Positions 1 to 64,000 of a stretch of 64,000 nucleotides of DNA are shown here, piece after piece; position 1 is the first letter of the stretch; each line of letters begins with the position of its first letter. The notes below the pieces were generated by a model. That model saw only the letters and a list, made by a program, of their open reading frames with translations. It was not told where the DNA came from and did no database searches. A program made the translations under genes and the position numbers. Source of the stretch: Daphnia pulex (lineage: Eukaryota > Arthropoda > Branchiopoda > Diplostraca > Daphniidae); contig NC_060026.1 in assembly GCF_021134715.1 (NCBI RefSeq), forward strand, positions 15,553,001 through 15,617,000, in the 5' to 3' direction.

Positions 1-565
1 TGTTTCAAAGTTAAAGAGAAGAAGAAGTGATCAAGATGGAATGATGACATTCCAATGAAGGTAAAATTAAATTGGTAATGATTGAATGTATTGCTTAAGT
101 ATTTTGTAATGTTTAAAAGTCAATCTGGAAAGCAATCATGTTGATTTCTGATAACATCTGATAACACAAAAATTTCCTGTTGCTAACTGCTTCTAAGTTC
201 CATAGATTAAAGTTTAAACATTTTCGAATTTTAAAATAGTTTAATAATCAGTTGTGAAAAACATAGTTGTTTGTCAGCAAATCATGCTAACAGTGTGTTC
301 TGCAGGAAAATCACAAATTTACGTGTACTGGTATTTCGATATTATAGTAAACATGGTAGGCTAAACAGAAATTTTCAGATTTTCTTGCAAGTTCTCTTGA
401 ACTCATGCTGCAGTGTGGTCAACCATTTTACTTTGCAAATGTATCATCGTTTGGAATTTTACAACATGGTCTGATTTTCTTGGAGGAACAATGGAATGAT
501 TTGCTGACAAACCACAACCACCTGTTTCATAATTTAGATTGCTGAATGATTTTCAAATTACAAAA
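1..565 (+). repeat. Interspersed repeat, subfamily B, partial at window edge
   Basis: This stretch aligns by eye, with many substitutions and small gaps, to 61900-62440. Shared landmarks in the same order include TGTATTGCTTAAGTATTTT, GTCAATCTGGA, TGTTTGTCA-CAAATCAT and TTTAGATT-TGAAT. Its left end lies outside the window. No coding frame is conserved between the copies, so it is called as a repeat only. The element class is not recognised. Confidence 0.6.
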
Positions 566-1389
566 TGTTTTAAACTTTAACTCATAAAAACGCAACTAGT
601 TTGTTTATGTTTTCTGTTATTCCTAGTTCGAGATATTTTGGGTAAAACAAGTCCCCAAATGTACAACCGAAAAAAGTTTGTCATGGGAACTGTTTGCTCG
701 TTGAGTCGGTATCGAATCATATTGCGAATAAGATATATGATTCTTCTATAAATAGTAATGGCATAGTCTCTACCCCTCGGGTTTTCCTACTAGGAAAACG
801 TCTGGAACATAAAGTTACAAAGCTCTTGGCTGTCAGTCTCATAGTTCTAACAGTGGCGATTCTGTTCGTTTTTCTTTTTGGCACATCGCAGCTAATAGTT
901 TCCTTTTGATTGCATCGATAGTGTCAAGCAGCGTGTGATGATCTCCCCTAACAACGGGAGCAACGACTCTGCCCATCGATTGAACTGGATCCCAAGTATT
1001 ACCACTCTTCCTTTGCTTGAGATTTTTATATTACCTTTCAATTCCGCTGCGGATGTGTTTCCTTCGAACAGGAAGAAATTCGGGGCGTGTTCGTAGCAGA
1101 TGTCTCGTGTAGCTCCCGATAAGCTAGGCTCATCACCAAGACTCACCACTTACATTAAGGGTCGCACTCACTCGGGAACAGCCAAGGCATTAAAAGAATT
1201 TTCTGCAATCACACCAATTCCGTGATTCCGGTAATTGTACTACAATGTTCCGGACGTCATCACTACTCCGAAACATCTGTTCCAAGAACGTTTACTCCGG
1301 CCTAGCTGACCTTACACCCGTAGTCTGTTGTATCGGTAGGTCCTTCCTTTATTTGACCTAATTTTTTAAATTAAAAATTAAAATAAATT

Positions 1390-2110
1390 GATACCTAACA
1401 GAGAGAATAAGCTGCGTCGGTTAGGCGTTACCCTTGGCAACTGATCATCCGCTCTGTCCGCACAAACTGCACCAGGACAACAGTTCTTGGAACATCAATT
1501 ATTGAAACCCATATTGCTGAATGATAAGAGCTAAACAAGACTAGCACCTCCTCAATAAAAGTGAAAATTGACGAAAAGGTAAAAACGATTTGAGTTCGTC
1601 TTGGCACCGCATCAATCAGCCCTCAACCCACCTATTGAAAGAATTGCTCCATCGTTCTTTGTTATGGTATTTTCCCGCTGAACTTGATATGATTTGTTTT
1701 GTTTCTAAATAGGTTTTCCCAACTGCTGTGTGCTGCCTTATCATCCCCCTCAGTAACCCAAACGCATTTCGGGTTCGTAACACGTTGGAAAAAACGTGCA
1801 AGGTATATATACATCTATACAGATATCGTTGCTAGTCAATTCGAACGATGTATGAATTTAGCTGGTAATCCCCAGTGGCTGTCGTTATTGATCAGACCAC
1901 AAGTTAGCAACAGAGAAAACTACTTGCGCATATTAAAAAAAAAAAAAAAAACGTTTCTCCGTTATAGACAGGTCGATAGAAAACGAAACTGGTTTCCGTG
2001 GGCTACCTTTTTTTCTCTATTTCCCCTTCCGCAGTGAATGTATTAAGTTGCCGATGGTGACACCGAGTGGGATGATTCTAAAAGAAATGTCGATGTAGCG
2101 TTGTCAAATG
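1390..2110 (+). repeat. Old duplicated segment, copy 1
   Basis: It shares a collinear series of short blocks with 2960-3690: a block around CAACTGATCATCCGCT, one around AACGCATTTCGGGTTCGTAACA, one around GGTAATCCCCAGTGGCTG followed by CGTTATTGATCAGACC, and a block around GAATGTATTAAGTTGCCGATGGTGA. The small open frames inside are not conserved between copies, so it does not look like a gene. Confidence 0.5.
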
Positions 2111-2959
2111 TGAGATGTTTGATGGCCAATCTCATATTAAGCTCGAACCTCAGGATATTAACGATGTGCACAATTTGAGACGATTCGTTCGTATCAGTTC
2201 ATTTGCATGTTACCGTCGATTTAAAAATTCCTTCCGGCCGGATGCTATTTTAGATACTTCCACAACACTTGGTACAGTTTATCTATTGCGTATGTGTGCT
2301 TTCAGGCCACTATTTCCTTCTGAATGTCGTAGTCGTACAATCTTTTGGTTGTCATAGTTATTTGTAATTAATCCAATGGGAGCAATGCCCCCCAAGAAAT
2401 AAAAGAAAAATTAATCTGTGAAGGGTTCGTGGTAGAGTCTTACTGAGCTGTCGAGTGTGTAGAGAGCTTTTCTTTGAAGACAGGAGGATCATGATGGATA
2501 TAAGGGGCCCCAAATTGAGCATTAATAAAGGAAAATATTAAGAAGAGTGGTGTTGCCTAAAATAGTCTGAAAGCGTAGCAGTGTGTCCTTATTGCAGACC
2601 CCTTTTTCCAGTTAATTAAAGTGGACCTTCCGGAGTCGGGTTTGCGTAACTCTTTCTTGCTTGTGGTATTTCATCTCCTCCGACTTGTAGTAATGTAGTT
2701 TATTAGATAAAGGGCTCTAAGCTAAGTCAATAATGTTGTCGACATTTTTCATCTATTTTTTTCAATGTTATGTTTCTGAATAGTTTGTTAGCGTTTTAAA
2801 AGTAAAATTCGTGGACTGGGCCGTGTCTCATTAAAGTTTACGAACGGCATAGCAATGGTTCGGTATATTCCAATTTGACAGAATTATGGAAATCGGGTAT
2901 TGTTTTAAATAGAGTCCATGTCGCCACCATAAAATTTGATAAGTTTTATTATTTATTTT

Positions 2960-3690
2960 TCTTAGCGATTGCTCTTAGCGGTTACTCTTACCAACTGATT
3001 ATCCGCTTAGCTGTTTACCAACGCTCCGCTTTGCTGAATGGAAAACGCCCAACATTTGTCTAAGTGGGTAAGCTAACTTTAAATTTTTTTTTTTTTTTTA
3101 ATTAAGTTACGTTGAAAACCAATTTAGTTTTTTTTATATCCACCCGAAAACGATTTCACCTCGACAACGTATCAATTTGCCTATCCATCCCGCAATCCAT
3201 GTTTCAACTCCCACAAGAGTTTTGGGGGCTCTTTTGTTTCCCCCCAACTACTTTATTGCGGAGCCGTTATAGTCCCTTTTAGTAGTAATCCGAACGCATT
3301 GTGGGCTGGCAACTTGTCGCTTCCGTTGGCTGTTCCGGAGACCAAAAGTAATGAAGTAGAACGAGTTGCTATAGACTTCAAGATGAGAATTGCTACGGTT
3401 TGATATGGTATGGTAATCCCACGTGACTGCTGGCGTTATTGATTAGACTGCGTGGGCATTTTGTTTACACGAGTTAGTAGCAGAGAAAGAAATATTCGCG
3501 CCAGTTCAAATAGGATTTAAAATGATAAATCGGTACGTCTAGACGACGTCTAAATGTTGTGGCTATGGATGAAATAAGGTAGAGGGGTTTCCCCGAGTTA
3601 CTTGTCGGTTTCTTTTTCTTTACTTTTAGCCTCCGCTCTGAATTTGTTGAGATGCCAATTGCTGTGGTGATTCCGACAACAGCAATCCAT
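2960..3690 (+). repeat. Old duplicated segment, copy 2
   Basis: Partner of 1390-2110. The same blocks occur in the same order and orientation with comparable spacing, for example CAACTGATTATCCGCT, AATCCGAACGCATTGTGGG, GGTAATCCCACGTGACTG and CGTTATTGATTAGACTG. The heavy divergence points to an old local duplication or two insertions of one unknown element. Confidence 0.5.
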
Positions 3691-4387
3691 CCGTATTCGT
3701 ATGGGAGTGAAATTTTCCTGTCTAACTTTTGATAGGAATAAATTCTCTTTCAATGAAATCAAAGTTAAGAAGCGACACGAAACTCTTGTTGTAAATGAGC
3801 GTAAAATCTGAATACGAATTTTAATAAGATCATTAAATTAATAAAGGTCTTGGTAAATTAATTTTGCTGCGTGGTTGGAATTACGGTGACTAGAATACTA
3901 ATCTAATTTAGTGTAATCAATCATTTTTTCTCGACAAGCGAAAGGTATACTTTATAATGTTGACCGCTTCTGTATGCAGTCCTTCCGGTTTTTCTCGTGA
4001 CAATGTGCAACGTGCAATGTGCAACGTGACAATGTGCGCGTAGGTTAAGAGTGCGTGATATGTTTTCGACATTTGCACGTGGGAAAGTCACTTCCTTCAA
4101 CCTGTCTGATATATGGCAAAACCCAAAACGAAGGATGACTTCAGTTGGATTTGTATAAAAATTAGAAGTCTACTTTTAGATTCGTACGTGTTAGACTAGT
4201 GTTTGCGACGCATATGAAATAGTTGTTTTGATATTCCCTGTTTGGCAAAGGGCAATGCGCCAATAACTTTAATTGACCTTTAAATTAACTTTCGTCCTAG
4301 CATGTGACCAATCTCTGATGAATCATTGTGAATTTCAAGCTCACGGACGCTGAATTGCGCAGGAGGAGCGGCCAATAACTTAACTGC

Positions 4388-4413
4388 ATAAATACCGGAT
4401 GCGCTTCTCCAGT
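4388..4413 (+). promoter_or_regulatory. Core promoter of the Cys-Pro-rich gene
   Basis: An ATAAATA box at 4388-4394 is followed by CTCCAGTC with a candidate start A at 4411, about 23 bases downstream, and the ATG is at 4487. The spacing is slightly short for a TATA box, so the start site is approximate. Confidence 0.4.
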
Positions 4414-4486
4414 CGGCACATCGCAGCTGAACCATTCGTTCCATTTCGAGAGAATTCTGCACAGAAAAACTTTTGTTTTTTAAAAA

Positions 4487-5540
4487 ATGGTCCAAACTTT
4501 CAGATCTCTTTCATCGCTACTGGTAATTATATTTGCCCATTATCTGGTACAGCCTGAATACCTGATTCTTATGATGTGCATTTGTATCACTGCATTTACA
4601 GATCGTATTGGCCTGCTGCTTCCTAAATGGGGCTACAGCCGAGGAGCGAGAAGGGAAACAAATTCTCCTGCCAGCTGTTCCCCCATACCCCTTTTACTTT
4701 TACGCAAACAATCCTGTCGCTCCTGTGTATGTTAATGCAGGAGAGGCTCCAGTCGAAATGGATGCTAGAGTGACAAGTAAGTTGCTGTCCCGTGCTCTCC
4801 CCACCAGTTGAATTTCAAATTTAAAAGACGTTAATTTTAACTTTTCAAGATGCTGAGCTTAGTTTCCCCATTCTTTTTGCGTTTACAGGCAGTGACGCAG
4901 TTGGCAGGACATTTTTCCGAATTTTCGGATGTCCGACGTGCCCGACTTGCCCGGCTCCTGTAATATGTCCAACATGCCCTACGCCTGCAACACCTGCTGA
5001 TGGTTCCATCTTTATACCCAGCACATCCGGTAACACATTTTTGACATCCTCTATCGATTTTAAAGTTCCTTGTTTTTATAATTGATAAATTCAAATGATT
5101 ACTTTGTATTATTCCCCGTTCGTTTGTTTCTTAGGATGCACGACTACTCTCAACAGTCTTGATGCTACTCTCCTGCCTTGTGCTCGGTCATCGGCAGCAC
5201 CCAAAGGAACTATCGATGTCACATTTACCGCTACGACGACGAGCGTTATGATGGCAATTGTGGGTGCTACCCCGACTACCGCAATCAGATTAACATGCAC
5301 TTCTATTCCATCTACTTTCCTTGGCGTTACGGTATAGTTATATTATTATCTTGTATTCATTTATTATTTTTTGTTTTGTTTAATGCTAATATTATCGTGT
5401 TTTGAATTGTTTTTTAGCAATTCGGTCCAATATCTACCAATTCCCTTAGCGTTACCGGAGTTGGGTTCATCCAATTTCTAGCTTCGTCTGGTGGTGCTAT
5501 TTTGCCGAATCCCTCATTGAAATGCACGTGGTCGTCATAA
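4487..5540 (+). CDS. Small secreted Cys-Pro-rich protein, five exons
   Basis: I assembled exons 4487-4522, 4602-4776, 4889-5029, 5135-5331 and 5418-5540. All junctions are GT/AG and the frame stays open to TAA, giving 223 residues. Joining exons 1 and 2 creates a textbook signal peptide of 25 residues ending NGATA. The mature protein has a basic/acidic start, then a short cluster of CPT/CPA repeats with cysteines at about 85, 88, 91, 97 and 100, then a Thr/Ser-rich region of about 105 residues with four cysteines (about 119, 133, 172, 219) that looks like a beta-sandwich. Length and two disulfide-like pairs recall a CUB domain, but I do not see its signature, so no family is assigned. An AATAAA lies at 5938-5943. 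The gene model is well supported by phase; the function is unknown. Confidence 0.7.
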
Positions 5541-8500
5541 CTTCCTATTATTTTTAAATCAATTCTTGGATTGGTTTACTTATTTTGCAACGAGGGAAAG
5601 ACAATATAATTGTTAATTACGTTAGAGATTTCTAAGTGAGTAGCGATTTTCTGTCAAAATGTCTATTTTACTGTTTTCAGATAATATACCAGTTATTGTT
5701 ATTCCCATATGTCTTTTACTAATGATGTAAGTGTAATTTTACTCGAGTTGCGAACTAGTATGGGATGTCCATATCCTAATTGCATCATTTACCGAGTTGA
5801 AAATGTTTGGTCTGAGTTTGTGTTCAACATACGACGACACATTAACAACCTAATCATGAAGGGATCATTGAGTCGTTTTCAAGTTCATGTTCGCTGCTTA
5901 TTTCCAATTCAGATTCCTATATGAATCCGTGATAGTCAATAAATGATAAAACGGACTTCCATCAAATCATTAATTACATGAAATTGTGAAAGAAATAGTA
6001 CAAGGTATGCAGACATCACCAACAGACCATCGAAAACCGATACTGCGAAGTAGAAATGAGAGACTTGCATTTATTTCATGTTAAACGTACAGCCGTAAAA
6101 AATTTTATTGCCAACACCTCTCGAAATTTCACGCTCTGCCTTTTCAAGAAGACTGCATGTTCAATCCTTTGCTTGTCAGTACATCGCCACCATAATAAAT
6201 TCTGAAAATGTAGGAAGTCAACAAGAACTGGCCAGTTTAATCGAGTCAGAGTCTATTGTCGGAACTATTACACGAGTGTAGCCACGCCTCCATTTGCAAG
6301 ATGTTGATACCCTCAATCCTTTGTGTCGATGCGTGCGAAAAGACATTTGACCTTCCGGGAAAAACCAGAAGAGAATTTATTCCCGACAAGTGTCAATGCT
6401 TTGTGGCGAAGCGTGCCACTTTTCCGAGATCAGGGTGGCCATAACGACCAACGGACAAATGGAGATGTTAAAAATTATTCTGTTAAATAGTCGACGACAG
6501 AAAGACAGGCAGAAAACTAATTAATCCCAACTTTTACATTCACATGATATCTCGTATACGTACGAAAAATCACGTAGGCCACTAGCTTAAGATATTCAGG
6601 CTCTATTAAAATTACCATCAGTTTACAACATGTGACAATGTAGTTGTATCTTGTATGGTAACATACTATAAAATAGCAACTCAATCCTTTTAATGCAAAT
6701 GTTGCGTCGTGAAGACACCAAGCCTAATCGGATGGAATTGATTTCTGACTCATTTCTCCGAAATCCGGATCACCCGGAGCTGGATCCAAGGGTTTGGTGG
6801 TGGGACTGAAGAGGTAAACTAAATAGAAGGGATAGAAAATGTTTCGTAATTGGCGCCGAAGAGGTGGAGGGAGAAAAGTCGGAAACCGTCTAGTTGATAA
6901 TGGCGTAGGCTGACAGGTGGCAGGGTAGTCGTACGGTCGATTAGCTATATTTTGCTCTATGTCAGTGCCAGTGGCCTGGGTGGTTGTTAGAACTTAAAAG
7001 TGCTTGTCTAATTTAACATTTCATCTCGTGGCTTGTATTATGTAACCGAGAAGCGAGAAACCACTGACCGTGATTGTAATCAGTTACCAGACAAGCAAAA
7101 ATAATCACACCAAAAAGCAATGTGACTACGTCACTGAAGCAGAGTTAACCACGTGACCCAACCAAGCCAACAGCTGATAAATCGCTATCTCAAAAATAGG
7201 TATCAAAGGCTGAGTTGTTTCTTTCTTGCAGATATTTCGAATGTATTTCTTGATTTCTTGATGTTGATGAGGAGTGAGGACTGAGATGAATGAAAAGTAT
7301 TGATAACCTACATGCTAGTCTCATTTCGGTATCCATTGTAATAGTAACTTAAATGTTAGGCATGGCCAAGGACACCATTTTATCCTTTTCATTTTATCAG
7401 ACAGATGTGCTGATGTAACTGGAAGTATAAATTTCTGTTTTAGATATGATGCAAGTTTGTTTTTAGACCACTCCATACAAACGTTATTCAAAAGAAGTTA
7501 AATTCTCCCCCAATTATTTAGTCAAATGTTTGTGGCTCTCACATAGACAACACAGAATTGAAACCGTCAAATTTATTTGCTAAATTATATGAAATTATAA
7601 TAGCCCTGTTTTAATGTATTTGTTTTCCTTTTTAGTTTTCCTACCTTGACTCATTCGCCCTTAGCTACTGCTGCAAGCCATTTCCATTTCATTGTTCACC
7701 TATAGCGGAATCGAGGAAAGACCCCTCGACCGTTGACCGTTCCGATGCTTCCGTGTGGCGCTATCTCCATCTGGTAATATATTCCTTGCGCAAAGTTGAT
7801 TGAGTTATAAAATGCAATCGCGATCCGGGCTATACCGTTGCCGTGGGTCGTCAATCAAGTGTTTCTGCATTGGCAAGGGCAGACTGTCCAATTTAATATT
7901 TTGTTGGCGAAAATTTTCAGTCGCCAATTTTTATCGTTGGCGTCAATGTCCCCAAATCCTGGCAATCATTCGAGACTTTTTAGGTACATCCAATGAAACT
8001 TATAACTGCAGCTACAGTTCTTATCTAGTTATACAGTATTTCCAGTAAAACATAGGAGAAATTAAATTTGTTTTTACTGCAACTGAGGACTGGATCTCTG
8101 TGCTGTTTTATCTCCTCCAATTTTATTTCATTTTTAAAGCCATTGCTATTCATTTTCAGGGTATTCAATACTTTTAAGAAACGAAAGAAGGGCCAGATGA
8201 AATGACCGGAATATACATCACGTACATATAAAGACGACGGTGAAATCCTTTCCTATTAAAACCGTCTGCATTTCACGGTATCAATACCATCCATTAGCGG
8301 CGAAAAATTTTGTTTCTTCTTCTTTGTTCTCCTCTCGACTTGCTGGGACGGATCCTGTGTCATTATGCAAAAAAGGACAAGCGGATCGTCTGATAGGAAA
8401 ACGTTCGCCGAGGTCCAAGACAACGATATCGCCCGGCTACCGCAGTTCACGTTTGCCAAAGTCGTACGGACCTTCATGTTCTTTATTATCAAGATTACGT

Positions 8501-8861
8501 CTACGTGGCCGGCAATTCAAAGGGACCAGCTTGTTACTGTAACAGCAGCTTCGTCCTGATACGGGAATGACATTGCGTGACTCTCCCGCCCTGGAGCGTT
8601 TTATTCAACATCGCAACCCCCCAAGAATATGCAAAACGCCCGGCCAATTTCCACCTGCTATTACATGATATTCTCTTGTATTTGGCACACACCCTCTGTT
8701 TTACTCCGGATGAAGCCGCAGCCCAGCAGACTCCCGATCGAACGCAAAGGTTCAACTACCACAGTGTTGTCTAGGTGGTCTACGTGACGTTTGCACGTCT
8801 CTTTGCCTTGTCATTTCCGTATTAGATGTGCGGAATCCCGCAAGTTCAAGACCATCGGGAG
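5541..8861. other. Spacer, no gene recognised
   Basis: Beyond the AATAAA at 5938, no multi-exon model with a consistent frame was found. The part at 8395-8576 is richer in G+C and reads on the + strand as about 57 open codons ending in a stop, with a cysteine-containing end (ACYCNSSFVLIRE). It could be the last exon of something, but no upstream exon was found. Confidence 0.4.
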
Positions 8862-8898
8862 TATAAAAGACGGAGACATCCGGACGACCTTCCAGCCA
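8862..8898 (+). promoter_or_regulatory. TATA box of the first double-CUB gene
   Basis: TATAAAAG at 8862-8869 is followed by ACGGAGACATCCGGACGACC, a downstream string shared in part by most array promoters. A CCAGTC initiator-like site has its A near 8898. The ATG is 85 bases from the TATA box. Confidence 0.65.
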
Positions 8899-8946
8899 GT
8901 CTTTGCCAGTCTTCCGTGCAAGCTACAGCACGCCATTCGATTAGAA

Positions 8947-11219
8947 ATGTCGAGACTTTGTCTGTTGATTTCAATTTCTTTGGTGTTACATTTGAGCTGG
9001 GCTTGTGACGACAATGAAGAAGAATTATTAGCTGGTGGTAGAGAAGACCCGGAAGATTACTACGCCTATGCTTACGGATTCACTCCGGAAACGTGGAGAG
9101 CACTTTACCAGCAACCTACTCCTCGCGCTCGTGTTCCAGGTGATTCAGGAGAATTTCTAATTTTAATTCCAAATTTAATTTGATCTATTTTGATATTTTT
9201 CTAGAGTATTCCGGGCTGTACGAAGGGAGAACTCCAAGCAGACTGCACACGTTCACAAACCCGTTGAAATCCAAGAAAAGTGAATAGGAAATTTTTCCAG
9301 AAAAGTTCATAGATTCAAATTGATTGATTTTATTTGAGTAGAAAATGCTGACAAAGAACATCGTCAGCCGGAAGGCCGTTTCGCTTTCGGTGGTTTGGGT
9401 GCTAATTTGATCAACACGGGCTTCTTCAACAGTCGATTCACCCCGTCTAATACGTGGAAACCGTTCCAGAATCTTGCCAGCCGGATTCCCATTTCTTACA
9501 ATCCCAATGCCGACAGTCCGTTTGACACTTTCGAATCCTGCATGTCGCCCAATGGAGACGCAGGGATCTGTGCTCCAGGATCGGTCTGTTCCCTGTTTGG
9601 TGGCCGTCCAGGTGGTTCCTGCATTCTCGGAAAAGTCTGTTGCATCAGTAAGTTAAATCGAAATTCTATTACATTAGAGTATAGGCCAAATTACTAATTT
9701 GATTTTGACATAATAGACACGATCAACAAATGTGGAGGAACAGTCACGCTCAACAACACGTACTGGCAATCTTCGACTTTCCCCATCAACGTTCCGACAA
9801 CTTGTTCATTATCTGTCAGGACGGACACTCAGCTCACGGAACAGTTAAAGAAACCCATTTGCCAAATCCGGTAATATTTTATAATAAGTCCCGCGTTCAT
9901 GTAACGGGGTTTTACTTATGTTCCTCTGTTTTTAGATTGGATTTCATTACATTCACGACCGCTCAGCCGACAGCCGGAACTTGCACCGATACGTTTAAAG
10001 TTGGCCAAACCAATTCCAAAGTCCCAACTATTTGCGGTGACAACGGCGGGCAACATAGTAATCTTATTAACTAAGAAATCTATATAGTAATAATTTGAAA
10101 AATGATTATCCTAATTATTTCAGTGTACCTTGACATCCCTTCATCGGCCGTTACCCCGAGCAATGTCCAGCTCATGTTCACTTTTTCAGAGGAAACAGCC
10201 GTTCGATCGTGGAACATAAAAATCGCCCTGCTCCCGTGTGGCGCCTTTTACCTTGGTATAAATTTTAAATCATAAAGTTTTATCTCTAATTAATTATTTT
10301 TGGTTGACTTTGATGGGCAGCCCCAGTGGATTGCCTTCAATATTTCACAGCCGCAACTGGGCGTGTCCGTTCGTTCAACTGGCTGGATACCAACAGCACC
10401 ACAATTCGCCAACTTAATAACCAAAACTACAACATTTGCTTCAGGACAGAACTCATCGCAGGACTAGTAAGTATTTATTCCTATTTGATTAAATTTTAAA
10501 AATCGAATTTAATTCATTTCTTAAAATTTATTTCAGACGGCGTCTGAGCTCTGCTTGTCGGTGTGTTCCGTCACGAATGGCGACGCGTTTTCCATTACAA
10601 CGCCAATCAGTGGAGCGATCGCCGATGCGACCGCTGCCGTCGCCACAGCCCAAGCGAATCTGGCCACAGCGCAAGCCGTTCAAGCCGCTGCGGCCGCTGC
10701 GTTTCTAGCCGCTAATGGCGGCAACACTGCGACAGCAAATCAAATTCAAACCCTGACAAACGCCAACGTAGCACTCGCCGCCGCTCAGGCCGCTCTTACA
10801 ACCGCCCAAGCTGCTTTGACCGCCGCCGTTGCTGCTGCTGGCACAGGTCTCTCCGCTGTGGGCACCAGCACAAATGCGACTGGAGTCATCACGGCCACTT
10901 GCCTTTACGATTCACTTCTCATCCCCGGTGCCCGGGACTCTATGAATGTTGAAGCCGATCGATACTGTGGTGACGCTCTCAATCCTGCATTCGTTCCAGT
11001 TGGAACTAGCGTTCAAGTTTGCAGTGAGTTGGAATATTATGCCATAATTTATTAGTACATTTATTAATTTTTATTATAATCACAGCTCCATTGAGGCCAT
11101 TCAAGATGACCTACCGAACCGACAGCACTGAAGCTGCGATAGCTGCTGGAACGAATATCCTTCCTGCACGGGCTGATATCAACAATACTGGATTCTGTCT
11201 CAACTTTCAGGAGAAATAA
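8947..11219 (+). CDS. Secreted double-CUB protein with Ala-rich heptad loop (array gene 1)
   Basis: Exons: 8947-9139, 9205-9279, 9342-9647, 9717-9870, 9936-10057, 10124-10255, 10321-10466, 10537-11023, 11086-11219; 582 residues. The signal peptide ends SWA before the first mature Cys. The knot cysteines lie at about 150-191 and end VCC. CUB 1 spans about 196-322, with ICQIR, a GQH turn and RSWNIKIALLPC. CUB 2 starts at about 330 with DCLQYF and ends NTGFCLNFQEK. Exon 8 carries a 99-residue insert (10603-10899) of Ala/Thr/Gln heptads, interrupted by NGG at 10714-10722. Its exon 8 end and exon 9 resemble those of the genes at 40328 and 49896, the other two with heptad loops. The exon 2 peptide is diverged (YEGRTP is kept). 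An AATAAA lies at 11440-11445. Likely extracellular; ligand unknown. Confidence 0.88.
10603..10899 (+). repeat. Short Ala-rich heptad repeat inside CUB 2
   Basis: It encodes about 36 residues, then NGG, then about 40 residues up to the next CUB strand. Units such as ANLATAQ, AALTTAQ and VALAAAQ show the L/A plus AQ spacing of seven residues. The base sequence is degenerate, so selection or long drift at the protein level is more likely than a fresh expansion. Confidence 0.75.
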
Positions 11220-14200
11220 CATCAAGAGCAACGACTAAAAGTAGGAGTGTTCCACGATACTAAATGAATCCTCAAAGTCCTTTTTTTAGTGTCAATTGTG
11301 TCTGGGTGGTGGCGGGTTTTTTAAATTATTTTGCGCTACTGTACTGACGACCATTTTTAATTTATTAAATTATTTTCCTCTACGGTCCAAGTAGTCGCCA
11401 TTTCAGTTGTATTATTTGACTGACGAAGTTTCACATTGAAATAAATCGAATCGCTGAGCATGAAACGGTGGCTTGTATCAGCACTTACACGGGAAATCGA
11501 AATCTCCCGATTGGCCGTTTATCAGTCAGCACTTTACCGTTGTACTTTAGCCGTTCCGCTGTTGGTGGGTCCGTCGGATAAGGAAGTTGAATTCTCCGGA
11601 TAGGGGCTTGTAAATGTTGAGCCTTATGTCTTACCATGAGACAAAGACGATTGTACAGTGTACATTTTGAAAAGGGAAATAAGAAGGGTCATTACCACTG
11701 ACAGTCTGTCATACAGCAGACGACTACTGAAGACATCATTGTAACAGAATAAGATTATAAACGATAACGCTATACAGAATTAAAATGCCGGTCAATGCCC
11801 TAATCCATTCCCTGTAGCTAAGAAGCAATCTTTTATGTCTATATTGTATATTCGAATTCGGATTGGGAGACGCTAATGGAAAAAGATATGATTGACGGGC
11901 GTAAATCGGGATCAGGATCAGCGAATGTAAATCTACCACTAGCACACCTTGTGGGAAAAGCAAGAACTGTGCATTGTCAAGTGTCAACGCTAGCGGACGC
12001 TAGTGAGAACTGAGAACTGTCAACTGTGATGACAAGCTTAAAAATGTTGATTGATTGTATTGTAATTCATTGAAATTAACTAGTGCTACTGGTCTGTTGT
12101 TATTTAAACATTATTAGTTGAGGGACAAGAAGATTCTTCTGATTCGGGTGAAGAATCAGAGCCAAATGCCTAAAAACTGAGCGTTGGCAAGTTAGCTAGT
12201 CCTACGATGACGACAATACGGGGACGAACTCATAAAAAATATGGGGAAAAAGAGGTGCAGTAACCTACATATTTATATATACTTTATAGCTCTAGTTCAC
12301 AAATCCTCTTTGTTTAAGCTAAAAGTGTTTCACAATATTTATTTGGTATGCAGACTCTGGTCAATGTCTACTCGTATATCTACTCCTCAGGGCTGCCTAA
12401 AGAAGTCACCAAGCCAAACCATTTCTCTTCGCCGAGCATGAATGTATTTGGTGCAGCAGAAACCAGTTTGATTTTTACCACAAGGTACTGTCCCACATCT
12501 TACAATGATAATCAATCTGACTTGCCTTAAGCCTTTAAAACAAGCCTTAAAATCTTAAATTCTTAAAATTAAAAGTTTTGCAGGCTCAAAAAACCTGTAG
12601 TGTAAGTGAGGCCTTAAAGCACTTAAAGCAGGGATCTCGTTTTCATTTGATTTTATTTTTCAATATTTCTTGTTTACAGCGCTAGATGTCTATAGCATGG
12701 CTTTCAGCTGTCAGGAAAAACAGTTTCAGTACTTTTACTTTACACAATTCTAAAGAGATGTGGATAATTGACCATTGGTGATCACAAATATTTAGTTTTA
12801 TTTGAAGACAGCTTAACAGTTGAGGAGCTATCACTTACTTCCGGTCTACTTCCGGAAAAATTGCCTTGAAGAGCAAGTGAGCGTTGTTATATGTACATTT
12901 CTCAAGGTGTCAGTCTAGGTTTAAACTAATTAAAGTACGCTGTTCAAGTTTTGTGAGTATTTAAAGTATTGATCTGCACTCAAGTCTATCTAATTTTTAA
13001 GAGATAATTTAGAGTTAGATCATAGACGACAAGCACATTGATGATACAAATTAAAAAAAAGGTGACTTATTTTTCTTTTTTTTTTACAGGTTCTATACTA
13101 CAGGATTATAATTTAGACTTTATGAGAAGTCATATTCTATGAAGAAATAGGACTGACTACAGTCAACATGGTCCCTTGTTTGGTAACCTGTTGGCTGCTA
13201 CCCGTGAATCTCCCTTTTTACTTCCTTACACAGACCCTCTTGATTTGAGGTATTGCTTTCTGTTGTTACAATCTTATTTTAAATTATTGTCATCCAAATA
13301 AATGTTCATTCTGTTATCTGTTTACAGGGTAACTCCTTCGCTACTTATCATGGACTTCATCCATTGGTGAAAACTGACGAGAGAATGCTGTGATTCAAGA
13401 CTGATAAATTGTGTAGTTGTTAGATAAATTACAAATGCATATCTGGGCTTCCTTCTTTTCTGTGGCCCCGTTTCCCTAACTAACCACTAACCAACGCCCG
13501 CCGGTGGTCACTCACCCGCTGTGAAACCAGGAGGAGGGGAGGGCTCTGGTCGAACGGGGACTTGGAAGGCGCATGATCCGATGAAAACTTTTGGAGGGTC
13601 ATGTGTCTAACCCGGAAGCCTAGTATGACTACATCTCCCCGGTAAAACTTGCCTCGTACTTCTCTCTTCTTCTCGGTCCAGATAAATATCTCTGGGGGCC
13701 GTAGACATATCCTATAACAGCATGTGCGAGTTAAAACAATGCATCCACTACCCAATGAAACAAATAGTCATGGTTTATTTTTTGTGGAAATCTCCGTCAG
13801 TCAAGTTACAAAGACGATGCAGATTTCCGCAAAACTTAACCATCGCTTTTTGTCTCATTGCCGCAGCGGTGGTGGCGGGTTGCGTTTAAACTCGTGCAGT
13901 AGTAAACCGTCTTGAACCGGACGCTCTGTTTATAGAATTTTTTTAACATTTCAAAAAATAAAAAAATAAACATTAGTTCAAATCATATATTTGTTTTTAT
14001 TTATTACAGTTATTACATTGTTAAAGTTTAGCATTGGTTTCATGGGGTTTAGGTTATAAATTTGGAGGTTGTGGGGGTTTGAAGAATTGGAAGGTATATG
14101 TTTGTGGGGTTTAGAGATTAGTTAGGTAATAGGGATATGTTTGTAGGGTTTTAGATTAACAGATTTTTTATCCAAACTTGAAATATCCTCCCCCCTCCAA

Positions 14201-17097
14201 CATCCTCCACTTTCCTTTCCCAATCCCAAAAACATGTTTATTATTTGTTTTACTTAACACATCCCCATATTTCTGTTTTTGTTCTTTCTGAACATACAAC
14301 GGTAGACTGCAGATACAATGACAATTTAACAAAATAATGATTCAACTTCCGTAACACGACACTAGAACCAAGGAAGAACCAGTTTAACTTGATGCAAAAA
14401 TGATTTTTCACCAGCATAGGCTGCAACAACGACATCGGACAGCAACTACGGGAACAATACAGGATAAACCTATAAACAAAATAAATGAATTATTCTTCAA
14501 CATAAATGGAATTGCTGTCTGAAAAGACAAATTAATATCACTTTATGTAGTTATCATTAGTTCACCCAAATATTCTGAAGAAATTGTCTGGTAGCTAGGA
14601 ACTTTGTACGCTCCACCGAAAGTAATGTTTTTTTCTGTATCAATCTATCTTGTGTGCATCTATCTATCGTGTATCTTCATATCTTGCAACCTTATTCCCT
14701 TTACAGCATCCATAATTAACTACATGATTGAAAGAACTGTTACTGATGAAATCCCAAAACACTACTTCACCAGGCTGTTAATCCTACTTGGAAAAACAAA
14801 ACTAAATTACTATCAGAAAAAATTATGACAGAAGAAAAGCTAAACTAAGCAATACATCAGAATTACTTTTAAGAAATGTTACATAGAAATAGACACCTGG
14901 CAAGCTTTTGACACTAGTCTTAGCTGAAAAGTCAACAGATAAAAGCTAGTCATAAACAAAGTAAATGTGTAGCCGAACTCTAAAAAGTGTATCAACTTAC
15001 ATACTTTAAATTGTTCTGTAGTGTTTCTGCATGTAATGAAAGCTACAACCACTACAGGTAGCAAGCCTCAAAGAGGAACACCTTCCGCCAGCTGGCTGCA
15101 ACAAATCCATGTGCACATCGGACTGCAATGAAGAAGCTCAGATTTCACCAGGCTGTTAAGTGTTAACAGAAAAATAAAAACTCAGTTACTATCAGAAACA
15201 AACTATAAAAAACTAAATGTGTAACCTTAGGGTTAAAAAGTTGATCAACATACATTACTTTTATTGTTCATCTTGTTGTTATTGTTCATCTGTAGTTTTT
15301 TTTCCATGTGACGAAACGTACAGCCGGTACATGCTGCAAGGCTGCAAGAGACGAGAATTTGGGAAAATGTTGTACACAGCAGTTTCAACTTTAAAACCAC
15401 TTAATCAGATGGTATTGCCAAGTATAAATTGTACCTGTAACGATAAATAAGTGTAAATCACCACACCATGCACCAGCACCACACATTCATGTCCAACAGT
15501 GATGCAGACGTTCATGTCCAACAATGATGCAGACGTACTTTGGTGGAAACGGCGTTGCCAATTTATGCAACTCGACCGCCTAATAAAATATGAAAAAAAA
15601 CGAACAAAGATAAAGACCACTGACGTTCTTTCTCTTCATAAGAGTAGTATAATAAGGGTAATAAGTTTTAGTGAATGTCATGTGCTATTTTCATTTTTAA
15701 ATGAAACAAAAATCACAAATCAGCACCTTCCTATTCAGACTTCATTCTTTTCAGTCCCAGAAGATGGCATAGGTGATTCCAAATAGACAATATTCAAATC
15801 TAGAAAGTAGAAATACGGAGTAGGTTCGAGACTATTACCTGCTACTACAGAGAGAGTACCTGCTGTTGGAAGCCTTGAGCAGTTTAGTCGTTTACACCAA
15901 TATCAAGAAGATGAATAAGCGGCCGCCAGACAAAAATCCAAAGGTTGAAATGCATGTCCTCGACTTGTTTTCCCAGCAGAGTTCTATTATTGACTCGGGT
16001 AATTTATAAAGAAAACATTAGAAAAAATTATTAAGGTTACAATAAATGATAGAGACCGTTATTCCCGATTCCACCAGTCGAATGCTCATTTATCCTATTT
16101 CAATTTTGGCGACTTCTTTAGTCCACGTATCTTCCACTGGATGTGCCGGAAGGCCCCCTGCTCGGCTGGAAAAACTACTCCGCCACTGGACGTCCTAGTA
16201 GACATGTAAGATTATTAGATTAACTATATCGTGCAAGCTGAAGAATCGATTAAAAACAAACATATATTTACTATGAACTTACTTTATTCAGGAACTTGCT
16301 TCCGCTCCTTAAATTCCTTTATTCCAGAAAAAAATTATCATTTTCATCGACCTGGCTGGCACTCTAAGCTTTTATTGGCTAAAAGGAATTTTAGAGCTCG
16401 TCATTAGTGGCAAACTGGCAATGATCGCGGAAAAACATTATACAAGCAAGCCCATTTTTTTGGAATGAATCATTACCCAAAAATAACGTAAAGTAATACT
16501 TTTAATGGTCACAGGATAACATCTCGAATGGTGACGCCTTGCGCTGCTGAGTCCCTTACATTTGACTGGTAATGGATGTAAGTTTGAAATGCGCCAAACT
16601 TTTTAGCAAAGTGATGTTGCGTTAATGTCGTTCGCTTTTCCGTGAAAATGGCTGACAAATCAGATAAAAGCAGAAAGTGCCAGTGAGAGTGCGGACATGA
16701 TTTACCACTTTCCATTCAACTGTGCGATCGGTTTGGATTCCAGTAAACTCTCATAAACTTGAATTCCGCAGAGATGGAAGTGCTCCGTTCGCGGTTGATG
16801 AACCGCGGTCAGACTGTCAAACATGGAATCAAAATTTATGGGTCATACATTTAAGAATGGAAACTTTCGGATAAGATGTTTTATTACTTGGCTGTTGACA
16901 AAAACCTGCGCAAAAGGTTAGTTTAAACTCTGCTCTTCTGCTTTCGGAGTCTGTGTGGCTGCTTCCTCGGGCGGAACCCTGGGTTAATTACAACTTAAAT
17001 GTGTCTTATCATCTAGACGGTCGTTAATTCGCCCTCTACATTGCAAACTGTACCTGAAATCTGAACTTGAGTGACAAGTTGTGAGTCCTTTTCGCAG
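11220..17097. other. Long spacer between array genes 1 and 2
   Basis: After the AATAAA at 11440 no complete gene could be built. Noted inside are a hairpin-forming, G+C-richer patch at 13450-13960, weak internal duplication of short blocks between 14540-14830 and 14990-15200 (both contain CACCAGGCTGTTAA), and a possible orphan exon at 15851-15998. Confidence 0.4.
15851..15998 (+). other. Possible isolated coding exon
   Basis: The segment follows a polypyrimidine-poor but usable acceptor (CTACTACAG) and ends at G|GTAAT. The frame starting AGA GAG TAC is open for 49 codons and reads like ordinary protein (EYLLLEALSSLV, then KRPPDKNPKVEMHVLDLF). No adjoining exon with matching phase was found within about 1 kb. 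It may be a gene relic or chance. Confidence 0.2.
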
Positions 17098-17131
17098 TAT
17101 ATAAGACGATGGAACTCCGGACGACTTTCCA
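17098..17131 (+). promoter_or_regulatory. TATA box of array gene 2
   Basis: TATATAAG at 17098-17105, then ACGATGGAACTCCGGACGAC. A TTCCATC initiator-like site has its A near 17131, 33 bases down. The ATG is at 17181. Confidence 0.65.
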
Positions 17132-17180
17132 TCTCTGTGACAGTCGTCGACAGGTTACACTAACTTTGACAAAAGACGAA

Positions 17181-19441
17181 ATGTCAACAGTTTCTCTAAT
17201 TCTTTGCTTGGCTTTGATGCTACACGTCACTAGTGCTTGTGATGGACCAAACGAGCAGCAGCAATTAGCGGCTTCCAGACAGCAATCGGACGAGTATTTC
17301 GCAAATGCTTATGGATTCACTCCGGAAACGTGGAGCGCATTTTCCTACCAGCCGTCAAACCCTTACTACGCTCCTGGTAATTATCATTCATAAAAATTCG
17401 TCCAAAAATGTATAATCTGTCAATTACCTGTTGCGGTTTTCAGAATATTCCGGTCACTACGAAGGGCGAACGTCCATCAACAGCCCACAACCTATTAACG
17501 AGAATAATCCATTTAACAAATACTTTGCCAACAGTGAGTCAAATTAAATCATTAACTTTTGTCCTCACCTGTCAAAATGTCTAAATTATTTCCAATAGGT
17601 AATGAAGTAGAGCAGAGCCAAGCAGAAAATCGTTTCCTGCTCGGTGGTTTGGGTGCCAATTTGATCAACACGGGGATCTTCAACAACCGTTTCACTCCGG
17701 CCAATACGTGGAGGCCCTTCCAAAATCTGGCCAACAGGTTCCCGGCAGCCATTACTTTGAATCCCAACATTGGCGATCCGCTCACCACCTTCGACGCTTG
17801 TAAATCTCCCACCGGCGAAGATGGAATCTGCGTTCCGGGAAGCGTTTGCTCTTTATTCCGCGGTCGGCCTAGCGGCTCGTGCGTCTTTGGAAAAGTCTGC
17901 TGCATCAGTAAGTCCAACAATTAATGATTTGTGAACTTGTGAAATAAGAATTTTGTCTGGCCCACCTTGATGAACAGATACCATCACTACTTGCGGAGGT
18001 ACGGTTACCTTAAACAACACGTTCTGGCAATCTCCATCAACAGCCGTGAATTCGCCTTCCACTTGCGCGCTGACTGTCCGGATGGACACCAAATTGGTGG
18101 AACAAATAAAGAGGCCCATTTGCCAAGTCCGGTAAAGATTCCAAATGACATTGTAGCGACGCCGACGCCGAGATAACAAATGAACATTTTTTTCTTTTTA
18201 GTTTGGATTTCATTTCCTTCACGACCGCTCAGCCAACCGTCGGCACATGTTCAGACACTTTTGTGGTCGGCGGATCGGCTTCCTCGACGCCCGTCATTTG
18301 CGGTGACAACACCGGACAGCACAGTAAATAAAAGCTGGGAAAAGTCAAAGAATTAAAATTTTTAAAACATTTCGCATAAAATTTGTTTGGTTCATTTCAG
18401 TGTACCTTGACGTTCCTTCTTCCGCAATTACTCCAACCGATATCCAGCTGATGTTCAGTTTTGCAGCTGGCGTAACAGCTACCCGTTCGTGGAACATCAA
18501 AATCGCGATGCTTCCGTGCGGGGCTTCCTATCTCGGTAACTAATTCAAATTGAAAAGAATTAAGAATGAAAAGTGAAGGCTTATAAAATTGTGCATTCAT
18601 TGATCGTATTTTTCTCAGCTCCGGTGGATTGTCTCCAGTATTTCTCCTCGGCTACTGGAAAAGTCAAATCGTTCAACTGGCAGGACGTCACTAGCACCGC
18701 CACCCGCCAACTCAACAATCAAAATTACAACATTTGCTTCCGGACTGAACTGGTTTCCGGACAGGTATAAATAGAAATAATTTTTTGTTTCGTTATCATC
18801 CAGTTTCGTCAAGCAGCACGTAAAATATTCATTTACGTTTTTGAAATTTGGTTGATGCCAGAGAGCGACCCAGATGTGCGTTTCAGTTTGCCAGGTGATA
18901 TCCGGCGGTGACGCATTCCTCATCACCACCGTAGCTCCCCCTCCCGCTCCCGTTCAAAATCCCCCTCCCCCTGTCCCTCCCCAGCCTGATGCGGCTCAAG
19001 TAGCAGCTGCTGCCACTTATTCGGCCGTGGGTTCAACCAACGCTGCAGGAACTGTTGCCGTCTGCTTGTACGATTTCCTACTCATCGCCGGAGCTAGAGA
19101 TGCCACCGGAGTTGAAGCTGATCGCTACTGTGGTGGTGCATTAAATCCAGCACCCTTGGGAGGAGCTCCTGTTAACCCCCTGGCGGATGCTGTTCCTTTG
19201 GGTGGTTCACCTACTAGTGTCCAAGTTTGCTGTAAGTTAACTTGTAATTTTGTAATCAGCCGGAAAAGATATTAATATTTGATTGTTGCGTATAAACACA
19301 GCTCCAGTCAGGCCATTCAAGATGACGTTCCGGACGGACAGCACTGAAGCAGCAGTGGCCGTTAATGCACCGGCGGCTCCCGTTCCTGCAACAGCCGACA
19401 CCGGGAATACTGGATTCTGCCTTGATTACCAAGAGCGATAA
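17181..19441 (+). CDS. Secreted double-CUB protein with proline-rich loop (array gene 2)
   Basis: Exons: 17181-17376, 17444-17533, 17599-17907, 17978-18131, 18202-18323, 18401-18535, 18619-18764, 18862-19231, 19302-19441; 553 residues. The mature N-terminus (ACDGPNEQQQ, then QSDEYFANAYGF) is typical of the left subfamily. Exon 2 is the longest of the array, at 90 bases. In exon 8 the CUB 2 loop is not helical: it is a proline-rich run of alternating APPP/PPPV type at 18934-18993, followed by a short Ala stretch. A second proline/glycine stretch follows the CG motif near the end of exon 8. Exon 8 ends with T before the GT donor, giving TGC T|, while the others end TGC A|. An AATAAA lies at 19765-19770. 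Confidence 0.88.
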
Positions 19442-20913
19442 ACAATCGAGGAAATGAGACTTGCATGAAATATCTCTAGAACCTTTTAGTCTTTTTTCTT
19501 GTTGGTGGTGGTTGAGACTTTTGTCATTCTGGCTGCCTTACATCTACCGGGAATTTTGAACTTCAAATCATCTGTCGGTAAATCAGTTTTTATTTGGTGA
19601 TGTGGCTGTATTTAAGCCGCAATTAAATTGTTAGTCGAATTCTTTGGGCTGTGACACATCCGAACAAAAACTGGTTCACTTACGCGATCAATTTCATAAT
19701 TCTTGTTCTGCTTTTTATAGCCTTTTCTAGAAGAAAAAAAAGTCTGACTTGAATGTCGTATTTAAATAAACATCATTGCACAAATTGCGTTTTCGTTCGT
19801 TCTAATTCAAGACATTTATTACGTGAGCAACAACGAGCGTGAGCGTGAATCAAGAGAAGTCATAAATGGTCCCCGACCGAGATCCCATTACTCGTATTAG
19901 TACGTGCGCAGAATAAGATCGGGTTTTACACGAGCTAGGCGGTCAACACCTTAGCAACTGCTTGGAATAATTTGATATTCAACCAAAAAAAAAAAAAAAT
20001 CTAATCTAATCTCCTTATGGGAGTTGTCCTGTGGCTATCAACCAATCCATTTGAACACCTTCGAGTTTATAATCCTGAACTTAGATTTTTGAAAAAATGG
20101 AATGGCATTTCACCTTTTGCCTTCATTCGGTCCTTATAAATAGAGTCCCACAAATATGGTCACGCAACCTGCTGCTTTATATCTTTGATTCATCCTATTC
20201 TTTTTTCGAAAGCTATACACACCTAGTCTCCCAGTATAGGAAAAAAAAATATTTCAAATAAATCCCGGTATTGATTCAAAAGTCTTTTTCGTTTTGTTTG
20301 CTGTTATTTAAGCGAATTTGGCCAGCATGTATTTTTTTTACGGCCATTGCAGATATGGTTTGTATCGCCATTCTTTTTCGAGGGGGGCAAAATCCTACGT
20401 TGAACTTTCCCAAGGTTCACTTTTTTTTTCGCTGATCCTTGCCAAAAAAAGATTGGATTTCTGAATCTCGAATTACCTTGACGAAAAACCGATGCCATTT
20501 CCAGCATTTAAAAAAATAAATAAAACGGCTATTTCATAGTGCGCTTATCTATACATTTAAACTCGAGTGGGTCTTGTTAGACTTTACAGGAAGGATTTCT
20601 TGTATGTGTAGTTGAGTTAAAATGCAGAGAAAAACTCATTTCGAATTCCATTTTGAGCCAATCTGTTGGACGTAATCCTAGGCTAAGGCGACCGTATTCA
20701 AACCGCATTAGGACGGCCGTAAAAGATTTCAAAAGATCAACTATGCTAAAAATAACAAGATGGTCTTTTGAAGACAAATAAGGTCTACATCACTCCAACA
20801 ATTCAACGAGGAAAAAATGTCGTCGCTATATGAGGAATTGGAATGTAAAAAATAATAAAGATGTTGACAATTTTAGCGACAAGGTGACGAATCGGAAATT
20901 AAAATTGCGGGAG
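19442..20913. other. Spacer between array genes 2 and 3
   Basis: It contains the 3' flank of array gene 2 up to the AATAAA at 19765, then AT-rich sequence with homopolymer A and T runs and no gene-like signal that I can support. Confidence 0.5.
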
Positions 20914-20943
20914 TATATAAGACGGAAGGAATCTGGACGATCA
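20914..20943 (+). promoter_or_regulatory. TATA box of array gene 3
   Basis: TATATAAG at 20914-20921, then ACGGAAGGAATCTGGACGA. A TCATTC initiator-like site has its A at 20943, 29 bases from the start of the box. Confidence 0.65.
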
Positions 20944-21022
20944 TTCCACACATTTTCTGCCGTCTGCGACAAGCGGTGACAACTGACTAATTAAAGAAGA
21001 GCAACTAGCCAAAACCGAGAAA

Positions 21023-23279
21023 ATGTTCAAAATTGTTTTGTTAATTTCTATCGTTTTGACTTTCAGCCGAGCATGCGATGAAAACAACGGTGAAGAACAA
21101 CTAGCGATTGCTAGGCAACAATCAGACGAGTACTTTGCAAGTGCTTTCGGTTACACTCCTGATAGCTGGAACCATCTTTACTATCCTAACAGTCGTCTTC
21201 CATCAGGTAAATACTAACTAAGATTGAAAACAAATTTTAAAATTAATATCTTTACTTTTCTTCTGAATTTGTTAAGGATATTTCAATCAATATGAAGGCC
21301 GGACACCTTCTGGAAGTTCCATGGATGGGATCGATCCCTACAATACCCATTCAGTTAACGGTGAGTATATCTTTAATTATATTTCCTTCTTAAATTATGA
21401 AATCACCTTAATTATTTTTTGTGAAGGTGAGGTCAAGAGCGACCAGCAAGGAGTGGGTCGTTTGGCGCTGGGTGGTTTGGGCGCCAGTCTAATCAACACG
21501 GGCATATTTAACCATCGATTCACTCCAGCCAATACGTGGAGGCCCTTCTCCAATTTTGCCAACCGGATTCCCATTTCTTACAATCCCAATTTCGACAATC
21601 CCCTCGACACTTTCGATGCCTGCACATCCCCCAACGGTGATGCTGGAATTTGTGTTCCAGGATCCGTCTGTTCGTTATTCGGTGGACGTCCTAGCAGTTC
21701 CTGTGTCCTGGGAAAAGTCTGTTGCGTCAGTAAGTATAACATCAACTATTTAAGTCGTTTTGAATAAGAATTTTTAATGATTTTATGGATAACTTATTTC
21801 AGATACTATTTCCACTTGTGGCGGAACGGTAACCTTGAACAACACGTACTGGCAATCGCCGACCACTGCCGTTAGCGCCTCGTCCACCTGCGCCATAACC
21901 CTGAGACTGGACACTAAATACGTCGAGCAATTAAAAAAGCCCATTTGCCAAATTAGGTATTGGGTTTAATTTTCACTTAACTCCAGACGATCTAAAAACC
22001 AATTAGAGATTTTTCATTTTTGGCTTCTTAGACTGGACTTTGTGTCATTCACAACTGCCCAGCCGACTGCCGGAACTTGTGTCGACACATTTCAAGTGAG
22101 CGGAACGACCACCGTTGCACCTGTTATCTGTGGTGACAACGCCGGACAGCACAGTAAATAATCAAGTTAATAATTTGAAAATAATTAAATAAGGAATAAC
22201 TTATTTAAATATTCTAGTGTATCTCGACGTCCCATCGTCAGCTCTTACATCGACCGATGTCCAGCTCATGTTCAATTTCGGAGCTGCTACGACAACCCGT
22301 TCGTGGAACATCAAAATTGCGATGCTACCCTGTGGCGCCTCCTATCTCGGTAATAATTAAAAATATTCTTATCTATTTAGAAAAAATATTCTTATCTATT
22401 TAGAAAAAATATTCTTATCTATTTAGAAAAAATATTCTTATCTATTTAGAATATATGCTTTAAACATTATGCTTTAAACATATGCATTATTTAATTCTAA
22501 TTATTCATAGCTCCGACGGATTGTCTCCAATACTTCACTGCTGCTACCGGAAAAGTCAAATCGTTTAATTGGCAGGACGTCGCTAGTACAACCACCCGCC
22601 AGCTCAACAACCAAAAATACAACATTTGCTTCCGGACGGAACTCGTTTCCGGATCGGTAAAATGAATTATTTGTTTCGCCAAAAAAATGAATTGAATTAA
22701 TTCTTATGTATTACAGAGAGCGACTCAGATGTGCGTGTCAATTTGTACAGTCACGAACGGGGGCGACGCCTTTTACATCACGACTCCCGCCGCCGTCGTC
22801 ACTGGAGCGACTACTTTCCTGACTGTAGTCACCACTACCCCGGTAGCCACTTCGCAATCTAACGTGGGCACAACTGTCTCGAGCACGGGCAATCCAGCGT
22901 TTGTTGTTGCGACTTGCCTCTACGATTTCCTTCAAATCGCCAGCGGCCAAGACGCCACCACCGGAGTCGAGGCCGACCGTTTCTGCGGGAATCAGTTGAA
23001 CCCGGCAACAGGCGCCAATCTTTTAAATCCCGGTCTCACAACCAGTACGCAAGTGTGCAGTAAGTTTGAAAGATTTGAGTTGCTCCGAATCAAATTGAGA
23101 GCTTTAATTTAATGATTAATCAACAATTATTTGCAGCTTCGATCAGACCGTTCAGGATGACGTTCAAGACCGACGGTACCGAGGCGGCAATTTCAATTGC
23201 GACTCCGCCAACAGTTCCAGCCGTTGCTGGAGCTGACGCGGCTAACACGGGATTCTGCCTCGATTACCAAGAGAAATAG
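21023..23279 (+). CDS. Secreted double-CUB protein (array gene 3)
   Basis: Exons: 21023-21206, 21277-21360, 21427-21729, 21803-21956, 22032-22153, 22218-22349, 22511-22656, 22717-23059, 23137-23279; 536 residues. The signal peptide ends FSRA before CDENN. The six-Cys segment (DACTSP to VCCVS) and both CUB domains are intact. The CUB 2 loop is short and Thr/Val/Ala-rich, without heptads. Exon 2 is diverged and ends HSVNG, unlike the KYFA ending of its neighbours. Intron 6 is enlarged by a 23-base tandem repeat. Candidate AATAAA sites lie near 23296 and at 23541-23546. Confidence 0.88.
22359..22449 (+). repeat. 23-base tandem repeat in intron 6 of array gene 3
   Basis: Four near-perfect copies of an A6-TATTCTTATCTATTTAG unit lie between the exon 6 donor and the exon 7 acceptor. 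The copies are almost identical, so the expansion is recent and probably length-variable between individuals. Confidence 0.9.
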
Positions 23280-25344
23280 AAAATAAAAAAAAGGCCAATA
23301 AACCCATTGCCATTTTGCCTTTTACAGTTTCGGCATTTACAAAAAGGTCTTTGTCTACTTCAAGTTTTACTGGTGGGGGATTTTTCTTGTTGTTGTTTTG
23401 GATATGGTCGTTATGTATTCTGGACCACACGGGAGTTTTTAAAAAACAACTCTTTATGTACGGTACTACGTCAGCTTTTTAAAAAGAAATAATTTTTGTT
23501 AGTTTCGCAAATGACTGTTGTTGACCTGAAAAGGTTAAACAATAAAAAAGTAAAAAACATCCGTGCAAAATTTGGCGACTGGGTTTCTTTTTTCTTTTAG
23601 TTTTAGTCTTATCTTACGTAATTCCATCTGAAATATTTAAATAAACAGCAGCCAATCAACTTTAATTTAGACTCGACAAATAATTACCGTCCAAAAATTT
23701 GAATATTCAGTAAATAAAATTGGCATTGGAATTAATAACTGAGTTAACTTTAACAAAATGGCAGAGATGGCCTAGCAACCAGACCTTCAAATAAAACATT
23801 CACGATTTTTTTTTTGCGCCGGACGATCACCTTGGGTCGAATGGTACAGCCAGTCACCACCAAACGAGACAAGACGATTTTCATTTTGTTTTTTTCTGGC
23901 AACCTGCTGCTGCTGTTATTTCACTAGTGAGTGATGCAATTCGAATATTCAGGAAAATGACGCTGCTGTCCATCTTGAGGCGAGTCAATTTCTAGTCGTA
24001 TTGTTACAAGACCGTCTGCTGTTTGGGATATAACTAGCCAAGACAACAACAGTCTGATTGCCCAGAGCCAACCATATAGGAGCTATACGAGAATGGCGCA
24101 ACGCATCCGCAGGCTCTATAGCCATCCCAATTTTCTTTCCTCATAAAGTACGTGGACCTGACTGTTGCTGGCCTTCGAGTCCAAGACAACAACAAGTTGA
24201 GTTTAGATGTCCATCTGAAAATGGCAGACCCCAAACTTCGATTTTATAACGACTGCGGCTACGACTTTTCGACCAAATTTGCACAAATTATTTTTCCTGT
24301 CGATATGGACAACCATTATCTTTTTTGTAATAACTTTCCAATTCAAGAGATTATTAAACATACAAAGTTAGCTAATCGCCTCAAGTCTGGATTTTTTTCA
24401 GACGCTATTATAGTCCGCGCAAGGTCTTAGTATTGACGATAGCTTTCATAGATGGATCCTTGTTGGATGAGCGCCATAATTCAAAAGTACTTAAATCTAA
24501 TTAATGATATAAGTGAATATCGCACTCTGCTCACGAACGAATGATATTAGTAAAAGAACTTCCGGTTCTCATCACTCGATGTTCATACTCAAATCATTAA
24601 TCAATCATATCAAATCAACAGCCATTACGTAATGCGTCAAATTCTGAATTAGATTCTCAATCGTATGATGTTGGTAAGACGGACGGTAAGACGGACGGTA
24701 GTCGAGGTCTGACGCTCTAGGCGAACAGCGCAATAATCGCATGTAACGAGAAAGAATCCAATTTCAGAACTTGGAATTTTTTCAGTCAGTCGTTTCCTTT
24801 TAAGTCTTTAAATAAGCGCCGCCCTTCTTATCACGCACACACCTTGTGTTCACTTCCAGTCCACTTTTCCCTACATCATTCGAACAGTCGAACTGGCGTT
24901 ACTTCTACTACAAAAAAGAGTTCAGACTCGACATAGCGAGAGGAGTTCATAAACAGTTTGACACTTGAATATTATAAGAATCGCATAAACAACCCGGAAG
25001 ATACGGTGCTGGATGTAGTTAACTCGTTATCTGAAAGATCTCCGCCACGTACTACACGAATTGTTATGTGAGGAACCCGAAACAAATTACAGTAAAAGAA
25101 GCCGAAAACGACATAATAAAAGTAGAAAAAAAAATCATTACAAAGAAAAATAATTGTATGTGATACAAGTATTATTTCTTTTGAAACGACGCGGTGACAA
25201 AGGACTCGAAATGTTACTGATGGTCGTCTCGGGTTATATAATCTGGTTTACATACTCTGTGACGGACGTCAGTATATCAAAAAGTCCATAAAAAAACACG
25301 AATGACACGCTTCACGATCTACCGGCTACTACATAAACCTGGAG
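23280..25344. other. Spacer downstream of array gene 3
   Basis: It holds the 3' flank of gene 3 (AATAAA at 23541), AT-rich DNA, and a 92-codon open frame at 24152-24430 that I do not recognise and that lacks supporting splice or promoter signals. A direct repeat of GTAAGACGGACG lies near 24675-24700. Confidence 0.4.
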
Positions 25345-26575
25345 GTGGTCGGTGCCAGTGTGTGGCGGCAGGTCCCTTTTGGTCAATAAAAATTGTCTAG
25401 TTGCACTGTGCTTGAAGTGCTCAAAGTTAAAATATTTTAAATGGGATTGCTACTCACAGACAAAGTTGTGAGGTAAAAAACAAAAACAAGCCTGATCTGT
25501 AGTCGTTCTACCAATGAGTTATTTAAAAATGAACCGGGACTGAGTCAATAAATATAGCCAGAGAAAACAGTTAAGCCAGTCAACCGCCTAGCTCAGGGAG
25601 AATCGTATTCCGTGCCATGAAACGATTTAAAAATCAACTCCACCAAATAGTCAAAAGGGAAGAAAAGAGATCAATGTTTTTCCTACCTTTAAGCCTAGGG
25701 AATATGGCCAGGTAACCACAGGTGCTCCATCCGGAGAGATCCGATTAGTTGACTACACCAGGCGGGATAGGAAAAAGGGGCCCTCGTCGTGAATACACTC
25801 ACACACACACATGGGTGTACATGAGGACAGAGAGGATTTAAAGAAAAGGGGGAAGAAGATGCAGGTAACTCGGCCGTCGTCGGTAGTTTCTTTTTCCCAT
25901 CAAGAGGGATGCTGTTTGTCTAAATAGAAAATTTAAAAATGGGTTACGAAAAATTTTGACAGAAACGACAAGGAAGGAAAAGTTGAAATGAGAAAGTGGG
26001 TAAACTCTAATTGTCAATAATTAGGGGAATTGAAGTATGTAATACACTAAATTTATACAAATCGTGCAATATTATAACATCTAGCAGGTCACACAAATAA
26101 AACGAAAATAAATACCCAAGTGATGATGCTGAGATTGTTGCTGATGACAGCTTATTACCAGTAATAACTTGTGGTGTTATGATGGCTGGTTCAGGCCTCA
26201 GATCTGCACAAAGAAAAAAGGTTACATTAGTGCAAACATTCTGCCATGCATCAACAAGTGGCTCACATGATAAATGCTGGTCAGCCTCAAGCACAGACAT
26301 TTCACAAACTTGGCACAGGTTTCTCAATTCTATTTGAGCTCCCATAATCATTCTATTCAGATTTTTTAGTTTTATTTTACTTGCTAAACAGCATGAAGGG
26401 TGCATTAAGCTATTCTATAAAGAATCGCCACCAAAGTCAAGTTAGTCAACACGTCGACCACATTTTTGTCATTTTCTTTCGAAACTTGTAAGCAGACGAC
26501 ACTAATATTCTAATTAGCTAAGATATCGATTGATATTATTAAAAATCGACCCTCCCAAATTCAAACTGCTCAAAA
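25345..26575 (-). repeat. Interspersed repeat, subfamily A, minus orientation
   Basis: Reverse-complement homologue of 53068-54241 (and 47645-48520). On the minus strand it starts with a block GTCGATTTTTAAT, then ATATTAGTGTCGTCTGCT, continues through CCAGCCATCATAAC and TCATCAGCAACAATCTCA, GATAAACAGCATCCC (with differences), the ACACCCATGTGTGT region and CCAAATAGTCAAAA, and ends near AAAAGGGACCTGCCGCCACA. No terminal inverted repeat is visible. The full length is about 1.2 kb. Class unknown. Confidence 0.7.
26007..26405 (-). other. Open frame inside the minus-strand repeat copy
   Basis: A 132-codon frame lies in the left half of the repeat. Residues of the type LCQVCEMSV, QHLSCEPLVDAW and NVCTNV give a C-x2-C, H-x2-C spacing that could hold a metal. 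The corresponding parts of the copies at 47.9 and 53.4 kb are not open over this length. It may be a leftover coding part of the element or a captured host exon; I cannot tell which. Confidence 0.3.
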
Positions 26576-29500
26576 ACGATCAAAGTGGTTTTCTCACCAC
26601 ATCTCGATCGAGATTATTTTATTAATTACTATTTCGTCTCATCAAGTTTAAGACGAAAATTAAAATTTCCCCGAAACCAGCAGATAATTACTTTAAGACC
26701 CAAATCGCCACTTAATAAAACCCTCTTGGAAACCAACAAAAGAGGGGAAATAAATATGTATAATTGTCTGAATCTTGCGCGGAAACGTAGGGTAAGTAAA
26801 CACTAAACATGGGCGATTCTAGTTTGAATTTCACAGGTGTAACGCCAAAATAAATGTAATTTCCTTGTGTGATTATACGCCAACTCAACCAACCGCGCTA
26901 AGCGCATCCACCCAAATACGACTAATGATAATAATCAGCATTGCAAAACACTGCTAATAGCGACATGTTAAGAAAAAAGACATGACCCTTCCATATTAAT
27001 GAGCCGAGAGTTATAAATCAATTTTATTTTTAAATGCCCGCGCAGCTCGCCCGTGACTCTCCTCCGTACATCATCCCGTAATTGCTATCGTTGCCGTGTG
27101 CCATAGCGACTCTTTCGTTCCGGGATTTTTTTATTTTTTAAAAAACCCGCCAGACGTGGGGTCACGACGATAAAAGAAAAACAAACGAGAGAGAACAACA
27201 AGACCTTATATACCCGATCAGTTTGGCCGTCTTCCATTGAAAAATATGTATGTGAGTCCTCAGCTCTGATGTTGCACACAGCGCTAAATAATAACCACGG
27301 CGCTGCCGTGTGAATAAATCACGTGAACAATTTTCTATCCAAAAAAGGGTCAGGGGGGATAGACAGCACAGCCGAATAAAAATGTAGATAGATAACGTAT
27401 CTGACGGAATAAATCCAAGTTGGGAATTTGCTGAACTTTAAACAAATTAGCCGCTGAGCAAAATTTTTGGCTGTTGCACATAATTTATATTTTTGAACTT
27501 CAGAGAGACGACAAAAGGAATTTTGTTTGTTTTTTTATTATTTCGCAACATCACGCAAGAATTTGTGATGTACATTTCCAATGTCAGACGTCTGCCGGAT
27601 GACCGGATCGTCAAAATAAACGTATACACCCAGCAGCCACTTGCGGAGGTGTTTTTCCACATGCAAATGAGTTACAGCAGGTATGCAAATAAAAATCACG
27701 ACGACAAAAAAGATGAATTTTTGCGGGCATTCACGGATGAACATTCTCCGACTGAAATCGCCGATTGAAAGTTAAATTTCTGATTTTACGACAAGATCAT
27801 TTCTTTTGATCGTCTTGTACACGGTGACACCTGCGCTCTGCCCGTCTTGGCCGGCATATGCTGATTGGGCGCTCATCTGGTCGTTTATTCAAGCGCTGGA
27901 CGTCTGCCAAAAAATAATTTTGTAGACAAACAAACGGTCGGCCTTTTGCCAGCGCGTTCGATTCGACTTGGCCAACATCTTCCGATTTTTCATAACCAAT
28001 CGGCGCATTTTCTTTTGCGGCTTTTTCTTTTTCCTGCTGTTGGCCTTCACGGGGTCTAAACAAACTCACCTTTCATCATCATCCAGCCCATTGTTTGAAC
28101 TCAACCGAATAATATTCCAAAAATATGTTTCATATATTTTTTCAGCCCAGGATAACTTATCTGTACTTTTCCATCTACAATAAATAAAAAATCGAATAGT
28201 TGTTGTTGCCTCCCATCGGCTTTTGGCGCGGATATTTAAACGGTTATTGCTCTTTGCCCTTGGGGCCGGCATACAAACTTTGATAAAGTCCTCTGCTGCC
28301 GATATATTCTCCAGTGTATAAACAAGCCATTTCTATCCATCATCTTTTACGTATTTAGCTTAAGGAGGTTTTAGAATTCTAGAAAAACAAAATATTTTCT
28401 TGTTTAACTAAATGTGACAGTTTGTATACACTTGGTATATAATGACGACCATCGGCATATTTCTATCCTCACGTAGGCAAACCTGCTGCTGACGTTGAAA
28501 TTGGGATGTGGTTAGCCTCGGGTGCAGCTAGGGCCTAATGGTTCGCTTGTCTTATTTTTTCCTTAGCCATGCAGCGCATAAATGAACGCCATAAGTGTGT
28601 GAGCGGTGGTGCCCCGGAGTCGAATTTCTAAAATATAAAATTGAACACCCAAAAATAGCCCAACCGTATTTCCAGGCTATAAGTGAGGGAACGGTATCAA
28701 CACGGGCCATTTATTAGTCAGACTGGACCTATACCCGTGCGCCATCCTAAAGTAATGGCCGTTTGTGATGAGGCCAGATGCCGATGGGGGGGTCATTAAC
28801 TACACGTCGAAGGCCGACGAATTTTTTCTTTTTTTTCTACTAACAATGTCGGAATATATTTTTTGGTGAGTTGGCAGGAGAAAATTGAAGAGACAATCAG
28901 CCACTGCGGTCATCCCGCAACGAACGTCCGTTTTCCACCGGCGATAGTTGATGCGCTAATATTTCTATTGGAGTAAATTCTTATTTTTGCTATTTATTTT
29001 GAAATGTTTATTTTTATTACAGTGTCACGACGAAAAAGACTTGGCCAACTATGGTAAAAACTCAAAAGTATGTGTTCATCACAGTTTTGAAAAAAAATCT
29101 ACACAAGCGACAAAATTGACATTAACACAAAATACCATAAATTATTTTCCGCTATTGAAAGTTATTTAATGTTTCTAAAATAAATTTTTTGCGCACAATC
29201 ATTTGGTGATTTCAAACCGGTGTGTATAAAGATGACATCAGTAACAAACAGAAACTCAACTCGCAGTGATGTGAATCAAGATTTTTCTTTCCGCGTCGCA
29301 TTATTATTTATTATCTTTCATATACCTATACGCTCAGGTTTGGCATTTTGGTTGGTTGTGTGCGTACCTTATTATATGTTCGGTATAGACGAGGCGATTC
29401 ACGGCCATGTAAGGCAGATAACACAGCAACAAACAGCCAACACGGAAAACTCAACCTGCGTTACCCGGCGTTCATCGCTTCATTTGAATAGCGCGCGGCT

Positions 29501-32205
29501 TATCAACACGGGACCCAGCCAAACAAAATTATGAACGTCCCAGAGCAATACACAGCAGAATATAAATATTTGCATTTCATTCAAGGTCCAGCAGCTTGTT
29601 ATTATTAAGAGGTTTGTGCTTTTCATATGCAAATTCTATACATACAATCATAAACATATCTCTACCTAGTCGCAATCAAGATTCGCAGAGATGAAAAATA
29701 ACAAATTATGAATCGCTTATTCACATACCTGTGATTCATTTAAATGTAATCTAATCCGAGAATAGAAATGAAACAATTTCAGGTTTTTGGGGTTTGATGG
29801 TCTTTTTTAAACTTTTACGTGTTTGTGGCGGTCAGAAAATAAATTTAAATCTAATTAGGGACAGTGAAAAAACATAAATCAACACCATAAAAGGGCAATA
29901 ACCCCTAAAACATTTAACTGTGAGAAATAAGTAAATCTTCGTATAACGACGACAGCCCGGAAAATTGCGTAAAAACGACCCACACACAGTCGACACCATC
30001 AGTCAAATCATTACGTAAAAAAAGAAGGGAAAAATAAAACACGCTTAAATAGCTGCGAGGCATTCGTTTTAGATCTAATAAAACTGTCTAGGGGACCTGT
30101 GCGCTCGTAAACAATCTCCCCATCAAAATAAATATACAAATGCGCACATCTTATATATATTATTCAGCTCTATACTTACATTGCCATCGCGCATAAAATC
30201 TTGTGTATGCCCTTGAACTTGAACGTTGATTCAACCAGGCCGAACTGCTCGTGTTTGTCCTCTCGTTCCCAATTTTTTTAAAAAATATGAAAATGAATTT
30301 TGGTTTTTCTTTATTCATTTTTTGGCCGTCGCATGACGAGTGCCATCGACCTGTTGTGCGGTTATTCCATAACAAAAACGACATCAGCCTTGGAAAAGGT
30401 AAAATAGACAAATGGTTTTTCTGCCAAAAACAAGTGAGGACCTTTTTTAGCTAGACAGAAAATGATGGTTGTGTTGTACTGATTCACTGACTGTTGTGCA
30501 GGTGGGAAAACATGCGGGTACCAAAGTCATCAGCGACTTTGATTATTTTTCTCAAATTATACGTACATTGTCCTTTTGTGTTTTTCGTACTCGCTTTTAT
30601 AATTGGGTTGAGATTGCGTCTAATTAACAGACATTCGAGAAAAAGTACACGCTAGCGGGGAAATCCTCTCCAACAAATAATTTGGTGTACTTGGTTAGAC
30701 ACTTAATTTAATCACGAATTTTACAAAATATGTTGGTGTATAAATAAATAAATATTCAAAACGGTTCCCCGTCGCTCAAAGTCTCAACTTCTCGAATGAA
30801 TTGCACATTTATTGGACAGGAAATCAACTTGTACATGAAAACAAAAGCAGGTGTTATGACTAGGGAAACTGTTTGAAGTAACTTTAAAACGAAAAACACT
30901 GGCACTCGTTCAAACATGAACGAACATGAAAGGAATGATATTCAATATCGTACGCAGAGCTTGTCTCTTCTTGGGAATGAATGTCTCAGCTTGTCGTCCT
31001 CACCCCAATAAGGTCAAACAAACCAGAAAAACATGCCGCCCTTTTGTTTTTCAATTTAAATAAATTTATCTGACAAATTCGAGTAGCAAAAATGTCTATA
31101 CAGATTGCGACGATAATTTTTTATATTTTCATTTTTTTGTCATCCATTTCGCAACTTGGGAAATCGCGAAGGAAAATTCAAACTGTGAGCGCTCCCGCTC
31201 CATCAAGGTTGTCTATGAAATTTCAAACTTTCGCGCGGTTGATCCTTTCTTATACAGTCTCATATATAGTCAAAAAATTGATTTTCTATATTCCATGTTC
31301 AGCGGCCAAGGCTGCGGCGGTCAACAAACTTTTTCCTTATCGCCAAAAAAGAATTGAGCGCGCAATTTTGTATTTTCGAAAAAGAAATTTTTATTTTTTC
31401 AAAAAAAAGAGCGGTGACCTCGTCTATACTTTTTATTATTTTTACGACACACATAGTCCGCAGCCTTTGCTCGGCCAAGTATTTCTCAACTGGATTCGAG
31501 CCCAGAAAATCGATAGACTGACCCTGATTGTAAGGGCGCACCTCTTTATAGCAAAAAAAAAGGCTCCGATCATCTTTTTGGTTATGATTTTTACTGGAAA
31601 TACGATCGCGAAAAAAGGCGGACGTGATTCCATAAAATTAGACGTGAATGTTTATAACTTTCATTCCTAACGACGGGTCGTAGCCAATAGATGTCCATTT
31701 TGTGAGCATCATTAAAAATTTGATTCGCGACAATGAATGAGGGAATTATTGGTTAAAGTGTTGGCCATCACTGATGTCGCTGCGCGTTGGCGCGAATTTC
31801 AAACGAGGTGTCTGTTTTACTACGAGTTTGAATGATATACGACTTGGATGGGGCGATGGGTGATTTATCGGATGGAACGGTGGGTCGACAATCTTCACGG
31901 TGAACGTGAATGTAAAACACGCCCGAATTGATGAGAATAGGCCATGTTCGGGAGTGAGAGAGAGAGAGAGAGGGCAGGGTCAGTGGTTGATTTCAAGGGC
32001 GGGATGGAAAGAGGGAGGGAAGATAGGGTGGTGGTGTAACAACCAGGCATATGTGCGTGTATAGAGAGAGAGAATAGCCTATGTGTGGTTGAATAAGGTA
32101 AACCGGGAAATCTAGCGACGACCCGTCATGATTGGTTCAAGACACTCCTCCTACTTCTTCTACAAAGGAGAATAGAGAAGTTCCTTTATAGTCGAGCTGG
32201 ATGAG
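26576..32205. other. Long spacer before array gene 4
   Basis: AT-rich DNA with no multi-exon model that I can support. A GA dinucleotide run lies at 31955-31972, and the only long open frame is at 31092-31670 (listed separately). Confidence 0.4.
31092..31670 (+). CDS. Unrecognised 192-codon open frame
   Basis: The frame is unusually long for AT-rich spacer DNA. It begins with CAAAAATG, a good arthropod start context, and its first 23 residues are hydrophobic (IATIIFYIFIFLSSIS) like a signal peptide or membrane anchor. The rest is basic, Lys/Phe/Tyr-rich and low in complexity. No TATA box, intron or family resemblance was found, and overlapping antisense frames are also open. It may be a young gene or chance. 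Confidence 0.2.
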   Translation: MSIQIATIIFYIFIFLSSISQLGKSRRKIQTVSAPAPSRLSMKFQTFARLILSYTVSYIVKKLIFYIPCSAAKAAAVNKLFPYRQKRIERAILYFRKRNFYFFKKKSGDLVYTFYYFYDTHSPQPLLGQVFLNWIRAQKIDRLTLIVRAHLFIAKKKAPIIFLVMIFTGNTIAKKGGRDSIKLDVNVYNFHS

Positions 32206-32238
32206 TATATAAGACGGAGAGATCCGGAGAGTCTATCA
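32206..32238 (+). promoter_or_regulatory. TATA box of array gene 4
   Basis: TATATAAG at 32206-32213, then ACGGAGAGATCCGGAGAG. A TATCAGG initiator-like site has its A near 32238, 32 bases down. The ATG is at 32339. Confidence 0.65.
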
Positions 32239-32338
32239 GGTCTTCAGCGGTCTTCGACAAGCTACAACAGCACCTTCTTTCCTACAAAGAGAGGAACATA
32301 CAAGTCTCTGGTGGAACAATCAAATCAGCTACAAGAAG

Positions 32339-34476
32339 ATGTCGACATTTTACGTTCTCCTTTCAGTCGTGTTGATGTTGCAAGTCTGCCGTGCTTGTGA
32401 TGGAAATAACGAGGAAGAGCAACTAGCGGCCGCTAGACAGCAATCCGACGAGTATTTCGCCAACGCTTATGGATTCAATTCCAACAATCCGTGGAGTTCT
32501 CCCTACTACCAACCGAGCGCCCGTGTTCCAGGTAATAAAACATCATAAAGAATTAAATGTATTTTTTTTTTAAATTATTAAAATTGAAAAAAAAAAATTC
32601 AATTTTATTTTGATCTGACTCATTTGTAGGATATGCCAGTCCATACGAAGGACGCACCCCAATCAGCCGGCAACCTAATTACAACCCATTCAAGAAATAC
32701 TTCGCCAGTGAGTATAGATAGAACTTCATTGATGGTTATGAAAGGTTTTAAAATAAATTGAAATTGTTCACTCAGACCATGTAGATGAAGAAAACAGTCA
32801 AGCAGAAGGTCGTTTCGCTCTTGGTAGTTTGGGTGCTAATTTGATCAACACGGGCCTCTTCAACAACCGTTTCACTCCGGCAAACACTTGGAGACCCTTC
32901 GCCAGCCTTGCCAACCGAGTTCCCGTTTCTGTGAATCCCGATTTCAGCGGTCCGTTATCCAACTTCGATGCTTGCACGTCACCCAGTGGCGATGCAGGAA
33001 TCTGCGCTCCAGGATCGGTCTGTTCCTTGTTTGGTGGACGGCCAAGTGGTTCCTGCATCCTTGGAAAAGTCTGTTGCATCAGTAAGTTCATGACATAATT
33101 TAGATTGTGATTCAATTTATGAAAATTTTCTTTTTTTACAAATAGATGCGATCACAACTTGCGGAGGTACAGTCACCTTAAACAACACGTACTGGCAATC
33201 TCCCTCTACGGCCGTGAGTGCTCCTTCAACCTGTGCGCTAACTGTTCGTATGGATACTAAATTGGTGGAACAACTAGCCCGACCCATTTGTCAAATTCGG
33301 TAATCTTCAGACAAAAAAATTGCATTTAAATCGATTTAAATTTGCCAGTAAAACTTAAAAAATGTTGTCCCTTTCGTGTAGTTTGGACTTCGTAACGTTC
33401 ACTACTCAACAGCCGACTGCTGGTACTTGCACAGATAGTTTTATGGTTGGTGGATCGACAAGCGTTGCGCCCATCATTTGCGGTGACAACACTGGGCAGC
33501 ACAGTAAGAAAGGAAAAATATTAATTTTTAAATATTTCCTATCAATCATTTTTTGTCGTTACAGTGTACCTCGATGTCCCTTCGTCTGCAATTACTCCAA
33601 CGGATGTCCAGCTGATGTTCAATTTTGCTGCTGGAACAGCCACTCGTTCATGGAACATTAAAATCTCGATGCTTCCATGCGGTGCCTCTTATCTCGGTAA
33701 ATCATTCATTTCAACAAGTCACAAAGTTCATTCAATAAAAAAAAATGCTTGAATTTATTGTTTAGCTCCAACGGAATGTCTCCAGTACTTCACAGCTTCT
33801 ACGGGAAGAGTCAGATCGTTCAATTGGCAAGACGTTAACGTTAATGCTATTCGTCAACTCAACAACCAAAAATACAACATTTGCTTTCGGACGGAACTCG
33901 TTTCAGGATCGGTATGAACCAATGTTGAAAAAAAAAAAAAAAATCTTATCAATGAAAAGCCTTCATGTTGAACATACTTTTCTTTGGTAACAGAGGGCTA
34001 GCCAACTGTGTCTCTCAGTTTGTACAGTGACAAACACAGGAGCCGGATACGGTATTACCACGCCAGCTGCTCCTTTCGCATCATTACCACCATTACTTGG
34101 TTCTTCTGTGGGCACTGGCACTGCTACTGCCGGCGTTCCTACTGCACTCCAAGGTGCTTGCACTTACGATTTCCTTGCAATTATCGGTGCAACCGATGCC
34201 CTAACCGGCTTTTCAGCGGATCGTTTCTGTGGAACACGACTAAATCCAAATCCTGCTGGAATTAATGCAGATGCCCTAGTGTGCAGTAAGTTGGCGAACC
34301 CTTCTTAAATTTTATTATGATTCTATAATTACATTTGAATTTTAGCAAACGTAAGGCCATTTAGGGTGACCTACCAAACCGACAATACTGAATTACAGAC
34401 AGCCGCTCCGTTGTTAGTTACAACACCAGCGGACACCAATAACGTTGGATTTTGTCTCGACTATCAAGAGAAATAG
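32339..34476 (+). CDS. Secreted double-CUB protein (array gene 4)
   Basis: Exons: 32339-32531, 32630-32707, 32776-33081, 33146-33299, 33382-33503, 33565-33696, 33766-33911, 33994-34285, 34346-34476; 517 residues. This is close to the family consensus in exons 1-7: CDGNNEEEQLAAARQQS, YEGRTPISR, LINTGLFNNRFTP, RSWNIKISMLPC. CUB 2 diverges: the first strand has RASQLC, and GGDAFSITT is replaced by TGAGYGITT. The loop is a short Pro/Ser/Thr/Gly stretch, and exon 8 (97 codons) is the second shortest in the array. The strand after the loop reads CTYDFLAI as in the gene at 55060. An AATAAA lies at 35046-35051. Confidence 0.88.
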
Positions 34477-36180
34477 AAGGAGAAGTAGATGATAACAATC
34501 AACAATCAAGGGCAACTAGGATTAACGGCTGCCTCAAAGTTCTATTTCATATGGCGTATTTCTAAATATTCGTCATGATTTTATTTTGGTGATGGGTTTC
34601 TTAGGATTTTCGGTTAATTCCATTCTATTGGTTAGTTAAAAGGCAGGTTTTTTACCTGCTGTGCTTCGTCTTTGAGTTGGCTCTGTTATTTTATGCAAGT
34701 AATCCCCTAAAATTAGATTGGTTTAAAGAAATGGGAAATTATTTCAGCCTTAAGTTTTGTCGTATTTTCAAACTTATAATTCTTTTATTTCTAATTATTT
34801 TTTCGATTCGAATTTTCCAGTCGAAAAGATATAAAATAAAAGCCAACATCCGGCAAATGGCTAAAGAAAAATGGAACACGAAAATTATCGGCTCAATCAA
34901 TTAAACTGAATGATACATCCATTAGCTATACCACCAAATCTAAACTGATTCACTAGAAATAATTTCTTCTTGTTGAACTGATTTGTTTCCCCAAAATGTT
35001 GATCGATCATATCTAAAAAATTTTCATATATGTGTCAAATATTGGAATAAAAGCAAGAACTAAATCGTTTTTTAATCATAAATGCTCAATAACACAGTTG
35101 CCGTGTTGATACACGTAATAGGAAATAAAATTAAAAATCCCCGTTGTAGAAACTGACAATAAAAACCTGGTAAAAAAAAAGAATGTTATAAAAAATATAT
35201 GTCTGTTGAGTTTCTATCTTATAAAAGACTTAATTAGGCCTATCGAATTTGACCAACAAGGAGCCTATACAAATTACAAACAAACAAGTCGAATAAACCA
35301 TTCATCGAATTCGATAAACACAATAATGCTGTACTGTTCGACTCTTTAGCTGATGATGCTATACCGGTACGTACTCAATTAAGCAGAACGCAAAGTTGTG
35401 TGATTTGTGATTATGCATGAGTGCCGTGTTTAAATAAACAGCATAATTCTTGAAATTAAGTTTTTTTTTTTCTTTTAACATCTGTTTTTTTCCCTACAAT
35501 AAATACTTATAGTTGTCTGTCAACACCGTATCAAAAGAACACAAATGCCGTTTCCTCACCTTGAGTGGATTCACTATAGGCTTTATAATTTCAAGGGTGA
35601 AAAAGAACGGCCCAATAATTCACTCACTTGCCCGCACTTGTCTATGTCCTAAAACAATCCACTACACTTCACGGCTATTTTTGTGGTCATAAGAAAGAGC
35701 ATAACCAGCAAGATTTGTTGTAAGCCATCATTGGGCATTGCTAGGCCATTGGACTTGAGCATTGCCGACTACTTCTTGATATTATGTAAGAAATAAAACT
35801 GGTTAAAACGCTTTTCATATGGTACGGTACCTAGTTGTTGATATTGACTTAACATTCAAAAGCAGCCGGATGATATTTTCTGGTGTTATTGCAAAATGCC
35901 CATGTAATTATAATTTTATAGAGAGCAAGTTCACTGCTTGTTTTCTTGGTTGGCTCAAGGCTTAGGCAAAGGCATAACATCGTCCGCCGCCGGTTCCTTC
36001 AAAGAACAACGTTAACCGGAATGTATCATTACTAGTCGTAAAGAAACCAGCTGAAAGTGTTGCAAAGACATAAATCAACAATACTCAACTTAATGTTCTT
36101 TTTTTGGCGGAAAATAGGAGGTCGCGGTTGTACTGGAAAATGAACAAGGAGTCGTCACAAGTATACAAGGAGAGGGACAG
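34477..36180. other. Spacer between array genes 4 and 5
   Basis: It holds the 3' flank of gene 4 up to the AATAAA at 35046, then AT-rich DNA. From about 36080 it contains the upstream region of gene 5, which shares AACTTAATGTTCT, TTTGGCG and GTTGCGGTTGTA-like blocks with 44657-44705, upstream of gene 7. Confidence 0.5.
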
Positions 36181-36215
36181 TATATAAGATGGATGGAACC
36201 GGGCAATGTTGTGGC
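36181..36215 (+). promoter_or_regulatory. TATA box of array gene 5
   Basis: TATATAAG at 36181-36188, then ATGGATGGAACCGGGCAATG. A GGCAGTT initiator-like site has its A near 36215. The upstream 100 bases resemble those of gene 7. Confidence 0.6.
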
Positions 36216-36289
36216 AGTTTTTTGGAGGATTTTTCACGTCTTGCATCTTAACGAAGAAGAGGAAACTAGCAGAAATTCAGAATTTAAAC

Positions 36290-38689
36290 ATGTTGAAGCT
36301 TATTTTCTTTTTTACTGTTGTGCTGATGTTGCAAGTCAGCCGAGCTTGTGACGACAATAGTGAGGAAAGACAACTAGCGGCCGCCCGACAGCAATCCGAC
36401 GAGTATTTCGCTAATGCTTATGGGTACACTCCCAATCCTTGGGATTCTTCTTCTTACTATCAGCCGAACGCTCCAGGTAAATAATAAAAAAAATTCAAAA
36501 TGTTGCGGTTAAATATTTGAGAAAAGATATCGTTTACAATACCGACGTTTGTCTTGATACCTTTTTGTCCTTCTTGTTTCTAGAATATTTCAGTTCACTC
36601 CAGAGTCGAAGCCCCTTCACTAGAACAAATGTTTACCCATTCAACAAATATTTCGTGACTAGTGAGTATAATTTTGTGTTATTCTTCAGCTAGATTATAA
36701 GCAATTCAATGAAAACTGAACTAGAATCAATTATAGTTGCTAGACACTAACGCGCTGTAGCCTACATGTCTGATTTTAACAATTAAATTAAAACAGAAAA
36801 TAGTGAGGAAGAGAACAACGAAGCGGAAGGCCGTCTTGTTGGTGGTCTGGGTGCCAATTTGATCAACACGGGTCTATTCAACAACCGTTTCACTCCGGCC
36901 AATACGTGGAGGCCCTTCGCCAACCTCGCCAACAGGATCCCTATAACCGTGAATCCCAATTTTGATAATCCTCTTGCCACATTCGACGCTTGTACGGCCC
37001 CCAGCGGCGACGCAGGGATCTGTGCTCCAGGAAATATTTGTTCCTTATTCGGTGGACGGCCAAGTGGTTCCTGCATCCTCGGAAAAGTCTGTTGCATCAG
37101 TAAGTGCCAAAATGTTTTTTAAGAAAAATTTGATCGAATTGAATTTGTGGTAACATTTGTCATTTCTTAATAACAGACGCGATCACCACTTGTGGAGGTA
37201 CGGTTACCTTAAACAACACTTATTGGCAGTCTCCTTCGACGGCCGTTAGCGCTCCTTCCACCTGCGCGTTGACTGTTCGGATGGATACCAAATTGGTGGA
37301 ACAACTTGCGAAACCCATTTGCCAAATTCGGTAACTTTTAAATAGTGAAAACACTTCGTCCAAACTCATCGTCCGTATAAACCAATCAAGTATAAAGTAT
37401 TACCAGAATTGATGATGGTTGTCTGTTTGTATTTTTAGACTGGATTTCGTGTCCTTTACCATTGGTGGGCCTTCGACGACAGGAACAACAATCGGAACTT
37501 GCACGGATACTTTTACGGTTGGCGGATCGACTACTGCGGTTCCAACTATTTGTGGGGAGAATGCCGGGCAACACAGTAAGTTAAAGAAATTCAATCGACA
37601 AAATTCCTTTCATATTAATATAGAAATTCTTTCTTGTATATTAATTTATATACTCTTACAGTGTACATTGACGTCCCATCGTCAGGAATCACTCCCACCG
37701 ATGTCCAGTTGATGTTCAATTTTGCAGCTGGAACAACAGGCACCCGTGGATGGAACATCAAAATCGCTATGCTCCCATGTGGCGCCTCCTATCTTGGTGA
37801 CACATTTATTATTGAAAAGTTACTTGATTGGTCAATTCAGATTTTTATTATATTATTGTCTATTTTTTAGCTCCAGCGGATTGTCTTCAATATTTCACCG
37901 CTGCTACGGGAAGAGTCAGGTCATTTAATTGGCAAGACTCCGCTACTGCCCAGCAACTCAATAACCAGAACTACAACATTTGCTTCAGGACCGAACTCGT
38001 TACAGGATCGGTATGAATCAATTTCACATTTATTTTGGGTCAACGCATAATTATTGATTTTGTTTTTCAATTTGAAACTATTTTCAATGTTACAGAGAGC
38101 AACACAGATGTGTGTGTCAGTTTGCACAGTCACAAATGGGGGCGACGCTTTTTCCATAACCACAGTACCTGCTTCTGCAGCACCCGACGCGACCACCGCC
38201 GGCGTGCCTGCGTCTGCTGCTACTCTTTCTTCTATTGGCACTACGTTCTTTGATGCTACAGCACCAGCGCCTGGTGTTAGTTCGGCGACCTGTCTCTACG
38301 ATTTCCTTCTCATCTCCGGCGGAAGTGACGCCAACAATGCTCAAGCGGACCGTTTCTGTGGAAATGCGCTTAACCCAGCACCCATAGGTGTTCTCCCTGT
38401 TCCCGTTACTGCTGCTCCACCCCTAACAGTAGCTACAGCCGGTGGTTTGACTGCCAGTACTCAAGTGTGCAGTAAGTTGAACAACGCAATCCATTTATTC
38501 ATTATCGGTACTGCGATTAAAGTTAAATTGTTGTTTTATATCATGACAGCTTCAGCTAAGCCATTTAGGATGACCTACCAAACCGACGGCCAAGAAACCG
38601 CGGTGGTTGCGGTTCCGGCGAGGAATATCATTGGAGCGGCGGCCGATAATGCCAACACTGGATTCTGTCTGGACTACCAAGAGCGATAA
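36290..38689 (+). CDS. Secreted double-CUB protein (array gene 5)
   Basis: Exons: 36290-36476, 36584-36661, 36797-37099, 37177-37330, 37439-37575, 37662-37796, 37871-38010, 38096-38471, 38550-38689; 549 residues. It pairs with gene 7 (44843): both have a five-residue insertion in exon 5 (GPSTTGTTIG region), a two-residue shorter exon 7 and the same exon 9 ending. The CUB 2 loop is Ala/Ser/Pro-rich without heptads, and a second Pro/Val/Ala stretch lies between GNALNPA and QVC. The signal peptide ends VSRA before CDDNSEERQ. An AATAAA lies at 38898-38903. Confidence 0.88.
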
Positions 38690-40207
38690 ACAACATATTC
38701 AGTTATATTCACCTTTCAACAACGATGTAGGATTCGGGCAAACTTCAAAACATTATCGTCTTAATTTTTTGTGGTGGTTGGATATTTTAATGGTTAACCA
38801 TATTCCATGAGTCTTTTAGCTACTGATTCTGTAGTCTCATTTTATTTGTATGAAAACAACTGCCTAATAAGCAGTGCTTATGATTGGCTTAAAGAGAAAT
38901 AAAACAAAATTCACTCCTGAAATTTTAATTACTATCAGTTAACGATCTGGTGCAGCAGATACAGATATAACATAAAGGTAAATTGGTATATTTAGTATAG
39001 AAAGTATATATTAGCTTCCTGCTGTTGTCCAGTTTCCTTTGGTTTTATGAAGTCCCTGTTTGTATAGGCCTTCTAGTAGCGATATCTTTTGTTACTCCTT
39101 TCGCGTTGTCCACGATCTGCTTACACTGGTTAGCAAATGTCAATTTTAAAAAAATTTTCACCTTGTTTATTTGAATAGTTCAACTCCTCCAACAACCCGC
39201 AACAACCACTTGTCATGTTTGTTCCGGTGATTCCTATATAGTAGTGATGCTTCTAAGCACTTGTGAATTGAGTACTTAAATTCAAGCATTAAGGGGTTAT
39301 AACAAAAAATTTAAATAGTTCTACGCTTTAAACACCGCACCATAAAGGTCAGGCTAAAGATTGGCAACTTCCGATCCTTAGTGTTGTAAAAAAAAAACAG
39401 TTTTTTTTTTTCTTTTTACGACGAGGCCCGAAGCTAAATGTTGCAATTTGGTTGTGTTGCAAACAAAGCGTATAGACACTGCAAATTCATTTGACTTGAC
39501 ATACATTTTGTAAACAATTGCATTTGTAAAAAAATTACATTTCGAAAAAATACGTAGATATAGTGAATGAGAAAAGACAGGAAAGAGGTGTACGACAGTG
39601 AGAGATTGCCAATGTATTTGTACGAATTATTTACTGATATTTGGTTAAACCACTTTTGATCTGCTAATTTCGATGTTTATTATACGCAAGTCATACGATA
39701 ACTGCCGTTTATTTCCCCTTTCCTTCGTTCATTAAGTCAATTGATTTAAGTAAAGTCAATCAAACAGAAAATTCTTTTAGATAATAATATTGCTCGACTA
39801 CGAACTCCAAATATGCTGTGTATGAGCTTCGTGGTTTGCATACTGAATACGTTGAACATTTGGTTCTTGTTCGTCCGGCATACGTGGGTATATAAAAAGG
39901 AAAACTTTGATATCTTTGTAATGTATTTTTCAATTATTGACCACTAAATTCTTGTTTTCAAGGCCGGACTTGAGTGAGACATCAAAATCTGTCGGCTCCT
40001 TCAATAAAGCATTGCAGAAAAATATTCAAGGAATCACTGGTGTAAATATCACACAGACTAAAAAAGGCTGCAAACGCATTCACTTTAGTAGAAAACACTA
40101 AACTGAACTGAAACTATAAAATTTTTAAGTTTGACCAACAGAAGATCGTGTGGACAGCAGTCTGAACAATTAACAAGGAATCATTAGGAATAATAGGAAC
40201 AGGTCTG
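38690..40207. other. Spacer between array genes 5 and 6
   Basis: It holds the 3' flank of gene 5 (AATAAA at 38898) and AT-rich DNA with homopolymer runs near 39388-39415. No gene or repeat is supported. Confidence 0.5.
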
Positions 40208-40215
40208 TATATAAG
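40208..40215 (+). promoter_or_regulatory. TATA box of array gene 6
   Basis: TATATAAG lies 120 bases upstream of the ATG and is followed by ACAGAGCAAACTGG. This downstream string is the least similar to the array consensus, and no clear initiator was found at +30. Confidence 0.6.
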
Positions 40216-40327
40216 ACAGAGCAAACTGGAAGAAACATGTATAGTTCTTTGAAGGATTTCGACAAGATCTCGTGCTGCAGTTCTTTGAGAGTTAAAAAAT
40301 AGTCGCGGTCAAATTTCTGAAAGAAAA

Positions 40328-42935
40328 ATGTTTAAACTGTATTTTCTTCTTTCCGTCGGTTTAATGTTAATACAAGTCAGCCGGGCTTGTGACGAGGAAA
40401 ATCAATTAGTCAGACATCAGCAATCCGACGAGTACTTGGCCAGCGCTTACGAATTCAATCCTAATCTAGAGATGTTTCACCCAATGGCTTATTACGAGTC
40501 AGGCGCTCGTGTTCCAGGTAATTGATTTGAAAAAAATCTGTCACAGATATGGGACTTATAAAGAAATTTTCTTTTACGCTTTATCTAGAGTTTTACGCCA
40601 GTCCTTATGAGGGACGAACCCCCTTCACTAATAGGCCCACGATCCAATCTTTCAAGAAACAATTGAGTGAGTAACCCTTTTATTTTATAGCCACATAGTC
40701 TTGTGTGTTAAATTCACTGAATCGAAAAATTCAGAAGGAAATTTCCAGTTATTGCATACGATTGTAATAAATGGGTTTTTAAAATGTTATGTATAATAGA
40801 TAATCGCCCAGAAGAAAATAACCAAGCGGAAGGCCGTTTCGTACTGGGTAGTTTAGGCGCCAATTTGATCAACACGGGTCTATTCAACAACCGTTTCACT
40901 CCGGCCAATACGTGGAGGCCCTTCCAAAATCTGGCCAATCGAATTCCAGTTTCTTACAATCCCAATTTTAATAACCGTCCGATCAACGCTTTCGACGCCT
41001 GCACGTCTTTTAGTGGAGACACTGGAATCTGCGCTCCTGGAAACATTTGCTCGTTATTCGGTGGCCGACCAAGTGGTTCTTGCGTCCTCGGAAAAGTCTG
41101 TTGCATCAGTAAGTGAGCCTACCAAAAATATTTTTTGAAAATTATATCCAACAGAATAATTGATGAGATGACATATTAAATTTTCCTTATTTTTAAATAG
41201 ACGCGATAACAACTTGTGGAGGTACGGTTACCCTGAACAACACGTACTGGCAATCACCATATACGGCTGTGAGTGCTCCGTCCACCTGCGCATTAACTGT
41301 CCGGATGGACACCAAACTCGTTGAACAATTTGCCAAACCCATTTGTCAAATTCGGTACTATGTGGATTAGTATTTTGTATTTTGTCAGACCCGATCAGAC
41401 TAAAAGAAAATCTTATATTTTCTTACATCGCTATATTATCTTAATTTCTTTTAGTTTGGACTTTGTTTCGTTCTCGACCACCCAGCCGACAGCCGGAACT
41501 TGCACGGATACGTTTACGGTTGGCGGATCGACTTCTTCCGTGCCAATTATTTGCGGTGACAACGCCGGGCAACACAGTAAGTCCAAAAATGAAATGAAAA
41601 GAATAAGGAGTATTTTTTAAATTTTATAGTATATTCTTTATATAGTGTACCTTGACGTCCCGTCATCGGCCACTACTTCTAATGATGTCCAGTTGATATT
41701 CAATTTTGCAACTGGAACGACAGCCACTCGCTCGTGGAACATCAAAATTGCTATGCTCCCTTGTGGCGCATCTTACCTCGGTAACTATAAGAAACGATTA
41801 AAAAGTTACTCAAGATAGTCAAGAATAATTGCTGATTAATTCTGCTTATTATTCCATTTTTTTCTAATTACTATCATAGCTCCAGCGGATTGTCTCCAGT
41901 ATTTCACCGCTGCTACGGGCAGAGTTCGCTCGTTCAACTGGCAAGACGTCGCTGGATCAGCAACTCGTCAACTCAACGATCAGAATTACAACATTTGCTT
42001 CCGGACTGAACTTGTACCGTCTCAGGTTTGTACCGTCCTTTCTTCTATTAGCTAAATTGACTCAATTTAATCAAATTACAACTCTAGCAATGAATTTAAA
42101 AAATTTTTATTCAGAGGGCGACTCAGATTTGTCTATCAGTTTGTACGGTGACTAGTGGTGGTGATCCTTTCTCCATTACCACGCCCACCAGCACTAAAGC
42201 CGCTAAATCCGCCACTGCCGTTGACAATGCCAAGGCGATCCTGGCGCCTCTCGAACTAGTTCTTGCCAATGAAGAGGCTGCGCTTCTGCTAGCAAAAGAA
42301 GATTTAAAGGTTAAAGATGATGCCGTTGCAAAAGCAGAAGCAGCGTACCTTATAGCCCAAAACGGAGGTGACCCCGAAGCTGTTATAGCTGCCGAAGCCG
42401 CCGTTATCGCAGCCAAAGACGAACAAGCTACAGCCACAACCACTGTCAATAATAAGAAAGAAGATGTCGCCACTGCTCAAATTCCCGTGACAGCTGCTCA
42501 AGCCGTACTGACGGCCGCGCAAATTACTGCCGCCAACGACGCATCAACTGCCGGTGCACTTTCCGGTGTGGGTTCGAGTGCAATCGTGAATGAAATTAAC
42601 ACGGCCACCTGCTTGTACGATTACCTTCTGATCGCCGGTGCCCGCGATTCTACGAATGTTGAAGCCGACCGATACTGCGGCAACGCCCTCAATCCAGCCG
42701 CGACTCCAGTTGCCGCCAGTGTCCCAGTGTGCAGTAAGTTACTATAAAGTAATTTGTTGCTATTAAAATTTAATCGATAACTTTGCATAACATCAAAATA
42801 GCTCCGATCAAGCTATTTAGGATGACGTATCAAACCGACAGCACAGAGGGGGAAGTGGCTGCAGGGACGGACATTCTTCCGGCACCAGCTGATACAGCAA
42901 ACACTGGATTTTGCCTCGATTATCAAGAGAAATAG
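40328..42935 (+). CDS. Secreted double-CUB protein with charged helical loop (array gene 6)
   Basis: Exons: 40328-40517, 40589-40666, 40800-41108, 41201-41354, 41455-41576, 41646-41780, 41880-42025, 42115-42733, 42802-42935; 628 residues. The N-terminal peptide is shorter and diverged (CDEENQLVRHQQSDEYLAS). Exon 8 has 206 codons because of a 142-residue insert at 42184-42609. Unlike the Thr/Gln heptads of the genes at 8947 and 49896, this insert is rich in Glu, Asp and Lys (LANEEAALLLAKEDLKVKDD), as in a classic coiled coil. It is interrupted by NGG near its centre. Exons 7-9 and the 3' flank closely resemble those of the gene at 49896. An AATAAA lies at 43213-43218. Confidence 0.88.
42184..42609 (+). 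repeat. Ala-rich charged heptad insert in CUB 2
   Basis: It encodes about 58 residues, then NGG at 42361-42369, then about 60 residues to the next CUB strand. Heptad spacing of L/V/A is visible but units are not identical at the DNA level, so it is much older or under different selection than the repeat at 51642-52451. Confidence 0.75.
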
Positions 42936-44239
42936 GCATCGCATGACAATCAAGAATTACCTTGGGGATGAGCTGTTTTATGGTTTTTCTTTAATTCAAA
43001 TTTAAATGTTTCAAATTTAAATTTGAACTTGGTAGATGGTAAATGGATTTTTATTTAGCTCTTCTTTTTTTGTGGCGCATTTCAGTTGATTTTAACTATA
43101 CCACGGTGCATTTTCTTGGACACACGCTATTTCAAAGTTTTGTACTTTTCATCTTTATACGACCTCTTATTTTCTGTACCAATTTTTTATAATGTATGAA
43201 AACGAACGTATTAATAAACATTTTTTTGGCAAGGTAAAAGAATCAGTTTAGAGATCATTTCTTTGATTTTATCGCGTATCCGAGTTTGTTGTCTATTTGA
43301 TTTTACTTAAATTTTTTACGTTGGACGTGATAAGAACAGTGGAACCGGTGGGGAACCGGCCAACTCGTGGATGTTTCCTTACTACTGCAGTCCCTAGCCT
43401 CGAGTGCTCATCATCTCTCGTATTGTTGCATGCTTCTGTGCGGTTCCCAGTATCTTGGAAACTATTTTTAAATTCTTTTCAAAAAAAGCCCCAACCCAAC
43501 TACTCTTATCCATAGCCTCCAAGAAATCCTCAAAATTCCCCGTCTTTTTTCTTTTGGCTCTGTCAGGTCATTTCTTTGCAAAGAAATGGCCACCACACTA
43601 CACCTTGCCTAATACTCAACGACTAAACTAAACGTTTATAGCCTCAGGATCTGTTTCGTTATACAGATGAATAAGAATAGATTTGGGTTTTCTTTTCACA
43701 ATATTATTAGGCTTGAAAGTTCCCGAATCTTTAGCCTTCGGCACTGACGTACATGGTGCTGTGTTAAAAGCATTTAATAATATTTTTTTTAATTTGTTCA
43801 ACCACTTAATACTTAATACTTAGTGAATGATTTCAAGGGCGGTGGTTAAAAGGGGGGGAAAAAAGTGTCGGCATCTTTAATGAAAATTTGTGAGGAAGTA
43901 CTCATAAGAAATGAATTTGGGATAGGCTACTTCTCGAGTTTAGCCACACACAAAAATTAACAATCATTTAACAAAATTATTTGATACTGAACAGCAAATA
44001 TTAGTGGATAACGCAAAGGGAATAAGTAAAAAAGAATTCGCCATTCATTTTTTATTTTTCCAGATTTATTAACTTGATTCTGATAACATTATCGCAAAGT
44101 CTATTCAAATCATTCAAACAGTCATCTTGGAAATCTCCACTCACGTACAGCAATTTTTTAAAAATTGGTTGACACATTTAATTTTAAGAAATATGGACAT
44201 TTTATGAAGTCTACATGGAGAAGATTCGAGAAGATTGTT
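42936..44239. other. Spacer between array genes 6 and 7
   Basis: The first 250 bases match the 3' flank of the gene at 49896 (GCAT-GC, CAATCA, TACCTTGG, then TTAGCTC and GTTGATT blocks). The rest is AT-rich DNA without a supported gene. Confidence 0.5.
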
Positions 44240-44735
44240 GCGGTCAACAAACCCTGTAGAAAATTGCGGAATTATGGCTGGAGTAACTACCCCCGGACCA
44301 TCTTCATGGCTTTTTGCGGGGATTTCCCTTTCCCACATTAACAACGGTCAAGTGCAAACAATAGCAAAAGAAATAGAACGAACACGTCTAATTGCCTTTT
44401 ATATATTCAACGATGTATATAGCCTTGAGCTGAAAAGTTTCCTACATTGCACAGCGGCAGTTGACTTCGTTCGGGGATTTCTGGTGTTGCGAAATGGCCG
44501 CTTATATTCATTATGTTTTGAATGGAAAGTTCAACGCTTTAGCCCAGGGTTCCAGGGCGGCATTGCTTCCGTCTTTCCTTCGAAATACAAAAATAAACTG
44601 TTGGAAGGTGTTATTAAGCGCAAAGAAACAAGTGGATATAAATAAAAAATTGTTTGACTTAATGTTCTGAATTTGGCGAAAAAGAGGGAGGTTGCGGTTG
44701 TATGCTGGACAAGTCGGGACAAGGTCTGAGGACAG
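44240..44735 (+). promoter_or_regulatory. Upstream region of array gene 7, duplicated elsewhere
   Basis: It aligns with 57650-58045: shared blocks include TTTTTGCGGGGATTTC, CATTGCACAGC-GCAGTTGACTT, GTTCGGG and GGTGTTGCGAAA-GGCCGC. Conservation between the two copies extends into the core promoter, so the unit duplicated includes this whole region. Its regulatory role is inferred from position only. Confidence 0.5.
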
Positions 44736-44771
44736 TATAAAAGATGGACAGAACCGGACGATATTGCAGCA
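44736..44771 (+). promoter_or_regulatory. TATA box of array gene 7
   Basis: TATAAAAG at 44736-44743, then ATGGACAGAACCGGACGATA. GCAGCAGTTC has candidate initiator A residues at 44768 and 44771. Confidence 0.65.
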
Positions 44772-44842
44772 GTTCTTCGACTGATTTTCACAAAGTCTTG
44801 GTATCTGTAACGCAGAAGAAGAAATCCACTTTAAACTTAAAG

Positions 44843-47155
44843 ATGTTGAAATTTACTTGCTTGTTGTTAATTGTCGCTTTGATGTTGCAAGTCAGCCGAG
44901 CTTGGGACGAAGGTAACAATAATGAAGAAGAACAACTAGCGGCCGCTCGACAACAATCCGACGAATACTTCGCAAATGCTTTCGGATACACTTCCAATCC
45001 TTGGGATTCCGCTTACTATCAGCCAAGCACTCCAGGTAATGATAATACAAATGTCATTAGATTTGTGCAAATATTTGAGTCTGTTAAGAGTTCCTTTACA
45101 AAAGATGTATCCTTACCTTTCTGTCCTTCGTGTTTGTAGAATATTTCGGTTCAATCCAGGGTCGAAATCCCGTAATCAGAACAAGTGTTCATCCATTCAG
45201 CAAGTACTTCGTCGCTAGTAAGTATATTTTTGTGTTCTTCGTTGAATTGTAAAAATTTGAGTATAAGCTCCTATATTTTATCACTTACCCCCTCTCTCAA
45301 AGATTTAGTTAAAACAGAAAACGATGAGGAAGAAAACAACCAAGCGGAAGGACGTCTTGGTGGTCTGGGTGCTAATTTGATCAACACGGGCCTCTTCAAC
45401 AATCGATTCACCCCCGCAAACACTTGGAGACCCTTTGCAAATTTAGCCAACCGGATTCCCATTTCTTACAACCCCAACTATGACAACCCGCTTGATACCT
45501 TCGACGCTTGTACGTCACCCAGTGGCGACGCCGGAATCTGTGCCCCAGGAAACATCTGCTCGTTATTCGGTGGACGGCCAAGCGGATCCTGCATCCTGGG
45601 AAAAGTCTGCTGCATTAGTAAGTATCGAAAAACATTTAAAAAAAAATAAAGGTCTAAGGTGACATTTGACGTTTCTAAACAAAAGACTCGATCAGCACTT
45701 GTGGAGGAACTGTTACCTTAAACAACACGTTCTGGCAATCTCCTTCCACTGCCGTGAGTGCTCCTTCCACTTGCGCGTTGACTGTCCGGATGGACACTAA
45801 ATTGGTGGAACAGTTGAAGAGGCCCATTTGCCAAATTCGGTAAGTGGATTTTCCCACTAAGCATTGATGCAACAAAAACAATTTCAGACAATGAAGAAGT
45901 TATTTAGGATATTCGTTTCTATTTTAGGCTGGATTTCGTATCCTTTACCATTGGGGGACCGTCAACAACAGGAACAACAATCGGAACTTGCACGGATACT
46001 TTTACGGTTGGTGGATCAACTACTACGGCACCAACTATTTGTGGAGTTAACTCTGGACAACACAGTAAGCTACAAAGAACGGATTAGAATATTCCAGAAG
46101 GTGTAGAATTTACACGTTTTTTATCAACTGTTAACGTTGTTCAGTGTACCTTGACATCCCGTCATCAGCCGTTACCCCGAGCAATGTTCAGCTCATGTTC
46201 AATTTTGCAGCTGGAACAACAACCACTCGCGGATGGAATATAAAAATCGCTATGCTCCCTTGTGGTGCTAGATATCTCGGTAATAGATTTCTCTTATTTT
46301 CAAAAGTTCAGATGTTAAATTTATAGATTATTAATTATTTTACTTTTCCTATAGCTCCGACGGATTGCCTTCAATATTTCACAGCTTCTACGGGCAGAGT
46401 CAAGTCATTCAATTGGCAAGACGCCGCAGGTGCCCTGCAACTCAACAATCAAAACTACAACATTTGCTTCCGGACGGAACTGGTTTCCTCACAGGTATGC
46501 TAATAATTGTTGGAATCAATCAATCAATAAATAAACCATTCATTGTTTTAATTATTGCAGAGAGCAACCCAAATGTGCGTCTCAGTTTGTACTGGACTCA
46601 CGATTGGCGACGCTTTTTCTATAACCACGGTAGCTCCCATTGCCGCTGCCGACGTAGGCAGTGCCACTGTAACTGCCTTCGTCAATTCTCTTTCTGCTGT
46701 GGGTACAACGTTTACCAATAATGGAGTTACTACTGCCGTTTGTCTGTACGATTTCCTGCTCATCGCTGGTGGAAGAGACGCAAATAATGTCGAGCAAGAT
46801 CGTTACTGCGGTAATGCACTGAATCCAGTCCCCATCAATACACCTGCTACTGCTGCAGCGGCAGCGGCAGTGGTCCCTGCTTTGAACCCTGCTTTCGCTG
46901 GTCCAGCAGCCGGTGGACTGCCCAACAGTGTACAAGTGTGCAGTAAGTTTTCCAATGGCTCATATTCTTAATTACGCAATCTATTCAACTCATATTACAT
47001 TGAATATCGTCACAGCTTCCATCAGACCATTTAGGATGACATACCGAACCGATAGTCAAGAAACGACAGTGCCTGCGGTTGTCGCGTCCAATACGATTGG
47101 AGCGGGTCCCGATACTGGAAATACTGGATTCTGTCTCGACTATCAAGAACGATAG
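44843..47155 (+). CDS. Secreted double-CUB protein lacking the first conserved Cys (array gene 7)
   Basis: Exons: 44843-45035, 45140-45217, 45318-45617, 45686-45839, 45928-46064, 46145-46279, 46355-46494, 46561-46942, 47016-47155; 552 residues. It is the sister of gene 5 by the exon 5 insertion and short exon 7. Right after the signal peptide, where the other genes have AC, this one reads AW (TGG at 44903-44905, one base from TGT). That Cys is therefore absent, while the six exon 3 cysteines are kept. The CUB 2 loop is short and Val/Ala/Thr-rich. A long Ala/Val/Pro stretch follows GNALNP in exon 8. An AATAAA lies at 47560-47565. Confidence 0.88.
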
Positions 47156-47644
47156 ACAATCTGAAATCAATTTCCCGACGTCTCGTCTGAGATTAACTTT
47201 CCACTCTATTGATGACCCTTTCAATGTTAGAAATCTTAGTTGTGGCCTTTTAGTGAGTTCTCTGATTATGCAGTGAGCATTTCTTTATTTAATTTTCCGC
47301 TTTAGTTGTTTCGACCATATTTTCTAGAAAGCGCTATCAAATTTGATTTTCGTTTTAATTTAATTATTTATTCTTAGATGTGTTTGGACATGCGTTTGAA
47401 GTGAATCAGTTTTGATTTCGTGTGGATGACTATTCAAATTTCTTTTGATAATGTGCTTGACCACACCCAAAAATTAAAATTGATTCACTAAGAAGAATCA
47501 CCCTTAACTGGCGAAATATTTATCAATCTAAAAAGAAATGCTCAGCTCGTCCAATTTAAAATAAACAGCTTTTACCACTTTATAATATGTAATTTTTTTT
47601 TTTTATTGTCAAAGAAAATGAAGACTGGACTGGTGATAAGGTAG
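47156..47644. other. 3' flank of array gene 7
   Basis: AT-rich, with an AATAAA at 47560-47565 and a T run just before the repeat begins. No gene is seen. Confidence 0.5.
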
Positions 47645-48520
47645 GTTTGAATTTGGCGGGGGGTCGATTTTTAATTGTATCGATGTCTTCTATTTAGAAT
47701 ATTAGTGTCGTCTGCTCTAGTCTTGTTCACCAGTTTTGGAAAAAAAAGACGAAGTTTAATAAGATTTATACAAAAATGGAACATAAATTTATTTTGGAAA
47801 CGTACGTGGTTGCACCTAAATTGCACAGCAAATAAAATTAGAAAAATGTGGTTCGTCGTGTGAACTCTGTGGTGTCATTTATGGCTCTCCAGCATGTTTT
47901 CCAATCCAATCCATGCTGCTGTTTGCATGCTTATATGCTGTTTGGCAGGTAAAGGTAAATTAAACTGTGTAAAACTAAGAATGCAAATGGAAAGATTATG
48001 GGGCTTAAAAATAAGAGTTAAACCTGTTCCTTTGTGAAGTAGCATTTACATGTCTTATTTATATGGCATTGCATGGCAGTTTGTTTGCACTGTAACATTT
48101 TCCGGCCTTTATGCAAAATTTGAGGCATGAGCCAGCCATCATAACCACAAGTTATGCAAGTTTTACTTACAGTGTTGGTAGATCTGTCATCAGCAACAAT
48201 CTCATCCTCATCACTTGATGATTTTTGTTACTTTCGTTCCTGAGCTAGATATTTTATTGATGCATTGGCTTACATGGCAACCTTAAATTTAAAACCTACT
48301 AAATTTAAAGTTTAATTAACAATTAGGGCTAACTGTTATTTTCAATTTTTCCTCCCATGTTGTTCCTTTAAATATTTTTCGTAACCCATTTTTCTATTTT
48401 TTATTTAGATAAACAGCATCCCGTTTCAATGGAGAAACTACCGATGTCAACTGAGTAACGTACCTCTTCTTCTCCTTTCTTTAAATCCCCCTTGTCCTCG
48501 TGTACACCCATGTGAATGTG
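47645..48520 (+). repeat. Interspersed repeat, subfamily A, truncated copy
   Basis: It aligns in the same orientation with 53068-53905 and, reverse-complemented, with 25700-26575. It carries ATATTAGTGTCGTCTGCT, CTTGTTCACCAGTTTTGG, CCAGCCATCATAACC and ATAAACAGCATCCC. It stops shortly after ACACCCATGTG, where the sequence switches abruptly to exon 6 of a CUB gene. Confidence 0.7.
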
Positions 48521-48524
48521 GGAA

Positions 48525-48925
48525 TCAATGTTCAGCTGGGATGTTTAATTTTGCCGCTGGCACAACAACCACTCGCGGATGGAACATCAAAATCGCTATG
48601 CTCCCTTGTGGCGCTAGATATCTCGGTTCTCTTCTTAAGGTTCAGTTGTACTATTTTTAGATTACTAATTATTTTCCTTTTTCCTATATATGTGTAGCTC
48701 CGGTGGATTGCCTCCTATATTTCACCGCTTCTACGGGAAGGGTCAAATCATTCAATTGGCAAGACGCCACAGGTGCCCTCCAACTCAACAATCAAAACTA
48801 CAACATTTGCTTCCGGACGGAACTGGTTTCATCGCAGGTTTGCATAACTTGGCATAATTGTTTGAATCAATTGAAATTTAAAACTTGTCGCAGAGAGCAA
48901 CCGAAATATGCGTATGAATTCTCTC
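48525..48925 (+). pseudogene. Double-CUB gene fragment (part of exon 6, exon 7, start of exon 8)
   Basis: It begins inside exon 6 (CAATGTTCAGCT, then the FNFAAGTTTTRGWNIKI sequence) directly at the edge of the repeat. It has a complete exon 7 at 48698-48837 (PVDCLLYFTASTGRVKSF, DATGALQLNNQ) and an exon 8 start at 48894 that dissolves after RATEICV. The exon 6 donor has become GTTCTC. Residues match gene 7 best (TTRGWN, GARYL, GALQLNN), so the source was a gene 7-like copy. It has no promoter, signal peptide or stop exon of its own. Confidence 0.85.
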
Positions 48926-49570
48926 TTCAGACACTATAGCACAAAACAATGGCGACAGCAACCCAGGAAGGCGTTCTTTGAGTTTCGTCCGGAAAATTGT
49001 CAGACGTGTATAAAAGGCAAGAAAGGATAATAGAACACGTGTTTCTTTAGTCAAGAAGCGCAAAATTAACATAAAGCATGCATGCAGGCATGCACTACAC
49101 GAACTAGAATAAAATATGCAACCCAAGATGCAAAAGTGCAAAATGAAAATGATTAAAGGACATAATGCCATTCTAAGGGGGGGGGGGGGGGCTGGGCAAT
49201 GATTTGATTCAAGGGCTCGGTCCGCATTTGCATTGAAATTTTCGTGTTTTGAATTAATGTGCGCTTGTTGTTGTATAGCCTAAAGAATGTAGTAAGTATT
49301 ATGGGTGAGAGGACGTCCCAATGTCAATTGATGCCGAATTATTTGTTGGCTAAAAAAGGAATAAGAATAGGAAATGCTAATGGGCACTCAATTCGCAGCA
49401 AATTCTATCCTATCATTCTTTCCGAGTTTTGCTTAACGTCAAACCAAGCGCGTACTAATGTTTGGCAGTTATGTGAAAGAAGAGAGGTATACTATGCAAC
49501 ATTCGGTGAGGTTATATTAAAAAACATTGTCTGTTTATGTAACTGATTCCAATAATAACTCACGTCAAGT
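48926..49570. other. Far upstream region of array gene 8
   Basis: It aligns in blocks with 54300-54605 and 61285-61505 (AAAATTAACAT, AATAAAAT-TGCAACC, TTATTTGTTGGCT, GGAATAAGAA). It belongs to the unit duplicated with the right-hand genes. Small open frames here are not conserved between the copies. Confidence 0.5.
49177..49191 (+). repeat. Homopolymer run of 15 G
   Basis: An uninterrupted G run in otherwise AT-rich spacer. It lies inside the upstream region shared by the right-hand array genes but is absent from the corresponding places at 54400 and 61285. Confidence 0.9.
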
Positions 49571-49707
49571 TGTCAATCATCTCGTATAAGGAAAAAAAAG
49601 GCAGGGACGTGATCTCGTGGATGGCCTTTGGGGTCCTGGTAATCCTGAAGACGGATTCCAGTTAAAAATGGAGCGAAGATCATTTAAGGGACAGGCTGTC
49701 AACGGCT
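49571..49707 (+). promoter_or_regulatory. Conserved upstream module, copy for array gene 8
   Basis: The core GATCTCGTGGATGGCCTTTG, GGTCCTGGTAATCCTGAAGA and GTTAAAAATGGAGCGAAGAT blocks recur in the same order before the genes at 55060 and 62945 and in an orphan copy at 61563. It lies 60-200 bases upstream of the TATA box. It is conserved well above the surrounding spacer, so a cis-regulatory role is likely but not shown. Confidence 0.5.
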
Positions 49708-49766
49708 GAAATCTACATTTATGCCCGAATATACTAGATACATCATAGATATGACAGCGCATTTCG

Positions 49767-49799
49767 TATAAAAGACACGCCGGTTCAACTTTGTTTTCA
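49767..49799 (+). promoter_or_regulatory. TATA box and initiator of array gene 8
   Basis: TATAAAAG at 49767-49774, then ACACGCCGGTTCAACTTTG and TTTTCAGATTC with the initiator A at 49799, 32 bases down. The same arrangement and spacing occur before the genes at 55060 and 62945. Confidence 0.7.
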
Positions 49800-49895
49800 G
49801 ATTCAATTCGAATCGTCTTGGTGCCGCTCGTTTCTTTCTGGCTAGCAGCAAGGTTCCAGATATTCCAATCGGAGACGAAAGATATAATCGACACG

Positions 49896-52792
49896 ATGGC
49901 CGGAGCAATTGAAATCTTTTTGCCTTTCACTTTAATGTGTACTGCCATTTGGGCTTGTGAAGACGGCCAAGTCGACCACCTGACGGCGAGGCAAAGTTTG
50001 GATGAGCAACTGCAGGCCAATTCTTACCCCGCCAATCCGTGGGTGTTTCCTTACTACTACAACATCCAGCCACGATTGCCATTTGCAGGTAAAATGTACA
50101 GAATACTTTTATTGAAGCCACTTTTCTTAACTTTTCAATGATATTTTTCTTTTATTTAAAGGGTATGCTGATGCGGCCCGGATACCTTTTTACCGAAAGT
50201 CACCAGGCTATTTCGCCAAAAGTGAGTAACAAAAATACGTCTATTACTAAGTTCACCGAATGTTAACTTAATGTTATTGTAAGTTGAACTTATGTTAGCC
50301 TACTAAAGTTAACTGTTAAATTAATAATGAACTTTGCATTTGAAAAGGAAATCATTTCTTATCATTTAGTTGATGTCAATGACGGCTATAGACAAGAAGA
50401 TCGTTTAGGTTTTGGCAATTTGGGTGCCAATCTGTTCAGCAGTCTATTCACCCTACCAACCCGACCCTTTAGGCCGTTCGCCAACCTCGTCGGCAGGATG
50501 GATGCCTGTACCTGTACGTCATCCAGTGGCGACGCCGGAATCTGTACATCAGCTTTGGCCTGTTCCTTACTTTCTAGAAAGCCTAGCGGTTCCTGTAATC
50601 TTGGCAGAGTCTGCTGCGTTGGTAAGTCTATTTACCAATTAATTTTCATTTTCAAATCCATTTAATTTTGTAATCAAATGTTTAAAATTCAAACATATTC
50701 ATATTATAACAGACGTACTTGCCACTTGTGGGGGTACGGTTACTCTGAACAACACTTACTGGCAATCTCCCTCTACTCCCGTTAGTGCTCCTTCCACCTG
50801 CGCGTTGACTGTCCGGCTGGACAGTACACTGGCGGAACAAGCCTTGCCTATTTGCCAAATTCGGTATGCGATCGAAATCATCTTTATTTTACACAGCAGA
50901 TGGGACCACAGATTAATACAATATTCTCTTTTTTTTTATAGGTTGGACTTTGTTTCGTTCACGACCGCCCAGCCAACAGCCGGAACCTGCACGGACACCT
51001 TCCAAGTTAGCGGAGCAACGACTGTAGCTCCAACCATTTGCGGCAATAATGACGGGCAACACAGTAAGCAAAATCAAATATGCATTCCATCTAAACCAAT
51101 AAATATTAATGAACTTGTTTTTATGTGCTTAAAACAAATTTCAGTGTACCTCGACGTCCCTTCGTCCGCCAGTACTCCTACTGACGTTCGACTCACTTTT
51201 AATTTTGCTGCTGGAATGACCACTCGTTCGTGGAAAATAAAAATTGCATTGCTTCCTTGTGGTACCACATACCTCGGTAAGAATAAGATCCAAGATATCC
51301 TTTTAAAAATCGACTCACAAATAACTTCTACTATTTCATATTTAATGTATCACAGCTCCGACAGATTGTCTCCAATACTTTTCTGCAGCTTCCGGGAGGG
51401 TCAAGTCGTTCAACTGGCAGGATGTCGCCGGAACGGCAACTCGTCAACTCAACAATCAAGATTACAACATTTGTTTCCGGACGGAACTTGTGTCGTCTCA
51501 AGTTTGTATCATTCATCGCACATCAGTCAATTTAATCGCAGGATTTCAACAAATTTATTAATTTTTATTCAGAGGGCGACCCAAATGTGTTTGTCAATTT
51601 GTGCCGTGTCTAACGGTGGTGACGCATTTTCTATTACCACGCCCACCAGCACCGATGCCGCTGCTGCCACTGCTGCCGTCGTCACAGCTACAACGAACCT
51701 GGCCAAAGCCCAAACGACGTTAACCAATGCCCAAGCTACTCTTGCCACAGCACAAACCACTCTTGCGGATGCCCAAACTGCCCTTACAAACGCCCAAAAC
51801 AACATAGCACCCACACAGGCTGCTCTTACCGCTGCACAAGACGCCCTTGCCACTGCCCAGGACGCAGTCCCAGTGGCCGAAACGGCACTTACCGATGCAC
51901 AGGGTGCTCTCACCACCGCCGAAACTGACCTTGCCACTGCACAAGGTACCCTTACAGATGCACGAACGGCTCTTAACAAGGCATACATCGATCTCGCCGC
52001 TGCCATGGCTGCTATCCCACCGGATTATGCTGCCATTGATGTTGCCCGAGCTGCCCTCACCACTGCCCAAACCGCCATCATTGACGCTCTAGCGGTAGTC
52101 GACGGTGCTCAAACAGTTGCCAATACTGCCCAAACCAACGTCAATAATGCACAGACCACTCTCACTAACAAACAAACCGCGGTGACGGATGCTCAAACTG
52201 CAGTCGACACTGCTCAACTCGCTGCCGTTAATGCCCAAACTGCAGTCACTGACGCCCAAACTGCCGTCGATACTGCCCAAACAAACGTCAACAACGCACC
52301 AGCCGCCGTCACCGATGCTCAAACTGCCGTGACAACCGCTCAAGCCGCACTCACGGCCGCTCAAACTGCTGCCGCCAATGCCGTCGCTTCTGCGGCCGCA
52401 CTTTCCGGTGTGGGCACAAGTGCCATTGTGAACGGAGTCAACACGGCCACTTGCCTCTACGATTTCCTCCTTATCTCCAGTGCCCAGGATTCTACGAATG
52501 TTGAAGCGGACCGATACTGCGGCAACGCCCTCAATCCAGCCACAACTCCAATTGCCACCAGTGTTCCAGTGTGCAGTAAGTTCAAATCAATTTAATAGAT
52601 AAGTTAGTTTTGATGAAAATAAAACTCATGAACTAAACAACATTTAATATTAATTTAGCTCCAATCAAGCCATTCAGAATGACATTTCAAACCGACAACA
52701 CTGAAGAAGCGGTGGCTGCAGGTGCGAACATTCTTCCGGCACCAGCCGATACAGCAAACACTGGATTTTGCCTCGATTATCAAGAGAAATGA
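49896..52792 (+). CDS. Secreted double-CUB protein with giant heptad hairpin (array gene 8)
   Basis: Exons: 49896-50088, 50162-50221, 50370-50621, 50713-50863, 50942-51063, 51145-51276, 51356-51501, 51573-52575, 52659-52792; 730 residues, the largest of the array. Exons 1-5 are of the right-hand type (ACEDGQVDHLTARQ, short exon 3 of 252 bases, FQVSGATTVAP). Exons 7-9 and the 3' flank are of gene 6 type (DVAG-ATRQLN, TTPTSTDAA, PAPADTANTGFCLDYQEK). Exon 8 has 334 codons owing to a 270-residue heptad insert. The exon 3 knot has a seventh cysteine (DACTCTSS), odd for a secreted domain. Only one ATG (MAGAIEIF) is available here, whereas the sisters have two in a row. Exon 2 is short and keeps only part of the usual YEGRTP region. 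Confidence 0.88.
51642..52451 (+). repeat. Alanine-rich heptad (21-base) repeat in CUB 2 of array gene 8
   Basis: About 29 heptads of the form xxLxxAQ or xxVxxAQ (TTLTNAQ, TTLADAQ, TALTNAQ, TAVTDAQ, TAVDTAQ, TNVNNAQ). Leu/Val and Ala alternate at 3-4 spacing, as in the a and d positions of a coiled coil with small residues. The helix is broken at IPPDY (52012-52027), leaving about 126 residues before and 131 after. The second arm has more near-identical DNA units (51 to 63-base blocks around 52190-52330) than the first, so it was probably the more recently expanded. No cysteine or aromatic residue except two Tyr near the turn. Confidence 0.9.
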
Positions 52793-53067
52793 GCATTGCT
52801 TGGCAATCAGCCAGTACCTTGGTAAAGAGCCTTGTTTTTGTGCAATGCAAATTCAGATATTTTAACTTGTTATTTGTTAATAGGTGGTGAATGCCTGAAT
52901 GGACTTTTTGGTTAGCTCGTATTTCTTTGTAGGATATTTAAGTTGGTCCTGGTTTAAGTTGATTGGTTAATATATATATTTTTTTCAAGCCATTGCTTTT
53001 TTTAAAAGTGTTTTGATTTTCACCTTCCCGTACTCACTGTTGTCTGTTACTCTGTTGTGGTCGGTAT
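52793..53067. other. 3' flank of array gene 8
   Basis: It resembles the 3' flank of gene 6 (42936-43190) in several blocks, and unlike that of gene 9, which supports a gene 6-like origin of the 3' half of array gene 8. No clear polyadenylation signal was found before the repeat. Confidence 0.5.
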
Positions 53068-54241
53068 TATATTAGTGTCGTCTGCTGACTCTGCTCTAGT
53101 CTTGTTCACCAGTTTTGGAAAAAAGAGACAAAGTTTAATAAGATTTACACAAAAATGGAACATAACTTATTTGGAAACGTACGTGGCTGCACGTAAATTG
53201 TACAACAAATAAAATATAAAAATGTGGTCGTCGTGTGAACTCTGTGGTGACATGGCTCTCTAGCATGATTTCTAATCCATGCTGCTGTTTGCATGCTTAT
53301 ATGCTGTTTGGCAGGTAAAGTTAAAATAAAACTGTAAAACTAAGAATACAAATGGAAAGATTATGGGGCTTAGAAAAGAAGAGTTAAACCTGTTCCTTTT
53401 TGAAATATTAGTTCCTGACGTGACCATATAGCATTTATATGTTGATGCATGGCAGTTTGTTTGCACTGTAACATTTTCCGGCCTTTATGCAAAATTTGAG
53501 GCATGAGCCAGCCATCATAACCACAAGTTATGCAAGTTTTACTTACAGTGTTGGTAGATCTCTCATCAGCAATAATCTCATCCTCATCGCTTGGGTGATG
53601 ATTTTTGTTACTTTCGTTCCTGAGCTAGATATTTTATTTATGCATTGGCCTACATGGCAAACTTAAATTTAAAACCTACTAAATTTAAAGTTTAATTAAC
53701 AATTAGGGCTAACTGTTATTTTCAACTTTTCCTCCCTTGTTGTTTCTGTAAATATTTTTCGTAACCTATTTTTTATTTTTATTTAGATAAACAGCATCCC
53801 TCTTGATTGGAGAAACTACCGATGTCGGCCGGATTACGTACTTCCGCAATTCTTAAAAAACCCTCTGTCCTCGTGTACACCCATGTGTGTGTGGGTGTAT
53901 TCACGGGGACCCCCCTTTTTCCTATCCCGCCTGGTGTATACTCAATTAATCCTGCGGATGGAGCACCTGTGGATTCCTGGCCGTATTTCCCACTGGGCAT
54001 AAAGGTAGGAAAAATGTATCTCCATTCTTCTTTTTTGACTATTTGGTGGCGTTGGTTATAATCAGTCATGACATAGTATGAGTACGATTATTCCTGAGCT
54101 GCTTATTCGGAACTGCTTCTCTTGTATTTCACAACTTTGCCTTTTGGTAAACAACCAAATGTTTTAACTTAAACACTTCAAGCAAAGTGCAACTAGACAA
54201 TTTTATTAACCAAGAGGGACACATACTGGCACCTCCTTCTT
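53068..54241 (+). repeat. Interspersed repeat, subfamily A, longest + copy
   Basis: It runs from TATATTAGTGTCGTCTGCT to GAGGGACACATACTGGCACC and is collinear with the minus-strand copy at 25345-26500, including CCTATCCCGCCTGGTGTATA, GATGGAGCACCTGTGG, ACTATTTGGTGG and AGTGCAACTAGACAATTTT. The upstream GTCGATTTTTAAT block of the other two copies is missing. It sits exactly between the 3' flank of array gene 8 and the upstream region of array gene 9. Confidence 0.7.
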
Positions 54242-54655
54242 TACTAAAAGGTCTATTGAATTTCAATTTGATTTCCAAGTCCAAAGAAAGAATAGAAGAC
54301 GAAAATTAACATATAACACATAAGGGCATATACACTGCGAAATAGAATAAAATTTGCAACCAAAGACTAACTTTAGGATAATGTTTGAAGGACACCCATT
54401 TTAAGTCTGCAATAATTCGATTCATGGGCTTGTTGCGCATTTCTATCACTATTCCTGTTGTGTCTTGATGACGAAAAAGGGAAGAATCGCGCAAGAGGAC
54501 ACATACGTGACACGCTGCCACGTCAATAAATTCCAAGTGATTTGTTGGCTCAAAAGGAATAAGAAGGAAATACTGATGGGCAATCAATTCACAGCAAATT
54601 CTCATTTCTTTTTTTAGCTACCGCTTACTGGTGTTTAGCATTTGTGTGAAAAACA

Positions 54656-54897
54656 GGGGATAGCAAATATATGCTAATATTCTGTTAAATTGGCGCTTGT
54701 TCGTCCCTCTAGTTTCATTTAATAAGTCATTGTCATGCCAATAACTTCGTAAAAGGAGAGACAGGAATAGACAGTTTAGAACCAATCCAGCTCGACAGGA
54801 TCTCGTGGGCGCTTTGGGGTCGTAATCCTGAAGACGGATCCGAGTTATAAATGGAGCGGAGATCAATTAAAAGGACAAGGTTATTGTCGACGGCTGA
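54656..54897 (+). promoter_or_regulatory. Conserved upstream module, copy for array gene 9
   Basis: It starts GGGGATAGCAAATATATGCT and includes AACTTCGTAAAAGGA, GATCTCGTGGGCGCTTTGGG, CGTAATCCTGAAGACGGATC and ATGGAGCGGAGATCAATTAA. It is the fullest copy and serves as the reference for those at 49571, 61563 and 62564. Confidence 0.55.
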
Positions 54898-54944
54898 TGT
54901 ATAGGCTGGCGCTCATGTCTATAGATTCAACGGAAGAATTTTCG

Positions 54945-54977
54945 TATAAAAGACACTCCGGTTGAACTTTGATTTCA
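54945..54977 (+). promoter_or_regulatory. TATA box and initiator of array gene 9
   Basis: TATAAAAG at 54945-54952, then ACACTCCGGTTGAACTTTGA and TTTCAGAT with the initiator A at 54977, 32 bases down. Confidence 0.7.
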
Positions 54978-55059
54978 GATACAATTCGAATCGCCTTCGT
55001 GTCGCTTGTTCTTTTCGTCTATCGGACCCAGAAATTTTCAGTTATACGAAAGAGTCGAC

Positions 55060-57161
55060 ATGATGGCACGAGCAATTGAAATCTTTTTGTCTTTCAGTTT
55101 GATTTTGACTACCATCTGGGCTTGTAAGGATGGCCAAGTCGACCAACTGACAGCAAGGCAAGGGTTGGATGAGTTTCTGAATGCAAATTCTTACCCCACC
55201 AACCCGTGGGTGTTTCCTTACAACTACAACATCCAACCACGATTGCCATTTGCAGGTAAAGTCGGCAGAATTCTAATTACATATTTTTTCCTGTTTTCAT
55301 TTCATTGTTGTTTTCAAGTACATGTTTAAATTTAAATTTTTTTTTTTATAATTAAAAGGGTATGCCAATACATACGAAGGACGAACCCCCTCCAACAGAA
55401 AGCCACCAGGATATTTCGCAAAGGGTGAGTTACATCATTTATTGATAGCCTTCTTTTTATTTTGTGGAATTGAAATAAATTTTAATGCCTGCCTAAATGA
55501 CTTGAAAATTTTAAAAAATAATAATAAAACTTGTTTTGTTCCAGTTGATGCCGATTACTACAACGACCAAGAAGGTCGTTTTGGGTTGAGTGGTTTGGGT
55601 GCCAATCTGCTAAACATTGGCCTGTTCAACAACCGGTTCAATCCAAGATGGAGACCATTCGCCAACCTTGCCAGCAGCTTGGAAGCCTGTACGTCACCCA
55701 GTGGCGACGCCGGAATCTGTACCCCAGGATCGGTCTGTTCCTTATTTTCTGGACGGCCTAGCGGCTCCTGTACCCAGGGAAAAGTCTGCTGCGTCAGTAA
55801 GTCTAAAAAGTCTACTTTGTTTTCATTTGACAATGTTTCACTCATTATCGATCGTATTTCTAACAGATGTAGTCAACAGTTGTGGAGGTACGGTGACTTT
55901 GAACAACACGTACTGGCAATCTTCCTCTACTCCGGTTAATGCCCCTTCCACTTGCGTAATGACGGTTCGCTTGGACAATAAACTCGTGGAACAAGCGGCG
56001 CCTATTTGTCAAATTCGGTATGAAATCGTTTTTTTAACACTAGATGAGACTGTAGAACCAATAAACAAATTATTGTTGTAGGCTGGACTTTGTTTCGTTC
56101 GCGATCGCCCAGCCAACAGCCGGAACCTGCACGGACACCTTCCAAGTTGGTGGAGCAACGACTGTGGCTCCTACCATTTGTGGTACCAATGCCGGGCAAC
56201 ACAGTAAGCAAAATACAAAACACGCTTTCGAAATATAGAATTAATAGCGCAATAGAAATTTGATTCTGTTTTTTTTCTCTAAATAATTTCAGTGTATCTC
56301 GATGTTCCATCATCTGCTACTTCTCCTACCGATGTCCAACTCATTTTCAATTTCGCTGGATCAGCTACTCGTTCATGGAACATCAAAATAGCGATGCTAC
56401 CCTGTGGGGCCTCTTACCTAGGTATCGTTTTCTACTGAATAGTAAAATTTAGTAATATAATTACAATTGAAAGTGTAATGTACATTTCTTGGATTTCCCA
56501 TGTCATTTTCTAGCACCTCCGGATTGTCTCCAATATTTCACTACCGGAGCAGGTCAAGTCAAATCATTCAACTGGCAAGACTCCGATGCTGCCCAGCAAC
56601 TTAATAACCAAAATTACAACATTTGCTTCAGGACTGAGCTTGTTGCATCAGGAGCGGTACGAATAAAATTCTTTCTCAAAAATTAAACATGTTGCAATTG
56701 TGATTTAAAATCTGTTTAAATATCAAAGAGAGCGACCCAGCTGTGCGTGTCAACTTGTACGACGACAACCACCGGTGTTGGCTTTTTGTTAACTGGTGAC
56801 AACAGTGGCGTTGCTAATTTCGGTACAGGTGACGACACATGTACCTACGATTTCCTTGCCATTCCCGGTGGACAGGATCAAGCGGACCCCTTCGCTTTCT
56901 ACGATCGTTACTGTGGCGGTACTATTGGAAAAATTTGCAGTGAGTTAAATTTTTTCAAATAACCCAACTAAATTTTTTTAAATTTTACTAAACGTTAAAT
57001 ATTCTATTGTAGCCAAAATCAGTCCCTTTAGAATGAGTTTTGGAACTGACGGCACTGAGGAGAAAGTTACTCCTAATCCGGTTACAATTTCGCTACCCGC
57101 TACTGCTACAATTGATAAGGCCAATACCGGATTCTGCCTTACTTATCAAGAACAAGCATAA
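55060..57161 (+). CDS. Compact secreted double-CUB protein without loop insert (array gene 9)
   Basis: Exons: 55060-55255, 55359-55424, 55545-55796, 55867-56017, 56082-56203, 56293-56421, 56514-56656, 56729-56939, 57013-57161; 472 residues, the smallest complete member. Two ATG codons stand in a row; the first is used here. The mature start is ACKDGQVDQLTARQGLDEF, right-hand type. Exon 8 has only 70 codons: after CTTTTTGVGFLLT a dozen residues lead straight to CTYDFLAI. It therefore shows the bare CUB 2 loop against which the inserts of other genes can be measured. Exon 9 is diverged, and the protein ends TYQEQA instead of DYQEK/R. The nearest AATAAA is at 57613-57618. Confidence 0.88.
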
Positions 57162-57649
57162 ACCAGGTGGACAACGCCCAATGTTTTTATTTTATTTTAT
57201 TTTAAAGAAAAATGAACTAAATTATCCTGGTGGTGGGTGTTTTAAATATTCTGATAAAAAGGCTAGCAACTAGGTCATTTTTAGAGATTTCTGTGCCAGT
57301 TGCTTGTTATTCGAAATAATGTTTTTACTTACAGCTTCCTTTTTAGAATTACTATACAGACAAAGAGACAAGGAACAAGGGTAAATTATAATCGCACATC
57401 AATGTAGGTTATTGGTAGTCGGCTTTTGTATCACATCTCCTTCGAATAAGTAACACTTATTACCGCAACCCGAAGAATAATGGTGTACTTGCGAATTTCA
57501 TTCACTGAACTCACACCCCGTCATCTTAAGGGAAATTATTTGTTTACTGCTGTATTTTAATTGATTTCTTTTGCTGTATTTCTGCAACTGATGGAGTTTA
57601 GGCACAAAAAAAAATAAACTTCTTTAAAAGATTATTCCTCATTTTACCG
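57162..57649. other. 3' flank of array gene 9
   Basis: AT-rich, with an AATAAA at 57613-57618. No further gene or repeat is seen. Confidence 0.5.
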
Positions 57650-58045
57650 GTCGACAAACCTGGTAGAAAATTACGAAATTGAGGCCAGAGTCAACTACAT
57701 TTATCCCAGGACTATCTAATGGTTTTTTTGCGGGGATTTCGCTTTCCCATAAAACAAATTATTTCATTTATTTTCAGCGATGCAGTGTTGAACTGAAAAA
57801 CTGTGCTATTACATTGCACAGCTGCAGTTGACTTTGTTCGGGAATTTTTCTGGTGTTGCGAAACGGCCGCATTATTAATGTTTTGAATGGAGTTCATCGC
57901 TTTATTCTTGGGTTCCAGGCATCGCTACCGCCGCTGCTTGGAATTTCATCCAAGCAATCACATAAGATGGACAGATCCGGACAATATTACAGCAGTTCTT
58001 CGGCGGATTTTGACAAACTCTTGCATTCTTAAGAAGAAAACGAAC
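57650..58045 (+). pseudogene. Promoter remnant of a gene 7-like copy, no gene body
   Basis: It matches 44240-44830, upstream of array gene 7, including TTTTTGCGGGGATTTC, TTGCACAGCTGCAGTTGACT, GGTGTTGCGAAACGGCCGCA and the core-promoter string ATAAGATGGACAGATCCGGA followed by CAATATTACAGCAGTTCTTC. Where the signal-peptide exon should follow, the sequence instead becomes GGAAATGCGGATGGGCAGTC and ATTCACAACAAATTC, which belong to the upstream region of the right-hand genes. It is the scar of a deletion or unequal exchange that removed one array gene. Confidence 0.65.
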
Positions 58046-58584
58046 GCAACGAAGGAAATGCGGATGGGCAGTCAATTCACAACAAATTCCGCTCAACTCT
58101 AATTACGGCTGACTACCGCTGTGTGAGCGAATGGAAATCATGCCAGAGGGTTGTAAGTATACTTTCTGTTTCTACATTTCTACAATTTAACTAGCTTAAC
58201 GATTGTCCATAGCAACGTACAAAACAAATAATATCAGACCATCGTGACATTAGACTGACATTCAAAATTATAATCTAAAAACTTATCTTTTTTCGACAGG
58301 GATTATATAAACACAAAGACCTGTTTATTTCAATTTATCACTAACCGTTATCAATAAGTTAAACGCAACAATGGGTCGTTGAAACTTATGTCCAGTTTAA
58401 GTTTGTTCAAAACATTATAACAAAATAAAAACATTATAAAATTATTTCTCATTGTAACCAATTCCGAACAACTAAAGAAAGGCGCATTCTCACTCAATCA
58501 ATTTGATTTGCTGTTGATTTTAATTTGTTGGACTAAAAATTGACGAAAAATGGGCAATTTACAGGTGAGTCCGCAGAGTCATGA
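58046..58584. other. Spacer upstream of the C1q gene
   Basis: A junction block from the right-hand upstream region ends near 58090 (GCGGATGGGCAGTCAATTCA). The rest is AT-rich with no supported feature. Confidence 0.4.
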
Positions 58585-58617
58585 TATAAAGCGGCGTCAT
58601 GACAACCGATCGGATCA
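58585..58617 (+). promoter_or_regulatory. TATA box and initiator of the C1q gene
   Basis: TATAAA at 58585-58590 and GATCAGTGG with the initiator A at 58617 are 32 bases apart. The box lies between two GTCATGA/TCATGAC elements (the first incomplete). The leader to the ATG would be about 350 bases. Confidence 0.5.
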
Positions 58618-58963
58618 GTGGGGAGCCGGGAGCGGGAGCCATCACGAATCGAAGAACTGGATAAAGCGGGATATTCGTCGTCCGAAAAAAATTTATTTCT
58701 CTCAAAAGGACCTGTAGATTCAACTTAACGGAATAATTGGATTATATGGTTTCGTATCAACTCGAACCATCTTAAAACAAATATTTTTGCTCAAGAATAA
58801 CAATCTCGAATCAAAAGTATCTGTAGTTATCTTTTATGGACTCGTTGCAAGATAGGCGATTGATAAAACCGCGCAAAAGGTATTTCAACTAGAAAGTGAG
58901 TTTTTCTATCGATTGTTACCTGTCGCTTTCGTTACACTTTGGTACAACGAAAATCGAGTAAAA

Positions 58964-60887
58964 ATGGTTCGTTTGACAGCCTTTTTGGGTTTGATGTTGA
59001 TTTTGAGCTGCGGTACAATTTGTTCCTCTGCTCTTACCCCATTTTCCTTGGAAGACAAACTGCAAGAATTGGAAGTGAGACTAGAAGCCAAAATTGAGGC
59101 TAAAAATGCTCAACTTGAAGAAAAGGTGACACAACTGGAGGCGCAACTCGAACTAAATGTAAGTCCACTGTTTGGTTTAATTCAGAGTTTCACTGTGGGT
59201 AAACACTTTCGCTTTTCCATGACAGAATGAATTAAGACAGGATTTGACATTGAAAGTAATTCAATTAGAGGCAAAAAATGTCCAACTTGAAGTCAAAATG
59301 CAGGACCAAGAAAGAATTTTAACTTCCCTGTTGGAAGCGGCTAAACTTCCGGTTTCCACTTATTCAAAATTATTTCCAGTTGAAAAAGAAATTTCAATGC
59401 GATCAAGTGGAAGAAGCGGAATCCCAAGGACGTGCAGAGAACTTCAAGCGGCCAATCCTTCACTTCCATCCGGAATGAACTGGATCGATCCGGACGGGCA
59501 AGGTGTCGGCGATAACCCAATTTACGTTTACTGCGATATGACATCAGGTAAAATAGTTAAAAATAGCAAAATTTTCAATGTAAAACTGATTCTTTCCATA
59601 AAAACAGGATCGACCTCAATTGTACACGATAGTGAATCTTCTTTAAATGTGGGCCACTGCGCCGAGGCTGGGTGCTATTCACGTTCCATCAACTACAATT
59701 CCTCAATGGGACAAATCAAAGCTTTGATTGAATTATCCACCGAATGCCATCAGTCGATTAGAGTCGGTTTCATTTGATCAGTTTAATTCTTGGCGTTTTT
59801 ATTTTTAATTCTATTATTAGTACGATTGCTATTACACCCCGTTCGAGTTAAATGGAGTCGCCTATTCCTGGTGGAATGACAGAGAAGGAAATGCGCAATA
59901 CTTTTGGGCCGGAAGTAACACGGACGGAGTTAACACCTGCCAGTGCGGAATCGATGCCAATTGCGTCGATCCTGCTGCGAAATGCAACTGTGACACGGTT
60001 TCACCAATTCAATTAGTCGACGACGGTTTGTTATTACGATTCCCACATTTATAGAATTAAAATGAATAAAATTAATTTCGTTTGCAGGTGTCATTACCGA
60101 CAAAAATGTTCTGCCCATCACTCGTTTGAATTTCGGACGAACTCAACTGGAAACTTCATCCGGCGTCCACACGCTTGGCCGACTCGTGTGCACCGGATCA
60201 GTGACTTTGACTGGACTGCCAAAGTCGTGCCAAGATTTGTGGTTGATTGGCCACACCCTGAACGGATTTTATTTCGTCATGGGATCGGCGAAAATGGAAT
60301 CCGTTTACTGCGATTTCACTAAACTCCCTGACGATGCGGGTAAATGTTTCAGATTCTCACGAATTATTCAGTTTCAATTATTAGTTTTTAAATTCTTTAA
60401 TTGATGAAAAGGTTTTCAGAAATGGATCGGATTCGCCGACGTCAAATCGGCGCCCGTCCATTTCTACGTCCAGAGAAATTCTAAATTTAACATAACTAAC
60501 ACTCCGATCCCGTTCGATTTGGCGCAGGTGAACGAGGGAAACGCCATGGATTTGACATCCGGGAAATTTACGGCACCGCGACCGGGAATTTATTTTTTCT
60601 CTTTCGCGGGACTGGCGTTTCTTTCGGGACCTTACGCTGATTTTTATTCTTCTCTTTACTTGAACGGGAATCTAATCGGGAGTAGTCATGTTCACGAGAA
60701 TAACGGCCCCGTTAATCAATATAATCCTGTGACCCTCCAGTCGACGTTGAACTTGAAAAAAGGCGATCAACTCTGGGTGACGTTTTATTATTATTCTAAT
60801 ACATACTCGTTTTTGTATGACGACAATTACCACTACACCCATTTCACGGGTTTCATGTTGGAGGAAGAAATTGTGTCGGCCCTTTGA
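58964..60887 (+). CDS. Secreted coiled-coil, fibrinogen-like and C1q domain protein
   Basis: Exons: 58964-59158, 59226-59547, 59608-59762, 59821-60025, 60088-60339, 60412-60887; 534 residues. Residues 1-22 form a signal peptide. About 28-105 is a two-part coiled coil (QLEEKVTQLEAQLE, then QLEVKMQDQERIL) split by intron 1. About 130-375 is a fibrinogen-like region of the contactin-associated-protein type: CRELQAANP, IYVYCDM, SWWNDREGNAQYFWAGS, CQCGIDANC, CNCD, LPITRLNFG. About 382-534 is a C1q domain: GKFTAPRPGIYFFSF, LYLNGNLIG, LKKGDQLWV, FTGFML. The coiled coil suggests trimers, as in other C1q proteins. Such proteins bind surfaces or glycans in known families; the ligand here is unknown. 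The acceptor of exon 6 was chosen at GAAAAG because the alternative TTTTCAG breaks the C1q frame. It interrupts the CUB array. Confidence 0.85.
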
Positions 60888-61562
60888 GGTTCAACATCCA
60901 AAATCATCGGCGACACGAAACATTTTCGACCCAAACATTTTTGTTTAATGTCGACACGAAATTTTGGGGAAGGGAAAATTCGTTCGATTGTTATTCATTA
61001 AGGGGTAGGAATTTCTTTACGAAAATTAAACTGTGGATGCGACTAGACCTAGTGAATACACTAACTAATTTTCAAGTTTCTATCTGTACAACGAATTTTG
61101 ATTGCGAGATTGACAAAAAGCGCGTCGAACTAGAAATGGGAGAAAATTCATTCGCTTAGTTATTTTACTTTTGGATCAAAATTCTTTTAAAAACTTTTCA
61201 CAGTTACACGCGTATTACAGTTGTGCATCGCTGAACACAAAATCCGCTTTTCTATCTGTAAAAAATAATGACAGGAGACATGAAAAACCCGAGGGCAATG
61301 ATTCGATTCAAGGGTTCGATCCGCATTTGCATCGAAATTTTCGTGTTTTTTAGTCTGAATGCGCTTGTTTTTACAAAGAAGGTAAGAATCGCGTAAGAGG
61401 ACACATACGTGTGACACGTCGTTCCCAAGTCAATAGTCGAGTGATTTGTTGGTTCAAAAAGGAATAAGCAGGAAATGCTGATGGGGCATGGGCAGTCCAT
61501 TCACAACAAAATTCGCATTTCTTACCAGCGCGCACTGTGATGTTGAGCAGTGATTTGAAAGA
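60888..61562. other. Spacer downstream of the C1q gene
   Basis: Up to about 61190 there is AT-rich 3' flank. From about 61285 it aligns with the upstream regions at 49194-49410 and 54410-54605 (AATGATTCGATTCAAGGG, TTTTCGTGTTTT, AGGACACATACGTG, AGTGATTTGTTGG, GGAATAAG-AGGAAAT), so it is the far upstream part of a right-hand array gene. Confidence 0.5.
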
Positions 61563-61774
61563 CAGGGAATATGCTAATATTCTGTAAATTGTGCTTTGTT
61601 CATGTCGCTCCAGTGTCGCTCTGATTCCAGTAGTATGTCGCTATCATGTCAATCATTTCGTAAAAGGAAAAGGGATTTTAGTCTTTACCCTTTGGGTTCG
61701 TTATCCCAACGAAAAATTCGAGTTTATAAAAAAGGAGCGGACATCATTAAAAGGACTGAATTAAGTGAGTTTTG
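61563..61774 (+). promoter_or_regulatory. Orphan copy of the conserved upstream module
   Basis: It contains GGGAATATGCTAATATTCTG, ATTTCGTAAAAGGAAAAGGG, CTTTGGGTTCGTTATCC and AGGAGCGGACATCATTAAAA, in the order seen at 54656-54897. No TATA box plus signal-peptide exon follows. The repeat at 61826-62553 follows instead, and then a second, complete copy of the module. Confidence 0.55.
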
Positions 61775-61825
61775 ACGACTAGACTGCCTTGTTCTGATTT
61801 GACAGCTAGTATAGAAGAAAAGTGT

Positions 61826-62553
61826 CGTCTGCTTTAGTCTTCTTAACAAATTTCATTTTGAGACGAAGTATTTTTTTAAAGTTTGTAAGATATGCGACAT
61901 GCGAAGCAAAACGGAATCGGAATGATATGTGACATTCGAGATTCAGCTGAAGGTAAAATAAAATTTGAAATGATTAAGTGTATTGCTTAAGTATTTTCGT
62001 ATGTTAAAGTCAATCTGGATTGTAATCGTGTTGATACGCGAAACCTCTTATTAGTTAACACAAAATTTTCTATTGTTCTAAAGATTAAAGTTGAAATATT
62101 TTTGAATTTGGAAATCATTTAATTAGTCCAAGTTGTGAAACCAATAACATAATAAGCTGTTTGTCAACAAATCATTCCAGTGTGGTTTTTTTTTCTACAA
62201 TTAAGTTTACGTGGAAAACAATCATGTTGATATCAGAAATCGTGGTAAACCTTCAGTTTGCATATTTTATTCTACTGTTTCATACTGCAGTGTCCATCAT
62301 TGTAGTTTCAACAGTTTCACTTTGCAAGTGTGTCACAATTTCAAAAGAATTGCGAACACTGGAATAATTTGATGACAAACCACGCTATATTTCATAGTTT
62401 AGATTCTTGAATAATTTTAAAAATCCAACTTTAATTGTGCCTCACGAAAGCGGTTCCTAATAAATAGCTATCCATTTTAAACCGTTTAAAAGCAAAGTGC
62501 AAATAGAAAATTTCATGACCAAGAGGGACCTGCAACCACACCGGCAACTCCTA
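61826..62553 (+). repeat. Interspersed repeat, subfamily B
   Basis: Its left end (AGTGTCGTCTGCTTTAGTCT) and right end (AGCAAAGTGCAAATAGAAAA, CCAAGAGGGACC) match those of the subfamily A copies. Its interior matches the window start (1-565) instead. Shared ends with different middles suggest one mobile family with replaced interiors. It separates two copies of the upstream module. Confidence 0.6.
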
Positions 62554-62563
62554 GTTTGAAATA

Positions 62564-62792
62564 ACAGGGATAGCAAATATGCTAATATTTAGCAGAGTTC
62601 ATGTCTCTCTGATTTTCAATAATAAATCACTGCCATATGTCAATCATTTCGTAAAAGGAAAGGAAAATGCAAGAGTGGCCGACCGAAGGGATCTCGTGGA
62701 TGACCTGTCCTTTGGGGTCGTAATCCTAAAGACGGAATCGAGTTAAAAATGGACCGAAGATCATTAAAAAGACAAGGTTATTGTCAACGGCT
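62564..62792 (+). promoter_or_regulatory. Conserved upstream module, copy for array gene 10
   Basis: It starts CAGGGATAGCAAATATGCTA and contains TTTCGTAAAAGGAAAGG, GGGATCTCGTGGATGACC, GGGGTCGTAATCCTAAAGAC and GATCATTAAAAAGACAAGG. It ends about 40 bases before the core promoter. Confidence 0.55.
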
Positions 62793-62830
62793 GCTGACGT
62801 GCTCGTCTACAGTCAACGGACGATTTTCCG

Positions 62831-62863
62831 TATAAAAGACACTCCGGTGGAACTTTGATTTCA
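62831..62863 (+). promoter_or_regulatory. TATA box and initiator of array gene 10
   Basis: TATAAAAG at 62831-62838, then ACACTCCGGTGGAACTTTGA and TTTCACATC with the initiator A at 62863, 32 bases down. Confidence 0.7.
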
Positions 62864-62944
62864 CATCCAATTCGAATCACCTTCGTATCGCTTGTTTCTT
62901 TTCGTGCACGGACCCAGAAATTCAACTGAAACGAAAGAGTCGAC

Positions 62945-64000
62945 ATGATGGCCCGAGAAATTGAAATCTTTTTGTCTTTAACTTTGATTTGTACTACCAT
63001 CTGGGCTTGTAAGGATGGCCAAGTCGACCAACTGACAGCCAGGCAAGGGTTGGATGGTCTTTTGAATGAAAATTCTTACCCCACCAACTCGTGGGTGTTT
63101 CCTTACTACTACAACATCCAGCCGCAAGTGCCATTTGCAGGTAAAATTCGCAGAATTGTAATAACATTTTTCTTTAGTTTTAAATGAAACACATTGTGCA
63201 ATAAGTGACAAATAATTAAAATTTTTCTCAAATCAAAAGGATATGCCAACTCGTACGAAGGGCGAATCCCCTTCAACAGAAAGCCACCAGGCTATTTCGC
63301 AAATGGTGAGTAACCTTGCAATTGTCTTGTAAAGTGAACTTTTTATAACTTTTCTTTTGTTTAAGAGTTTCAAGCTAAATGCAATGAAATTTGTAACAAT
63401 GATTGAATTGATAGTTAAAACAAAAAATATTGTTTATTACAGTCAATGCCGATTACTACAACAGCCAAGAAGGTCGTTTAGGTTTCGGTAATTTGGGTGC
63501 CAATCTGTTCAACACGGGCCTGCTCAGCAATTTATTTACACCGTTGACGCCGTTGGCCAACCTCATCAACAGGGTGGTGGAAGCCTGTACGTCACCCAGT
63601 GGCGAAGCCGGAGTGTGTTCAACAGCGTCGGCCTGTTCCTCAATTTCTGGACGACCAAGCGGTTCCTGTACTCAGGGCAGAGTCTGCTGCGTCAGTAAGT
63701 CAATCAATTCTTCACCTGTTATTTAAATGAAGATGTTTCAAAATTCCAACATTTTATCCCCAATAGATGTAGTCAACGCTTGTGGTAACAACGCCACGCG
63801 CAACAACACTTACTGGCAATCTCCCTTTACGTCCGTGAGTTCTCCTTGCTCGTTGACCGTTCACTTGGACAATAAACTCGCGCAACAAGCGTCGCCTATT
63901 TGCCAAATTCGGTACGAATTCTCATTATTTAAGTTATTTATTTTTACACGTCACCTGAAATAACAGGTTAAACGAATACTTTTTCTTATAGGTTGGACTT
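62945..64000 (+). CDS. Secreted double-CUB protein, 5' part only (array gene 10)
   Basis: Exons seen: 62945-63140, 63240-63305, 63443-63694, 63767-63911 and 63992 to the window edge (9 bases of exon 5). It is the closest relative of array gene 9: two ATG codons, ACKDGQVDQLTARQGLDG, NRKPPGYFAN, DYYNSQEGRLGF. Exon 4 is two residues shorter than in gene 9 and its CUB 1 start reads ACGNNATRNNTYW, so the usual CGGTVTLNN motif is altered. The knot has the standard six cysteines (ACTSPSGEAGVC to VCCVS). CUB 2 and the length of its loop lie outside the window. Confidence 0.85.

What the first reader, a model, noticed from the sequence alone, without database searches (positions are those of the whole stretch)
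51642..52451. A CUB-domain loop expanded into a 270-residue Ala-rich helical hairpin
Seen: array gene 8 has about 29 xxLxxAQ heptads inserted in frame between two strands of CUB 2, broken once at IPPDY with arms of about 126 and 131 residues. Known: heptads with small a/d residues pack as coiled coils, and CUB domains are compact beta-sandwiches that tolerate loop changes. Inferred: the two arms fold back on each other, so both ends meet at the CUB loop and the domain carries a rod perhaps 15-18 nm long. I know of no described CUB domain of this kind.
Basis: partly seen in the sequence, partly recalled or inferred. Interest (0 to 1): 0.9.

Follow-up and report, generated by a model that had tools for sequence, protein, structure and literature searches.

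The report
CUB-like domain with long helical hairpin
A gene in a tandem array of CUB-like proteins has a short surface loop grown into what is predicted to be an 18-nanometre antiparallel helical rod, and two other genes of the array carry shorter versions at the same place, so the array looks like a natural series of built-in spacers of different length.

Summary
Exon 8 (51573-52574) carries, in frame, 252 residues (51645-52400) of Ala/Thr/Gln heptads in one register, with one break at AIPPDY and arms of 125/127. AlphaFold2 on exon 8 gives helices of 120 and 126 residues, pLDDT about 95; Foldseek aligns both arms to SMC and chemoreceptor hairpins, though no PDB E-value is below 0.001. New here: three of nine array genes carry a hairpin-like insert at this site, about 5, 8 and 17 heptads per arm, arms near-equal in each (gA not modelled); the other six have loops of 15-45 residues. 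In the long one the arms differ in consensus (Leu versus Val at a) yet match in length, as expected if pairing constrains them. No likely intron removes the whole insert. The site lies just before C-x-Y-D of a CUB, but the CUB call is sub-threshold in Pfam for the second domain and unsupported for the first. 5' exons reject grouping the hairpin genes, 3' exons favour it. Function is inferred: a graded spacer or oligomerisation stalk. New variant of a known kind.

The parts
49767..49774 (+). TATAAAAG core-promoter-like element of the host gene (gH)
   Evidence: exact motif; near-identical context upstream of gI (54945) and gJ (62831)
49896..50088 (+). exon 1, start codon and hydrophobic signal-peptide-like N terminus (gH)
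   Evidence: 80% identical to exon 1 of gI; end read by eye; signal peptide inferred by eye, no predictor run
50369..51278 (+). exons 3-6 with introns: Cys-rich segment and first CUB-like domain of gH
   Evidence: tblastn between paralogues; no Pfam or PDB support for this domain as CUB
51355..51501 (+). exon 7, first part of second CUB-like domain
   Evidence: 70.8-87.2% identical in the eight other array genes
51573..52574 (+). exon 8 of gH, holds the insert and the flanking CUB strands
   Evidence: open frame; flanks conserved in the nine array members
51645..52400 (+). the insert: 252 residues, heptad-repeat helical hairpin
51651..52010 (+). arm 1, predicted helix of 120 residues (exon-8 residues 27-146, one-residue break at 77), mostly Leu at a, Ala at d
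   Evidence: AlphaFold2 pLDDT about 95; Leu at a in 13 of 15 units
52011..52025 (+). turn between the arms (within AIPPDY)
   Evidence: non-helical residues 147-151
52026..52403 (+). arm 2, predicted helix of 126 residues (exon-8 residues 152-277), mostly Val at a, Ala at d
   Evidence: AlphaFold2 pLDDT about 95; Val at a in 9 of 16 units
52443..52541 (+). strand after the insert and CUB core motif C-x-Y-D...DRYCG
   Evidence: aligned to the CUB of PCPE-1; Pfam CUB profile positions 51-81
52658..52789 (+). exon 9, end of second CUB-like domain
42187..42558 (+). gF (sixth array gene): hairpin of 124 residues, arms 61/63, turn NGGDP, at the same site
   Evidence: AlphaFold2 helices of 58 and 64 residues, pLDDT about 98
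10606..10848 (+). gA (first array gene): hairpin-like insert of 81 residues, arms 38/43, turn NGGN, at the same site
   Evidence: no structure model made

Best explanation
The beta-4/beta-5 loop of a CUB-like domain has become a self-paired antiparallel two-helix coiled coil (Ala at d, Leu or Val at a, Ala often at g), about 18 nm long in this gene. Both ends return to the loop, so the domain can keep its fold and carry a rod. Shown: repeat, frame, register, three length classes at one site. Predicted: helices and a hairpin-like model for gH and gF. Inferred: that the protein is secreted, and that the rod is a length-graded spacer or stalk on the edge where C1s-type CUBs bind ligand, possibly pairing two hairpins into a four-helix bundle through the Ala-rich g/a/d face (function step about 0.3 by itself). 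Evolution (inferred): an Ala-rich loop became a short hairpin, which lengthened by heptad gain in both arms under a pairing constraint, and exons 8-9 were exchanged between array members.
For: One register over 36 heptads, far beyond shuffles. AlphaFold2: two helices, pLDDT about 95 in gH and about 98 in gF. Foldseek aligns both arms to coiled-coil hairpins: gH to Smc 5nnv_D (TMq 0.51, 249 columns), Smc 5xg2 (0.43, 233) and chemoreceptor 2ch7_A (0.51, 254); gF to VIPP1 7o3w (2.0 A, 121 columns) and Smc5/6 8i21_A (1.9 A, 121 columns). Near-equal arms in three members: 38/43, 61/63, 125/127. Arms of gH differ in consensus, units more alike within than between arms (0 of 1000 permutations). Core a/d/e less replaced than other positions in arm 1 (pN/pS 0.32 against 0.75). 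Insert GC 0.57 against 0.18-0.31 in introns of this gene; no donor before 51760 scores above -0.76, weakest true donor 2.3. C-arm base of gF and gH aligns best at the base-to-base offset, 29 of 63.
Against: No transcript or protein data. AlphaFold2 can over-call helix in Ala-rich repeats (recalled); coordinates and PAE were not available, so arm contacts are inferred from Foldseek. No PDB match reached E 0.001 for either model, and many listed rows fit poorly (some rmsd above 20 A). Most of the exon flanks had pLDDT below 50, so the CUB junction is unmodelled. In arm 2, pN/pS does not differ between core and other positions (0.56 against 0.55). Heptad evidence in gA is modest (p 0.027 and 0.035). 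Thr is 20%, and single Pro or Gly occur in the arms. CUB identity is sub-threshold. Some internal splice pairs that would remove arm 2 or the tail score in the true range.
Confidence: 0.72

Rival explanations
1. The repeat is helical but the arms pair between molecules, giving a silk-like or networked multimer rather than a self-closed hairpin.
For: Ala-rich heptads with Ala at g are linked to higher-order bundles; honeybee silk has a 24-heptad, 24.3 nm tetramer with small core residues (PMC12284834, passages). Here g is A/I/L/V/M in 23 of 36 heptads.
Against: Near-equal arms in three members and single-chain models that match hairpins favour pairing within the chain; a hairpin could still dimerise, so this partly overlaps with the best explanation.
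Confidence: 0.15
2. An Ala/Thr-rich flexible or O-glycosylated low-complexity linker, with no fixed structure.
For: 33% Ala, 20% Thr; five of the six non-hairpin members have loops of 33-45 residues with 45-60% Ala+Pro+Thr.
Against: Strict seven-residue register with one break; Pro only 2%; helix at pLDDT about 95.
Confidence: 0.08
3. A neutral 21-base minisatellite expansion, tolerated in a loop and without function.
For: 21-base period; loop length varies from 15 to 271 residues across the array; arm 2 shows no core/non-core contrast in pN/pS.
Against: Silent sites between units are strongly diverged (pooled pS 0.64-0.72) while the core holds in arm 1; near-equal arms in three members.
Confidence: 0.08
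4. The repeat is wholly or partly spliced out.
For: The exon-7 donor, as I placed it, is the weakest of 36 array introns. Internal in-frame pairs starting at 51946, 52105 or 52408 and ending at 52539 or 52569 score above the weakest true sites.
Against: No donor before 51760 scores above -0.76, so the whole insert has no plausible intron; the six internal in-frame pairs also remove the C-x-Y-D strand, are 132-624 bases long and 54-56% GC, against 60-161 bases and 25% GC on average for 36 array introns.
Confidence: 0.04
5. An Ala/Thr helix of the type I antifreeze kind, binding ice.
For: Ala/Thr-rich long helix.
Against: Period is 7, not 11: identity at lag 11 is 0.189, at lag 7 0.413.
Confidence: 0.01

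Closest known systems
CUB domains of PCPE-1, neuropilins and C1s
   Same: Profile of the nine second domains matches PCPE-1 CUB (E 0.0017) and neuropilin CUBs (0.013-0.072) over the C-x-Y-D to CG core.
   Different: PCPE-1 has four residues between FDLE and CRYD; gH has 271 at that place. The Glu of FDLE aligns to Thr. No CUB with such an insert was found in my paper searches (listings only).
SMC, VIPP1 and chemoreceptor coiled-coil hairpins
   Same: Long helix, turn, long helix back; among the best PDB fold matches.
   Different: Intracellular proteins (recalled), not Ala/Thr/Gln repeats in the loop of an extracellular-type domain; identity 7-17% in the SMC-type, VIPP1 and chemoreceptor rows listed.
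Phage tail-fibre and GDSL-lipase-type proteins
   Same: Highest TMq among the 50 rows listed from the viral library: 0.65, 3.4 A over 257 columns (A0A8S5VVD8); 18 viral matches have E of 0.001 or less.
   Different: Predicted models of phage proteins; I did not inspect them, and repeat resemblance is probably convergent.
Honeybee silk coiled coils
   Same: About 210-residue Ala-rich heptad region, antiparallel, small core residues (PMC12284834, passages).
   Different: Four separate chains forming a tetramer; not an insert in another domain.

Membership tests
CUB domain | Pfam PF00431 gathering score | tested here: not met
   gH full protein 19.4 bits against 21.4; with the insert cut out 13.6; of four other members tried with their own loops, three 13.6-14.8 and one no match. 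In one search, 4 of 9 hit at E below 0.1, best 0.00012, bits not shown for that one.
CUB domain | sequence core C-x-Y-D-x-L-x-I ... CG aligned to solved CUBs | tested here: met
   profile match to PCPE-1 and neuropilins, modest E-values; core residues invariant in 9 of 9
CUB domain | beta-sandwich fold | tested here: inconclusive
   exon 8 alone was modelled; most of the flanks pLDDT below 50
CUB domain | calcium/ligand residues (Glu45, Asp53, Asp98 of C1s; roles from passages of PMC4222235) | tested here: inconclusive
   YD kept in 9 of 9; Glu position aligns to Thr; Asp98 not examined
antiparallel coiled-coil hairpin | heptad register with small/hydrophobic a and d | tested here: met
antiparallel coiled-coil hairpin | two helices joined by a tight turn, folded back | tested here: met
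   by prediction only:
Alacoil (recalled definition: antiparallel pair, Ala every seventh residue, close helix spacing) | Ala at one heptad position throughout | tested here: met
   d is Ala in 32 of 36
Alacoil (recalled definition: antiparallel pair, Ala every seventh residue, close helix spacing) | close helix spacing | not testable with these tools
   coordinates not available
type I antifreeze protein (recalled definition) | 11-residue repeat | tested here: not met
   no peak at lag 11 above lags 10 or 4

The most novel reading that the evidence does not exclude
The array encodes a set of extracellular rulers: CUB-like proteins with no rod, or with hairpin rods of about 5, 8 and 17 heptads at the ligand edge. 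Both arms are kept equal by selection while lengthening through different repeats, and the rod cassette (exons 8-9) is exchanged between genes, so reach or oligomer spacing is varied combinatorially, perhaps in immunity or an extracellular matrix.
Probability: 0.25. Interest if true: 0.82.

Novelty: new variant of a known kind. Interest (0 to 1): 0.62.

Why it matters
If true, a loop of a compact beta-sandwich has been turned into a nanometre-scale rod, with two other lengths in genes of the same array, so the growth of a coiled-coil hairpin inside a folded domain can be studied step by step. The near-equal length of two arms built from different repeats would be a readable trace of selection on pairing.

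Tried and rejected
Relatives outside the window: none confirmed in prokaryote or viral collections (25 and 3 pattern matches). No whole genome is held for the window, and no collection searched here is of animal genomes, so orthologues were not obtained.

Sequence search of the repeat against the PDB gave only weak matches, mostly coiled coils (7 sequences, lamin, tropomyosin and others, E 0.19-0.79). Pfam gave weak coiled-coil families (FliJ 20.2 bits against a cut-off of 28.4); rejected as composition matches.

First CUB-like domain: no Pfam family in 2 of 2 sequences tried, one weak unrelated PDB match (ethylene receptor, E 0.46), and no useful profile match to the second domain (hhalign Prob 0.1, E 0.52). 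I keep the name CUB-like for it only by recalled resemblance.

Mirror-image placement of Pro/Gly kinks in the two arms (gF Pro at 21 and 25 from the base; gH Gly at 101 and 99) was considered and not used: a rough estimate made outside any call gives too high a chance rate.

Arm symmetry: the product of uniform-break probabilities is 7.4e-5, but the three genes are related, gA has no model, and the test was made after seeing the data, so it is illustrative.

Loss instead of exchange: gH+gI as sisters is not rejected by the 3' exons (AU p 0.11), and introns 7 and 8 and the 3' flank of gH are not specially like those of gF (0.79, 0.77, 0.69; gE 0.79, 0.83, 0.70), so hairpin loss in some members remains possible.

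One non-hairpin loop, gB, has a lag-7 signal of p 0.039 among six tested; its sequence there is Pro-rich and I do not count it as a hairpin.

Full report
Setting. The window holds a tandem array of two-domain CUB-like genes on the + strand. tblastn of the exons of the gene in question finds nine members with exons 3 to 9, which I call gA to gI by position, a tenth (gJ, from 62948) that runs off the window, and broken copies. Exons 1 and 2 of gB, gC and gF were not found at E 1. The gene in question, gH, is the eighth. Its layout is: signal-peptide-like start (by eye), Cys-rich segment, a first CUB-like domain (exons 4-6), and a second (exons 7-9). I think from memory that the organism is a Daphnia-like crustacean (short AT-rich introns, protein family); no call tests this.

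The repeat. Exon 8 is open from 51573 to 52574. Between TTP and LSGVG lie 252 residues (51645-52400), about 33% Ala and 20% Thr. Identity at lag 7 is 0.413 against a shuffle mean of 0.176. All 36 heptads can be set in one register, even through the turn: position a is L/I/V/M/A in 36 of 36, d is Ala in 32 of 36, e is Q/E in 25 of 36, g is A/I/L/V/M in 23 of 36. In arm 1, a is Leu in 13 of 15 units; in arm 2 it is Val in 9 of 16. Units are more alike within arms than between them (protein 0.43 and 0.47 against 0.39; 0 of 1000 permutations).

Is it an exon? The insert is 57% GC, this gene's introns 18-31%. Using 36 array introns for a splice-site matrix, no donor before 51760 scores above -0.76, below the lowest true donor at 2.3, so no plausible intron spans the insert. 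Six internal in-frame pairs (donors 51946, 52105, 52408; acceptors 52539, 52569) do score above the weakest true sites; all six would also remove the C-x-Y-D strand and are 54-56% GC. The lowest true donor is the exon-7 donor of gH as I placed it, and the matrix was trained on the same introns, so RNA is still needed.

Constraint. Silent differences between units are high when pooled (pS 0.64-0.72), so the units look old; in the core of arm 2 pS is only 0.43. In arm 1, pN/pS is 0.32 (bootstrap 0.16-0.49) at a, d and e and 0.75 (0.65-0.91) elsewhere. In arm 2 there is no contrast (0.56, 0.20-1.02, against 0.55, 0.46-0.66). Pooled: 0.40 (0.25-0.60) against 0.65 (0.54-0.75), overlapping. So the core is visibly protected in one arm only by this measure.

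Paralogues. At the same site gF has 124 residues and gA 81, also heptad-like, with turns NGGDP and NGGN. Counted from the preceding strand to C-x-Y-D, the nine loops are 100 (gA), 45, 44, 33, 43 (gB to gE), 143 (gF), 38 (gG), 271 (gH) and 15 (gI) residues; lag-7 identity beats shuffles in gA and gH (0 of 1000), in gF at p 0.022, and of the other six only in gB (p 0.039, Pro-rich). Hairpin arms are 38/43, 61/63 and 125/127. Hydrophobic phase against 5000 shuffles: gA p 0.027 and 0.035, gF 0.026 and 0.0026, gH 0 of 5000 in both arms, so the gA evidence is modest. The C-arm base of gH matches gF best at the base-to-base offset (29 of 63 identical; other in-phase offsets 8 to 23), which suggests common descent of the base and growth further out; the N-arm comparison is tied at 19 of 61 with another offset.

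Structure. AlphaFold2 on exon 8 with eight paralogues as alignment: helices 27-76, 78-146 and 152-277, pLDDT about 95, pTM 0.61, most of the flanks below 50, mean pLDDT of the five models 70-79. gF: helices 27-84 and 87-150, pLDDT about 98, pTM 0.61. I could not read coordinates or PAE. Foldseek gives indirect evidence of folding back: gH aligns over 233-254 columns to 5xg2 (two Smc segments, 345-468 and 694-814; TMq 0.43), 5nnv_D (0.51) and chemoreceptor 2ch7_A (0.51); gF aligns over 121 columns at about 2 A to VIPP1 7o3w and Smc5/6 8i21_A. No PDB E-value is 0.001 or less for either, and other rows align badly (rmsd above 20 A in some). In the viral library the highest TMq of the 50 rows listed is 0.65, to a phage GDSL-type protein. 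At 1.5 A per residue the rod is 18-19 nm.

Where it sits. A profile of the nine second domains, with the hairpins of gH, gF and gA and five of the other loops cut, matches PCPE-1 CUB (E 0.0017) and neuropilin CUBs. The alignment sets our F-S-I-T ... C-L-Y-D on F-D-L-E-L-H-P-A-C-R-Y-D, so the insert lies between the strand ending FDLE and the strand beginning C-x-Y-D; naming these beta-4 and beta-5 is recalled. In C1s, Glu45, Tyr52, Asp53 and Asp98 of a CUB act in calcium and ligand binding (PMC4222235, passages); that FDLE and YD correspond to Glu45 and Tyr52-Asp53 is my inference. Thus the rod would spring from the ligand edge. The CUB assignment itself is below Pfam's cut-off (19.4 against 21.4 bits; 13.6 to 14.8 or no match for the single domains shown), and the first domain has no support, so I say CUB-like.

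Exchange between genes. Trees of exons 3-6 and 3-7 put gH with gI (UFBoot 100) and reject a hairpin group (AU p 0.0007 and 0.0001). Trees of the exon 8-9 flanks, insert excluded, recover the hairpin genes as a group (71) and gF with gH (86), though gH with gI is not rejected (p 0.11). Protein trees by FastTree agree (gH+gI 0.958; hairpin group against the rest 0.926), and exon 7 alone joins gF and gH at 0.741. Per-exon DNA identity agrees: gH-gF 0.89 and 0.87 in the last two blocks, gH-gI 0.90 in exon 5; but introns 7 and 8 and the 3' flank show no special likeness of gH to gF (0.79, 0.77, 0.69). Exchange of the 3' cassette is the simplest reading; loss of hairpins elsewhere is possible.

Function. 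Unknown, inferred as a spacer or stalk. Ala at g favours higher-order bundles according to passages on honeybee silk (PMC12284834), so two hairpins may pair. A D. magna gene with two CUB domains was differentially expressed four hours after Pasteuria exposure, with qPCR near significance at p 0.071 (PMC4551569, abstract and passages), and CUB, C1q, fibrinogen and collagen-domain genes are enriched among those lowered by predator cues in D. pulex (PMC4514973, passages). I have no evidence that these are the same genes. Searches for a CUB with a helical hairpin or Ala-rich coiled-coil insert found none (0 papers; 1, unrelated by title and abstract start; 15 of 67 listed, none apt by title; on Daphnia and Ala-rich coiled coils: 1, unrelated by title and abstract start). 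Searches (Daphnia with CUB domain, 10 listed; 30 of 1,818 listed) named none by title either. The library lacks most subscription journals.

Noticed in passing
59223-59777 and 60408-60887 (+): Two open frames between gI and gJ: a fibrillar collagen C-terminal match (E 9.5e-10) and a C1q domain (E 2.2e-17), perhaps one gene. A C1q-type gene inside a CUB-like array is curious, since CUBs of C1r/C1s bind C1q in vertebrates.
   Followed up: partly
48544-48837 (+) and 43329-43406 (+): Broken array copies: exon 6-7 remnant between gG and gH, and an exon-1-like remnant with a stop after gF.
   Followed up: no
exon 8 ends: gB 19156-19215, gE 38381-38473, gG 46831-46944: A second variable, Pro/Ala-rich stretch of different length just before the end of exon 8, in some members only.
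   Followed up: no
50943-51062 and 56083-56202: Exon 5 of gH and gI is 90% identical in DNA while their exon 8-9 blocks are only 67-72%, a sign of mosaic evolution.
   Followed up: partly
22359-22451: Four perfect copies of a 23-base AT-rich unit between exons 6 and 7 of gC.
   Followed up: no
8862, 44736, 49767, 54945, 62831; also 35220: TATAAAAGA about 100-210 bases before the first exon match of five array genes (gA, gG, gH, gI, gJ), so they may share a TATA-type promoter; the one at 35220 lies over 1 kb before gE.
   Followed up: no
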